From the NCBI RefSeq assembly GCF_041381155.1, contig NC_091142.1, forward strand, positions 34,955,604-35,019,603: a stretch of DNA of 64,000 nt, given 5' to 3'. This stretch comes from Argopecten irradians. Lineage: Eukaryota > Mollusca > Bivalvia > Pectinida > Pectinidae. The notes below the pieces were generated by a model. The model did not search any database and was not told where the DNA came from. It saw only the letters and a program-made list of their open reading frames with translations. Every line of letters begins with the position of its first letter. Position 1 is the stretch's first letter. Shown piece after piece: positions 1 through 64,000 of this stretch. Both the position numbers and the translations under genes were made by a program.

Positions 1-3000
1 TAAATGTTGAAAAATGTAACAGTGATTCAATTTCTGATTCTGCAAAAGATTCATCCATTGTAGCAAAGTTGAACCCAATAGATGTTTTTTTGTCTGTATT
101 TAAGTGTTTAGATCCAACATTGAAACGGCGAATTTGCCTGAAAATGTTCTCGTGTCGTCTTGCAATACCCCTCATTTTCCCTATTCAAACAGACAAACAT
201 CAATCAGAACGGTTGACGTTTTCTATGTGGCCTCTCCAACCAATAGTAGTTCACAATGGGGAAACAGAAACATCTATAGTTAACTGTAAACAAAACATCG
301 TGTCATTTATTAGACTAGGTCGGCTACCAATATCAAAATCAAAACTAGCAAATAGTCTTTTACACGATACGTCACATGATACGTTCTTCAATTACGATTG
401 TAAATTGGGTTCCAGTGATAAGAAAGCTAGTCTGGGGCTTGTTGAGGCATCTTGGTTTTTACCGTCCTTAAAACATGAAAGCTTATTTAAAACAGTGACT
501 TTAATGCTTAATTTAAGGGGTGACGCTTTTTGTAATGCAGAACAGGTAGATTATTTAAAAAGAGTATCCCATGTTATGGTAGTAGTTATTGATGTCATGA
601 CAATAAAAACCACAAATAAAAAATGGGAATATTTGAAAGCTTCTCATCAAAATATAGTATTTTTGATAACAGGAGAATTGCCAGCTAAAGATTTTATAAG
701 TAAGTGTACAAAACAATACATGCGATCAAAACCAAATGGTTTTAACGCAAAATTCATCCCGCTCATGAAAGATGGAAGGAATGCCAACATGGCGGAGATA
801 AAGGAAGAACTTTTGACTACAATTGGAAAATGGCTCGATGGAAAGAAAGCCCTTAAAAACATGCATGACCTGTGTAAGCATGCACAACAAATGTGTTTAT
901 CTGTAGATGAGGACGCACCCACATGCAAATTAGGAATGATGCTGGCAAATTTGATCTTTCATAAAGTCGAGAAATGCAGTCTTGGAGAAATAAAAACAAA
1001 GTTTACGCCATTACAAAAACAGCTCTGGAAAGAATACACGGACTCAATGAAAGAACTTTATAGGCCAGATCTTAATTTTAGAACAAAAGACAAGCTAAAC
1101 CAAAAAATGGTCGAACAAAGCGCAAAACAATGGGATGTTTTCAGACAGCAATTAGACTCATGGATGAAAGATGTTACATGTATCATAATTAATATCGATG
1201 GTGATGTATTGGTCCACTTTTTAGACTCATTATCTTTGTATTTAGATGAAAAGACAAGACTTGAAATTAATTATTATCATAACCGTTTTGATGACGCGTG
1301 TAATAAATTGAGTTTACTAAGATGTGAAAGTTCGGTGCAGACAGGTCATAGAGAGGTGGCACATGCACAGAAAGAGAGAGACAAGACTGAAGAGGAACTC
1401 AGCGAAGCATCGTTTGGTACAGAACATATTCTTCGTGAAATGGGCCAAATTTATGAGTCCAGTTTGAATTCTAATGACAACAGTTTTCGATCTCACTTAC
1501 CCTTTGCTGTGGCCAACATAATAAAACAAGGATACCCGTTTGAGTTGATGGATGGTGATGTTGGGAATATTCCATTACAGTGGGTAGAGCGCGTTTTTGA
1601 GGAACTTCAATCTATAATAAATAATGAACGTGTACTAACGTTATCAATTTTAGGACTACAAAGTTCAGGTAAATCAACATTACTTAACGCGATGTTTGGC
1701 CTGACATTTTCAGTAAGTGCAGGTCGGTGTACACGTGGAATTTATTTACAGATACTTCCTGTCAATAGTGACAACTTCAACTATGTACTTGTGGTCGATA
1801 CAGAAGGATTAAGAGCTCACGAACTTCGTGATCAGAGATACCAGCGTGATAACCAGCTTGCAACCTTAGTTTTAGGAATGTCCGATATAACTATTATCAA
1901 TGTCATGAGTGAAAATATCACTGAAATGTATGACATTTTAAAAATATCTGCCTCTGCATTCCTCAAGCTGAAAATGGCCAGCGAAAATCTTAAATTGAGC
2001 CAGTCTTGTGTTTTTGTTCACCAAAATATCGCAGATATGAATGCTAAAAGTTCCATGTTACAGGCAAGAAAAACACTCAATGAAATGCTCGATGAAATTA
2101 CACAAGACGCCGCTAAAACAGAAAAAGATTGTGATGTTACATCCTTTAATGACGTGATAAAGTTTGATAGTGATCAGCAAGTGTTTTATTTCTCTCCGTT
2201 ATGGAAAGGGGATCCCCCAATGGCACCTGCTAATCCTGCATATAGCAGAGATGTTCAACGGCTGAAATCGTTTATATTTGATAAATTGGCCAGACGAAAA
2301 AGTTCATATTTGAGTATTTCTGATGCATTTGTACACATCAAAGACCTCTGGAGCGCTATCCTAACAAATGATCTTGTTTTCAGTTTTACGAACAGTTTAG
2401 AATTGAAAGTATATGGTAAACTTGAAGAAAAATATCAGGAAATTATTTGGGATCTTGAAAAACATAAAAAAGAACTAGAAGCCAAAATGTTTGATGATGA
2501 TAAACTATATGAAACACTCAATAGCAAATATGATAAAAAGGTGAAGAAACTTAGAAATAATTTGCAAGATTATTTGGAGAATATTGAAAAGCGGCATGAC
2601 ATATCTAAATGGAAAGATGTCAAATTACACTCATGGGACATGTTTGCTCTCAGACTAAGAAAAACAAATATTAGATATGTATTCACGTGGTAAAGATGAA
2701 TATGAAAGCTTAGTTGCTTTTGCAACATTGACAAAGGGTATATATAGAAAAGCAACCGATCTCGCTTCATCAATGAAAGGAACACAATATGGTGATGTGG
2801 ATAAAACATTTAATGACCATTGGAACAAATGGATTCCAAAGGAAAATCAAGTACATCTAGTATCTTTAATGGAATCTATTGTACGCGAAACTTTTCGGGA
2901 GCAGCGAGATATTGTTATACCTGAGGAGCTCAACATCCAAACAAATGCAAGAAGTCATGTTGTTGGATTTTGTGATAGCAATGACATCGAAGAAAACTCT

Positions 3001-4441
3001 GGTGATGACATGAATTTAAACAAAATTGTTTTACCTTTTTCTCACATAAAACGTCGGTTAAAGTCACAAAGACGCCGCATGGCGAATAAATTTGCTAATG
3101 AAACACTTCGAGATATTGATTCCAAATTAGAAGGTATGTCTCAAATAAATTGGAAATTCAACGAGAAATTAATGAGAGAATGTCCAATGCATATCGTACA
3201 GCACATAGATGAATTTAACAGACAACACAGATTTACCCTCCTTGGATCTTTCAAATTAAAGCTTGTTGTTCGTTGTTTTAGGGAGACGCTTCCTAACTTT
3301 CAAAGATGTTATTCAGAATACAGGACTAAATATTGCATGGAAGCCAAATTACAACAATACAAACACAACGTTTTACAATATTTCCAAGATATCCTTACTG
3401 ACGTGCCTGATACTGTAATAGTCAGTAAAATGTTTTGTAATATCATTGAAACTCATGCTGAGGATAAAATCCGATCTGAACTGCCTTATCTAATATTTCA
3501 GCATACGGTTGTTAAATTTGGAAATTCAAAACAAATGTTGATGAAATGTGTATTAAAGGACTTAGCACAAAAGCAAAACTTTAATTCTTACAAAGATTAC
3601 ATCAAAGATCCTTACTCTTATACATTCAACTGGTTAAAAAAATATACTGATGGTGAATGTTTTGATAGTGGAGAGTATGTCAAAAATGTACTATTGAAAA
3701 CTTGATAAGATATTTACAGATATTTTTGATGTGATGAACAAATATAGCCCTTTGTCGACCTTGGATGAATGGATCAGTGATTTTCAAAAGGAAATAAAAG
3801 AAACATTGTGTGTTCAAACTGAATCATTAGTCGCAGTTGGATTTCTACCGATAACAAATTTGAACGATTTTATAGAATTCACCCAAGATAAACTAAAACA
3901 AGTACGCGACAGTTTAGAGAAACAATTTCTAAAAGACACAAAAACTACCATTAAATGGTATGGCAAATCACCATATGAAATGTCTATGGAAAAGCTTTGG
4001 GGTTGTCGAGCTACATGCCCCTTTTGCAATGAGCCATGTAAGTGGAATTCTGATCACAGCGGTCCTCATTCATGTATCCAACATAGACCACAGGGGGTCG
4101 CAGGACGTAAAAGGACCATCACGTCTAAACTTTGGGTTGAGAGCTGCAGTGATGTCGTGAGCACTTTGATATATACATATAAGTGTTTTCCTCATCAGGA
4201 CAACAAATGTGATGAAGGTCACTGGTTTACATATTCACACTTTTACAGAAATTACCGGGAGTTCTTCCCTGACTGGCACATCCCTCCCTGTAGTGACGTA
4301 TCAGGCTCTACATACTGGGCGTGGGTTCTTAAAACATTCAATGAAGATCTTACAAAACACTATGGTGCAAGAAATGCAGACATTCCATCAATATGGACGT
4401 TAATAACAAAACAAAATGCTATAGATAGTCTGCAAAAATGA
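1..4441 (+). CDS. VLIG/GVIN-like very large GTPase, 3' part, two apparent frameshifts
   Basis: Large GTPase of the interferon-induced very large GTPase (VLIG/GVIN, URGCP-related) family. The reading frame is open to the first base of the window (frame starting at position 3), so the gene begins upstream; the TTG at 69 is only an internal Leu. A family-typical N-terminal stretch (PIDVFLSVFKCLDPTLKRR, then CRLAIPLIFP) is followed by the G domain: P-loop GLQSSGKSTLLNAMFG from about 1653, a G2-like RCTRGIY near 1728, and G3 DTEGLRA from 1797. The C-terminal end holds a Cys/His cluster (CPFCNEPC, then HSC, QHRPQG) near 4017-4096, as in vertebrate members. The frame shifts near 2660 (AGAAAAACAAAT) and near 3700 (TTGAAAACTTGAT). 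Family-like sequence resumes at once each time, and one surplus A in each A-run explains both. No introns are visible, like the single giant coding exon of vertebrate members. Either recent pseudogenisation or homopolymer sequence errors. Family certain; intactness unsure. Confidence 0.88.
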
Positions 4442-6058
4442 AACTAAGAAGAGGCCTAAAACATACAGACTACAGTACTAACGTTTTATCGCTTGAAATT
4501 AATGTGTATTTTTTGGCCAACCAAATTCGCAATATTGAATTTTCGCGAAAAAAAAAGTCAACAGACCATTTAAATGAGAATCGCGAAAATATATAACCGT
4601 GTTAATCGTCAGGCGTGATAATACGAAATTGAGAATCCGTGAAAATAAGTTTGTAGATATCGCTAATCTCAGATGAAGTGATCAATGAATCATTCCAATA
4701 CCTGACATAACATTGATACATCTGTATACACTTAGATATGATCACAGGCGTTTGACTATATATCTACAAGTGTAAATCTAGGTATCAGTATTACAAATAA
4801 AGAGGTAGTTGTATAATTGGAGCCGAAAGCCTGTGAATGACCCATCCGATTTCACCAACTTATGCGAGTGTAACAGGTATATTATATATGTTAATAAGCA
4901 TGTCAAGATATATATCTAATTATCTATGTTTGAAAGAAATTTCAAAATGATTGCAAGCCCAAGGTCAATATACCATTAATAGTACTGTTATTGTTGTTTT
5001 TCTGGATTTTTTTTTTTTTTTTTTAAATCTGGTCTATATGTTGATAACTGTCAATTTGATGCCCTACATAGAGTTCTAGACAAGAAAGGTCAGCAGGTTA
5101 CATGTTTAATTATCATTGTTAGCATTGTGTGTATTGTTTGTGGTCAAAATCATGTGATGTAATAGTGATAAAGTGTAACTTTGATATAATATACGTTTTA
5201 AGTTAGTAACTGAGTGTATTTTATTGTTTGTTATAAATGTTCTTTACAGTCAAACAGAACATTTCTTGTAGCAAATCACCTTCTTGGTAGGGATAGGTCT
5301 TATAATGACTTCAATTACCTAGTATATAAACAGTAAATGTTGTTATTGATGTATTGTTATAATATTTAGGTTAATACAATTATCTTTCCGAGTAATGTTG
5401 AAAAACAATGTTTTGTTTGAGAATGAATTGTTTTGTTACATTGTAAAAGACAATCATAATAGTTATTATGTGATCATCATACTGATAATTTTATCTTTGT
5501 TTTACCTATATTATATTAGAACGATAAAGCCATTTTGTATGAATATCAAATAGAAGATTACTCAATGTTGCCTGTTGCCTTTGTTTCGTTTTAATATTTT
5601 TTTTTGTTTTGTGGTGAATGCAGTAGAATACAACCAAATATGTATATATATAGTTAAATGTAATAAATAAAGAAATTTAGTGAAAAAAAAGTATTATCTT
5701 TTACAACATAATAGCTAAACAACTTGGAGGCCTTATATTATGCCAAGATACAAGGTTCGTGGTCTGACATATCAGTTTGATACAAATTATGTGTATTTCT
5801 AAAGCAGTGAATATGTCTTCACTAGTCCAGAATTCTTATAAATTTGTAATAATTGACACAAATTATTTGTCATAAAAACTGCAACAAAAACTTTAAAATA
5901 ACAACACCTAACAAACAAGAGATCACAGAGATGGATCCCCACCATTGAATGATTTATATCATTTTCCCACTATTTATCCTATTACCCTCTTTCTTTGATT
6001 CACTTGATACACGGGGGATACTATATAAGAAGTGACGTAGTAGCAAATTACATGTACT
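4442..6058. other. 3' flank of the GTPase gene, no gene seen
   Basis: AT-rich DNA without coding potential. AATAAA at about 4796 and again near 5668 are candidate polyadenylation signals for the GTPase gene. A T-tract lies near 5008-5023. Confidence 0.5.
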
Positions 6059-6319
6059 TCAATTATCAAAATCCACACCATGTTCTTTTCTAATCAGTTC
6101 CAGATTGTGATATGTATGTACATATACATCGAAATCTGTCTTAGCAACTACCTCTGTATAACCAGAGGGATCTTTGCGCCCACCAAAGATTTGTCTTGAT
6201 TCATCTTTTTGACCGATCGGCCCAAATCCATAATGAATAACTAGGGCCCAATGAGAAGCTACATGTACATATAGAATTTGAGACAGATCCTTGCAGTATT
6301 CCTGAGAAATAGTGGTGAC

Positions 6320-6790
6320 AAACTTCAACTATCAAAATTCAAGATGGCGACCGGTCAGCCATCTTGTTGACCGATCAGACCCAAAGGTCAGTATGCACAA
6401 CAAGGGCTCAAGGGAAACCTACATGTATTATTTGTGAACACTCCTGTCAGTACTTTCTTAGAAATAGTGGTAACATTATTTTACTACCAAAATCCAAGAT
6501 GGCAGCCTGGTGGCCATCTTGTTGATGGATTGGTTACAAAACGCAATATGCACAAATATGGCCCTAGGGGAACCTACGTATGAAATTTGAGAATGATTCT
6601 TTTAGCACTTTCTGAAAAGTAGCTATAACAAACTTTAAATTCGAAAATTCAAGATGGCTGCCTGACAGCCATCCTATTGACCGATTGGTCAACAATTTGA
6701 TGCAATTTACACAACTGGAGCCCTAGGGGAACCTACATATGAAATTTGAGAATGATCCCTTTAGTGTTTCCTACGGAAGAGTATAATGCT
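6320..6790. repeat. 'CCAAGATGGC' dispersed repeat, about 4 internal units of roughly 150 bp
   Basis: A phrase 'caaaatccaagatggc...gccatcttgttgaccgat', then 'aatatgcacaac', then 'aggggaacctacatatgaaatttgagaatgat', recurs about every 150 bp. Each unit contains the short palindrome CCAAGATGGC/GCCATCTTG. The same phrase returns at 10100-10470. It looks like a tandemly organised non-coding element; family not identified. Confidence 0.6.
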
Positions 6791-6970
6791 CACATAGGAA
6801 AATATTTTTTAAGATAACGAAAATGTTTTATTTGGCAGCCGCCATATAATTAAATGGGATTCACCAGCAAAAATAAGTGGCAGCGGCCAGATAATTATAT
6901 GGCAGCCACCAGACAGGGAGGGTGCATGTGGGACCCTTCTAGCCCATGGCTTTATGAGAGAAAAAGAATA

Positions 6971-7489
6971 TTACATGGGCCAGTCAGGTGGACAGGGATA
7001 TCTCAACCCTCGGAAAGATTTTGACCATCAACCCTCGGCAAGCCTCAGATTAATTTCTCAAAATATGTCACTTGGGTTGAGATATCGTTTTCTCCCAGAC
7101 TTCACAGGGATATCCCATGGTTGCTAGGGAAAAGATATCTCTATCTTACACAGGGGGGTGTAAGAAACAACTCACACGCGCTAGACAATAACGTGACGTT
7201 ATCAATACATGCGGCGTAACCGTGGTGCGCATTGTAGGTGACATCAATTTTGACGCATAACGACGTTCCTGCGATAATAGCACGATGAAAAAGCTGGAAA
7301 CCAAGTGGAATTTCATCATTTTTTCTTCTAATTATGGGAAAAAAGAATCAAACATGGGTCTGTGAAGTGGACAGGGATATCTCAACCCTCGTGAAAGATT
7401 TTGGCCGTCAACCCTCAGCAAGCCTGGGCTTGACCGGCCAAAATCTTTCACGAGGGTTGAGATATCCCTGTCTATTTCACAGACCCATG
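6971..7489. repeat. Foldback element with nested long palindrome
   Basis: The phrase 'gacagggatatctcaaccctcg' occurs near 6991, again near 7371 and in inverted form near 7451. The inner part, 7353-7489, is a near-perfect hairpin whose two arms of about 65 bp both carry CATGGGTCTGTGAA and AAAGATTTTGGCC. The outer copy at 6971-7130 is more diverged. It resembles a foldback DNA element with no coding capacity. Confidence 0.65.
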
Positions 7490-7934
7490 TAAGATTCTAT
7501 TAGTTCCCTTAGTGGTCTTTATAGACAGGTTTAACTGTAGATGTAATAGATGAGCCTATATATATATATCAAATTAACTTAGGGATCAAACCATTTGCAT
7601 CATCTAGGAAATAGTATTATGAAGTTTCAGAAAAGTTCCTTTCTTAGAAATAGTGATTATGAACTTCAAATGTCAAATACCGAGATGGTATCTTGAATAT
7701 ATCCCAAAATGCAATATGTATAACTAGGCACCAAAGGGAGGCTAAAATGAAATTAGAGAGACATTCATTAGTGTTTTCTAAGAAATAGCGATAATCAACC
7801 TAAATTGTCAGAATCTAATGAGGCTTTAACGCAACTGTGGATGTTGCTGCCGCCAGCGGAAAAGCAACACCTACTAATGTTGAAGACGAAACAAAAATGA
7901 AACATGTACCCTTGAAGGTTTTATTTAAACAAAA

Positions 7935-9464
7935 CAAGAGGCTCATGGGCCTTAACGGTCACCTGAGTTAGAATATATAATGAAACAAATAATGAAACAA
8001 ATTAAAGACATATAAATACTATATGTTGGGCCTTGAAGTTGGTCAGTGCTTTATAAATTTGACTTTTTAGACTATGAAGAGTATGTATTGGCTTCCATCA
8101 AACCTGTGAATTTAGAGGTATTTTTTTAAATTTTAATCATTTTGACCCTGTTTGGTCCTGCCCCTTTGGTCCCCCAGGAGGTCATCGAGGACGGATATGG
8201 ATGTTAAAATGCTATGACTTAGGCTAATAATTCTAATCAAGTTTGACTAAATTCCTATGAAAATTGGGCAAATAATGTTAACAAATATGTTTTTCCTATA
8301 TAAACTAAAGTAAACTTGACCCCTCCCCAGGGGGTAACGTGAGACCCCAAGGTCATATAATTCACAATTTTTATAAAACACCTTAAGACCTTTCCATCTA
8401 TAATTATTTGATTCTACTATTTCCAGAATTTTAGAAGATTTTTGAAGTTTAAGCCTATTTGACCCTTTTTAGCCCCGCCCCTCTGCCCCCAGGGGGTCGG
8501 CCAGGACTAATGTGGATATGAGATTAAAATGTTATCTCAGGCTAATAATTCTAACCAAGTTTGACTCATTTCCTATGAAAATTGAGCAAAAATGCTCATT
8601 AATGTGTTTTTCCTATATAAACTAAAGTAAACCTTACCCCCTCCCCAGGGGGAAACATGAGAACCCCAGGGTCATATAATTTACAATTTTTATAAAACAA
8701 ACTTTAAGACCTTTTCATCTATAAAGTGTATTTGATTCTACCATTTCTAGAATTTTAGAAGAATATTTTTGAAGTTTTTGCCTATTTGACCTTTTTCGGC
8801 TCTGCCCCCAGGGGGTCGGCCTGGACCAATATGGATATGATGTTAAAATGCTATCTCAGGCTAATAATTCTAACCAAGTTTGACTCGTTTCCAATGAAAA
8901 TTGAGCAAAAAGTACTCATAAATGTGTTTTCTCTATATAAACTATAGTAAACTTGACCCCCTCCAAGGGGGAAATGTGAGACCCCAGGGTCATATAATTC
9001 ACAATTTTTGTAAAGGATCTTAAGACCTTTCTATTTGTGAAATGTATTTGATTCTACCATTTCCAGAATTTCAGAAGAAGATTTTTGAAGTTTTAGTCTA
9101 TTTGACCCCTTTTGACCCCGCCCCTAAGAACCCTTGGGGTCAGTCATAGAAAATTTGTTAATAGGATTAAATGTCCATCTCATACTGATAATTCTGACAA
9201 CATTTGACTCAAAAATGTGTTTTCCCAATATAAACTATAGTAAACTTAACCTCCTCCCCAGGGTCATATAATTCACAATTTTTGTAAAGGACCTTAAGAC
9301 CTTTCTATTTATGAAGAGTATTTGATTCTACCACATCTGTGAGTAGAGAAGAAGATTTTTGAAATTTTACTCAATTTTACGGACATACGACGCACGACGG
9401 ACGACGACGGACAAAAGGCGATTAAAATAGGTCACTTGGGACTTCGTCTCAGGTGACCTAAAAA
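7935..9464 (+). mobile_element. Non-autonomous composite element, CAAGAGG...GGTGACCTAAAA family (Helentron-associated-like)
   Basis: Starts CAAGAGGCTCATGGGCC followed by GGTCACCTGAG, and ends with a hairpin (AGGTCAC...GTGACCT) followed by AAAA. The core holds about four tandem units of roughly 330 bp, each with 'tttgattctacca', 'gacccc...agggggtc' and 'ataattcacaattttt'. Just before the 3' hairpin is a simple 'gacggacgacgacgg' stretch. The left flank is an A-run (AAAACAAGAG). Subterminal inverted repeats, a tandem-repeat core and a terminal hairpin match the layout of Helentron-associated (HINE) elements; that classification is inference. No ORF. It lies just downstream of the delta-tubulin last exon. 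Confidence 0.65.
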
Positions 9465-9498
9465 GCTATTAAGAATTATAAACCATGAATTATGTGTA

Positions 9499-9902
9499 TC
9501 ATAAACTATTGTAACTAGCTATAACTTGTTCTAGCGTAACAAAACTGTCTAAGAAGTCCTCCTCTGCGAGCCCGTGGCGGACATACTGATGAACATAGGC
9601 CCTCGAGGAGAACATACTCCACGCTTTGTCCACTATGTGATCCAGTGTCCGTACAGGTGTCCGACTGTTGGACACCAGAGAGGCGCTCTTCTCATAGCTA
9701 CTGAAGAGACGAGGCTGTGTGCCCGTCAGGAGACAGGCACCTTGAGGAACCCACGGGGCATACAAGGAAGGATCAGAGAACATTAAGGTGTCTGCGGATG
9801 CTGCATCCTTACCACGAAGCACAAGTAAGTTAGCGAGGGACCGATTGTGGCGACTACTTCCTCGAGGTGTTTCATCTCCTAACTTCACCTGCCAGTTTAT
9901 AC
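9499..9902 (-). CDS. TUBD1: TUBD1 exon 6 (C-terminal)
   Basis: Acceptor gctgtttcag/GT at 9902. The split Gly codon (G/GT) joins exon 5 as [13 protein letters not shown]. Contains [12 protein letters not shown], the family-typical [13 protein letters not shown], and the C-terminal EEDFLDSF before the stop at 9499. Length is 404 nt, in phase with exon 5. Confidence 0.93.
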
Positions 9903-12900
9903 CTGAAACAGCATCAATATCTGAAGTAAGAGTTTGTTCAATTATCTGTTATAGGACAGAGCGGTTTTTAATTTCACGATCAGGCTACCCGAGTGTTTAT
10001 TTCTCAAATCCAATTTTCATGATCATATCAAAGGGATCTTGGTGTCCAAAAAAGAATGATCTGTGTGTGACAATGGAAAGAGGATCTTTTCTCAGCTTTT
10101 CAAAGTTTGATTACATATGAAATCTAAGAATGATCCCTTTAGTACTTTCTGAAATACAGTGGTAACAAACTTCAATTATCCAAATCCAAGATGGCGGTCT
10201 GTTGGCCATCTTTTTGACTGATCAGGCTCAAAATGCAATATGCACAACTAGCTTAGGGTCTTAGGTGAATCTGCAATTGAGACAGATCTCTTCAGTACTT
10301 TCTGAAAAATAGTGGTAACAAACTTCAACTATCAAAATCCAAGAAAGGGGCCTGTCAGCCATCTTGTTGACCGATCCCAAAATCGTCCCAAAATGCAAAA
10401 TGCACATCTAAACCCCTAGAGGAACCAGCATATAAAATTTGAGAGATTCCTTCAGTACATTCTAAGCAATAGCGGTAACAAGAATTGATAACAGACTTAA
10501 GAACGGACGGACGGATGAACGGGGCTGACCATGGACCACGGATGAACGGGACTGACCATGGACCACGGATGATGGTTGGCTAAAAGTTTAAGTAAACCTT
10601 TATCTTCTCTTCTGTTAGATACCTTTAAAATCTCTTAGTTCATCAGCCATACCATTTAACAATGAACAAACAAGTGTTGCAATCAAGACAAACTAATATT
10701 GACATCCAGGAGCCCAAGTCTACCGCCTGGTGTTCCAAAATACCTTGGCGTTGACTTCTAGGGGAACTATAACCAACATTAATTAGCCTGTAACAGACAT
10801 TACGCATACTTACCTTCCTCCATGGCAGCGTCGGCAATAAGCATCTGTCTAAGGTGTTTGAGTAGTCCATGCCACTGGTAGGATGAAAAAGTCATAGCTG
10901 CCTCGGACATTTGAGGAATGTTCTTCACCGTTAACAACTTGTAGTCATTGTGGGGGACCAAGTGTTCCATCAACTCCCCTGTAGAAAAGGTCAAGGTCAT
11001 AACTGTACAAGAAAGTCAAGGTCATGACTTATGAAGTGAACATGATTTGCCTAGGTCAAGAGTATTATTGATTTAATGGAAATTATGATTATTGCTAGAA
11101 AATAGAAAGGTAATCATATTACGAGTGTCAATTTATTTTAAATGATATTTCAATTGAAATTCTGTAAAAAACACATTTTTCCAAACAATCTGATAAAAAC
11201 TTAATTAATAAACTCAAACAGATTTATGTTTTACAACATAGTCTGATAATTAATCGCAGTTACAACCGAAGTGAAATAATATTATAATCATCTAAATATA
11301 CAATGTCATTTACATAAATGGACACTTTTACACATCTTATTTCACCTTTGATAATAGCATTCAAGGGGACACAACAGCATATCACAGATTTAGTTAATGT
11401 GTGCATACATGTGTATTGTCTATTTTGCCGTGCATAGGGTCTTCATCACTTGTATTACCATATGGGAGAGAAAAAAGAGGGTGAATTGGTACCATTGTCG
11501 TAGTGAGTATCCTGTTATAATGACCTAATGGAGGAGGGCATACATCATGTATAGAGCGAAAAAGGTTTTCATGTTTTAATAAGAGTGAAATATTATCACC
11601 TACTAATTAAAAGGAAATCTTCTTGCCAGAGGACACTGAAGTTCGTAAAAAGAAACCTGCTCTACAAAATGACCATATAACAAATGGAATTTTTGGTAGT
11701 GCAAGGTAAAAGCAGAAAGTGTTTCTTCTGTGTTAAATAATAATTCTCATTAACAACCTGAAAACATTGACAAATCAATTAATTGATATGAATTATACAC
11801 TATTTACCTAGTGTATTCTGACAGGAGAAGCCAGGGTATTTGTCCACCATCACTGGCTGTAGTACACTACCTAACACTTACCTAGTGTATTCTGACAGGA
11901 GAAGTCAGGGTATTTGTCCACCATCACTGGCTGTAGTACACTACCTAACACTTACCTAGTGTATTCTGACAGGAGAAGTCAGGGTATTTGTCCACCATCA
12001 CTGGCTGTAGTACACTACTAACACTACTAGTGTATTCAGTCGGGTATTTGTCCACCATACTGCTGTGTACACTACCTAAACTTACTATTCTGACAGGAGA
12101 AGTCAGGGTATTTGTCCACCATCACTGGCTGTAGTACACTACCTAACACTTACCTAGTGTATTCTGACAGGAGAAGTCAGGGTATTTGTCCACCATCACT
12201 GGCTGTAGTACACTACCTAACACTTACCTAGTGTATTCTGACAGGAGAAGTCAGGGTATTTGTCCACCATCACTGGCTGTAGTACATTACCTAACACTTA
12301 CCTAGTGTATTCTGACAGGAGAAGTCAGGGTATTTGTCCACCATCACTGGCTGTAGTACATTACCTAACACTTACCTAGTGTATTCTGACAGGAGAAGCC
12401 AGGGTATTTGTCCACCATCACTGGCTGTAGTACACTACCTAACACTTACCTAGTGTATTCTGACAGGAGAAGCCAGGGTATTTGTCCACCATCACTGGCT
12501 GTAGTACACTACCTAACACTTACCTAGTGTATTCTGACAGGAGAAGCCAGGGTATTTGTCCACCATCACTGGCTGTAGTACACTACCTAACACTTACCTA
12601 GTGTATTCTGACAGGAGAAGCCAGGGTATTTGTCCACCATCACTGCTGTATGACATCACCTAACACTTACCTATGTATTCTGACAGGAGAAGCAGGGTAT
12701 TTGTCCACCATCACTCGCTGTAGTACACTACCTAACACTTACCTAGTGTATTCTGACAGGAGAAGCCAGGGTATTTGTCCACCATCACTGGCTGTAGTAC
12801 ACTACCTAACACTTACCTAGTGTATTCTGACAGGAGAAGCCAGGGTATTTGTCCACCATCACTGTCTGTAGTACACTACCTAACACTTACCTAGTGTATT

Positions 12901-15900
12901 CTGACAGGAGAAGCCAGGGTATTTGTCCACCATCACTGGCTGTAGTACACTACCTAACACTTACCTAGTGTATTCTGACAGGAGAAGCCAGGGTATTTGT
13001 CCACCATCACTGGCTGTAGTACACTACCTAACACTTACCTAGTGTATTCTGACAGGAGAAGCCAGGGTATTTGTCCACCATCACTGGCTGTAGTACACCT
13101 ACCTAACACTTACCTAGTGTATTCTGACAGGAGAAGTCAGGGTATTTGTCCACCATCACTGGCTGTAGTACACTACCTAACACTTACCTAGTGTATTCTG
13201 ACAGGAGAAGCCAGGGTATTTGTCCACCATCACTGGCTGTAGTACACTACCTAACACTTACCTAGTGTATTCTGACAGGAGAAGTCAGGGTATTTGTCCA
13301 CCATCACTGGCTGTAGTACACTACCTAACACTTACCTAGTGTATTCTGACAGGAGAAGCCAGGGTATTTGTCCACCATCACTGGCTGTAGTACACTACCT
13401 AACACTTACCTAGTGTATTCTGACAGGAGAAGCCAGGGTATTTGTCCACCATCACTGGCTGTAGTACACTACCTAACACTTACCTAGTGTATTCTGACAG
13501 GAGAACAGGGTATTTGTCCACCATCACTGGCTGTAGTACACTACTAACACTTACCTAGTGTATTCTGACAGGAGAACCCAGGAGTATTTGTCCACCATCA
13601 CTGGCTGTAGTACACTACCTAACACTTACCTAGTGTATTCTGACAGGAGAAGTCAGGGTATTTGTCCACCATCACTGGCTGTAGTACACTACCTAACACT
13701 TACCTAGTGTATTCTGACAGGAGAAGCCAGGGTATTTGTCCACCATCACTGGCTGTAGTACACTACCTAACACTTACCTAGTGTATTCTGACAGGAGAAG
13801 TCAGGGTATTTGTCCACCATCACTGGCTGTAGTACACTACCTAACACTTACCTAGTGTATTCTGACAGGAGAAGTCAGGGTATTTGTCCACCATCACTGG
13901 CTGTAGTACACTACCTAACACTTACCTAGTGTATTCTGACAGGAGAAGCCAGGGTATTTGTCCACCATCACTGGCTGTAGTACACTACCTAACACTTACC
14001 TAGTGTATTCTGACAGGAGAAGCCAGGGTATTTGTCCACCATCACTGGCTGTAGTACACTACCTAACACTTACCTAGTGTATTCTGACAGGAGAAGCCAG
14101 GGTATTTGTCCACCATCACTGCTGTAGTACACTACCTAACACTTACCTAGTGTATTCTGACAGGAGAAGTCAGGGTATTTGTCCACCATCACTGGCTGTA
14201 GTACACTACCTAACACTTACCTAGTGTATTCTGACAGGAGAAGCCAGGGTATTTGTCCACCATCACTGGCTGTAGTACACTACCTAACACTTACCTAGTG
14301 TATTCTGACAGGAGAAGTCAGGGTATTTGTCCACCATCACTGGCTGTAGTACACTACCTAACACTTACCTAGTGTATTCTGACAGGAGAAGTCAGGGTAT
14401 TTGTCCACCATCACTGGCTGTAGTACACTACCTAACACTTACCTAGTGTATTCTGACAGGAGAAGTCAGGGTATTTGTCCACCATCACTGGCTGTAGTAC
14501 ACTACCTAACACTTACCTAGTGTATTCTGACAGGAGAAGTCAGGGTATTTGTCCACCATCACTGGCTGTAGTACACTACCTAACACTTACCTAGTGTATT
14601 CTGACAGGAGAAGCAGGGTATTTGTCCACCATCACTGGCTGTAGTACACTACCTAAACACTTACCTAGTGTATTCTGACAGGAGAAGTCAGGGTATTTGT
14701 CCACCATCACTGGCTGTAGTACACTACCTAACACTTACCTAGTGTATTCTGACAGGAGAAGTCAGGGTATTTGTCCACCATCACTGGCTGTAGTACACTA
14801 CCTAACACTTACCTAGTGTATTCTGACAGGAGAAGCCAGGGTATTTGTCCACCATCACTGGCTGTAGTACATTACCTAACACTTACCTAGTGTATTCTGA
14901 CAGGAGAAGTCAGGGTATTTGTCCACCATCACTGGCTGTAGTACACTACCTAACACTTACCTAGTGTATTCTGACAGGAGAAGTCAGGGTATTTGTCCAC
15001 CATCACTGGCTGTAGTACACTACCTAACACTTACCTAGTGTATTCTGACAGGAGAAGCCAGGGTATTTGTCCACCATCACTGGCTGTAGTACACTACCTA
15101 ACACTTACCTAGTGTATTCTGACAGGAGAAGTCAGGGTATTTGTCCACCATCACTGGCTGTAGTACACTACCTAACACTTACCTAGTGTATTCTGACAGG
15201 AGAAGTCAGGGTATTTGTCCACCATCACTGGCTGTAGTACACTACCTAACACTTACCTAGTGTATTCTGACAGGAGAAGTCAGGGTATTTGTCCACCATC
15301 ACTGGCTGTAGTACACTACCTAACACTTACCTAGTGTATTCTGACAGGAGAAGTCAGGGTATTTGTCCACCATCACTGGCTGTAGTACACTACCTAACAC
15401 TTACCTAGTGTATTCTGACAGGAGAAGCCAGGGTATTTGTCCACCATCACTGGCTGTAGTACACTACCTAACACTTACCTAGTGTATTCTGACAGGAGAA
15501 GCCAGGGTATTTGTCCACCATCACTGGCTGTAGTACACTACCTAACGAGGGTACTTTACCTAGTGTATTCTGACAGGAGAAGCCAGGGTATTTGTCCACC
15601 ATCACTGGCTGTAGTACACTACCTAACACTTACCTAGTGTATTCTGACAGGAGAAGCCAGGGTATTTGTCCACCATCACTGGCTGTAGTACACTACCTAA
15701 CACTTACCTAGTGTATTCTGACAGGAGAAGTCAGGGTATTTGTCCACCATCACTGGCTGTAGTACACTTACCTAACACTTACCTAGTGTATTCTGACAGG
15801 AGAAGTCAGGGTATTTGTCCACCATCACTGGCTGTAGTACACTACCTAACACTTACCTAGTGTATTCTGACAGGAGAAGTCAGGGTATTTGTCCACCATC

Positions 15901-18900
15901 ACTGGCTGTAGTACACTACCTAACACTTACCTAGTGTATTCTGACAGGAGAAGTCAGGGTATTTGTCCACCATCACTGGCTGTAGTACACTACCTAACAC
16001 TTACCTAGTGTATTCTGACAGGAGAAGTCAGGGTATTTGTCCACCATCACTGGCTGTAGTACACTACCTAACACTTACCTAGTGTATTCTGACAGGAGAA
16101 GCCAGGGTATTTGTCCACCATCACTGGCTGTAGTACACTACCTAACACTTACCTAGTGTATTCTGACAGGAGAAGTCAGGGTATTTGTCCACCATCACTG
16201 GCTGTAGTACACTACCTAACACTTACCTAGTGTATTCTGACAGGAGAAGCCAGGGTATTTGTCCACCATCACTGGCTGTAGTACACTACCTAACACTTAC
16301 CTAGTGTATTCTGACAGGAGAAGCCAGGGTATTTGTCCACCATCACTGGCTGTAGTACACTAACACTTAACTTATTGTGACAGGATCAGCCAGGGTATTT
16401 GTTGATATCTGGCTGTATGTAAACTTTCTTTAGATTCAGCAGCTGGTTGAGCGAAAGAAACTTTCTGGATTCAGCAGCTGGGAGCAGTCTGGATGTTCTC
16501 CATGACGATAAGAGCGTCAGCAGTACGGTAGAGATGTGACAGAGTAAGAACTGCATTATAATTCTGGACAATCACCTCTCCCATACTGAAACAAAACAAA
16601 GGTTTGATACAAATTATAATTTATAGTATAACCCCTCTAACTCAAACCACCATTCTTCAAATATCCCCCATTCGTCAAACTAATCGCATGGTCCTGACCA
16701 CATTTCATGTAACAAAACCCTGGATAGCTCAAACAGCTATTCGTCAAATACCCCTTATCTCTCAAATAGAAATATATCCCTGTTTCATCAAATACAAACA
16801 TGTAGTATTAAAACATGTATCCATCACACATGTGTTCAACCCTAAAGAAATTTTCAAAAAGTATTTTATGTAATACATATATGTTTTCAATTTGATATAG
16901 CTATGATAAACCACTTTTATAAAGATTCATAATGCTGAAAATCATGGTAATTAAAATGTCATTGACATATATTGTTTGTCAGAGTTTGAGACAAACCATT
17001 TAACTATCGATGATCGATCATGACCAACTTTTAGTGAATCAAATACACTGTATTCCTCGAACTATTGATCGCTGTTTGAGGTATTAGAGTTTTAGAGAAT
17101 GGTATATAATTTTTTCATATATTAGTTGTTTTAAATTAATCATTGTTTTCAATTAAAAAAGTATTTGTTAAATCCAGAATTAAATTTTTTAAGGCTATCT
17201 AATGATAGCAATAAATTGTTTTTCCTTAAATAAATAACCTTATTAAAACTTATAAGAATATACAATGATTTTAGAAACAAAATTCTGAATATAATTTTGT
17301 AAAATCAACAAGTCAAAATTAGAAGGGTTTTATGAAATATATTGAATAAATCAAAAACTGTTTACACAAGACTTTACCCTTTTTCAATCAATATCTTTCA
17401 AAACTTTCGAAGCAATATGAAAGTAAATTGGTAATTAATTTTTAACAAATAATTTTAAGATACATTGAAAGCCAATTCCTGTATATACCTGTATGGAAGA
17501 ACAACCTGGTTGAGAAGGAAGGAATGAGGAAACTCGTCTTTTATACACTCTGTGATGTATGCTCCCACCCCTGACCCTGTCCCTCCTGCTACACTCATCA
17601 GAGATAAGAAGCCAGACAGGTTGTCACATTTCTCAGCCTCTCTTTGGACCATCTCCATGACCTTGACCTCCTGTCCGTGACCATGGATACAGTAGCCATG
17701 TGCCCAGTTGTTCCCCGATCCTTTCTGTTGACAAAGTTGTTGTTTGGCTGGATACATCCATTGTCCAGTTTTCTTGGCATCACTACAGGTCTGGGCTATC
17801 ACCTAAATAAATAAAACGCCAAATATACCTCAAGGTCAGACTCAAGGTCAGGGCAATCACCTAAATAAATACAGCACCAAATATACCTCAAGGTCAGACT
17901 CAAGGTCAGAGCTATCACCTAAATAAATAAAACACCAAATATACATCAAGGTTAGGCCTAAGGTCAGGGTCATCACTTAATTAAATAATACACCAAATAT
18001 AACTCAAGGTCAGGCTCAAGGTCATAGCTATCACCTTAATAAATACAGCACCAAAACAATATCTCAAGGTCAGGCTCAAGGTCATGGTCATCACCGTAAG
18101 AAATAAAACAACAAACATAACTCAATTTCAGGGCTATCGATCATCTAAGTTAAGAAAAACTAACTTAGGTACATACATATTAAACATATTTTTAATCACG
18201 ATCTCTAATAGCTACATAGGGAGTTCAACATAGTGACTGGGACTTCACATTCACTACATATCTATGAATAAGACTTACCAAGGGTAAACATGCCTGATTT
18301 TTAACACAAAATATCAAAATATTTTATCATGAGGAATTTAGAAATATCCCTAGATATGTGTGGCCAGCTCACTGTCTCCAAATGGGACATGACTAAAGGG
18401 AAACAGAATATGGCTATCACTAAGCTAATTTTGATGGCAGAATATAAAAAAAGTTCAAATGTTATTTATTTTAATAAATTAAACAAAATCTTCTAGTCTA
18501 TGAATGGTTTTATTGTAAATATTTCTGAATAAACTAGAATGTCTTGGTTATTGAAAGAAATCTGACATTTCACATGTATCACAAGTACTCTGCCTATTTG
18601 GTATTGTTGCATCTTTAAAGAATACATATCTTGAAACAGTTTGTAGATACTAGCTCTGTACCAGGCTAAGCCCAAGTTGTTGTTTTTTGTTCAAGAACTT
18701 TCATTTTCATTACCAAAACAAAATCAGAATTGTCCTAAAATGATGTAACTGTTCAAGGACATAAACAAAATGAAAGACAAGGTCAGCTGAACATTACCTT
18801 TGGTTCCATATCCACCATTACTGCCCGGGCTTCAGGTACACCGTCTTTGGTATGGTCGTTGTAGAAAAACCGAGACAGAACCTCTTCTTTATAGGCTTGG

Positions 18901-19343
18901 TTCTTATCAGGGGCAACCTTTATAACATAGTATTATATATCACACACTTCGTCAATAACCACACATCACACTTTATACAAAAGTTACATAAACATGTTCA
19001 CAAGGACATGTATTCTGTCATTGCAGGTTGTAGAGTTACCATCCTTGTGTGTATGTATCCTTCGTGACTGAAACTCGCGTTGTTGTCTCTAAATAGTATA
19101 TATGACATTACACTTGAAATCACATGTCACAATCAATACCTAACTATGCAAACACAGAATATTAAGACTTGAACCAGCAACCCCTGAACCTTAATTGAAA
19201 TGCTCTGTTTTTATCTATGATAGTGTATATTTACGAACCTGTGTTTGAGAGGGTTTAGTGAGAACATCATCGATGAAGGTCTGGAAGAGCTGACCTCCGA
19301 CCTGATTCCCACACTGACCAAGCTGTAGTGTAATCACAGACAT
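9499..19343 (-). CDS. TUBD1: Delta-tubulin gene, six exons (exon 4 damaged)
   Basis: Delta-tubulin is a centriole/basal-body tubulin needed for triplet microtubules. Coding exons in gene order: 19343-19239, 18917-18798, 17802-17489, 16585 to about 16301, 10978-10814, 9902-9499. Splice phases agree at every junction except around exon 4. Visible landmarks: tubulin N-terminus [16 protein letters not shown], the nucleotide-binding signature [19 protein letters not shown], the delta-specific [10 protein letters not shown] and [11 protein letters not shown], and the C-terminus [21 protein letters not shown]; all align with human delta-tubulin by recall. The middle of exon 4 (about 16500-16376) is out of frame and roughly 30 nt too short, so the gene as written would not yield a full protein. 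Two minisatellites duplicate its own splice sites (see separate entries). Identity is very secure; functionality is uncertain because array-edge sequence may be misassembled. Confidence 0.93.
10100..10500. repeat. Second block of the 'CCAAGATGGC' repeat in TUBD1 intron 5
   Basis: About 2.5 further units of the repeat seen at 6320-6790 (ccaagatggcggtctgttggccatc, then aatatgcacaac, then agtactttctgaaa). They are followed at 10503-10575 by 'acggacggacgg' and two copies of a 27-bp phrase containing 'ctgaccatggaccacggatga'. Intronic. Confidence 0.6.
10814..10978 (-). CDS. TUBD1: TUBD1 exon 5
   Basis: Acceptor cttttctacag/GG at 10978 and donor GGAAG/gtaagtatgcg at 10813. Encodes [20 protein letters not shown] through [20 protein letters not shown] to AAMEEG. 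The first codon is completed by the final G of the exon 4 sequence CTA-G, giving [13 protein letters not shown], which identifies the 74-bp array unit as exon 4 sequence. Confidence 0.94.
10979..11805. other. TUBD1 intron 4, part between exon 5 and the array
   Basis: AT-rich intron sequence. No gene, no recognisable mobile element. On the gene strand the sequence just past the last array donor reads gtaaatagtgtataattc, the likely ancestral start of intron 4. Confidence 0.6.
11806..16376 (-). repeat. 74-bp minisatellite of TUBD1 exon 4 end plus 5' splice site, about 62 copies
   Basis: Unit of 74 bp repeated head to tail about 62 times. Read on the gene strand each unit is AGTGTACTACAGCCAGTGAT... 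ending AATACACTAG/GTAAGTGTTAGGT. It translates as [21 protein letters not shown], the delta-tubulin segment equivalent to human SVFQP...NPLG, directly before [10 protein letters not shown] of exon 5. So each unit is about the last 60 nt of exon 4 plus the first 14 nt of intron 4, with a near-perfect GTAAGT donor. Most copies are identical apart from one alternating base (gaagCcaggg or gaagTcaggg on the + strand; PGF or PDF in protein). Degenerate copies lie near 12024, 12080, 12650 and at the gene-proximal end. The unit is not a multiple of three, and reading past a donor gives L-G-K-C-stop. Confidence 0.92.
16301..16585 (-). CDS. TUBD1: TUBD1 exon 4, disrupted
   Basis: Acceptor ttgttttgtttcag/T at 16585. 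Opens with [21 protein letters not shown] then [10 protein letters not shown] in correct phase, then reaches TGA near 16463. Beyond that, family-like fragments lie in different frames (QLLNPE, KVSFAQ, LNQLLN), about 79 nt where human has 111 nt between the ENDAIH and FQP codons. A short direct duplication (CCAGCTGCTGAATC, near 16433 and 16472) lies inside the damage. A diverged first array copy follows (QPDINKYPG). The first canonical donor of the array is at 16300. Real decay or an assembly artefact at the array edge are both possible. Confidence 0.75.
16586..17488. other. TUBD1 intron 3, no other feature
   Basis: Very AT-rich intron of about 0.9 kb between donor CATACAG/gtatat (17488) and acceptor tttcag/TATGGG (16586). 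I see no mobile element or ORF with family resemblance. Confidence 0.6.
17489..17802 (-). CDS. TUBD1: TUBD1 exon 3 with the tubulin GTP-binding signature
   Basis: Begins [18 protein letters not shown] directly after VDMEPK of exon 2. It holds [37 protein letters not shown] (quoted in parts: the signature is GGTGSG) and ends LNQVVLPY-S. Its acceptor, ttatttatttag/GTGATAGCC at 17802, is the first of a set of tandem look-alikes running into intron 2. Confidence 0.94.
17796..18125 (-). repeat. 58-bp minisatellite carrying the TUBD1 exon 3 acceptor, about 6 copies
   Basis: On the + strand 'atcacctaaataaata...caccaaatatacctcaaggtcagactcaaggtcaggg' recurs about every 58 bp. On the gene strand each unit contains tttatttag/GTGATAGC or a close variant, i.e. 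the real exon 3 acceptor and the first eight or so exon bases. The second and third copies keep the AG/GTGAT core exactly; the fourth to sixth are degenerating (ttaattaag/TGATG, tttattaag/GTGATAG, ttcttacg/GTGATG). Copies lie upstream of exon 3 within intron 2. Confidence 0.85.
18126..18797. other. TUBD1 intron 2, remainder
   Basis: AT-rich intron sequence, no recognised element. Bounded by donor CCAAAG/gtaatg at 18797. Confidence 0.55.
18798..18917 (-). CDS. TUBD1: TUBD1 exon 2
   Basis: Exactly 40 codons, in phase at both ends: [20 protein letters not shown] then [20 protein letters not shown]. Acceptor ttataaag/GTTGCC at 18918 and donor AAAG/gtaatgttc at 18797. [12 protein letters not shown] matches the tubulin RAVLVDMEPKV block. 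Confidence 0.93.
19239..19343 (-). CDS. TUBD1: TUBD1 exon 1 with start codon
   Basis: ATG at 19343-19341. Encodes [20 protein letters not shown] then [15 protein letters not shown], ending on a whole codon at donor ACACAG/gttcgtaa. The start equals that of other tubulins (M[13 protein letters not shown]), so it is well supported. Confidence 0.93.
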
Positions 19344-19439
19344 CACCGGTCATCCCATGTGGTCACACATGACTGAACAGCAATTTAATACTCAACTATG
19401 TCACTGAAAAACAAAATAAATACAGGTTACGTAATACAA

Positions 19440-19575
19440 ATTATATATATATATACATATAAACAAGGTTTGTATTATGAATTATATAATTCATAACACA
19501 AAACTTGTATATATGTATATATTATATACATATTACAGGTTATGTATAATGAATTACATATATATATCACAAGTT
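19440..19575. repeat. AT-rich palindromic stretch upstream of TUBD1
   Basis: Alternating ata/tat sequence with an inverted pair aaacaaggttt...aaaacttgt around tgaattatataattca. Able to form a cruciform; no coding. Confidence 0.5.
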
Positions 19576-19689
19576 AAAATCATCCTGACAATATCAAACT
19601 TTCATATATACCCATAGGGGTAATACATTTATAGTAGGAGCAAAGATGTCAAAAAACAGTTGGAAATATCAATTACCGCCAGAAATTAC

Positions 19690-20568
19690 AAAAATATCTC
19701 AATAGTGATGATACAATGTTGTGATGGTACAATGTTGTGGTGATGGTACAATGTTGTGGTGTTACAATGTTGTTGTGATGGTACAATGTTGTGGTGATGG
19801 TACAATGTTGTGGTGATGTTACAATGTTGTGATGTTACAATGTTTTGATGATGTTACAATGTTGTGATGTTACAATGTTGTGATGTTACAATGTTGTGAT
19901 GTTACAATGTTTTGATGATGTTACAATGTTGCGATGTTACAATGTTGTGATGTTACAATTTGTGATGTGTGATGTTACAATGTTTTGATGATGTTACAAT
20001 GTTGTGATGTTACAATGTTTGTGATGTTACAATGTTGTGATGTTACAATGTTGTGGTGTTACAATGTTGTGATGTTACAATGTTGTGATGTTACAATGTT
20101 GTGATGTTACAATGTTGTGATGTTACAATGTTGTGATGTTACAATGTTGTGATGTTACAATGTTGTGATGTTACAATGTTGTGATGGTTACAATGTTTGT
20201 GATGTTACAATGTGGTGATGTTACAATGTTGTGATGTTACAATGTTTGGTGATGTTACAATGTTGTGATGTTACAATGTTGTGGTGTTACAATGTTGTGA
20301 TGTTACAATGTTGTGATGTTACAATGTTGTGATGTTACAATGTTGTGATGTTACAATGTTGTGATGTTACAATGTTGTGATGTTACAATGTTTGTGGTGA
20401 TGTTACAATGTTGTGATGTTACAATGTTTTGTTGTGATGTTACAATGTTGTGATGTTACAATGTTGTGTGATGTTACAATGTTGTGATGTTACAATGTTG
20501 TGATGTTACAAATGTTATGTTGTGTGTGTTACAATGTTGTGATGTTACAATGTTGTGATGTTACAATG
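19690..20568. repeat. 16-bp minisatellite, block 1
   Basis: Unit gatgttacaatgttgt repeated dozens of times with small length variants. It is interrupted at 20569 by a TTAA-flanked MITE. Confidence 0.92.
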
Positions 20569-20572
20569 TTAA

Positions 20573-21087
20573 AGCCACACTATACGTAACTATCAACAAA
20601 AATTCAAGTAAAATTTGACTCAGATATTGTTGTACATTTGTATTGTAGATGTAGTTGAAATTAAAGTATATTAAAGAATATTTATAATTTTTTTTAATAA
20701 CTTTGGTGGTACAGCAGTTGTTGAAAGTCGATACATGTAAACATGCCTTCATTTTAAACTGGTCGCCATAGAAGTTATGATTATTGCCGAACGGAAGTGC
20801 AAAGTTCATGAACCGTTTTTGGAAGAGTTCGGACAGAGTTACGTTAGTTAATGTCACATGACGTTCTCGGCAACGACATTGTTACAATCGTCGGCTAATA
20901 TCAGCTTGTTTGACTAAGTGGGACCACCTAGCGATATTTACATATTTATTTGATTTCATCAAAATATTCCGAATCATAATACTCATCTTGACTTCGATTT
21001 TGTCTATCTCTGCATGGCTTACAACATGATTTTTTTTACATTGATTCTAAATCATGAAAAAAATAAGAAAGATACGGTATTGGGCCT
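20573..21087. mobile_element. TTAA-flanked MITE, AGCCACACTA...GGGCCT type
   Basis: About 515 bp flanked on both sides by TTAA (20569-20572 and 21088-21091) with imperfect terminal inverted repeats (TTAAAGCCAC and GGGCCTTTAA). No ORF with transposase similarity. TTAA target duplication is characteristic of piggyBac-type transposition. It sits inside the 16-bp minisatellite and is repeated at 21900-22394. Confidence 0.75.
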
Positions 21088-21091
21088 TTAA

Positions 21092-21899
21092 GGTATTACA
21101 ATGTTGTGATATTACAATGTTGTGGTGCTACAATGTTGTGATGTTAAACATTTTAAGATATCACAATTTTGTTGATGTTACAATGTTGTGATGTAACAAT
21201 GTTGTGATGTTACAATGTTGTGATGTTACAATGTTGTGATGTTACAATGTTGTGGTGAACAATGTTGTGATGTTACAATGTTGTGTTGTGATGTTACAAT
21301 GTTGTGATTTGTTGTGATGTTACAATGTTGTGATGTTACAATGTTGTGATGTTACAATGTTGTGATGTTACAATGTTGTGATGTTACAATGTTGTGTGTT
21401 TGTGATGTTACAATGTTGTGATGTTACAATGTTGTGGTGTTACAATGTTGTGATGTTACAATGTTGTGATGTTACAATGTTGTGTGTTACAATGTTGTGA
21501 TGTTACAATGTTGTGGTGTTACAATGTTGTGATGTTACAATGTTGTGGTGTTACAATGTTGATGTGTTACAATGTTGTGGTGTTACAATGTTGTGATGTT
21601 ACAATGTTGTGATGTTACAATGTTGTGATGTTACAATGTTGTGATGTTACAATGTTGTTGTTACAATGTGGTGGTGCTACAATGTTGTGATGTTACAATG
21701 TTGTGATGTTACAATGTTGTGGTGCTACAATGTTGTGATGTTACAATGTTGTGGTGTTACAATGTTGTGATGTTACAATGTTGTGATGTTACAATGTTGT
21801 GATGTTACAATGTTGTGATGTTACAATGGGGGGGGGGGTTGTGATGTTACAATGTTGTGTGTTATTTTACAATGTTGTGATGTTACAATGTTGATGTTT
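21092..21899. repeat. 16-bp minisatellite, block 2
   Basis: Same gatgttacaatgttgt unit. Begins with a distinctive degenerate stretch (taagatatcacaattttg near 21155) that recurs after the second MITE copy. A G-run lies near 21829. Confidence 0.9.
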
Positions 21900-22394
21900 G
21901 CCACACTATACGTAACTATCAACAAAAATTCAAGTAAAATTTGACTCAGATATTGTTAGTATTTGTAGATGTAGTTGGAATTAAGGTATATTAAAGAATA
22001 TTTATAATTTTTTTTAAATAACTTTGGTGTGTTGAAAGTCGATACAATGTAAACATGCCTTCATTTTAAACTGGTCGCCATAGAAGTTATGATTATTGAA
22101 GTGTCATACGTTTTTTGGAAGAGTTCGGGACAGACCTTACGTAGTTACGGGAGTCACATGACGTTCTCGGCAACACGTTACAATGTCAGGCTAATTTTCG
22201 GCTTGTTTGACTAAGTGGGACCCACCTGGTGATATTTAATATTTATTTGATTTTCATCAAAATATTCCGAATCATAATCACTGATCTTGACTTCGATTTA
22301 GTCCATTCTCTGCATTGGCTTACAAACATGATTTTTTTTCAACATTCTTCTAAATCATGAAAAATAAATAAGAAATGGATACGGTATAAGGGCT
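21900..22394. mobile_element. Second copy of the TTAA MITE, duplicated with its flank
   Basis: Matches 20573-21087 along its length but with many small indels. Its 3' flank (ggtatacaatg..., then aaggtatccacaattttg near 22460) also matches the flank of the first copy. So it arose by segmental duplication of about 1.3 kb, not by a second insertion. Confidence 0.75.
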
Positions 22395-22398
22395 TTAA

Positions 22399-23425
22399 GG
22401 TATACAATGTTGTGTTATTACAATGTTGTGGTGCTTACAATGTTTTGATGTTACAATGTTAAGGTATCCACAATTTTGTAATGTATAAATTGTTGTGATG
22501 TAACAATGTTGTGATGTTACAAATGTTGTGGTGCTTTACAATGTTGTGATGTTAACTATGTTGGTGATTTTACAATTTTGATTTATTACAATTGAATGTT
22601 GTGGTGCCTACAATGTTTACAATGTTGTGATGTTACTATGTTGTGGCATTTACAATGTTGTGATGTTTACAATGTTTGTGATGTTTCAATGTTGCGGTGT
22701 ACAATGTTGTGCAATGTTACAATGTTGGTGATGTTATAATGTATGTGGTGTTACAATGTTGTGATGTTATTACAATGTTGTGGTGTTACAATGTAGTGAA
22801 GTTACAATGTTGTGATGTTACAATGTTTGTGTGTTACAATGTGTGATGTTTACAATGTTTACAATGTACAATGTTGTGTGTTACAATGTTGTGATGTTAC
22901 AATGTTGTGATGGTGTTACAATGTGTTGTGTGTGATGTTACTACAATGTGTTGTGATGTTACAATGTGTTGTGTTGTGGTGTTACAATGTTGTGGTGCTA
23001 CAATGTTGTTGTGATGTTACAATTTTGTGGTTACAATGTTGTGGTGCTACAATGTTGTGGTGCTACAATGTTGTGTGATGTTACAATGTTGTGGTGTTAC
23101 AATATTGTGTACAATGTTACAATGTTGTGTGTTACAATGTTGTGGTGTTACAATGTTGTATGTAAATGTTGTGGTGTTACAATGTTGTGTGCTACAATGT
23201 TGTGATGTTACAATGTGTGTGTTACAATGTGTGATGTTACAATGTTGTGGTGTTACAATGTTGTGATGTTACAATGTTGTGGTGTTACAATGTGTGATGT
23301 TACAATGTTGTGATGTTACAAAGTTGTGATGTTACAATGTTAATTTTGTGATGTTACAATGTTGTGATGTTGCGATGTTGGCGTGTGTTACAATGGCGTG
23401 ATGTTACAATGTTGTGATGTTACGA
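22399..23425. repeat. 16-bp minisatellite, block 3 (degenerate)
   Basis: Same unit as blocks 1 and 2 with more base and length variation (ggtgctacaatg, ggtgttacaatg). Short ORFs across it only translate the repeat (CCGVTML-like) and are not genes. Confidence 0.85.
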
Positions 23426-23599
23426 TATACTCATTTTCCAATATGAGGGTTAAGATATATTGAAATACTGATGGTAAAACACTTTTTAAAGTCAACATCT
23501 TCCATCCTTTTGGTGATTGTGACATTATCTTTTGAGATAAATTTTGTGATGTCATAATCACTGGAAGGTGGGATATTTGAATCAAATATGGTAAATCAT

Positions 23600-23996
23600 T
23601 ATTTATACCCACTTCAATACCCAGGACCAATATAGATATGGTGTTAACATGGTATTTCAGACGAATAATTCTAAACCAGTTTGACTCATTTCCAATTCAA
23701 ACTAAGCAAATAATGTTCATAACTGTGTTTTTCCTATTTAAACTATTATAATAGTAAATTAGACTCCCTCCCCAAGAGAAAATCTGAGATACAAGAGCCA
23801 TGTAATTCACACTTTTTGTAAAGGACCTTAAGACCTTTCCATCTATGAAGAGTATTTGATTCTACCACATCTGTGAGTGGAAAAGAAGATTTTTTGAAAT
23901 TGTACCCCCTTTGGCCCCTAGCTCCAACAGCACAACTACACACAGCGAAGGAAAAAGGCGATTAGAATAGGTCACCTGAGACTTCAGGTGACCCAA
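23600..23996 (+). mobile_element. 3' fragment of the GGTGACCTAAAA-type composite element
   Basis: Carries one core unit of the 7935-9464 element (ataattctaaaccagtttgactcatttcc, then gaccttaagacctttccatctatgaagag in separate pieces) and the 3' hairpin AGGTCACCTGAGACTTCAGGTGACC. 5' truncated. Confidence 0.6.
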
Positions 23997-24736
23997 TGGA
24001 AAAAAAGGAGCTAACAAATTAGTAGTTTTCTTCAATTATTATTGTTTATGATGAGTAACGTTTATGCTCTGTCGGCCGGAGCATCTGTAAGAAATATGAA
24101 TCACGAAAAATTTACACACACACACAACCCAAACAACTCCACACGCTAACTATATATAAAATAGGGCGACATACACTGTACATGATCACTACTAGGCCTA
24201 ATCATGATAAAGGGCAATAACTCAGTAATATGTATCTGAACTACAAATGATGATATATATCATGCAACTCTACTCAATAATTAACTCTATAATCTACAAC
24301 TATCATACTGAAATCAGAAACATACATTAAACGGTTAAAATGTGTGAACAAAATACATTGTAAAGTATCAGTGATAAGCCCCCAATCGATGACAATACTT
24401 TGATGGAATCTACAAGTACTAGGGTAGGCCAGAAACATAACTGTTACGTATGTTTCTGGGGTTTTTTTTGGCTATCTAATCCCCTTAATACATTCATCCA
24501 CCAGTGTATCAACTTGTATCAAAACGTAATAATAATTAAACATTTATCAAACTGAGGAGTGTCTTTGTTTAAATGAATAACTAACTGTAATCACCTGTAT
24601 TAGCCAGGGTAGGAGGCATGAGCTACAGCAGTAAACAAATCTGATTCCACGTCTGTAAGACGCTCAGCCGATACGCCACTTTATAAAGGTAGCGCTCTTA
24701 GAAGTCAAACACTTGCAGGACACAGACAGAAACAAA
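23997..24736. other. Upstream region of the mL50 gene
   Basis: No gene. Includes a short CA repeat near 24115 and an imperfect hairpin ccagaaacataac...gtatgtttctgg near 24431-24460. The promoter of the mL50 gene should lie within the last few hundred bases. Confidence 0.4.
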
Positions 24737-24817
24737 ATGGCTGCGTCCTTGCGAACGTTATCGTGTAGTCCTTTATACAGAGTTTTAAGGAGTTTGCAGT
24801 TAGGAAATCGATCACAG
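24737..24817 (+). CDS. MRPL50: mL50 exon 1 (targeting peptide)
   Basis: 27 codons from ATG to donor TCACAG/gtaaaa. Five arginines, no acidic residue. Confidence 0.8.
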
Positions 24818-27800
24818 GTAAAAATATTTGTGTTTTCAAGTGTCTATGAGATGGAATGTAACAATCTGACCAAGTGTATCATTCCCATGTTTTAGTAATT
24901 TGAAGAATTTTTGAGCGGGCTGTAATTAGTATCACCGCTCTGTCAGTGTCATTCAATGGCATGCTTCTCCTGGGTACTGGGTATATACGTAAGAGTCGTA
25001 GATTTCTCGCTGGTTATCCGGGTTTGATTCCTGATTGGGGCACTCGAATTATTCATGAATTAAAACAACTTCATGCATGTATTCTCCATATATGGGAGTG
25101 TGCCCAACCTGACTAGATCTATATCTGAAATACTGAAATACACCTTACAGTAGCCCTCCGTTATAGCGCTCTGGATCAGTCACAAGAAACAACAAAAACA
25201 AACGATAACATGTTACATACGCAGAAAAGTTAGTGACAACACTAGATATGTTATTCAGTGTACATTAAGCATTATAAGCATTTACTTGCATATTGAGTAT
25301 TGTCAAGAGTTCTATAATAATGTTTACAACAATGCTTTAACAAACAGAAGCGAGACCCTATACACTCGTACACTAGCGTGTACATGCGTGTGACAGTCAA
25401 CGATCTGTTGTTGGTAGTAAACCCGACCAGCCGCAGATCTTGTAACATTCAAACAGCTATATAGTCTTCATTTTCACTCCAATCTAAATGAAATTTGGCA
25501 CATAGATGCAATATACATGTAGTATGATAAACAACTTTCTGTTGTCGTTAGGTTTTTGAAATGTTTTCGATGTTACAATGTGTTGTTGGTATACCGTCAT
25601 GGAACACCTCTGTCACTCGATCTACCAGTGGCCGATATCAGAATATTCAAATTGCTCTAATTACTATATTTTTGCATCAATCTTCATAAAACTTGGTAGA
25701 AAGGTTTATTTATGTACTTAATAACATATCCTGTGTTGTCACTAACTTTTCCTCGTATTAATGGTGTTGTTATTTGTTGTTGTTCTTGTCACTTGTTGTC
25801 GTTTTTTGTTGTTAATAAGGGCCTGCAAACCCTGCATACCACCACAATTTTGTTTGAAACAGATTTTTTCACTATAGAAAACCCTGTGAATACCCCCAAA
25901 CCTTGCATACCAACATCAGCCAACCTTTTTAAAGTACAAAAGTTCCAATTCCCACAGACCTTTCGCTACAAGATTTACGTTTCTTAATGGCTTCAAACAA
26001 TAGAGACTAATCAATCACCATTGTCAAAACTACTTACCTGCATTGAAATGTTTTCATAGCCATTATGATTTAGCTTTGAAATGTTTTCATAGCCATTATA
26101 ATTAAGCTTATATCTTTGATTGTTGGGGTTTTTCTAATATGCACACAATTATGTACATGTATGGAAGTGTATTAGCCGTAAGCGGAAACCTTTTAGAGCT
26201 CAGTGCATTTATTCCTCAGAAATCACCAAGATGAAAACTAGTGATGTTCCTGATTATCAAAAGAAAAAATTGGAAATTAGTTGACTAGAGAAAAAATGTA
26301 CCATATTTCACTGCAAATAATTGACCCCTCCCGCAAATAAGACCCCCCACCTACGTATTTTGACACAAGCGATCAATTGTTATTTCGCAAGCTTGATTTA
26401 TCGAAATAAATGCATTTTTAAATGATCACAGCATGAGTTTGAAAAGTAATATTACGTTTCATGTGTGTTGTGTACAGGAAGAGCGATCTCAATCTTGCAG
26501 GAAGTAGAAAGGTACAGGTTTCATTTAGCATCTAGTGTGGTATAACAATGCAATGATCACGATTTGAATTTAGAGTACAGTTAAGCTACATGTATATGTG
26601 TGATCAAGTTTCAGACATATCAAAGATCTATAGTCGTGTATGTTCCCATGCCAACATATGTAACTGTTACTGAAATGAGACTGTTACTAACAGTCTCATT
26701 TCTATATAACGGCATGTGTCCATGTCTGGTCACTGGTCAGATGTGACATATACATGTAATATGTAATCACTGTCAATCTCAGGTATTTAAGGCTGACAGA
26801 GATAGGCAGAAACAGTCTGCATCACTCCATATGGGGCATAGCCCTGGATTACAATGTCTACACTTATATTGTAAAAATACTGTCTTTGTGAGTATTTTAA
26901 AGAAACAACTAAAATGTGATATATGATAACACAGATGTCAATGAATCTTACTATGAAATAAGCATAGAGTAAAATTTTTATCATCCAAGTAAAAAACATA
27001 GTGGGGGAATTCCCAAGTGGAAAATCTTCTTGGAATATATATATAGAACACTGGAGAATTCCACATTATAGGATAGAATGAATTATCTTTGGAAGACACA
27101 ACGACTTTGAATTGATGGCCACACGCTTCATCAGAGCAGCGTCCCACGCATTCCTGGCGACTGAGGACAAGTTCTAACTGAAATGACTGTGTAAAGTGTT
27201 AAAAAAAAAATTCTTTCGTTATAACGTAATGTGTTGAACTTTTTTTTTCACTCTTTTTTTAATATATTGAACATTTATTGTTCTCTTTAAGAGGAAATAA
27301 AGAATGAATGAATGAACGGTGGGGGAATTTCGAAGTGAACAATCTTCTTAAATTAGAACACTGGAGAATTCCACATTATTGATAGATGTGTTAAAAGGAT
27401 TAATCAAATAATTGGATTCTGTCTGGATAGTCATCCTGACCATCTGTGTCAGCCATTTTGTTTACAATGGTTTTGACAATCAAAGTTTCGTTTCTTTCAC
27501 CAACAATAGTTTAAAATATTGTTTTATTTACAAAATTATTTTATGCCTTTGTATCTAGGTTGAAACTTGTAAATGAACAGAAGTGGCATGATGGTGGTCG
27601 CAATCGATCGTGATTGGGACCTAGGCTTTAGGCCTTATATATATCATAAACCACATTGTACCGCCACCCCCGTTACACCGTCAAAATTGGCACTGGACAA
27701 AAGATGGCGGTATAACGAGTGACTACTGTACATGTTAACTTCTGGTAATTATGAACTCACACAAATCTATAAGGGAAGATTAATTACATGAAAAATACTA

Positions 27801-30354
27801 CCCGGTAAAAGAACTAATTACAACAAATATACAAGCGCACAATCATTCTCATAGATCTTGCTGACACCACAGGAAAATATATGAAAAAGATGACAAACAC
27901 ATCCCTACCAATTATAGATGTCATGCAAACTTTTGTAAAACATCTTTATAAGCTCTACAATCAAAACTTTTAAAACTATAAGATGCACAATGACTTGCAG
28001 CACAGATTTATTGTATCTGATCTTGTAAAACACATCTACATTGCAATCTGCACCATCAACCATTTGACACACCAATGCCTACAACAGGACAAACACTTTA
28101 ACAGATTACAGATTTCCAAACAGACAGTACTACGTTTAATACTTGAACTCTACAACTCAACAAGTTTACATTAAACATACTTCCATAAGCATGTTTGTGG
28201 CATCAGTCCATCACAAATTGTCTTAAATTGTAAAAATGATACAGATAACGTTTTACTATAAACAATTCATGGTAACTTTTTTCTTAAAACCATATTTCTA
28301 CATTACCTATGTTGACCCATAGTTTGCTCTTCATGCATATGTATTGAAAACTAGGGAAACTAAATAAAAGTTTATTGGTAGGCCAAAGTTTACTAATTCC
28401 CCTTTTTGTGCATTGTAGATTAAAGTTCCAAGTCGCAGTGCTAGTTTTCTGAAGAAGTTCTGGAAAGGTTCTTCAAAACCAAAGGAAGTAGAAGAAGAAG
28501 ATGGCAACATCGTCTTTCCAAGGAAAAGCCCACTGACCAGCTTAGATGGATTGAGGTCTCTCAAAAAGAGAACGTAAGTGAAATATCTTTTACATCTGTT
28601 GTATTGATTTTGTACTTACATAGAAAATTGTTATCAAATGATATAAATAATTGTCTTTAATTCAAGACAATGATACTCAGAAACTTATCTTCCATGTAGT
28701 TGACATAAATATAATATTAACAACATGAAACGTATATCGCAGACCATACATATTCCGAAAATCACAGACGACTTGTCACAGGAAATTAAAAACGAAAAAC
28801 TAAATTGGCACTTAGAAAGGTCATGGTATGTTAATGTGAAAAAACTAATCTTAATGAATAAGACTTATTCTGATAAACATATTATGTCAATGATAAAAAA
28901 AAAGAAATTTGGCAGAATATAGACTATTATAGAATGTATTGAAATTGATTTGGTTTGAGTAATTAATGGCAGTTTTCTTAAATTGATATTTGAGTTGAAG
29001 TCCCCTTTTCCTTACACACTAAATATATCATATATCACATAATTACAATATACCATTACAGATGTATCTATCTGACAGCTTACACATGTTTGCTTAGTGA
29101 AGAAATATTCTGGATTTATAAAATTATATTATTACACAAATCACAATAACAAGTGGAAATATGTGACAGGTTTCCATGACTACTAAAATGTGTACCCTTT
29201 CACCTTCATCAGACAAATGAACAGGAAGGATTGTCTTTGAAATGAAAGTTGAAGATCAATGATCAATGTCCATATCCACACTGCTGTGTGCACAAATCTA
29301 AAACATTTGTCTGATGAAAGTGATGGGCTACACTAGTACTATGGTCATCGAAATATCACTCATAAAATATTTACTGGATGTAATATCATTTCCTAAACCA
29401 TACTTCCCAACCTGAAGAAAATGTTTAAATTAGAAGTATTCTTGTTTGTTTGTTTGATAAAGAAGGTGCTGCAATGTATATCTAACAATACATTAATTTG
29501 TTTCTGATAGTGGTGTCAACACGAAGAAAGGATACAGCCCTCCAGAAGATGTTGAGGACAGAATACAGAGAATAGCTGATCGTATATATGGGGAGAGACA
29601 AGACTGGAGAGAAACATCTCTAACAAACCGAGCCCACAAATACCAGGTACATTGTCATATCAAAAACATGCTATATAATTACAATCACTAGCTGTATCAT
29701 CAAATCACTCCTAATTAATCATCAAAACAGAAGACATTATCTAACCACGCCCACAATGTATGTATCATAAACCAAACAACCAATCAAAATATTGCAGCCA
29801 GAAGAACACTTTCAAAGGAAAACAATGAATAGACTATGCAACTGCAATCACAAAGTTTTTTGTATGCTTCAAAATCATAATTTTGATCACCAACATGTAC
29901 CGGTGTTATGTTTATTACAAAACATATACTACTACTCTATGTTTCCATATTCAAAAAAATATCAATATTCTGAAATATGCAGAATTGTAACTGTAAAATT
30001 TCATTACAATAACAATACTTCCTTAGGTATACGTATTTTTATTTCTTCTCCTTACAGTTCCTGACAGAGACTATTAATGAGTTTGACCACAACATACCAA
30101 ATATGGTGTTAACAACCCTGACTAAAGTAGACGACGTTGTCCGCCACTTCAACACAGAGGTCCTGGAAACAAGTGCCCTGGAGGACATTTCCAAACTAGA
30201 TCTCCCGGAAAACTTACACATAAACTTGGATTATATTAGATTTAATGAAAAGGAAGATACATTATTTGGAGGAAAAACCGCATACCCAGAAAATCCGACA
30301 ATTATACATAGCATTAAACACAGACGGAAGTATAGAGGAACAGAACAGGACTGA
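24737..30354 (+). CDS. MRPL50: Mitochondrial ribosomal protein mL50, four exons
   Basis: Mitoribosome large-subunit protein mL50. Exons 24737-24817, 28419-28573, 29511-29646, 30058-30354; all introns are GT-AG and phases agree, giving 222 residues. The N-terminus MAASLRTLSCSPLYRVLRSL is Arg-rich, lacks acidic residues and fits a mitochondrial targeting peptide. The family core is in exons 3-4: GYSPPEDVEDRIQRIADRIY, then WRETSLTNRAHKYQFL, NIPNMVLTT, VDDVVRHFNTEV and LDLPENLHINLDYIRF. These parallel human [47 protein letters not shown] and LPPNLKI by recall. It is longer than the human protein (158 aa) because of a Lys/Glu-rich exon 2 and a tail of about 35 residues after DYIRF. AATAAA at 30411 is a good polyadenylation signal. 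Confident in the family. Confidence 0.88.
24818..28418. other. mL50 intron 1
   Basis: A 3.6-kb intron without another gene. It contains a possible tRNA-SINE remnant near 25010-25060 (ggtttgattcc as B box), a short perfect palindrome at 26672-26702, and two diverged copies of 'gtgggggaatt...gaacactggagaattccacatta' at 27001-27070 and 27319-27377. Confidence 0.5.
26672..26702. repeat. Short palindrome
   Basis: GAAATGAGACTGTTA and its reverse complement separated by about one base; stem of about 14 bp. Intronic, function unknown. Confidence 0.6.
28419..28573 (+). CDS. MRPL50: mL50 exon 2
   Basis: Acceptor tgtgcattgtag/ATT, donor AGAAC/gtaagtg. Encodes SASFLKKFWKGSSKPKEVEE through FPRKSPLTSLDGLRSLKKR, a basic then acidic linker as in vertebrate mL50 N-termini. 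Confidence 0.85.
28574..29510. other. mL50 intron 2 with a 'caccttcatcagacaaatga' repeat
   Basis: AT-rich intron. At about 29200-29310 lies an imperfect inverted pair, caccttcatcagacaaatga and catttgtctgatgaaagtga. The same phrase occurs at 52640, so this is a dispersed repeat family. Confidence 0.5.
29511..29646 (+). CDS. MRPL50: mL50 exon 3 (conserved core)
   Basis: Acceptor tttctgatag/TGG, donor TACCAG/gtacat. Contains GYSPPEDVEDRIQ, the strongest family match. Confidence 0.88.
29647..30057. other. mL50 intron 3
   Basis: AT-rich intron ending ttcttctccttacag. No other feature. Confidence 0.6.
30058..30354 (+). CDS. MRPL50: mL50 exon 4 (C-terminal)
   Basis: 98 codons plus stop TGA at 30352. 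The last 35 or so residues (NEKEDTLFGGKTAYPENPTI to RRKYRGTEQD) extend beyond the vertebrate end. Confidence 0.88.
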   Translation, partial: FLTETINEFDHNIPNMVLTTLTKVDDVVRHFNTEVLETSALEDISKLDLPENLHINLDYIRFNEKEDTLFGGKTAYPENPTIIHSIKHRRKYRGTEQD

Positions 30355-30820
30355 TTTGTAACACTCATTTTTATGTTAGAAACTTAACACATTTAGCTTG
30401 GAAATCGTTAAATAAAATAATCTTTAAAGGTTTTGGTGTGGTTATCAATTTTGAATTCACTGAACCTTGAATATTTAATAATTGCTTCATCCATTGTTTT
30501 TATAGGCAATAGCAGTCATCAGTTATGGAAAAAGTCCATAATTCAACGTTATAGAAATACGGTCCTAGAAATACCTACTTTTTGTTGAAATGAGACTGAT
30601 ATTACATGACAACCAGTAGTTTCCATGTGAAAAATGCACCAATTTATGCATGTGTGAAACGTTTCATTATATAGGAAATGAAATGAATCTATAATGTAAT
30701 AAGAATTAGAATCAGAATTATGTTCTAATACTCTAGCAGGTTTATTTTCTAATAGCAATCAAAACGAAGATTTTATATCATAAATTTTAAAACAGGGAAA
30801 ATAACCAGTACATACAAATG

Positions 30821-30898
30821 CATCCTCAACACTCCAGGGGTTACTATCACTAACATTATATAGCATTAGTGGTAATAACCCCTGGAGTATCGAGGATG
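30821..30898. repeat. Compact 78-bp hairpin
   Basis: CATCCTCAACACTCCAGGGG and its near reverse complement (cccctggagtatcgaggatg) enclose a second inverted pair (tcactaa.../ttagtgg). The outer arm resembles the arm of the larger foldback at 54889-55206 (cctcgataccccaggggtt), so it looks like a miniature member of that family. Confidence 0.7.
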
Positions 30899-31688
30899 AT
30901 ACAAACGTAGCATCTGGAATTGCTTAAAATGGTGCAATGTCTTAATTTCTAAAGCTTGTATTGTATCATTACATTAGTAGCATCTAATTAAAGTACATGT
31001 ATATAAGTAATTTGGTAATCAATAGAAGTTTCAAACAAATAAAGAGTCGAAAGAAAAAATATCGTTTATCAAAAGCATAATGCGTGGAATTAGCGTCGAT
31101 TCAGACTATACACAATCAGCATCAAAACGACTTTATACCAAGATATTTAATTTTGTATTTCAAGCCCACATTGTAACTTTGTCCAAAACAGTCAGCCTTT
31201 TTTAGTGCACGAACTGCCATCCTCTTTGTTCACGTATTTATCAGTGTGACGTCACAATTGTCGTACCAGCGATTACGGAAGATAGCAGTGAGAATGTCTG
31301 TTCCGGCCTTGACAATAATAAATTGTTTATTCATTATAGATGCAAACTTTCATAAGATTGTTATCAAATGAAAATGTAAGCATTGAACTGCATTTAGCTG
31401 GCAATTATTGAAGAATGAATGCCAACAGGACAGAGATAAACTCAACAGATACCGTTGTCTAGTTGGCATACACCCTCCCATAATTGTCAACTGAATACAG
31501 TTCAATGATTTTAAAATAAGATGTTAAGACATGTGAAAAAAATCTATGAGTTGATTAGTACGGAGGCTGATGCACAAAACCAGGTGGTCCGGCAGATCAC
31601 TGACGACACTTATACTGCACAACAAAGTAAATTGCAAACAACGACTCCAGCATATGTAGCGATATATAACGATATTATAAACCTTGAA
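30899..31688. other. Intergenic, no gene seen
   Basis: AT-rich sequence without repeats or ORFs of note. Confidence 0.4.
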
Positions 31689-31689
31689 A

Positions 31690-32088
31690 ATTTAGGTCAA
31701 ATACTAACGCTGTCACGAAATCTACAAATCTAGGCCAAATACTAACGCGGTCACGAACTCTACAAATCGAGGTCAAATACTAACGCTGTCATTAAACTAC
31801 AAATCTAGTCCAAATACTAACGCGGTCACAAACTCTACAAATCGAGGTCAAATCACAAAAAAAAAATCAAATCTACATGTAGGTCAAATACGAACGCGGT
31901 CACGAACTCTACAAATCGAGGTCAAATACTAACGCGGTCACGAAATCTACAAATCAAGGTTAAATACCAACGCGGTCACGATCTCTGCAAATCTAGGTCA
32001 CTAACGCGGTCACGAACTCTACAAATCGAGGTCAAATACTAACGCGGTCACGAAATCTACAAATCGAGGTCAAATACTAACGACAAAG
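31690..32088. repeat. 38-bp minisatellite, about 10 copies
   Basis: Unit aggtcaaatactaacgcggt followed by cacgaaatctacaaatcg. Copies vary in a few bases; some are truncated, for example near 31850 and 31990. Confidence 0.85.
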
Positions 32089-33116
32089 TATAACTTGTAA
32101 ATATTTGTCCAATACCAATGACTATAACAATATTACCAATTAATCATTAATATCAACCAGAAAACCGCGACATTTCCTCCCCGCAACTACTAGATACGAA
32201 GCTTCAGCAAGGATTTAAAAGTCTCACTTATAAATCCTTGCCGATATGTGATGGTCATAGTATCACTCAACTTGTACATGTACTTTGAAAGTCACATGAT
32301 ATGTACTCTGAAAGTCACATGGTACGTACTCATGGGTCAACACGAATAATAATAACGTCAGCCTCTAGGGTGCACGTCTCGGTAAGTGTTGTGTTAATCA
32401 TAATGTTAGTGTTTCTATTTATATCAAATATCACCCAACCATGATTAAATAAGATGACTTTTTAAAGCAACAACAGTACATAAAAATGTAACGAAATACC
32501 GATAAAAGTTAATAAAAGAAATGAAAGTTTGATATGTTTTTCAATTATGACATACGTTGCTCAGAATGTATTGCTCATTTTGAGTACCAAAAATGTTTTG
32601 TAGTATATAAAGCTAAATGCCAAATGAGATTATATACAGTTGTATTTTTGAAGATTTTGAATCCTACTTAATTTCAGTTGTACAAGGTAATCCTTATTCT
32701 GTTGAAGTGTACTTTACTGTGTAACAATCGTATGATAATACATATTTTACAAACGTTAACATTACAGTATAGCCAATAATCTGTTCATGTCCGGAATACA
32801 AGGACTTTCCGGTGGTTGGTTTTGATTCTATTGCATTCATTACATTATACGGATACATATTCTACGCCTGTAGTAACTGAAGGGGGAAATACTCATTTAG
32901 TACATCCTATGACAAAAGACTGGATTCTGAACGTCACCATTGCATGATCTATTTGTAATCTTCATGAAACTGAATATCGTTTTCAATACACACAGATTTC
33001 CGCGACAAGTCACATTTTGTTCTTTTAATATAACAACATTGGGTGGAAATGAAGATAGTGTTGTGATGTGTCCCTCGACGTGATATGTTACGATGTCATA
33101 AAACGGGTCTCATGTG

Positions 33117-33220
33117 GAGGTTTAGTTTAAACATATTTTATTAAAACAAAAGGATTGGGCACAAGTTATTTCAACTTATATCAAGCCCTCTCCAACAGTA
33201 TTACATATATACATAATCAA
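33117..33220. mobile_element. 104-bp retroposon-like insertion with 6-bp target duplication
   Basis: Present only in duplication copy 1. The empty site in copy 2 reads ggtctCATGTGaaggtg; here CATGTG occurs on both sides of the insert (33111-33116 and 33221-33226). The insert contains ggattgggcacaag and atcaagccctctcc. It may be a truncated 3' end of a LINE or SINE in inverted orientation; family not established. Confidence 0.7.
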
Positions 33221-33912
33221 CATGTGAAGGTGATGTACTAAACCCATTTATGGCCTTGTTGAGAAGGCACTATTGCTTCATAGTATTGTCTCGTGATTCG
33301 GCTTTGGCTCGGTTCGGGCACTATTCCATCCCTGACCACAAGGATTTATAAGTGATATATACGTCCTTGCTGACCATAATAGGTAAATAATGTACACTGT
33401 AAATATGTTATACGTTTTACCCGTGAAATATGATCCACACTGTAAAGATATTGAATGTTTTAAAATATCTGTTATAATCATTATAATATGCTGATAATTT
33501 GACATTTCTATGACTACTAGAAAAAATATCCAGTGCTGTTTAATATGCTTGATGTTTCTGTTGTCGCCTTTCGCTTTGCCTTGATCTGTGTGTGACCTAG
33601 ATTTGTATGACTCTTATAACGCTCACTCTTCCTGAGCGTTTGGTTCTATTTCACCTTTTGGTTTTAAAGCGTATGCCGCATACATTTCATTATAATGCTA
33701 ATTGTCTATCATTAAATTGACTTCAAATTCAATGTTATGTCGGTAGTTTTCATATTGATATATATATATAGTCCGCATTTATATTTTTCAAAGACCTACT
33801 CTAACAACAAAATTTGAAACGCAATTCACACAATATTTAATTGATTGTGATTATTACATTGAAATTGATAGCAAAAAATAAGACCATCCTCAATTGCGAT
33901 TTTTTTCCTAAG

Positions 33913-33985
33913 GTTCGAGGACAATATCTACGTAAACAAGATAATGTTATCGCCAGTGGTATTCGTAGCAATGTTGATAATGAAG
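33913..33985 (+). other. Possible 5' untranslated exon, identical in both duplication copies
   Basis: A 73-nt segment preceded by gcgatttttttcctaag and followed by AAG/gtaatatg, i.e. acceptor and donor consensus. It lies in a block of about 340 bp (33751-34091) with no difference from 40886-41226. A 71-codon ORF overlaps it but matches nothing I know. If spliced to the acceptor at 34723 it would be a 5' UTR exon of the B-box gene. Inference only. Confidence 0.35.
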
Positions 33986-34739
33986 GTAATATGTCGGGTT
34001 ATTATACGCTGTTCGCTATATCAAAACAGCATCAAAAAGTAATCTATGAAAGTTAGATAAACGGACATTGTTCAAAGCCCTTGATAATACATGTATATAT
34101 AAAATAGTGTTATTCACCGGGCAAATATGTTGATACTGTGACCAGTTTATTACTAGCTGTTGACGTTTTGCTACCTATTTGAATAACATGATCATATCAT
34201 ATGATCAAAAATTCAAATGTCTAGCAAATATCAACGAAAATTCCGAAACCCGTATTAACGATAGTATACATACATATACAGTTGTCCCAATCTATGTTTT
34301 AAACAAGCCAAATAACTCATTCTGATAAATGGACACCTGAAAATGGGAGGATTCCATTTAAATATTAATTTAAATGGGAAACAGACCAGTTGTATTTTGT
34401 ACATATTTAGTTGTGCTTCATTATTTGCCACGACAAAACAGTCTTAGAAAATACGATTTGTACTTAAATATCAATGAATAGTTAAATACAAAACACATTT
34501 GAGTTGTGATTTGGCGGCCGCACTGATCCACACGAAACTCAATATAATTGAACCAACCTTTAACTGTTGAATGAGACATCAGGGAATGGAAAATTAAAAT
34601 CACCATACATATTGCTCCCGTTGGGTAAATGGTAAATTAAAATCAAAGTATGTACCTGAAACATTTTCAATGACAAAACAAAAGTTCTAATATTTTTTTA
34701 AGATTTTCTCTTTTGTTGTTGTCAGAGAGGTCGTCCAAC

Positions 34740-36476
34740 ATGGCAGAAATTCGGGCACCCATTAAATCACCGACCGACAGGAGACAGCAGGAAGACAAGT
34801 TCGTTTCGACTGAGGCGAGTAATACGCCCTTGCATCCTAAGACTATTGTATGTAAACCTTGTGAACGTAAAGGCAAAAAGAACGTTCCTGCACAATTCTG
34901 GTGTACGACGATCGATAACTTTTTATGTTCAGAATGTAAAGTCGGCATACATGATATGTTACATCCTGAGTGTGAACCAGAGTGCATCGAGAAATATTCA
35001 AGCAAACAGGATACATCGTTAAGTAAATGTCGAACGCACCACCACAAAACGATGGAATTTTTTCTGTGAAGATCACATGGAACCAATATGTGACAAGTGT
35101 AACGTCACCAAACACAAAAGTTGCAAGGTCGTTACATCATCAGAGGAGTTCGTTAGCGAATTCAAGAACAGTCCTGACGGGAAAGAATTTCATTTGGAAC
35201 TCCAGAATTGTATGGACACATTGGAAGCACTAAGCAAAGATACTGACTCCCAAATTCAGACTATGTCTTGTGATAAAGAGACAGCACTCCAGAATTTAAT
35301 GAATTTTCAAACAGAGATCGAAGAACGTGTTTATGCTCTACAAGAAGAACTGAAAGACAAACTGGAAACTTCGTACAGTGACGAGAGAGAAAAGCGTCAG
35401 GCATCCAGACAGAAATGTGAACAGATGAAGCTCGACATAAAGTACACTCTGAAGACTTCGGAGGAATTGAAGGATGACAACGCGACTATGATGTGTCTGA
35501 TTTATAAGGGCCAGAATGAGGTAAAAGCCTGCAAGGACCTTGTACAGGAGATGGAAAAGACCTGTCTAACGACCAGACTGTCACATGAGTTCGACGCCTC
35601 TCGTTGCTTGAACAGCATCACTATGGGAAAGATTGTTATCCGCCAACATCAGCGGCAGCTACCATCAACGATGTATAGCGTTGTATTGTCGAAACGACGC
35701 TTGGAGGATCTAAGGAAATTCAATATAAAACATCCTTCAGACAAAAACCAATGCTGCGCGTTTGGAATAGTTTTCCTGTCTGATGGCCGAATAGTTGTAG
35801 GAGATAATGCCAATAAAAATGTTAAACTTTATACAAAAGATGGTGACTACCTGAGTCGCATGACGCTTACAGATGAATCCAGTGATATCTGCCTTATCGA
35901 CGATTGCTCCGTCGCAGTGATGCTAGTGACCACTCGAACCATCTGCGTGATCAATTTCGAAAGCCATTCTAAGCCAGTTTCGACAAATATCGAGATATCA
36001 AACATAACAGAAAACTGTTTTGGATTAACATTCAACAACACGTTCTTTGTGGTGGGCACAGATAAACTATATACATTGTACCGTCAATGGGAGGCGAAGC
36101 GAAAAGGCTGCGTCACAACGAATCTAAATGCTTGCATCTCTGCAGCGATCGACAGAATGGTATGGTGTTCGCCGGTATTGACAACAAAGTAGCTATGATC
36201 CCATCAGAGGATAAGACGAGCATAAAAGCAGTGGATATTAGTGAGGTGGAGGGTGCAGCAGGGATAGACGTGGACAGGGCAGGCAATGTGTATGTGTGTG
36301 GAGGAAGGTCACAGAACGTCGTACAGATGTCTAAGGACGGAACCAACATCAGGACACTTTTGACCTCAGACGCCATCAAACGGCCGCGGGCGATTGCTGT
36401 GTGGAGAAACATAGTAGCAATCACATCAGAATCATTGGGCCAAAGGAACTTTGTTCATATGTTCCAGCTCGTTTGA
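34740..36476 (+). pseudogene. TRIM-like B-box protein gene, copy 1, two frameshifts
   Basis: Copy of the gene at 41889-43625. ATG at 34740, just after a strong polypyrimidine/CAG acceptor (ttttctcttttgttgttgtcag). Encodes B-box 1 (CKPC...FWC...CSEC...H), B-box 2 (CRTHHHKTMEFF), coiled coil and a C-terminal propeller-like region. Against the intact copy it has one extra T in the T-run at 35056-35062, which truncates the protein within B-box 2 (EFFL-stop), and one missing base at about 36065 (gataaactata against gataagtctata). Apart from these the two copies are nearly identical at protein level, so the damage is recent, or is a sequencing error. The part from 35077 to 36192 stays open for 371 codons and could give an N-terminally truncated protein. 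Confidence 0.8.
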
Positions 36477-37330
36477 ATACACTAAACATGCACCAAGCAT
36501 CGACACGAACTTTGAGAATGTGAACGTTTTGACGAACAAAATATGACTTCAGTGGAGCAACTATCCCGTGTTTTTATAATCCAGTTTATTGATAGGCCTA
36601 TCTGATATTGTAAACATACGTCTATGATAATCATTCCAATAATATGCAGGAAACTTTGTTATTTTCCGTAAATACATTTCAAGTTTGCTCACCATCTTGC
36701 TTATCAGCGATATTGTAAATTAGACCTTTGGATAATGACAATCACTACCCAGACATTGTTGTGGAATATGGAAGAATATTACACTCCTAAAGAGAATTAT
36801 AGTACAATTGTAATTAACAGTATCATATGTTAGATGTGCCAGTATTGGTTACCGACAACTGACTCAGTCTCCGTTTTCGTCGCCAGCGACTGACCGGAAG
36901 GGTATCAGAAAGAACGTAGAACTAGACTCATTTGATAAGACGTTTTCTGGACGATTTGAAATGTAAGCTTGTAATTTCATTAACAGAGAACTGATTGTGA
37001 ACAAGATTGTGAATCCATTGTGTTACGTGTAGTTTTCCTTTTTTCAAAGAGCTTTCTATAATTTGATAAAATCAATAATAGCTAAAAGATCCAACTCTAA
37101 AAGCGGGTATCATAGTTTCTGGTCTCAATTTACTGACATACTAGCTTTCATACATTTGTACGTGTATCCAGGTTTTCTTTGCTTTGTCGCATAGCCAGAC
37201 ACGGAACTGATCAGAAATAACTCCCCCAAAGCGAAATGGGGCCAGGAGACTTTACATCATGATAGAAGAGTTAGATACAAGAAATGTCTCAATTTATATA
37301 ATTTTTGCTTACATTCTGGGCACAAAATGC
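36477..37330. other. 3' flank of B-box gene copy 1
   Basis: Matches 43626-44470 nearly throughout. No separate gene recognised. Confidence 0.5.
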
Positions 37331-37333
37331 AAA

Positions 37334-37684
37334 GTCGTTCAGCGGAGTACTGTATCGGAAATACGTCTACCTCTGAATGTAGTCCGAATGGTTAGGTCAG
37401 CGGAGTAATGTATCGGAAATAGGTCTATTTCTGAATGTAGTCCGAATGGTTAGGTCAGCGGAGTAATGTATCGGAAATAGGTCTATTTCTGAATGTAGTC
37501 CGAATGGTTAGGTCAGCGGAGTAATGTATCGGAAATAGGTCTATTTCTGAATGTAGTCCGAATGGTTAGGTCAGCGGAGTAATGTATCGGAAATAGGTCT
37601 ATTTCTGAATGTAGTCCGAATGGTTAGGTCAGCGGAGTAATGTATCGGAAATAGGTCTACTTCTGAATGTAGTCCGAATGGTTA
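37334..37684. repeat. 58-bp VNTR, 6 copies (1 copy in the duplicate)
   Basis: Unit gtcagcggagtaatgtatcg, gaaataggtctatttctgaa, tgtagtccgaatggttag. The sister duplication has a single unit at about 44470-44532, so the array expanded after the duplication. The first unit differs most and resembles the sister unit. Confidence 0.9.
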
Positions 37685-37720
37685 GGGGACATTATCTACC
37701 TCCTTCACAGAGGTGAAACG

Positions 37721-37885
37721 ATGAATACTATGAGAAACGGGATTGGGAAATGGGATTCTTTGAAGATGCTTTTCTTGATAATAATTTTTGTTATGGTTTC
37801 ATGTTACTACATCAAGCATCCGGAGAGTAAAAAACGGAAAAGATCGCTTGGTGAAAGATCTAGTAGAAAGACATTCCGTCCGTAG
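37721..37885 (+). CDS. Small type-II-membrane-like ORF, copy 1
   Basis: 54 codons: MNTMRNGIGKWDSLKMLFLI followed by IIFVMVSCYYIKHPESKKRK and a basic tail. One hydrophobic span (about residues 15-31) after a short basic N-terminus gives a signal-anchor look. It is preceded by an acceptor-like tacctccttcacag, so it may be the first coding exon of a spliced gene; a donor-like GAGA/gtaaaa lies just after the membrane segment. The sister copy (44568) differs at three amino acids in the shared part. The downstream segment 38041-38157 (VKERA, SKTTERNVGISGEEPPTY, AIVCIWRAIYAG) is also kept in both copies and may be another exon. Function unknown. Confidence 0.35.
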   Translation: MNTMRNGIGKWDSLKMLFLIIIFVMVSCYYIKHPESKKRKRSLGERSSRKTFRP

Positions 37886-38040
37886 CAATGTCAGTAACAC
37901 CGAATGGAGAATATTAATGGACTTGCCGTAACAATATCGGATGAAGAAATCAAAACTATAAAGGGAGAATAATACAACATATATTCAAGATCCAACACGG
38001 TTAGATGTGTACTGCCTCCCCCTCTTGCGGATTTGATGAT

Positions 38041-38157
38041 GTGAAAGAGAGAGCACCAATATCAAAGACGACAGAGAGAAACGTCGGAATATCTGGAGAA
38101 GAACCACCGACCTATGTAGCTATCGTATGTATCTGGCGAGCCATATATGCAGGAGAC
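38041..38157 (+). other. Conserved ORF segment at the right edge of duplication copy 1
   Basis: Reads DVKERAPISKTTERNVGISG then EEPPTYVAIVCIWRAIYAG; the sister at 45348-45466 reads the same with a few substitutions. The frame is kept, but the flanks differ. Possible exon, not recognised. Confidence 0.3.
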
Positions 38158-38200
38158 TGTTCCGGTGAGAAGACACTCGGATCTCCTGTGAGAGGTAGTC

Positions 38201-38577
38201 TGATGAAGTACAAGCAGACGATGATTACAAGCAGACGATGATGTACAAACAGACGATGATGTACAAACAGATGATGATTACAAGCAGACGATGATGTACA
38301 AGCAGACGATGATGTACAAGCAGACGATGATGTACAAGCAGACGATGATTACAAGCAGACGATGACGTACAAGCAGACGATGATGTACAAGCAGACGATG
38401 ATGTACAAGCAGACGATGATGTACAAGCAGACGATAATTACAAGCAGACGATGATGTACAAGCAGACGATGATTACAAGCAGACGATGATTACAAGAAGA
38501 CGATGATGTACAAGCAGACGATGATTACAAGCAGACGATGATGTACAAGCAGACGATGATGTACAAGCAGACGATGA
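38201..38577. repeat. 17/18-bp minisatellite, about 21 copies
   Basis: Alternating units gatgatgtacaagcagac (18 bp) and gatgattacaagcagac (17 bp). Absent from the sister duplication; begins a few bases past its right edge and ends where the MITE at 38578 starts. Confidence 0.88.
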
Positions 38578-38862
38578 TCATCACCTTCTGAACAATTTAA
38601 TTAAAATAAATAAAATGTTAATTTTCATAACGCGGGTCGTCTTATGTTTCCCGCCGTCGTCCTAAATGCCGCGCGGTAGTTGACTATCACTGCCCCAGAA
38701 GGCAAAACAGTGAAATGAAACCCAACTGTTATCATATATTACGCAGGAAAACTTGCATAAGCTTCATGTTATAACCTCATCTTAGGCCATCGATATATAT
38801 TTTCTTATGTTATCTATGATTTTTAGAAACCTTTAAATTTTGCTCCGGAAAGGTAGTGGTTG
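38578..38862. mobile_element. TTAA MITE, AGGCCCACTACC type, 5' truncated
   Basis: Same sequence as the inner part and right end of the element at 56721-57120 (ttttcataacgcgggtcgt, then gccgcgcggtagttgactatcactg) and ends ccggaaaggtagtgg before a TTAA at 38863. Left end lost at the minisatellite. Confidence 0.7.
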
Positions 38863-39039
38863 TTTAACGTTGGCAAGTCAAATTGGAATTTTAAGCATAA
38901 GGTTTGGTAACATAATACACTATCAAAATGAAAAACAAAAATTCTAATACGAAGGTTCAACTTTAAAGTTTATTCTAATTCGTTAAAATTTTTTACAGAT
39001 TTGAACCAACTTTGCAATCCTCTTTCTGTATCAGCACTC

Positions 39040-39084
39040 AGGTGACCGTCAATGCCTCTTGGGCCTCTTGCTTTATCTTGCATT
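39040..39084 (-). mobile_element. 5' end fragment of a GGTCACCTGAG composite element
   Basis: The reverse complement reads AAGCAAGAGGCCCAAGAGGC then GACGGTCACCTGAG, the 5' end seen at 7935. It abuts the left breakpoint of duplication copy 2. Confidence 0.5.
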
Positions 39085-39626
39085 TCAGCAAGGATTTACA
39101 AGTATCATTTATAAATCCTTGCTGATATGTGATGGTTATAGTATCTGTCATGTTGTACTTTGAAAGTCACATGATATGTATTCTGAAAGTCACATGGAAC
39201 GTACTCAGACGTCAACACGAATAATAATAACGTCAGCCTCTAGGGTGCACGTCTCGGTAAGTGTTGTGTTAATCATAATGTTAGTGTTTCTATTTATATC
39301 AAATATCACCCAACCATGATTAAATAAGATGACGTTTTAAAGTAACAACAGTACATAAAAATATAACGAAATACCGATAAAAGTTTATAAAAGAAATGAA
39401 AGTTTGATATGTTTTCAATTATGACATACGTTGTTCAGAATATATTGCTCATTATAAGTACCGGAATTGTTTTGTAGTATATAAAGCCAAATGAGATTAT
39501 ATACAGTTGTATTTTTGAAGATTTTGAATCCTACTTAATTTCAGTTGTACAAGGTAATCCTTATTCTGTTGAAGTGTACTTTACTGTGTAACAAACAGAT
39601 GATAATACATATTTTACAAACGTTAA

Positions 39627-39931
39627 AGATGCTCCACCGCTGACAAATGGGTTTTTTTCCTCGATGAAAAACGAGCAGACGATTGTGTATTTTCCTTCAG
39701 TTACAAAAATTACTTACTTACTAAAAGTTTCAGCTTCTGATTTAACTTCAAGATAAAATTATTAAAAATGATTAATTGCATCCCGAAAAAAATCCGTGTC
39801 TTATATGGAATGAAGTACTGATTGCGAATGCACCAGAAGCAAAATAAATTATCTTATATTATTTTTGTCTTAATTAGTCATATATATACACTATAAAACA
39901 CCAATTATTGTTCGAATGGTGAGCAGCATCT
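39627..39931. mobile_element. TTAA MITE, AGATGCTCCACCGC type, with empty site in the sister copy
   Basis: Empty site in copy 1 near 32755: acaaacgTTAAcattacag. Here acaaacgTTAA/AGATGCTCCACCGCTGAC...GCAGCATCT/TTAAcattacag. So the target duplication is TTAA and the termini are AGATGCTCC/...GCATCT. The right inverted repeat is degraded. Same family as 56481-57234 and 63318-64000. Confidence 0.85.
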
Positions 39932-41047
39932 TTAACATTACAGTGTAGCCAACAATCTTTTCATGATACAAGGGCTTTCCGGTGGTTGGTTTTGATTCTA
40001 TTGCATTCATTACATTATACGGATATTTATTCTATGCCTGTAGTAACTGAAGGGGGGATACTGTTACCATTATCACAGTCACATGATTATGTAATTATAT
40101 TCATTTAGTACATTATATGACAGAATACAGGATTCTGATTGGCTACAACAATGGGTACCATTTGCAATAGTGCCCACTAAATTGAAGGGGCGCGAAATTG
40201 ATCGTAAATATATTGTGATGTCATCATTGCATGATCTATTTGTAATCTTCATGAAACTGAATATTGTTTTCAATAAACACAGATTTCCGCGACAATTCAC
40301 ACTTTGCTCTTTTAATATAACAACATTGCGTGGAAATGAAGATAGTGTTGTGATGTGTACCTCGACCTGATATGTTATGATGTCATAAAACGGGTCTCAT
40401 GTGAAGGTGATGTACTAAACCCATTATGGCCTTGTTGAGAAGGCACTATTGCTTCATAGTATTGTCTCGTGATTCGGCTTCGACTCGGTTCGGGCACTAT
40501 TCCATCCCTGACCATAATAGGTGAATATTATACACTGTAAATATGTTATATGTTTTACCCGTGAAATTTGATCTACGCTGTAAAGATATTGAATGTTTTA
40601 CAATATCTGTTATAATCATTATAGTATGATGAAAATATGACATTTCTAAGACTACCAGAAAAATACAGTGCTGTTTAATATGCTTGATGTTTCTGTTGTC
40701 GCCTTTCGCTCTGCCTTGATCTGCGTGTGACCTAGATTTGTATGACTCTTACAACGCTCACTCTTCCTGAGCGCTTGGTTCTATTTCACCTTTTGGTTTT
40801 AAAGCGTATGCCGCATACATTTCATTATAATGCTAATTGTCTATCATTAAATTGACTTCAAATTCAATATTATGTCGGTAGATTTCATATTGATATATAT
40901 ATATAGTCCGCATTTATATTTTTCAAAGACCTACTCTAACAACAAAATTTGAAACGCAATTCACACAATATTTAATTGATTGTGATTATTACATTGAAAT
41001 TGATAGCAAAAAATAAGACCATCCTCAATTGCGATTTTTTTCCTAAG

Positions 41048-41120
41048 GTTCGAGGACAATATCTACGTAAACAAGATAATGTTATCGCCAGTGGTATTCG
41101 TAGCAATGTTGATAATGAAG
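41048..41120 (+). other. Possible 5' untranslated exon, copy 2
   Basis: Identical to 33913-33985, with acceptor-like tttttttcctaag and donor AAG/gtaatatg. See that entry. Confidence 0.35.
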
Positions 41121-41888
41121 GTAATATGTCGGGTTATTATACGCTGTTCGCTATATCAAAACAGCATCAAAAAGTAATCTATGAAAGTTAGATAAACGGA
41201 CATTGTTCAAAGCCCTTGATAATACATAAGTATATATAAAAATAGTGTTATTCACCAGGCAAATATGTTGATATTGTGACCAGTTTATTACTAACTGTTC
41301 ACGTTTTGCTACCTATTTGAATAAATTATTCATATGATCAAAAATTCAAATGTCTTGCAAATATCAACGAAAATTCCCAAAACCGTGTTAACGATAGTAT
41401 ACATACATATACAGTTGTCCCAATCTATGTTTTGAACAAGCCAAATAACTCATTCTGATAAATGGACACCTGAAAATGGGAGGATCCCATTTAAATATTA
41501 ATTTAAATGGGGGGATCCCATTTAAATATTAATTTAAATGGGAAAAATTGTATTTTGTACATATTTAGTTGTGCTTAATTATTTGCCACGACAAAACAGT
41601 TTTAGAAAATACGATTTGTACTTAAATATCAATGAATAGTTAAATACAAAACACATTTGAGTTGTGATTTGCCGACCGCACTGTTCCACACGAAACTCAA
41701 TATAATTAAACCAACCCTTAACTGTTGAATGAGACATCAGGGAATGGAAAATTAAAATCACCATACATATTGCTCCCGTTGGGTAAATGGTAAATTAAAA
41801 TCAAAGTATGTACCTGAAACACTTTCAATGACAAAACAAAAGTTCTGATATTTTTTCTCTTTTGTTGTTGTCAGAGAGGTCGTCCAAC

Positions 41889-43625
41889 ATGGCAGAAAGT
41901 CGGACACCCATTAAATCACCGACTGACAGGAGACAGCAGGAAGACAAGTTCGTTTTGACTGAGACGAGTAATACGCCCTTGCATCCTAAGACTATTGTAT
42001 GTAAACCTTGTGAACGTAAAGGCAAAAAGAACGTTCCTGCACAATTCTGGTGTAAGACGATCGATAACTTTTTCTGTTCAGAATGTAAAGTCGACATACA
42101 TGATATGTTACATCCTGAGTGTGAACCAGAGTGCATCGAGAAATATTCAAGCAAACCGGATACATCGTTAAGTAAATGTCGAACGCACCGCCACAAAACG
42201 ATGGAATTTTTCTGTGAAGATCACATGGAACCAATATGTGACAAGTGTAGCGTCACCAAACACAAAAGTTGCAAGGTCGTTACATCATCAGAGGAGTTCG
42301 TTAGCGAATTCAAGAACAGTCCTGACGGGAAAGAATTTCATTTGGAACTCCAGAATTGTATGGACACATTGGAAGCACTAAGCAAAGATACTGACTCCCA
42401 AATTCAGACTATGTCTTGTGATAAAGAGACAGCACTCCAGAATTTAATGAAATTGCAAACAGAGATCGAAGAATGTGTTTATGCTCTACAAGAAGAACTG
42501 AAAGACAAACTGGAAACTTCGTACAGTGACGAGAGAGAAAAGCGTCAGGCATCCAGACAGAAATGTGAACAGATGAAGCTCGACATAAAGTACACTCTGA
42601 AGACTTCGGAGGAATTGAAGGATGACAACGCGACTATGATGTGTCTGATTTATAAGGGCCAGAATGAGGTAAAAGCCTGCAAGGACCTTGTACAGGAGAT
42701 GGAAAAGACCTGTCTAACGACCAGACTGTCACATGAGTTCGACGCCTTTAGTTGCTTGAACAGCATCACTATGGGAAAGATTGTTATCCGCCAACATCAG
42801 CGGCAGCTACCATCAACGATGTATAGCGTTGTATTGTCGAAACGACGCTTGGAGGATCTAAGGAAATTCAATATAAAACATCCCTCAGACAACAACCAAT
42901 GCTGCGCGTTTGGAATAGTTTTCCTGTCTGATGGCCGAATAGTTGTAGGAGATAATGCCAATAAAAATGTTAAACTTTATACAAAAGATGGTGACTACCT
43001 GAGTCGCATGACGCTTACAGACGAATCCAGTGATATCTGCCTTATCGACGATTGCTCCGTCGCAGTGATGCTAGTGACCACTCGAACCATCTGCGTGATC
43101 AATTTCGAAAGCCATTCAAAGCCAGTTTCGACAAATATCGAGATATCAAACATAACAGAAAACTGTTTTGGATTAACATTCAACAACACGTTCTTTGTGG
43201 TGGGCACAGATAAGTCTATATACATTGTACCGTCAATGGGAGGCGAAGCGAAAAGGCTGCGTCACAACGAATCTAAATGCTTGCATCTCTGCAGCGATCG
43301 ACAGAATGGTATGGTGTTCGCCGGTATTGACAACAAAGTAGCTATGATCCCATCAGAGGATAAGACGAGCATAAAAGCAGTGGATATTAGTGAGGTGGAG
43401 GGTGCAGCAGGGATAGACGTGGACAGGGCAGGTAATGTGTATGTGTGTGGAGGAAGGTCACAGAACGTCGTACAGATGTCTAAGGACGGAACCAACATCA
43501 GGACACTTTTGACCTCAGACGCCATCAAACGGCCGCGGGCGATTGCTGTGTGGAGAAACATAGTAGCAATCACATCAGAATCATTGGGCCAAAGGAACTT
43601 TGTTCATATGTTCCAGCTCGTTTGA
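41889..43625 (+). CDS. TRIM-like B-box protein (RING-less), intact copy
   Basis: 578 residues. ATG at 41889 chosen because it follows an acceptor-like ctcttttgttgttgtcag at 41872 and begins a clean N-terminus MAESRTPIKSPTDRR. B-box 1: C38-x2-C41, W54-C55, C63-x2-C66, H71, H75. B-box 2: C97-x2-H100, C109, D111/H112, C117-x2-C120, H125, C128. A coiled coil rich in E, K, Q and L covers about residues 145-280. The C-terminal region from about 340 has repeating blade-like motifs (GIVFLSDGRIVVGDNANKNV, GIDVDRAGNVYVCGG), typical of an NHL/YWTD-type propeller. There is no RING, so ubiquitin-ligase activity is not implied by sequence. Bivalves carry many such TRIM-related genes, often discussed as immune receptors or regulators; the role here is unknown. 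Single coding exon. Confidence 0.88.
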   Translation: MAESRTPIKSPTDRRQQEDKFVLTETSNTPLHPKTIVCKPCERKGKKNVPAQFWCKTIDNFFCSECKVDIHDMLHPECEPECIEKYSSKPDTSLSKCRTHRHKTMEFFCEDHMEPICDKCSVTKHKSCKVVTSSEEFVSEFKNSPDGKEFHLELQNCMDTLEALSKDTDSQIQTMSCDKETALQNLMKLQTEIEECVYALQEELKDKLETSYSDEREKRQASRQKCEQMKLDIKYTLKTSEELKDDNATMMCLIYKGQNEVKACKDLVQEMEKTCLTTRLSHEFDAFSCLNSITMGKIVIRQHQRQLPSTMYSVVLSKRRLEDLRKFNIKHPSDNNQCCAFGIVFLSDGRIVVGDNANKNVKLYTKDGDYLSRMTLTDESSDICLIDDCSVAVMLVTTRTICVINFESHSKPVSTNIEISNITENCFGLTFNNTFFVVGTDKSIYIVPSMGGEAKRLRHNESKCLHLCSDRQNGMVFAGIDNKVAMIPSEDKTSIKAVDISEVEGAAGIDVDRAGNVYVCGGRSQNVVQMSKDGTNIRTLLTSDAIKRPRAIAVWRNIVAITSESLGQRNFVHMFQLV

Positions 43626-44467
43626 ATGCACTAAACATGCACTAAGCATCGACACGAACTTCGAGAATGTGAACGTTTTGACGAAAAAATATTACTTCAG
43701 TGGAGCAACTATCCCGTGTTTTTATAATCCAGTTTATTGATAGGCCTATCTGATATTGTAAACATACGTCTATGATAATCATTCCAATAATATGCAGGAA
43801 ACTTTGTTATTTTCCGTATATACATTTCAAGTTTGCTCACCATCAGCGATATTGTAAATTAGACCTTTGGATAATGACAATCACTACCCAGACATTGTTG
43901 TGGAATATGGAAGAATATTACACTCCTAAAGAGAATTATAGTACAATTGTAATTAACAGTATCATATGTTAGATGTGCCAGTATTGGTTACCGACAACTG
44001 ACTCAGTCTCCGTTTTCGTCGCCAGCGACTGACCGGAAGGGTATCAGAAAGAACGTAGAACTAGACTCATTTGATAAGACGTTTTCTGGACGATTTGAAA
44101 TGTAAGCTTGTAATTTCATTAACAGAGAACTGATTGTGAACAAGATTGTGAATCCATTGTGTTACTTGTAGTTTTCCTTTTTTCAAAGAGCTTTCTATAA
44201 ATTGATAAAATCAATAATAGCTAAAAGATCCAACTGTAAAAACGGGTATCATAGTTTCAGGTCTCCATTTACTGACATACATGTACTAGCTTTCATACAT
44301 TTGTACGTGTATCCAGGTTTTCTTTGCTTTGTCGCATAGCCAGACACGGAACTGATCAGAAATAATTCCCCTAAAGCGGAATGGGACCCGTAGACTTTAC
44401 ATCATGATAGAAGAGTTAGATACAAGAAATGTATATTTATATAATTTTTGCTTACACTCTGTGCACA
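43626..44467. other. 3' flank of B-box gene copy 2
   Basis: Collinear with 36477-37330; no further gene recognised. Confidence 0.5.
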
Positions 44468-44567
44468 AAAGTCGTCCAGCGGAGTGCTGTATCGGAAATA
44501 CGTCTATCTCTTAATGTAGTCCGAATGGTTAGGGGACATTACCTACCTCCTTCACAGAGGTGAAACG

Positions 44568-44726
44568 ATGAATACTATGAGAAAGGGGATTGGGAAATGG
44601 GATTCTTTGAAGATGCTTTTCTTGATGATAATTTTTGTTATGGTGTCATGTTACTACATCATGCATCCGGAGAGTAAACAAGAGCTGTTGGAGAACAGCA
44701 AAGCTCGCCTATTCAGAAGAAGTTGA
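44568..44726 (+). CDS. Small type-II-membrane-like ORF, copy 2, tail replaced by a mobile element
   Basis: 52 codons: MNTMRKGIGKWDSLKMLFLM, IIFVMVSCYYIMHPESK, then 16 residues (QELLENSKARLFRRS) supplied by the element inserted at 44679. Same hydrophobic span as 37721-37885. Three amino-acid changes in 36 shared codons do not suggest strong constraint. Function unknown; could be a signal-anchor exon of a spliced gene. Confidence 0.3.
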   Translation: MNTMRKGIGKWDSLKMLFLMIIFVMVSCYYIMHPESKQELLENSKARLFRRS

Positions 44727-45168
44727 TGTTCAAGTATTTACTATTTAAACATGGAAATATGACAAATTAACAGACTCAAAAAAACCTAAAGGGCCCCAAA
44801 TTGGTTGTATTATCACGTTCAGCATCCATACACATTAGGAAAATAAAATCATAAACATTTATGATAACTTAAGCTTAAACAATAGACAAAATAGAAACTT
44901 GCTCAAAAACTTAAACATGGAAATATGACAAATTAACAGACTCAAAAAACCCCTAAAGGGCCCCAAATTGGTTGTATTATCACGTTCAGCATCATACATA
45001 TTATGAAAATAAAATCATAAACATTTATGATGACTTAAGCTTAAACAATTGACGAAACAGAAACTTGCTCAAAAACTTTAACGTGAAATGGGACGCCAAC
45101 GCTGACGCCGACGCCGACGCCGGGGTGACAACATTAGCTCCCCCTATTCTTCGAATAGGCGAGCTAAA
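44679..45168 (+). mobile_element. CAAGAGCTG...GGCGAGCTAAAA element inserted in an A-tract
   Basis: About 490 bp, beginning CAAGAGCTGTTGGAGAACAG with GCTCGCCTATTC inside, and ending GAATAGGCGAGCTAAAA; these form asymmetric subterminal inverted repeats. An internal unit of about 185 bp (aaacatggaaatatgacaaat, then gggccccaaattggttgtat) is present twice. The empty site in copy 1 (agagtAAAAAAcggaaaag, near 37828) has six A; the filled site has three A on the left and five on the right. Same architecture as 46409-47086. Confidence 0.8.
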
Positions 45169-45347
45169 AACGGAAAAGATCGTTGGGTGAAAGATCCAGT
45201 AGAAAGACATTTCGTCCGTAGCAATGTCAGTAACACCGAATGGAGAAATTTAATGGACTTGCCGTAAAATTGATGAAAATAGTAGAGAGAACAATATCGG
45301 ATGAAGAAATCAAAACTACAAAGGGAGAATAATACAACATATATTAA

Positions 45348-45466
45348 TGATGTGAAAGAGAGAGCATCACTATCAAAGACGACAGAAAGAAACGTCGGAA
45401 TATCTGGAGAAGAACCACCGACCTACGCAGCTATCGTCTGTATCTGGCGAGCCATATATGCAGGAA
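45348..45466 (+). other. Conserved ORF segment, copy 2
   Basis: DVKERASLSKTTERNVGISG then EEPPTYAAIVCIWRAIYAG; sister of 38041-38157. Ends at the duplication breakpoint. Confidence 0.3.
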
Positions 45467-45711
45467 AAGAAAGAAAAAGGCGTATTGGTAAATATAATGA
45501 CTTTATTTAAAAAGTACTTCAAATTGTACTAAAAGATTGAAATTATATACATTGCGGGATCATTGAATTTAACATTAACAAATCTGTTTATAATAAGTGA
45601 CATTGCTATTTAAGGGCACATTTGTAAATAAGCTATCACAGAGCAAGGAGAGGGATATACATACGTAAACAACAGTAGAAAGGTGTGAATTTAAGTTACC
45701 TGCATCTGATA

Positions 45712-46276
45712 TTGGTGGGTGGGGTTATATCCTAGATCATCTAAAATTGGTGGGTGGGGCTATCCTAGATCATCTGGTAATGGTGGGTGGGGTTATCCTA
45801 GATCATCTGGTATTGGTGGGTGGGGTTATCCTAGATCATCTGATATTGGTGGGTGGGGTTATCCTAGATCATCTGATATTGGTGGGTGGGGTTATCCAAG
45901 ATCATCTGGTATTGGTGGGTGGGGTTATCCTAGATCATCTGGTATTGGTGGGTGGGGTTATCCTAGATCATCTGGTATTGGTGGGTGGGGTTATCCTAGA
46001 TCATCTGGTATTGGTGGGTGGGGTTATCCTAGATCATCTGGTATTGGTGGGTGGGGTTATCCTAGATCATCTGGTATTGGTGGGTGGGGTTATCCTAGAT
46101 CATCTGGTATTGGTGTGTGGGGTTATCCTAGATCATCTGATATTGGTGGGTGGGGTTATCCTAGATCATCTGGTATTGGTGGGTGGGGTTATCCTAGATC
46201 ATCTGGTATTGGTGGGTGGGGTTATCCTAGATCATCTGATATTGGTGGGTGGGATTATCCTAGATCATCTGATCCA
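45712..46276. repeat. 33-bp minisatellite, about 17 copies
   Basis: Unit ggtattggtgggtggggtta tcctagatcatct. Because 33 is divisible by three, two frames stay open and give GGWGYPRSSGI and VGGVILDHLVL repeats. Neither has a plausible gene context, so I treat it as a minisatellite. Confidence 0.88.
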
Positions 46277-46408
46277 CTCACTGTACCCAACCGCTAGTAG
46301 AGGTACATTTGTGAACATCTGGTCTACATGTGAATGTAAATCGACGTCAGCCATGGTGGTGAAGCATAACTACAGCTTCGATACAGTGTTTACTGGAGCA
46401 GTAATGAA

Positions 46409-47086
46409 CAAGAGGTCCAGAGGGCCTGTTTCGCTCACCTGGTTATTGTAAAAACAAGTTATGTTCTGAATACAGGATCACTGTTTCTTTTCTGAAGGAA
46501 TTTAACGATTTACCTCTAATTTCCCTATTGGGACCCATTCTTTCTGCTCCAGGGGTTCGGAGCCAAAATTTATACAAACTCTGGTTAAATTCCATGCAGA
46601 ACTCTGTGATAAGTGGCGATTTAAAAGCTTTACCTCTATTTTCCCTATTTCGCCCCGTCCCTCCTGCCCCCGGGGGGTCAGAGCCAAAAATTTATACAAA
46701 CTCTGTTCCCTTTCCCCCAAGGATGTTTCTGGCCAAATTTGGTTACATAACATGTAGAACTCTATGACTAGTAGCGATTTTAAGGATTACAGAATTCTAT
46801 GACAAGTAGCGATTTAAAGAATTCACCTCTATTTCCCCTATTGGGCCCAGCCCCTCCTGTCCAATGGGGGTCAGAGCCAAAATTTATACAAACTCTAGTC
46901 CCCCTCCCCCAAGGATGTTTCTGGCCAAATTTGGTTACAATCCATGTAGAACTCTATGACTAGTAGCGATTTAAAGGAAATGTTGACGGACGGACGGACG
47001 GACGGACGACGGACGGACGGACGGACGGACGACGGACGTCGTGCCATGACATAAGCTCACCTGGCCTGAAAGGCCAGGTGAGCTAA
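46409..47086 (+). mobile_element. CAAGAGG...CCAGGTGAGCTAAAA composite element
   Basis: Starts CAAGAGGTCCAGAGGGCCTG then GCTCACCTGG. The core has about three units of 'gatttacctctatttcccc', 'gccaaaatttatacaaactct' and 'ggatgtttctggccaaattt'. Then comes a (gacg)n run at 46985-47035, and a perfect terminal hairpin CTCACCTGGCC/GGCCAGGTGAG followed by CTAAAAA. No ORF. Helentron-associated-like architecture (inference). Confidence 0.75.
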
Positions 47087-47089
47087 AAA

Positions 47090-47914
47090 TATTGAGGTCT
47101 CTTAACACTTATATTAAGGCGAACATCAAGGAGAGCATGAAAGGAAAACCAACAACATATATATCTGTTCTCCATAACGTCTTCGTGACAAATCTTCCAC
47201 AATATCACAGCTATGTTTAGTTCATTGCAGTATCTACAAGGTACATTTATGTACAACCAGAGCATTAGATTCGCATCAAACCTTAACATGGTAATACAAA
47301 CTTAATAAATATATAGGTGTTTTTAAAACATATACATTGTATGCATTAAAATTGCGATAAGTTATACAATAAGAATACCTCTAACATGTATTATTCTCGA
47401 TCTAAGGTGTAAGTTGTACTGTCGCTTACTACCTTTGACAGCATATACATGTATATGCCGTTTTTACTGTGTTATCATGAATAATCCATCATTCAAATCC
47501 GTATTAAATTCCAATTAAATTCCCTGTATCAAAACATTAGATATCTTTGAATTTGATTTTGCAAGTATGGTTAGATATTTATCTTGATGGCGAAATTCGT
47601 GAAAATAAATCTAACCCGAAAAAAGTGTGATTACTAATTACAGTTAAAAAAAGTATTCAGTCTTACATTGTAACTCAGTACACTATATCTCGCGCCCTTT
47701 TGCTATTTCATCATAAAATTCACAGCGTCATGAATACTGTGTCTATTGTGGATGTCAGAAAAGCATCATTTGTCTTTACTGGCCCGATCATTGAAATTAT
47801 TCTGGAGTACAAAGTAAAAATGTTTGTCTCCAAACTTCATAAAATACGGATATAAACATTACGATATTTGACTTTTTGACACATCGTCTACATTATACGC
47901 CCACTAAAGGTAGT
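47090..47914. other. Intergenic, no gene seen
   Basis: AT-rich, no repeats or coding sequence recognised. Confidence 0.4.
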
Positions 47915-48112
47915 GCTCCTGGTCATTTGGTTGGGTTTGATTGGCTTAACGCCTTATAATGCCAGTCATTTAAGGAGGAAGTAGAGGGAATCTAGAGTAC
48001 CCCGAGGAAAACCATCCACCTATGCTGCGGTCAGTACCACATGGGACTCGAAATCGTGATCAAGATATATGGAGGGCTTGCAACATGTCGTGGGCACCGC
48101 GGCGCCAATGCA
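47915..48112 (-). mobile_element. tRNA-derived SINE
   Basis: The + strand carries the reverse of a SINE: ttaacgccttataatgccag, agtaccccgaggaaaaccat, ggtcagtacc, then a B-box complement gactcgaaatcgtg and a 3' edge gggcaccgcggcgcc. On the minus strand this is a degraded tRNA-like head followed by the SINE body. Matches by recall a SINE common in bivalves. A second fragment is at 59862-59970. Confidence 0.65.
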
Positions 48113-48177
48113 ATTAAAAGCGCATGGCGCATCATCTTCATTGCACATAAAATGCAGAGTAGTTTGTCTTTGTTATC

Positions 48178-49011
48178 CTAACTTACCGAACTAACATCAC
48201 CATTTACCAGAGTGCTGAATTTGATTGTTTTCTTACATTTACGTTTTTCCTTGAAATGCTGTTCTCTATGGTGAAGTTTAGTGTATAGGTATGTATAGTT
48301 CTTCGAAATAATTCCAATAGGCATGGCAAGTAAAAATAGTCCCGCCATGGCGCATACACAGGCTACAACACGACCTGCTACTGACCCTGGATAAATATCA
48401 CCGTAACCAACCGTTGCCATGGTTATGATCGCCCAATAGAAAGCTCGGAACACATTTGAAAAAGTATGATCTTCGAGGCAGTAGATAATCCCGCCAAAAA
48501 TACAAGAATTAATTATCATGATAGCAAAAAGCAACAAAATTGTCATTTTGCTTTTGTCTAAGGCTAAAAGCACCAGTTTAAGCCCCCTGCTTACTTTAGC
48601 AAGACGATAAAGTCGGACAAATCTTAAAGTCATCAAAATATTACCGACCATAAGGGCATTAGTTTCACTTCCGGGCACATAAAACGGTGAGAAAATTGCC
48701 GTAACGACGAGGATCCAAAAACCAAGCAAGGCCAAGATGTCCATTATGTTGATTAAACTTTTTAGGAAATTAGTCTTTGATAAGGACACTCCAAAACGTA
48801 CGGCTACATCTACGGTGAACACAATATTGGTAAGTATCTCAATCACCAGGCCAGCACAGGGAATGTTTGTCAGTGACGGCATTAGGTGGTCGAGTGAACC
48901 GGAACCGGAAATGGTGACATTTTGTGTTTGTGCACTGTAATCCTGCGATCTGATCAGGGCATCACAGATAATGGAAAAGACTACCATTGTCAAGTAGAAT
49001 ACCGCATACAC
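48178..49011 (-). CDS. Kv channel exon 2 (S1-S6 and pore)
   Basis: Acceptor cattaatcttacag/GTG at 49011. Carries all six membrane segments and the TVGYGD filter. Short S1-S2 loop with one N-glycosylation sequon (NVT). Confidence 0.9.
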   Translation of the reverse strand: MYAVFYLTMVVFSIICDALIRSQDYSAQTQNVTISGSGSLDHLMPSLTNIPCAGLVIEILTNIVFTVDVAVRFGVSLSKTNFLKSLINIMDILALLGFWILVVTAIFSPFYVPGSETNALMVGNILMTLRFVRLYRLAKVSRGLKLVLLALDKSKMTILLLFAIMIINSCIFGGIIYCLEDHTFSNVFRAFYWAIITMATVGYGDIYPGSVAGRVVACVCAMAGLFLLAMPIGIISKNYTYLYTKLHHREQHFKEKRKCKKTIKFSTLVNGDVSSVS

Positions 49012-49764
49012 CTGTAAGATTAATGAATACCAATGTAAAAGTATTTTACGTTAGGGATATATGAGAACATTACATATATTGTATTTTAAGATAGGAAATA
49101 CCATACTTCGTTCTACAAAAACTAATGGTTGTTTTCTATATAAAAGATACCCTATTCCCAACTGAGCTTGTAAAACGGCAATTATCAAACTTAAAACTAA
49201 CAAAGCATATAACTTTCCGAATATACTTAGTTTACCTTTTTGCATATAAAAAATCAATCAGATGTTCATGTGATGTATAAAGTATACTAATAAAAGTACT
49301 GTTACCTTTGCTAGCATTGAAGATGACGGATACTCCATTAAGTCCCGTATCCAAGAAGAAATCCCCTGTGTTTTCTGAATAAACTTCTTTCCTGTGCTAA
49401 ACACTGGTATCTCTTTATCAAGCATTTTCAGTGTCTTATCGACACCATCTCCACTGTATAATATTTTCCAGCAACAACTGGACACTTCATACGGAGAAAT
49501 TTCCCAGAATTCCAATTCATGGCGGATTTGACTTGCGCAGACATTATCAGGAAGATGAAGATCACCTGTACGATGATAATCAAGCACGCATCCAAAAACA
49601 GCTGGGTTTCTATCAAAGAAATATTCCACTTTCCCCGACGGTTTAGGATGTTGTTCATGAAGTGCACACAATTTGTCGAGTTTCGAGCCCGGGACTTTCT
49701 GCAGTGTTTCCCACGTGGTCGTAAATCGACTTCCGCCTACGTCAAAATACACCTTCCCAGCCAT
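48178..49764 (-). CDS. Voltage-gated potassium channel, non-Shaker class, two visible exons
   Basis: Exon 1 (49764-49306) encodes the T1/BTB tetramerisation domain: MAGKVYFDVGGSRFTTTWET, FFDRNPAVFGCVLDYHRTG and HLPDNVC...SSCCW. The last fits HX5CX20CC exactly, the zinc site of Kv2/Kv3/Kv4-type channels that Shaker (Kv1) lacks. Exon 2 (49011-48178) starts in phase after LAK: S1 VYAVFYLTMVVFSII, S2 near GLVIEILTNIVFTVDVAVRF, S3 IMDILALLGFWILVV, S4 with six basic residues (RFVRLYRLAKVSRGLK), S5 MTILLLFAIMIINSCIF, pore ATVGYGD, S6 LFLLAMPIGIISKNY. The usual S6 P-x-P is P-I-G here. The frame ends VSS-V-S-stop at 48178, but TTCG/gtaagt at 48187 is a strong donor, so a C-terminal exon may lie further along. 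Acceptor-like tttttcag at 49800 suggests an upstream 5' UTR exon. Confidence 0.9.
49306..49764 (-). CDS. Kv channel exon 1 (T1 domain)
   Basis: 153 codons from ATG at 49764 to donor GCAAAG/gtaaca at 49305. Whole T1 domain plus linker ISSWIRDLMEYPSSSMLAK. Confidence 0.88.
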
Positions 49765-49801
49765 AGCGTCTTATCTAAATCATCAGTTACACGTTTTACC
49801 T

Positions 49802-50840
49802 GAAAAAATAAATAAAATAAAATTGTTACTTTCATCCTAACTATATATAACTATTGTGACCGATCCATACATATCGCGAGACATCTCCATGGTACCAATC
49901 CCGTAAGGACACGAAATCACAGAGTGCACTTTTATGACACATGAAATAGTCTTCACGACTGGTTTTAAAATCTATGGTTGTAGAGTTCGTACTTAAGTAT
50001 ACACAATTGTGGTAGTTTTTGAAGCTCAAAGCCCGACCAGGACTCATGGCTTAGTTATATATCATGTTGTCTTTCTTAGATATTAGTACAGTAAGACATT
50101 GTTAAAGTATAAGCTAAGGCGAAAGGCCAAACCGAAATCAAAACCACAATAATATAACCAAAAATCAATACGTTGTGATATTGATTCACAACTTGTTCCG
50201 AAAGTTCGATCCATGATTTGAGTACTCTCAAGTTTAAGCCTAAACTATTGCTCAGCATAAATAACATTGTTAGTAGGGGTGGATCTCAAATCCCTGGACT
50301 GTGCCCCGGACCACACATTTTCCTCTGCCAGATGCGAAGTGGGTAATCACGTTATCTAAACATGTGCGCGGAGCATCATTAGATTAACAGTTTCCGGAAT
50401 TCGAGCTCAAAATAAATATTTTGGTAGGCTAGAGACGTTTAATAGCCATTTATACATAGATGATTCTGAAAGAGTATACAGATTGTCTTTGGTTAAGAAG
50501 AAACCACTTTCCAATTGTTTTTACAAGATGGTTTGTGCAGGCCTTTCTCAGTAATTTAGCAGTATAGAACTTGTTTTATTGGTTCTGATGAGAGAGAAGC
50601 AAGGCAGCAAGGCAACGACATGATAAACATTATCATTTACAGATAAACTCTTTTTACCGGTAATAATATAATTCTATGGCTAGTTTAGGACATTTCTTTA
50701 CTACAGGTCAAACTATATAGATCTTGGTGACCTTTGGTAAATGACAGGCCAGCTAGTGAAATCAACAAAGACCCGAAATATGAAGTTACTGTAATAAAGC
50801 ATTGTAGATTTCAGACCATGAATAGGTGTAGTCTGAAGGT
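49802..50840. other. Upstream of the Kv gene, no gene seen
   Basis: No coding sequence, no recognised repeats. Should include promoter elements of the channel gene, not identified. Confidence 0.4.
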
Positions 50841-50920
50841 AGCTACTGTTGTAGCGGAAAAGATATCACCTTATGAAAAGTCAGTCAGAAGGTGATATCT
50901 TTTCCGCTACAACAGTAGCT
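50841..50920. repeat. Perfect 32-bp inverted repeat with 16-bp loop
   Basis: AGCTACTGTTGTAGCGGAAA AGATATCACCTT is followed after atgaaaagtcagtcag by its exact reverse complement. Both sides are flanked by a direct repeat agtctgaagg. Confidence 0.85.
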
Positions 50921-50957
50921 AGTCTGAAGGCCGAAATGTATTATAGCTGATTTCGGC

Positions 50958-51100
50958 GATGTCGCACTGTCGTATGATGCATTGTCGCACTGTCGCAATG
51001 GCGCACTGTCGCATGACGTATTGTACCATTATAACACTGTCGCATTATCGTACGTCGCATGACGGGGTCGCCAATGCGACAATGCGAGCAGACATTGTCG
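50958..51100. repeat. Irregular gtcgca short tandem repeat
   Basis: Runs of gtcgcactgtcgca, gtcgcatgac and the inverted form caatgcgacaatgcg. Degenerate 9-10 bp units. Confidence 0.6.
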
Positions 51101-52145
51101 AAATAAAAATGACCTGTTTTGGTTAACTTTCAAATAAACTTAAGTACATGCAAAGTTATTTCCTGTGGAAAGACAGAATAATCAAATTACTGGAAGGCAT
51201 GTAAACAGAAGTAGTACGTATACAAAAAACGAACCAATACACCTCGAACGATGTCATTGAAGGCTGGAATAGTCTACCATCAACAGTGATCAACTATAAA
51301 TCAGGACTCGACAGATTAACTATACCAATAAAACCAGATATACGAGAACAGTTAGTATCAACAGTAGTCCCGGAGTAATTGTGTGACGTCACCAACCGCG
51401 AGTTGACGACGCGTTATGACACACAACGCCACGTAAAAGTGTCGACCACACGTAAACACAAATACTTGTACATATGGGTATATATCTATATGTAAATTTT
51501 AATAAAATCTAGCCCTATTGACAATATGTTATTGTAGAAGAACCTTCAAACTCACAATAACACGACTCAAAACAATGTAAAATCATTAACCAGAATGGTC
51601 CTGTGATCTAAAGCTAATTAGAAGTATCCGTGGCGACTGTACTTAGTTATGTACCAGAGCAGAGGCATTACTTAAGTAATTAATCTTCTTTCAACTTCCA
51701 AGTTCAAGCGAACTATACTTTGTGTCACTGTAAAATGCATCGCTAAAACACACTTTCATGTGTACATAAAATCATTGTATAGATTTTTACAATACAGTTC
51801 CTAGAAACAAAGATTGTCCTCTCAGATATACCGAGATAAGTGTTAATTCTGAAATTGATTTGGCTATGAACATCATTATGTCGGACTGGCCGTCGAATGG
51901 TGGCGTCAGCAGAGACATGAACAACAGTGCTACATTTCCATTTGTCAATATCGATATACTGGCTAGGTCTAGAACGATGGCTATATACTTTACATATCGG
52001 ACAAGAGTCCCATGGGGCCTGTACTGTACACTTGTTACAACTAAATCTTCGTGATGAACAACCAGATTTAGTAAAATGATCATAAGCGTTGTTCTCAACA
52101 CTTCAGTAAATTAAATTCATGCGACAGTACATTTTATCAGGACCT
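51101..52145. other. Intergenic, no gene seen
   Basis: No recognised feature. Short ORFs lack family resemblance. Confidence 0.4.
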
Positions 52146-52149
52146 TTAA

Positions 52150-52546
52150 AGGCCCACTACCTTTCCGGAGGAAAACATAAAGGTTTCTTAAAAACATTAA
52201 TAACATCAGAAAATATATACCAATGGCCTAAGATGAGGTTACAACACCAAACATATGCAAGATTTCCTGCGTAATGTTTGATAACAGTGGAGAGTTATTT
52301 CGCTTTTTTGCCGTCTGGCGCAGTGATAGTTAATTACCGCGCGGTATTTAGGACGACGGCGGGAACATAAGACGACCCGCGTTATGAAAATTAACATTTT
52401 ATTTATTTTAATCAAATTGTTCAGAATGTGATGACACGTGTAGTATTAACGGTAAGTAATAACTTTAGCGACTATACAAAAATATCGATCTCGTTTTACT
52501 TTCCCATTTTTAAAATTAAAAGCCGTTTCGGAAAGGTAGTGGGCCT
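52150..52546. mobile_element. TTAA MITE, AGGCCCACTACC type, complete
   Basis: Termini AGGCCCACTACCTTTCCGG and CGGAAAGGTAGTGGGCCT are inverted repeats, flanked by TTAA at 52146-52149 and 52547-52550. Internal sequence (gtaatgtt, gaccgcgcggcattt-like) is the inverse of the copy at 56721-57120. Non-coding. Confidence 0.88.
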
Positions 52547-52550
52547 TTAA

Positions 52551-54888
52551 CAAACAAACAAACAAAAATAATTTGGGTCACGTTACACAACCAGTGGATA
52601 TTACATAGATGATATTTCGATGGACTGGTATGATGGGTACACTGTCACCTTCATCAGACAAATGAAAACATTGAGACTGATAATGTTATTCAAAGTGAAA
52701 TTTATATGTGGAATCCGTCCAACTTCATAACTCGATAAGCTATGCATTGTTGATAACCGCCTCAGAACATTATATAAACCACAGTGTGCACTTGTGTAAA
52801 GCAGCTGGATTCTGAGATAAAAGATGAGGGAAACTTTCTTATCATACCAGTTCAACACTGTTTGGTTTACTTTACCCAACGTTTTATTAATAACCAAGAA
52901 TCATTTACGGAAATTATTAGCTTTTAGTGATAGGACGGAAGGAAGCCGATGGACCCGGAGAAATTAACCAATTTTTAGAAGGTTTTTGTCTAGACTGTCC
53001 AGTCTGTGTTCCGAAGTCAGGCCAAGAGTTGAAGGGTTAGAACACATTGGTCACCGCGGTACAATGAAGTCTCGGATTTAATTCTTCATTGACAACCGTA
53101 TATATTTATATACAATGTACAACGTTACTTGTACTCGCAATGTAAAAGAGACTTGTCGTTCTTTGGCATAATAGCAAATATACTTTCAAGTACCTACTGC
53201 CATTTTGTATTTATTTATCTGAAAAACGAAAACAGAATCATTGAGCATGTCATGAGTAAACAGCCATTTTTCTAAATCAGTAGTAAATAGCACATTTTGA
53301 TCAACTCCTTTATCAAACTTGCCAGAGGGGGTGCCAATTGATAACAAACAGCTCGGGCACACAGGGACTTGAAAAACAAAAGTACACACTATATATACTG
53401 TATAATTGTGTAGTACTATACATGATGGATCATCGGTAACCATGCAGGTCCTGTGCTTGGCAATTTATAAACCTGTCCAATTTGAGCTTAACCTTATCTA
53501 CAGGGTAAATTCTAAAGCATTGTATTTCTGCACATACTTTGTAGAGAAGTGTGCCAATCGCTAGCTTATTTCGTGATTAACCCGAATTTCCTTTAGCCAT
53601 GCCACCAGACTTAGACACTATGCCACACAGAGATGACTGGTGTAAGACTTCTATCTGTCAGTATGTCTAGTTCTGGTATTAGGTTCAGGGGAAGCCCGCG
53701 TTTACTCGCATTACGTCGCGTACTAAATACCCCGAATGCAATTTTACAGAAGTTTCAAATAGCGCTGTATGAATGATACGGACGCTGTTTGTGTATTCTC
53801 TTACCTTGGTGGTGCCGACAGATTCCTATCTATACTGGTGTTAACACTCCATCTCTCAGCCACATACTACGAACCACTTTGTACTGACACCAGTAACAAT
53901 CCCCCACATGTGATATACAAATCCCCAGGGTAGTTAACATGCTATACCGCCCTGTACTAAGTCGGCGTGACCAAACGCCGTCTGCTCGCAATTCTCAGTC
54001 AGACGAGGATTTACTCGTAAAACACACATACAAATGTAGATAGTTCTACTGTTTTGGTTGTCGGATTGATCATACAAGACTGGAGGTAATTACATCCTAT
54101 AGTGTAAGACAAAACAGAGCGGTGGGTCATTGAAGTACAAGTATTCCGGTCTGTGCTAGCACACAGATATTTTCACGCATGCCAACTCCGATATGACAAA
54201 AATGTATACTTGTACATATATTGCATTTCTGCCTGAGTGGATTTAATATTTACGATGGAATGTTTGTACGCTGGCACATCATTCAGTGTAGTAAAGTGGT
54301 AGCTATGTCCCATGCCAATTATTTGATTTAATATTCAGTGTCCACCACAGCGGAAGTAGTCTGAACATTATCCTTCTATAGAGTTAGCCTTATCGATCAA
54401 GGACACAGCACGAATGGAAATGTAACCTTGACTAACCAATCGTTAGGGAAAGGCTTATTATAGTTTTATAGGGTCCGCTCTAAGAATGCTTACGTAGCAG
54501 ATTCGAGATGGACTGAGATGTCCGTCAACAAACTTATTTAAACGTTGCTCAATTTGTAGAGCGCATCCCGTTTAAAGTGCGAAGACTTCGAGGTTTGAAC
54601 AACTGTCAGGTCGTGCATTTTCTCTTACTCGTGTATAAAAACGAAACTCGAATATCAGTCACCGTTCAACTTAAGTCTCAATGCATTTCAAAACCTACCG
54701 AACCCAATTAAGGCTCGTGGACCACCTTAGTCTCCATCTTTATCGAAACCAAGGCTTTCGATGATTTATATCTAGGGTATTATCTCAATTCTTATTTTGG
54801 TAAATTTTATTAGACAAATGATTACCTTGGCTACTGAAAAGAAGTCGCTTAGAAATTTAACCCTGAGAATAAGCCAATGTCAATGTCA
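52551..54888. other. Intergenic, one short dispersed repeat
   Basis: At 52620-52670 the phrase tgatgggtacactgtcacct tcatcagacaaatg is shared with 29200-29230. Nothing else recognised to 54888. Confidence 0.4.
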
Positions 54889-55206
54889 TCCACTGGACCA
54901 TCCTGGATATTCCAGGGGTTCCGATCACTTACAATGTCTACACCCCTGGACTATCTCATAGTAAAAATTTAGTCATTTGATGTACATCAAAAGAGCCGTG
55001 TAACGGTACATTGTGGTTTACTGTGTGGCTCTGATGTTAGGCGTCGCTCTAACTATCTCTCTGTGGTCTTCAAAGGAAATCTTTGCTAGCCTGTGATTGG
55101 TCAAATGTTTTCCGCTGAGCTGCCTTCAATTTCACTATGAGGTAGTCCAGTGGTGTAGAGATCGTAAGTGATCGGAACCCCTGGGGTATCGAGGATGCCA
55201 CTGGAC
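54889..55206. mobile_element. Foldback/MITE with 65-bp inverted termini
   Basis: Left arm cactggaccatcctggatat, tccaggggttccgatcactt, acaatgtctacacc. Right arm is its near reverse complement (gtgtagagatcgtaagtgat, cggaacccctggggtatcga, ggatgccactgg). About 318 bp in all, no ORF. A miniature relative is at 30821-30898. Confidence 0.8.
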
Positions 55207-56476
55207 AAACTTAGTAACAACAGATAACCTATAAATAGACCGGTGGAAAGCGGATGCCGTACCGAGCTACTGATACCACGAAGTTTGTCGAATGTTTAAA
55301 TAATACACAGATATTAAAAGTTCCTCTGACATTCCACGTCAATGTTTCGTGGTCGGTGACTCCGTTAAAAAATCCATTTGAACGTACACAGTTTCATTCG
55401 AATGAAACAAAGAAAGAGTTTTCCCGCATGATTATTATCGAATAGTAATTATGTGACGATTCCCAAAAATAACGTCCTGATTATAACCAGAGATTGTCCT
55501 CAGCTGGTTATATACACGTTGTGCACAGTAGATATATTTAGGGCTTTTATAATCATTATAAGTTTATCGCGGTGTTTTATGTATTTAAGGGGTAATTCTG
55601 TAAGACTTTCCTAAAAAATAAACATGTATAACCATTTTTATAGAATTTACTAGGCTAAATGGACGAAGTCTACACCACCTCAGAATTATGTTTCATACAG
55701 TCCGTCGTTATTCTGGTAATATGTAAGATGAAATTATGACAGCAAAACTATACCTGAAAATATTATTAGACTGCACAATACGTTATAAATCAGACATAAC
55801 GTATGGTTCTATTTTACTATGTCGAGATGCCCAAGATAGATGTTATCGGTATACAAACACACGTTAGTTGTCCTCTATTAGCGAAATTGGCGAACATAAT
55901 TACAGTACCTACCTTTCGGAGACACCAATCACTGGTCGACCTTAAAACTTGAAGACAAATTATGTCTTCAATGTTGTGTGACAATAGTCGTTCTAATATA
56001 ATAAACATCCTATAGAAGGGTCTTCCTCTTACAGTCTCACGTGGTCTCGTGTGACAGGAAATCCGACCATCGCGCCCCCATCGACATAGGGACGCGAGAA
56101 GTTGTCATCAGTATAGGGCAAACTTTTTATAAGTCGCAATGGTGTCATTTAAGACTATCACTTCCAGTATTTGAGATAATAACACTTCAATATAATCTGA
56201 ACATGGGGTATCATGTGATAGTTATGTAATCCTTTAAAATGCAATGTAAAACTATAGTATTAGCGTTAGACGGATCTCAATGTCCCTGTGATCTGTCGAA
56301 ACTAGGAAGATACATCTCCTATTACAAAACTTATATCATCACGGACAACACATTGTATTGAACGCTAGACTCGTCAAGCATGTTACATTAACATAATTTA
56401 TACACATTGATAAGAAAACAGATGCTACTTTCACAATCTCAGTGGGATTAGGCTATATATACAGAGGACATCTGTT
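55207..56476. other. Intergenic, no gene seen
   Basis: No recognised feature; short ORFs are without family resemblance. Confidence 0.4.
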
Positions 56477-56480
56477 TTAA

Positions 56481-57234
56481 AGATGCTCCACCGCCGACAG
56501 AGCATAAATGATATTCATCATTTGAACAATGATTGGTGTTTACTCATGTATATATATATATGCCTAATTAACACACACAAAAAAATTGTTTCGCATTTGA
56601 TGCATGCGCAATCAGTGCTTCATTTCATATAGAATATAGTGCCATGGATTTTTTTCGGGATGCAATTAATTATTTTTCATATTTTCAACTTGAAGTAAAA
56701 TTAGAAGCTCAATTTTTTGAAGGGCCACTACCTTTCCGAAACGGCTTTTAATTTTTGAAATAGGAATGTAAAACGAGATCAATAATTTTGTAAAGTCGCA
56801 GAAGTTATTAACTATGCGTTTACTAGCACACTTATCATCACCTTCAGAACTGTTTAATTAGAATAAATAAATTGTTAATTTTCATAACGCGGGTCGTTTT
56901 ATGTTTCCCGCCGTCGTGCTAAATGCCGCGCGGTAGTTGACTATCACTGCGCCAGACGGCAAAACAGCGAAACGAATCTCCACTGTTATCGTACATTAGA
57001 CAGGAAATCTTACATATGTTTGGTGTTATAACCTCATCTTAAGCCATCGATATATATTTTCTTTTGTTATTAATGTTTTTAAGAAACCTTTAAATTTTGC
57101 TCCGGAAAGGTAGTGGGCCTTTAATGGTGATAATGGTGTAAAGAAAGTAACTTTTGTAATTGAAGAAAAATACTAAATCGTCTGCTTCTGTTTTTGATAA
57201 TAAAAAAATACCATTTGTCAGCGGTGGAGCATCT
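56481..57234. mobile_element. TTAA MITE, AGATGCTCCACCGC type, interrupted by another MITE
   Basis: Termini AGATGCTCCACCGCCGACAG and CTGTCAGCGGTGGAGCATCT-like, with TTAA on both sides (56477-56480, 57235-57238). The second MITE at 56721-57120 lies within it, so this element is the older. Confidence 0.85.
56721..57120. mobile_element. TTAA MITE, AGGCCCACTACC type, nested
   Basis: Starts after a decayed TTGA (agggccactacctttccg) and ends ggaaaggtagtgggcct/TTAA at 57121. Inserted in the element 56481-57234. Confidence 0.82.
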
Positions 57235-57495
57235 TTAAGTTTTAAAAGATTGAAGAAAAATCCTGCTGTTGTAAATAGAAATCGCGAGAAACTGTCATAA
57301 AGTCAATTCAATCAATACACCATCTTTGTTGTTTCTTTCTCTCCTTGTTTCTAACCCGAACACCTTTTTGTAGCTATGATGAAAATTGATTAAGAAACTT
57401 CAACGATACCTTTCATTGCTTACACTTTTATTTGCCTGCTTAATTTTGTTCATGGACAAAAATTCGTGCATGAAACTCTATAACAATTTTTTATT

Positions 57496-58163
57496 AGGGA
57501 TGTCAATTGGTTCAAAATCACTAATCGCCACTGACTGGGTCTAATGTTGCTGATGTTCAGTGTTAGATGGAGGCACGATCGATCTCGCAAACTAACCACT
57601 TTAAGAATAAATAAAATAAAACATAAATAAAAAAACTCACCATCTATTTCATCTTATTAAGTGTTGATTGCAAGACATCGTCGGGATTATTTATATTTAC
57701 ACTGCTCCTGAGTCCCTAAAAGTTCAAGAGACGACGTGAATGTTCATATCGATTTAAATATCAAAATTTCGATGTAAAAAACCCCAACTAAACCTGTGTT
57801 CGTGTATGGTAACGAGTAATAATAACAACTCCAATCAAACAAAGGAAACTACAGATCTACTCTGTATACGATGTGGCTTCATACTCTGTATACGATGTGG
57901 CTTCAATCTGGCTATGAAAACATGTTCATACTTTTGCAAACCCGGCCCGGGGTGAGTAGAACATGTATTTACCTGACCCGAAGTGGCCCTTTGTTTCACT
58001 TATTTACCATGCATGTGAAATGTTCAATCACTATCGATCGATATCCAGTCGGTTATTGAAGGACTCGTACATTGTATATTAAATATGCATTTTTTTGAAC
58101 ATTCGAATAGCGTTTTCTTATTCGAATACCGACATATCGAACGAACGTTGACATCCCTATTTT
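57496..58163. mobile_element. TIR element, TAGGGATGTCAA termini (possibly hAT-like)
   Basis: TAGGGATGTCAA at 57495-57506 and its inverse TTGACATCCCTA at about 58149-58160. The right subterminal part holds repeated ttcgaata motifs. No transposase ORF. The terminus resembles some hAT elements; the 8-bp target duplication is not clear (both flanks T-rich). Confidence 0.5.
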
Positions 58164-58314
58164 TCACTTAAACCACGTTTGTCTGAATTATTTTGTGTCT
58201 ATATTTCTTATACGAATTCACTCGCGAAACACTGTCTGATACATATGTGTAATCTGTGATGTCTTTGATACAGCTTATATACCTTCAGTGTTATATCGTC
58301 CGTATCTTACAACT

Positions 58315-58626
58315 TATGGGACAAGGAAGTTATTCCAACCGTGTGGACAAAACAAAATTGTCAAATTTTCGAGGCGATCTGCCCCTTTATCAAGACATAC
58401 AAAACGAACACGATTACATAATAGGATAGGAACAGTAATGCGGGGCAATGTAGACAAATATTTGTGCTCCATTGTGCTGTTTAGTTAAATATTTCATTCC
58501 GCATGGCTGTTCGTATCCTATTATGTAATCGTGTTCGTTTTGTATGTCTTGATAAAGGGGCAGGTCGCCTCGAAAAAAAATGACATTTTTTTGTTCACAC
58601 GGTTGGAATTAATTCCTTGTCCCATA
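58315..58626. mobile_element. Foldback element, arms of about 125 bp
   Basis: The left arm gggacaaggaagttattcca ... tttatcaagacatacaaaac gaacacgattacataatagg recurs inverted at the right with few mismatches. The loop is about 60 bp. No coding capacity. Confidence 0.85.
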
Positions 58627-59087
58627 TTTACCATTTGAAGTAATTCGTGTCCAACAGACTTACGTTTGATTGGATCCCGTGTCATCTGGAAAATCCTGTT
58701 GATATTACTTCTTTGACAACTATCTTACAACTTAGAAATACTATATACCCATATCTATAGTTGATATATATAATACAATGTAACAACATTTTAGGTGAGC
58801 ATGACGTTGGGGACTTATAATATATCAATTAAAATACCTATAGTATATGCAGGAACTTGATTAGACGTTTGCTTTTCCTGACAATACCTTAGATAGCGTA
58901 GATACGTCATTAATTAGTTAATGACGTCATACTACCTGCTGTGAAATAGTTCATTATTACGCGAATATTTCAACGTTGTATAAACTGTGTAAGCAGATCT
59001 ATTTAACCTCGAATAAGTAATCAGCGCCTTGGGAAAAGTACTGTAATACGATTACACGTGTCACTAATCCGAGGTCACGATTAGTGA

Positions 59088-59735
59088 AGTTTGTTTAGTC
59101 ACGTTTCACTAATCCAAGGTGACGTTTCAATAACCCGAGGTCACGTTTCACTAATCCCAGGTCACGATTTCACTAATCCGAGGTCACGTTTCACTAATTT
59201 AAGGTCACGGTTTCACTAATCCGAAGTCACGTTTCATTAATCCGAGGTCACGTTTCACTAATCCGAGGTCACGATTTCACTAATCCGAGGTCACGTTTCA
59301 CTAATCCAAGGTCACGTTTCACTAATCCGAGGTCACGATTTCCCTAATCCGAGGTCACGTTTCACTAATCCGAGGTCACGTTTCACTAATCCAAGGTCAC
59401 GTTTCACTTATCCGAGGTCATGCTTCACTAATCCGAGGTCACGTTTCATTAATCCGAGGTCACGTTTCACTAATCTAAGGTCACGTTTCACTTATCCGAG
59501 GTCATGCTTCACTTATCCGAGGTCATGATTCATTAATCTGAGTTCACGATTTCACTAATCCGAGGTCACGTTTCACTAATCCAAGGTCACGTTTTACTAA
59601 TCCGAGGTCACGATTTCACTAATCCGAGGTCACATTTCACTAATCAAAGGTCACGTTTCACTTATCCGAGGTCATGCTTCACTAATCCGAGGTTACATTT
59701 CAGTAATTCACGGTCTCGTTTTACTAATCTGAGAA
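59088..59735. repeat. 21-22 bp minisatellite, about 30 copies
   Basis: Unit tcacgtttcactaatccgagg with a 22-bp variant tcacgatttcactaatccgagg and frequent ccaagg for ccgagg. Higher-order groups of three to four variants recur. Confidence 0.9.
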
Positions 59736-59861
59736 ACCCCGGGTTAGAAGCATCTACATGTAGTATCCCCTCATGGACTATGTACATGTCAATTAATGGC
59801 TTAGTTTTGGGTTTATTAGTTCATTTAATAAAGTGTTTCATATTTGTTCGTGGAGAAGAAC

Positions 59862-59970
59862 AGAGTACCCGGATGAATCACTGACCAGTGGACAGTATCA
59901 TGAGGTTTGAACTGGTGATCTAGAGGTGGAGGGCTTGTGGTAATAGGCCGGGCCACACCGCGACCACAAT
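59862..59970 (-). mobile_element. SINE fragment, same family as 47915-48112
   Basis: Reverse of the SINE 5' part on the + strand: gagtacccggatgaatcact, ggtttgaactggtgatc (B-box complement), agaggtggagggcttgtggt, ccacaccgcgaccac. Body missing. Confidence 0.55.
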
Positions 59971-60344
59971 TAATAATGTATTGGTCATAGAATACTGATT
60001 CGCCAAAGGCCATATTTGATTCAAGAGAAGTCATTACCGATTTGATATCACCAAGGTCAATATGTTAATTACAGATCTATCAGGATTTTTATGCAAATAT
60101 TTAATTTAGGTCACGACGACTAACGTTTTAAACACGACCACTGCCGATTTCCTTAAGTCAACGATTTAAGCATTACAATTCTTGTGATAACGAATGTTTC
60201 AACGAAGATTTATTCACGAATGTGGAGGTCTATATGAAGTAAGCATTTTTTGCACAAAACCAGCGCTTTTGAGTCAGGATTTCATTCTGCTTATTATACC
60301 AATTACATTACGTAAGATAACCAAAAAATCGTAAATGCAGAATT

Positions 60345-60985
60345 GTTGTTCATCCACACGTACTTGCAGAATTGATGTTCATCCACACGTACTTGCAGAA
60401 TTGATGTTCAACTATTCGTACTTGCAGAATTCATGTTAAACTACACGTACTGGCAGAATTGATGTTCAACCACACGTACTTGCAGAACTGATGTTCAACC
60501 ACACGTACTTGCAGAATTGATGTTCAACTATAAGTACTTGCAGAATTAATGTTTAACTACACGTACTTGCAGAATTGATGTTCAACTACACGTACTTGCA
60601 GAATTCATGTTCAACCACACGTACTTGCAGAACTGATGTTCAACCACACGTACTTGCAGAATTGATGTTCAACTATAAGTACTTGCAGAATTAATGTTAA
60701 ACTACACGTACTTGCAGAATTGATGTTCATCCACACGTACTTGCAGAATTCATGTTAAACTACACGTACTTGCAGAATTGATGTTCAACTACACGTACTG
60801 GCAGAATTCATGTTAAACTACACGTACTTGCAGACTTGATGTTAAACTACACGTACTTGCAGAATTGATGTTCAACCACACGTACTTGCAGAACTCATGT
60901 TCAACCACACGTACTTGCAGAATTGATATTCAACCACACGTACTTGCAGAACTGATGTTCAACCACACGTACAGAGTTGATGTTC
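60345..60985. repeat. 29-bp minisatellite, about 21 copies
   Basis: Unit acttgcagaattgatgttca accacacgt, with variants (ctacacgt, aactgatg, attcatg) arranged in repeated blocks. Confidence 0.9.
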
Positions 60986-61949
60986 AAACAAGTGCTCCAT
61001 TCAGTTAGATCGTCTGCAACAGTGGCCATGTTGACTGTGTGGGAAAACCTCTGATACCAAACGCGACTGGGAAACCCCGAGTGTTAAATCGTTTCGGGGC
61101 ACGCGTCCTTCTCTCGTCACTGCTCTGGTGTTAAATAGTAGTTGGCAACATTCCGTTGTATGTGCTTCCTCACATCCTTCCTCCCATGGCACAATCAACT
61201 CAACCAGGATAAATTACCGACGCTGTTGTGACCATATCACAATGTCTGGTCACAACGGTATTTCGGAAAGACAAGAGTTTGGTGCTCGGTCCTTGTCTTC
61301 CAGGTTGGGGCTTTAATAGGTAAGTTTGCCTGACAAGGGTAGCAGCTTATTGACTTTTCTCTCTAGCGTTCACAACCTGTATACATGTGGGTGTATTTCC
61401 ACTGTTGTGTTGCTGGCCTCTTCTGCCGTCGTTCTTTCTCCAAAATGTCAGTCAAGTCCGTTAGGATTTGGGCCCGGTTATTCAAAAGATGATTAGCTTA
61501 ATCACCCGATTAGTTAAATTTTAATTTCTTATTTGCTGCAATGCCTGTGCTTACATATTTTGTTATATAAAAAGGGCAAGTAGGTTTAGAATGGAATACT
61601 TCAGAATTTCATAAAATTTTGTCAAGTTTGTTTTACAAGAAATAATTCTATCACGATTTGACAACCTTTAAATCATAGAAGCCTCGTCACCTTTGAACAA
61701 TTGGGTCCAGGTCGTGTTCGCAACGGCGAAGATATATTCTGCATCCAGATAGGATATGTGACAGCGCCCCTTTGCCGTCACACAATGGACATGTTGGATT
61801 TTCCACAAAACCACATAGACACAAATTGGCTGCAGATGGCCATTACGTCATACACAGACCGGATGGCAAAATACAGGTATGACACAGATACACCTTGTAT
61901 CCTTTTTACAACTATCTATAACGTCAGTCTCCGTATCTTACTGTGAACT
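60986..61949. other. Intergenic, no gene seen
   Basis: Short ORFs near 61128 and 61701 have no recognisable family motif. Confidence 0.4.
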
Positions 61950-62236
61950 ACCTAAATTCTGGCCAAATTTGGTTACATTACATGCAGAACTCTGACTAGA
62001 AGCGAATTAAAGGATTTACCTCTGTATCCCATATTGGGCCCCGCCCCTCATGCCTCTGGGGGGTTAGAGACACATTTTATACAATTTATGTTCCTGTTTC
62101 CCAAAGGATCTTTCTGGCCAAACTTGGTTACATTCCATACAGAGCTCTAGGACTAGTAGCGATTTAAAGGAGTTACCTCTATTTCCCCTATTGGGCCCGC
62201 CTCTCCTGCCCCCTCCCCCCCGGCCCGGTCAAAGTG
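61950..62236 (+). mobile_element. Truncated CAAGAGG/GAGCTAAAA composite element
   Basis: Core units of the 46409-47086 element (ttctggccaaatttggttac, ggatttacctctgtatccc) and an end gtgagctaaaaa at 62224-62235. The 5' end is missing. Confidence 0.6.
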
Positions 62237-63004
62237 AGCTAAAAATAACAATCAACTTCTTCAAAATTTCACCATTTATTCTTTAATGGCATTACATTGC
62301 ATTCATTTATCTTAAAAAATATAAAATGTAGTTTAATGCTTGACAAAATACTTAATCTAAAAGTATGAAGCTTTAAACCCAATAGTCTATATAACAACCA
62401 CAAGAACACATTTATGTTTATATAATAAATATATTGATAATATATTTCATACTGAATAAATATTCCTTTTAAAAAGGAAATTTGTATTAATAATGCATTT
62501 AAAATGTTAATATATTATTCTGCCACTTTGTGACAAAAACTGAATGTTTATTTTTATTCCATTTTAGTCAAGAATTATCAGTAATCAAATGTATTACTGT
62601 TGTATTTGCGTATATAATTTATCTTTTAAGATATAAGAATATCTTACAAAAATATATTAAATATAGCACCCCAAACCTAAACAATGAAGTCAATGAGAAA
62701 CCAACGTGGTAATTCACTCACAATCAATAAATTCATATAATTCAAATCACATTAGGACAAGTGTCTTCTTTGTTAATCATGGAAACAAATTCCCAGTTTT
62801 ACTCACAAACCGTTGTAATAATATAACTAATCATGCACTCATAAAAAGCTATGTGCACCTTACGTAGTGTAAAAGAAGGATAATAATGATAACTATCTGT
62901 CAGGGTTTGACTGTATAACGCATTGTAGGACGTCGATCATATGGTAATTAAAAATGATGATAATGATAGAGATCAGTAATGTTGATGATGGGCTGGTGTT
63001 ATAT
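62237..63004. other. AT-rich intergenic, no gene seen
   Basis: Very AT-rich, no recognised feature. Confidence 0.4.
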
Positions 63005-63135
63005 TAGTCCGCTAAACCTGTCTATATTATTAGGCTTTTTTAAATTTTTTTTTTGCCTAATATATAGTCTTATATATTAGGCAAAAAAAAAATTAAAAAA
63101 AAAAGCCTAATAATATAGGCAGGTTTAGCGGACTA
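63005..63135. repeat. 131-bp near-perfect palindrome
   Basis: TAGTCCGCTAAACCTG...CTATATTATTAGGC with T-rich centre pairs with ...GCCTAATAATATAGGCAGGTTTAGCGGACTA-like sequence (given in parts). Arms of about 60 bp, few mismatches, short loop. Confidence 0.85.
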
Positions 63136-63317
63136 GTGTTATATATTAGGCAAGGCTATGTAGAGTTTTACTCTCTTTAAAGGCAAGGCTTCGTCGATGA
63201 TTTGATATACATGTATATATAATTTCATGGCTTTAGAGTTTTACTCCAGACAACATTGATGTGGAATGACAATACTATGGTGTATATATGTAATGGTAAA
63301 CAAATGATAAACATTAA

Positions 63318-64000
63318 AGATGCTCCACCGCTGACAAATGGTATTTTTTCACTATCAAAAACAGGAGCAGACGATTTAGTATTTTTCTTCAGTTACAAAA
63401 TTTACGTATTTTACACCATTACCACCGTTGCAAAGTTTGAGCTTCTAATTTTACTTCAAATTAAAAATGTGAAAAATAATCAATTGTATCCCGAAACAAG
63501 AGGCCTGGAGGGCCTGTATCGTTCACCTGGTTATTGTAATGCCAAGTAATGCTCTGACTACAGGATCATTGTATCTTTTCTGTAGGACTTTGGTTTCATT
63601 CCATGCAGAACTCTATGACAAGTAACGTTTTAAAGGATTTACCTCTATTTCCCATATTGGGCCCCGCCCCTTTTGCCCCTGGGGGGTAAGAGCCAAAATT
63701 TATACAAACTCTGTTCTCCTTCCCCAAGGATATTTCTGGCTAAATTTAGTTACATTCAATGCAGAACTCTATGACTAGTAGTGATTTAAAGGAAATGTTG
63801 ACGGATAGACGATGGACAGACGATGGACGGACGACGGACGCCGCGCCATGACATAAACTCACCGGCCCTTCGGGGCAGGTGAGCTAAAAATTCCATGTCA
63901 CTATATCCTATATTGAATGAACAGACATATACACGATTAAACACCAATTATTGTTCAAATGATGAATATCATTTATGCTCTGTCGGCGGTGGAGTATCTT
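63318..64000. mobile_element. TTAA MITE, AGATGCTCCACCGC type, interrupted, reaching the window end
   Basis: TTAA/AGATGCTCCACCGCTGAC at 63314-63335; the opposite terminus gtcggcggtggagtatctt ends at 64000, so the last bases or the TTAA fall outside. The CAAGAGG element at 63497-63890 is inserted in its A-tract. Confidence 0.8.
63497..63890 (+). mobile_element. CAAGAGGCC...GGTGAGCTAAAA element nested in a MITE
   Basis: Starts CAAGAGGCCTGGAGGGCCTG after CCCGAAA and ends GGGGCAGGTGAGCT followed by AAAAATTCC. In sister MITEs (39785 and the inverse near 56645) the uninterrupted site is cccgAAAAAAAtcc. One core unit, a short gacggacgacgg run, then a hairpin (accggccc/ggggcaggt). Confidence 0.8.

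What the first reader, a model, noticed from the sequence alone, without database searches (positions are those of the whole stretch)
11806..16376. About 62 tandem copies of a delta-tubulin exon end together with its 5' splice site
The 74-bp unit is not anonymous satellite. On the gene strand it encodes [21 protein letters not shown], which fits exactly between exon 4 and [10 protein letters not shown] of exon 5, and each copy carries AG/GTAAGT. A coding exon/intron boundary has thus been turned into a 4.6-kb array of dozens of near-perfect donors in one intron. Reading past any donor gives L-G-K-C-stop, so only use of the donor nearest the coding side could give a normal protein. All later copies would be U1-binding decoys. 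This may tune splicing, R-loops or transcript length.
Basis: partly seen in the sequence, partly recalled or inferred. Interest (0 to 1): 0.88.

Follow-up and report, generated by a model that had tools for sequence, protein, structure and literature searches.

The report
Repeated exon end with splice site
In a scallop gene for delta-tubulin, the end of one coding exon with its splice signal has been copied about 62 times in a row, and the same genome holds other genes whose exon ends are followed by rows of repeated splice signals.

Summary
Window 11800-16364 (minus strand) is 62 copies of a 74-bp unit: about 63 nt of exon 4 of the only delta-tubulin gene that I found in this 846-Mb genome, plus the start of intron 4. 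AGGTAAGT is intact in 58 of 62 copies. Pecten maximus delta-tubulin, 95% identical, has this peptide once in the right place.

Two corrections. First, exon 4 is garbled just before the array (about 16365-16497): small deletions, a repeated piece and stops. As assembled, the join I read gives no full protein. Second, 59 of 62 units also hold an acceptor-like site.

It is not a one-off. Of 15 other donor-bearing arrays whose start I could see, 4 start at an exon end with database support and 3 more with weaker support; 5 showed no exon there.

The closest known case is the human ABCA7 intron-18 VNTR. My best reading is a minisatellite grown from an exon-intron junction. The exon-side donor is probably used and the rest is tolerated intron. 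The decoy and R-loop roles are untested.

The parts
11800..16364 (-). array: 62 copies of a 74-bp unit = about 63 nt of exon 4 end + start of intron 4 (CTAG|GTAAGTGTTAG)
   Evidence: TRF; wrap-around alignment; counts; only place found in the own genome
16301..16585 (-). exon 4 as assembled, from its acceptor to the first intact donor; coding start ([10 protein letters not shown]...VMEN) good, then garbled
   Evidence: Pfam Tubulin E 1.7e-4 for the first part, below the curated cut-off
16365..16497 (-). garbled junction between exon 4 and array: small deletions, repeated CAGCTGCTGAATC, degenerate unit, stops
   Evidence: sequence, compared by eye with P0001; translation
11807..11830 (-). last copy end with native donor CTAG|GTAAATAG (last exon base 11808), then native intron
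10979..11806 (-). rest of intron 4; ends in a 25-bp x 2.1 tandem repeat (10979-11029) that holds a second acceptor-like site at 11002
10814..10978 (-). exon 5 ([10 protein letters not shown]...MEEG), 165 nt, a multiple of 3
9500..9902 (-). exon 6 to stop codon
17489..17802 (-). exon 3
   Evidence: Pfam Tubulin E 1.4e-20, above cut-off
17787..18132 (-). 58-bp x 5.9 tandem repeat that repeats the exon 3 acceptor: ATTTAG before GTGAT in 3 of 6 copies, the real site included
18798..18917 (-). exon 2
19239..19343 (-). exon 1 with ATG

Best explanation
This is a minisatellite that grew from the exon 4 / intron 4 junction of a scallop delta-tubulin gene. A tandem duplication with one break in the exon and one just inside the intron copies the donor along with the exon end. 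The original exon keeps a working donor on its right, so the duplication does little harm and can expand by slippage or unequal exchange. In the transcript the most likely donor is the one nearest the exon side, and the remaining copies (about 4.5 kb) are spliced out as intron. A small share of transcripts using a later donor would gain a stop and be lost. The same kind of array sits at other exon ends in this genome, which fits tolerated mutation in a repeat-rich genome better than a purpose special to delta-tubulin. SHOWN: array, unit content, single locus found, other exons intact, frame effect of donors 1-4, other arrays at exon ends. INFERRED: growth mechanism, which donor is used, and that the garbled exon 4 junction is a consensus error rather than a real break.
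For: Unit peptide in P. maximus at the same place, once. Delta-tubulin exons found only here; other tubulin hits are 39% identical or less (94 of 127 candidates scored). Exons 1-3 read in frame; exons 3 and 5 show no amino-acid difference from P0001. From an intact exon end the first donor gives the normal join; donors 2-4 give LGKC-stop. The array donor scores 6.26 against 1.42-7.72 for the gene's four other donors (recalled matrices). In the ABCA7 VNTR, one-unit retention was about 2% of transcripts and did not change with array size (PMC5954066, section read). Other arrays start at exon ends: WD40 L071, Arrestin_C L063, NIPA L072 above Pfam cut-offs, TGFBI/periostin-like L077 E 5.4e-5.
Against: No RNA was available, so donor use is not shown. 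As assembled, exon 4 is broken before the array, so nothing proves a working protein. No near-identical protein of this species appears in the listed matches of two searches of the large protein set (120 best of 1317; 68). Units also have an acceptor-like site that could start other splicing.
Confidence: 0.6

Rival explanations
1. The gene is really broken. The rearrangement at the exon 4 / array edge destroyed about 28 codons and the frame, and the array expanded in a dead or dying allele.
For: As assembled, stops follow VMEN and most of the piece matching DINKVITHKLA is missing; no second intact copy found in the genome.
Against: The other exons and their splice sites are intact and conserved. 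The damage is a dense cluster of small edits at an array edge, like the noisy copies 60-61, 53 and 13 inside the array.
Confidence: 0.15
2. Assembly artefact: the true array is much shorter or longer, or the noisy copies are consensus errors, so the number 62 is not real.
For: 40 of 60 edits sit in 5 of 62 copies and 36 of 60 are deletions, as in poorly polished long-read consensus.
Against: 43 of 62 copies are clean, with a mixed G/A pattern that a simple over-assembly would not give. An error in copy number would not remove the array.
Confidence: 0.1
3. The array is spliced inside itself. Each unit is a small cassette: acceptor-like CTTCTCCTGTCAG, 10-nt microexon AATACACTAG, donor GTAAGT. 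The array is then removed in steps or yields microexon isoforms.
For: CTTCTCCTGTCAG is in 59 of 62 copies. In 29 of the 59 it scores 5.36 or more, above the five real acceptors (-5.56 to 4.82); in the 30 with the A variant it scores 4.43, above four of the five.
Against: Scores rest on recalled matrices, and 24 sites elsewhere on this strand of the window score 4.43 or more, 11 of them 5.35 or more. An intron between neighbouring copies would be only 64 nt. One or two microexons shift the frame and three add a stop.
Confidence: 0.08
4. The copies act as U1 decoys that tune splicing, polyadenylation or speed of transcription.
For: 58 strong donors in one intron. In ABCA7, longer arrays raise skipping of the next exon (PMC5954066).
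Against: No direct evidence here. Array diversity is too low to test for constraint on the donor. Donor-bearing arrays occur at many other loci.
Confidence: 0.07

Closest known systems
Human ABCA7 intron 18 VNTR (PMC5954066; passages and section 21 read)
   Same: Tandem repeat that starts at a coding exon's donor, with donor use one unit further on observed; reported alleles of about 12 to 427 units; placed between two coding exons; next exon in frame (there 44 aa, here 55 codons).
   Different: ABCA7 unit is 25 bp and starts at the GT; here the unit is 74 bp and about 63 nt of it are coding exon. Effects on splicing are measured there and unknown here. My paper searches brought up no report of several such arrays in one genome.
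[quoted passage not shown] potato RdRp, PMC4974935, abstract and results section read)
   Same: Tandem duplication across an exon-intron boundary that copies splice signals; AGGT at the unit ends.
   Different: Potato: one extra copy and a proven new intron at an acceptor side. Here: 62 copies of a donor side, no proof of a new intron.
Ordinary coding or intronic minisatellite / VNTR (recalled)
   Same: Unit length, high identity, patchy variants, repeat-rich surroundings.
   Different: The unit spans a splice junction, so nearly every copy carries a splice signal.

Membership tests
Donor-carrying VNTR (ABCA7 type) | Units carry a 5' splice site | tested here: met
   AGGTAAGT in 58 of 62 copies
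Donor-carrying VNTR (ABCA7 type) | Array starts at the donor of a real coding exon | tested here: inconclusive
   Unit peptide is the exon 4 end by homology, but the exon/array join is garbled. Clean joins seen in L063, L071, L072, L077
Donor-carrying VNTR (ABCA7 type) | Copy number varies between individuals | not testable with these tools
   One assembly only
Donor-carrying VNTR (ABCA7 type) | Length changes splicing of neighbouring exons | not testable with these tools
   No RNA data
[quoted passage not shown]
   Both signals present by score; use unknown
[quoted passage not shown]
   No RNA data
Delta-tubulin gene | Exons encode delta-tubulin in order | tested here: met
   P0001 95% identical over the alignment; exon by exon match; exon 4 second half missing as assembled

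The most novel reading that the evidence does not exclude
Exon-end minisatellites are a recurrent class of mutation in this scallop genome. A tandem duplication that spans an exon end and its donor keeps one working donor, escapes selection and expands, so that many genes carry rows of near-perfect donors behind a coding exon. The donor word may itself favour array growth: among six 8-mers of the same composition it has the most triple-in-tandem hits (6785 against 896-4044). Each such gene would be a natural test of how the spliceosome chooses among dozens of identical donors.
Probability: 0.35. Interest if true: 0.75.

Novelty: new variant of a known kind. Interest (0 to 1): 0.52.

Why it matters
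Competition between identical 5' splice sites has mostly been studied with two or three sites in made constructs (recalled). Here nature offers about 58 near-identical sites behind one exon, and at seven other exon ends in the same genome (four well supported, three less so) 8 to 38 such sites within the 3-kb pieces that I held. That makes the rule for donor choice (exon side, intron side, or spread) directly readable from RNA. It also shows a way by which minisatellites can occupy coding boundaries without killing a gene, and a possible cause of gene-model errors: the P. maximus orthologue carries the label LOW QUALITY PROTEIN, cause not known.

Tried and rejected
Chance overlap: tandem repeats cover 22% of the window (24 arrays, merged by me from the 42 TRF rows). 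Three of ten delta-tubulin junctions touch one, which circular shifts give in 35% of cases; counting distinct arrays that touch a junction, 3 or more in 5.8%. So overlap alone is not surprising.

RNA structure of three units: z = 0.49, rejected. Higher-order repeat pattern in the G/A variant: none clear up to lag 30. Constraint on the donor among copies: too little diversity to test.

Second delta-tubulin locus or haplotig with an intact exon 4: none found.

A codon model to call exons at array starts was too weak. Known exon 3 of the gene itself scored P 0.18; 3' flanks meant as controls scored P 0.004 (L065) and 0.047 (L077); and L078, which I class as no exon, scored P 0.04. Well-supported L071, L072 and L077 scored P 0.57, 0.24 and 0.41. 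I therefore rest on Pfam and PDB matches. PDB searches with the L073 and L075 peptides found nothing.

Donor word as a hot spot: triple-in-tandem hits (gaps 12-42) were AGGTAAGT 6785, TGAATGGA 896, AGTAGGAT 1627, TAGGATGA 1438, GTAGAATG 4044, GTAAGATG 2341. Single-site counts were taken for two of the six words only: AGGTAAGT 52563 and TGAATGGA 45462. One large array gives many hits and the words differ widely among themselves, so this is suggestive only.

Papers: ten searches answered. In their listings I saw no report of several donor arrays in one genome or of this scallop locus; of the listed papers I opened two. Subscription papers are mostly not held.
Full report
What is there. On the minus strand the window holds a delta-tubulin gene in six exons: 19343-19239, 18917-18798, 17802-17489, 16585-(about 16301), 10978-10814 and 9902-9500. 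Pfam matches exon 3 to the tubulin GTPase domain above its cut-off (E 1.4e-20); exons 1 and 4 match it below the cut-off, and exons 2, 5 and 6 have no match. The best relative among 1317 matches is Pecten maximus tubulin delta chain-like, marked LOW QUALITY PROTEIN by its source, 95% identical over the alignment. A second window gene also has a relative on a P. maximus contig of the same length as the one with P0001, which fits conserved linkage. The assembly has 845.8 Mb in 1508 contigs.

The array. 62 copies of a 74-bp unit run from 16364 to 11800, with one more degenerate copy at the upstream edge. The copies are nearly identical: 43 of 62 have no edit apart from one common G/A variant, which is mixed along the array (32 G, 30 A). 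40 of the 60 other edits fall in 5 copies and 36 of the 60 are deletions, which looks like patches of poor consensus. The number 62 should be taken as approximate. The unit search found no other place in the genome.

What the unit is. It reads [21 protein letters not shown] and then GTAAGT. P0001 and P0002 have [30 protein letters not shown] and [30 protein letters not shown] once at this place. AGGTAAGT is in 58 of 62 copies. CTTCTCCTGTCAG, an acceptor-like site 10 nt before the donor, is in 59 of 62. By simple matrices recalled from memory it scores 5.36 or more in 29 of the 59 and 4.43 in the 30 with the A variant, against -5.56 to 4.82 for the five real acceptors; 24 sites elsewhere on this strand of the window reach 4.43, so such sites are not rare. 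The array donor scores 6.26, against 1.42, 2.67, 1.56 and 7.72 for the donors of exons 1, 2, 3 and 5, and 2.21 for the native donor of the last copy; 6 other sites on this strand score as high.

Between VMEN (about 16498) and the first good copy (16364) exon 4 is garbled. Against P0001 it lacks the DH codons and a few more bases, repeats the piece CAGCTGCTGAATC, and then runs into a degenerate copy (by eye). Joined as assembled through the first intact donor, the message stops soon after VMEN. Later donors leave that break in place, so in this assembly I see no donor that gives a full protein. Since the other exons are open and conserved, with no amino-acid difference from P0001 in exons 3 and 5, and since no second locus was found, I think a consensus error at the array edge more likely than a dead gene, but cannot show it.

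Frame logic. From an intact exon end, donor 1 gives the normal join to GELMEHL. Donors 2, 3 and 4 all give LGKC-stop. One or two 10-nt microexons shift the frame and three add a stop. Use of the TTAG|GTAGTG site would add 21 codons in frame per copy, but that site scores only -3.72. Exon 5 is 165 nt, so skipping it keeps the frame.

Is it a one-off? No. A genome scan for three AGGTAAGT with gaps of 12-42 gave 6785 hits, against 896 for the reversed word; single words occur 52563 and 45462 times. Four more control words gave 1627, 1438, 4044 and 2341. The donor word is highest of six, by 1.7 to 7.6 times. Patterns that need a change at position -3, so that each array gives few hits, gave 59 against 3 and 31 against 6.

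Where those arrays start. One search lists 29 distinct arrays on the large contigs by my count, plus hits on three small contigs. I held DNA for 19 of the 29, and the 5' edge was in view in 13; with the two arrays first listed (L021, L024) that makes 15. At 4 of 15 the first donor ends an exon with database support: WD40 (L071, 34.0 bits, cut-off 27), Arrestin_C (L063, 29.6, cut-off 27.7), NIPA (L072, 28.6, cut-off 26.2), and TGFBI/periostin-like (L077, E 5.4e-5; no Pfam match). At 3 of 15 the support is weaker: L073 (AhpC-TSA_2, E 0.018, below cut-off; no PDB match), L065 (a collagen-like G-X-Y stretch, by eye) and L024 (an acyltransferase-like exon by eye; an upstream exon matches the NRF domain at E 0.056, below cut-off, while the exon itself had no match). 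L055 and L075 rest on codon use only, from a weak model, and L064 is unclear; none of these three had a Pfam match. At 5 of 15 I saw no exon at the array start: L021, L061, L066 (the array lies after an exon-like stretch without a Pfam match), L076 and L078. The other 16 of the 29 arrays were not judged (6 without the edge in view, 10 not fetched), nor the arrays (loci withheld). The exon share of the unit differs: 22 nt in L063, 25 in L073, 32 in L024, 17 in L055, 11 in L064, and 1 to 7 nt in L065, L071, L072, L075 and L077. Delta-tubulin, with about 63 nt counted from its unit, is the largest of these.

Other junctions of the same gene. The exon 3 acceptor lies in a 58-bp x 5.9 repeat in which 3 of 6 copies keep an ATTTAG|GTGAT site, the real one included, and the exon 5 acceptor at the end of a 25-bp x 2.1 repeat. 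Given that repeats cover 22% of the window, three touched junctions of ten is not rare by chance. This argues for tolerance in repeat-rich surroundings and against a special role.

How it most likely works. A duplication across an exon end restores the donor it splits, so it is nearly harmless. Expansion then follows as in other minisatellites. The exon-side donor is probably used; the rest leaves with the intron. The closest measured case is the ABCA7 VNTR: it starts with the exon 18 donor, had about 12 to 427 units, showed retention of one unit in about 2% of transcripts regardless of length, and skipping of the next exon rose with length (PMC5954066; passages and section 21 read). I expect the same pattern here. 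The general idea that tandem duplication can move or make splice sites is known (PMC4974935, abstract and results section read).

Verdict. Real; a new variant of a known kind. What is new, as far as my searches show, is the large coding share of the unit and the recurrence at several exon ends of one genome. Function as a decoy is not shown. I saw no print record of several donor arrays in one genome in the listings of my ten searches.

Noticed in passing
17787-18132: 58-bp x 5.9 tandem repeat that duplicates the exon 3 acceptor of the same gene; the two upstream acceptors that I read shift the frame.
   Followed up: partly
10979-11029: 25-bp x 2.1 repeat ending exactly at the exon 5 acceptor, with a second acceptor-like site at 11002.
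   Followed up: partly
L024, L052, L053 (C1:2883000-2902000 of the own genome): 41-bp array of several kb whose unit reads like MFYFHRYWR followed by a donor, at the end of an acyltransferase-like exon (by eye); large exon share as in delta-tubulin.
   Followed up: partly
own genome contigs C586 and C1021 against C5:46016544, and C944 against C7:23218839: Matched strings on small contigs equal or resemble those of the main-contig arrays; possible second haplotypes that could show copy-number differences.
   Followed up: no
34674-36473 and 41832-43622: Two very similar B-box/TRIM-like genes; the second is 99% identical to a protein of unnamed source (P0121); the first is split over several frames.
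   Followed up: no
3-4438: Long open frames on the plus strand that look like a large GTPase gene of the VLIG kind, by eye.
   Followed up: no
48181-49770: Minus-strand voltage-gated potassium channel-like open frames, by eye.
   Followed up: no
whole window: Tandem repeats cover 22% of the window, including a 3.7-kb array of a 16-bp GTGATGTTACAATGTT unit at 19705-23423 just upstream of the gene.
   Followed up: no
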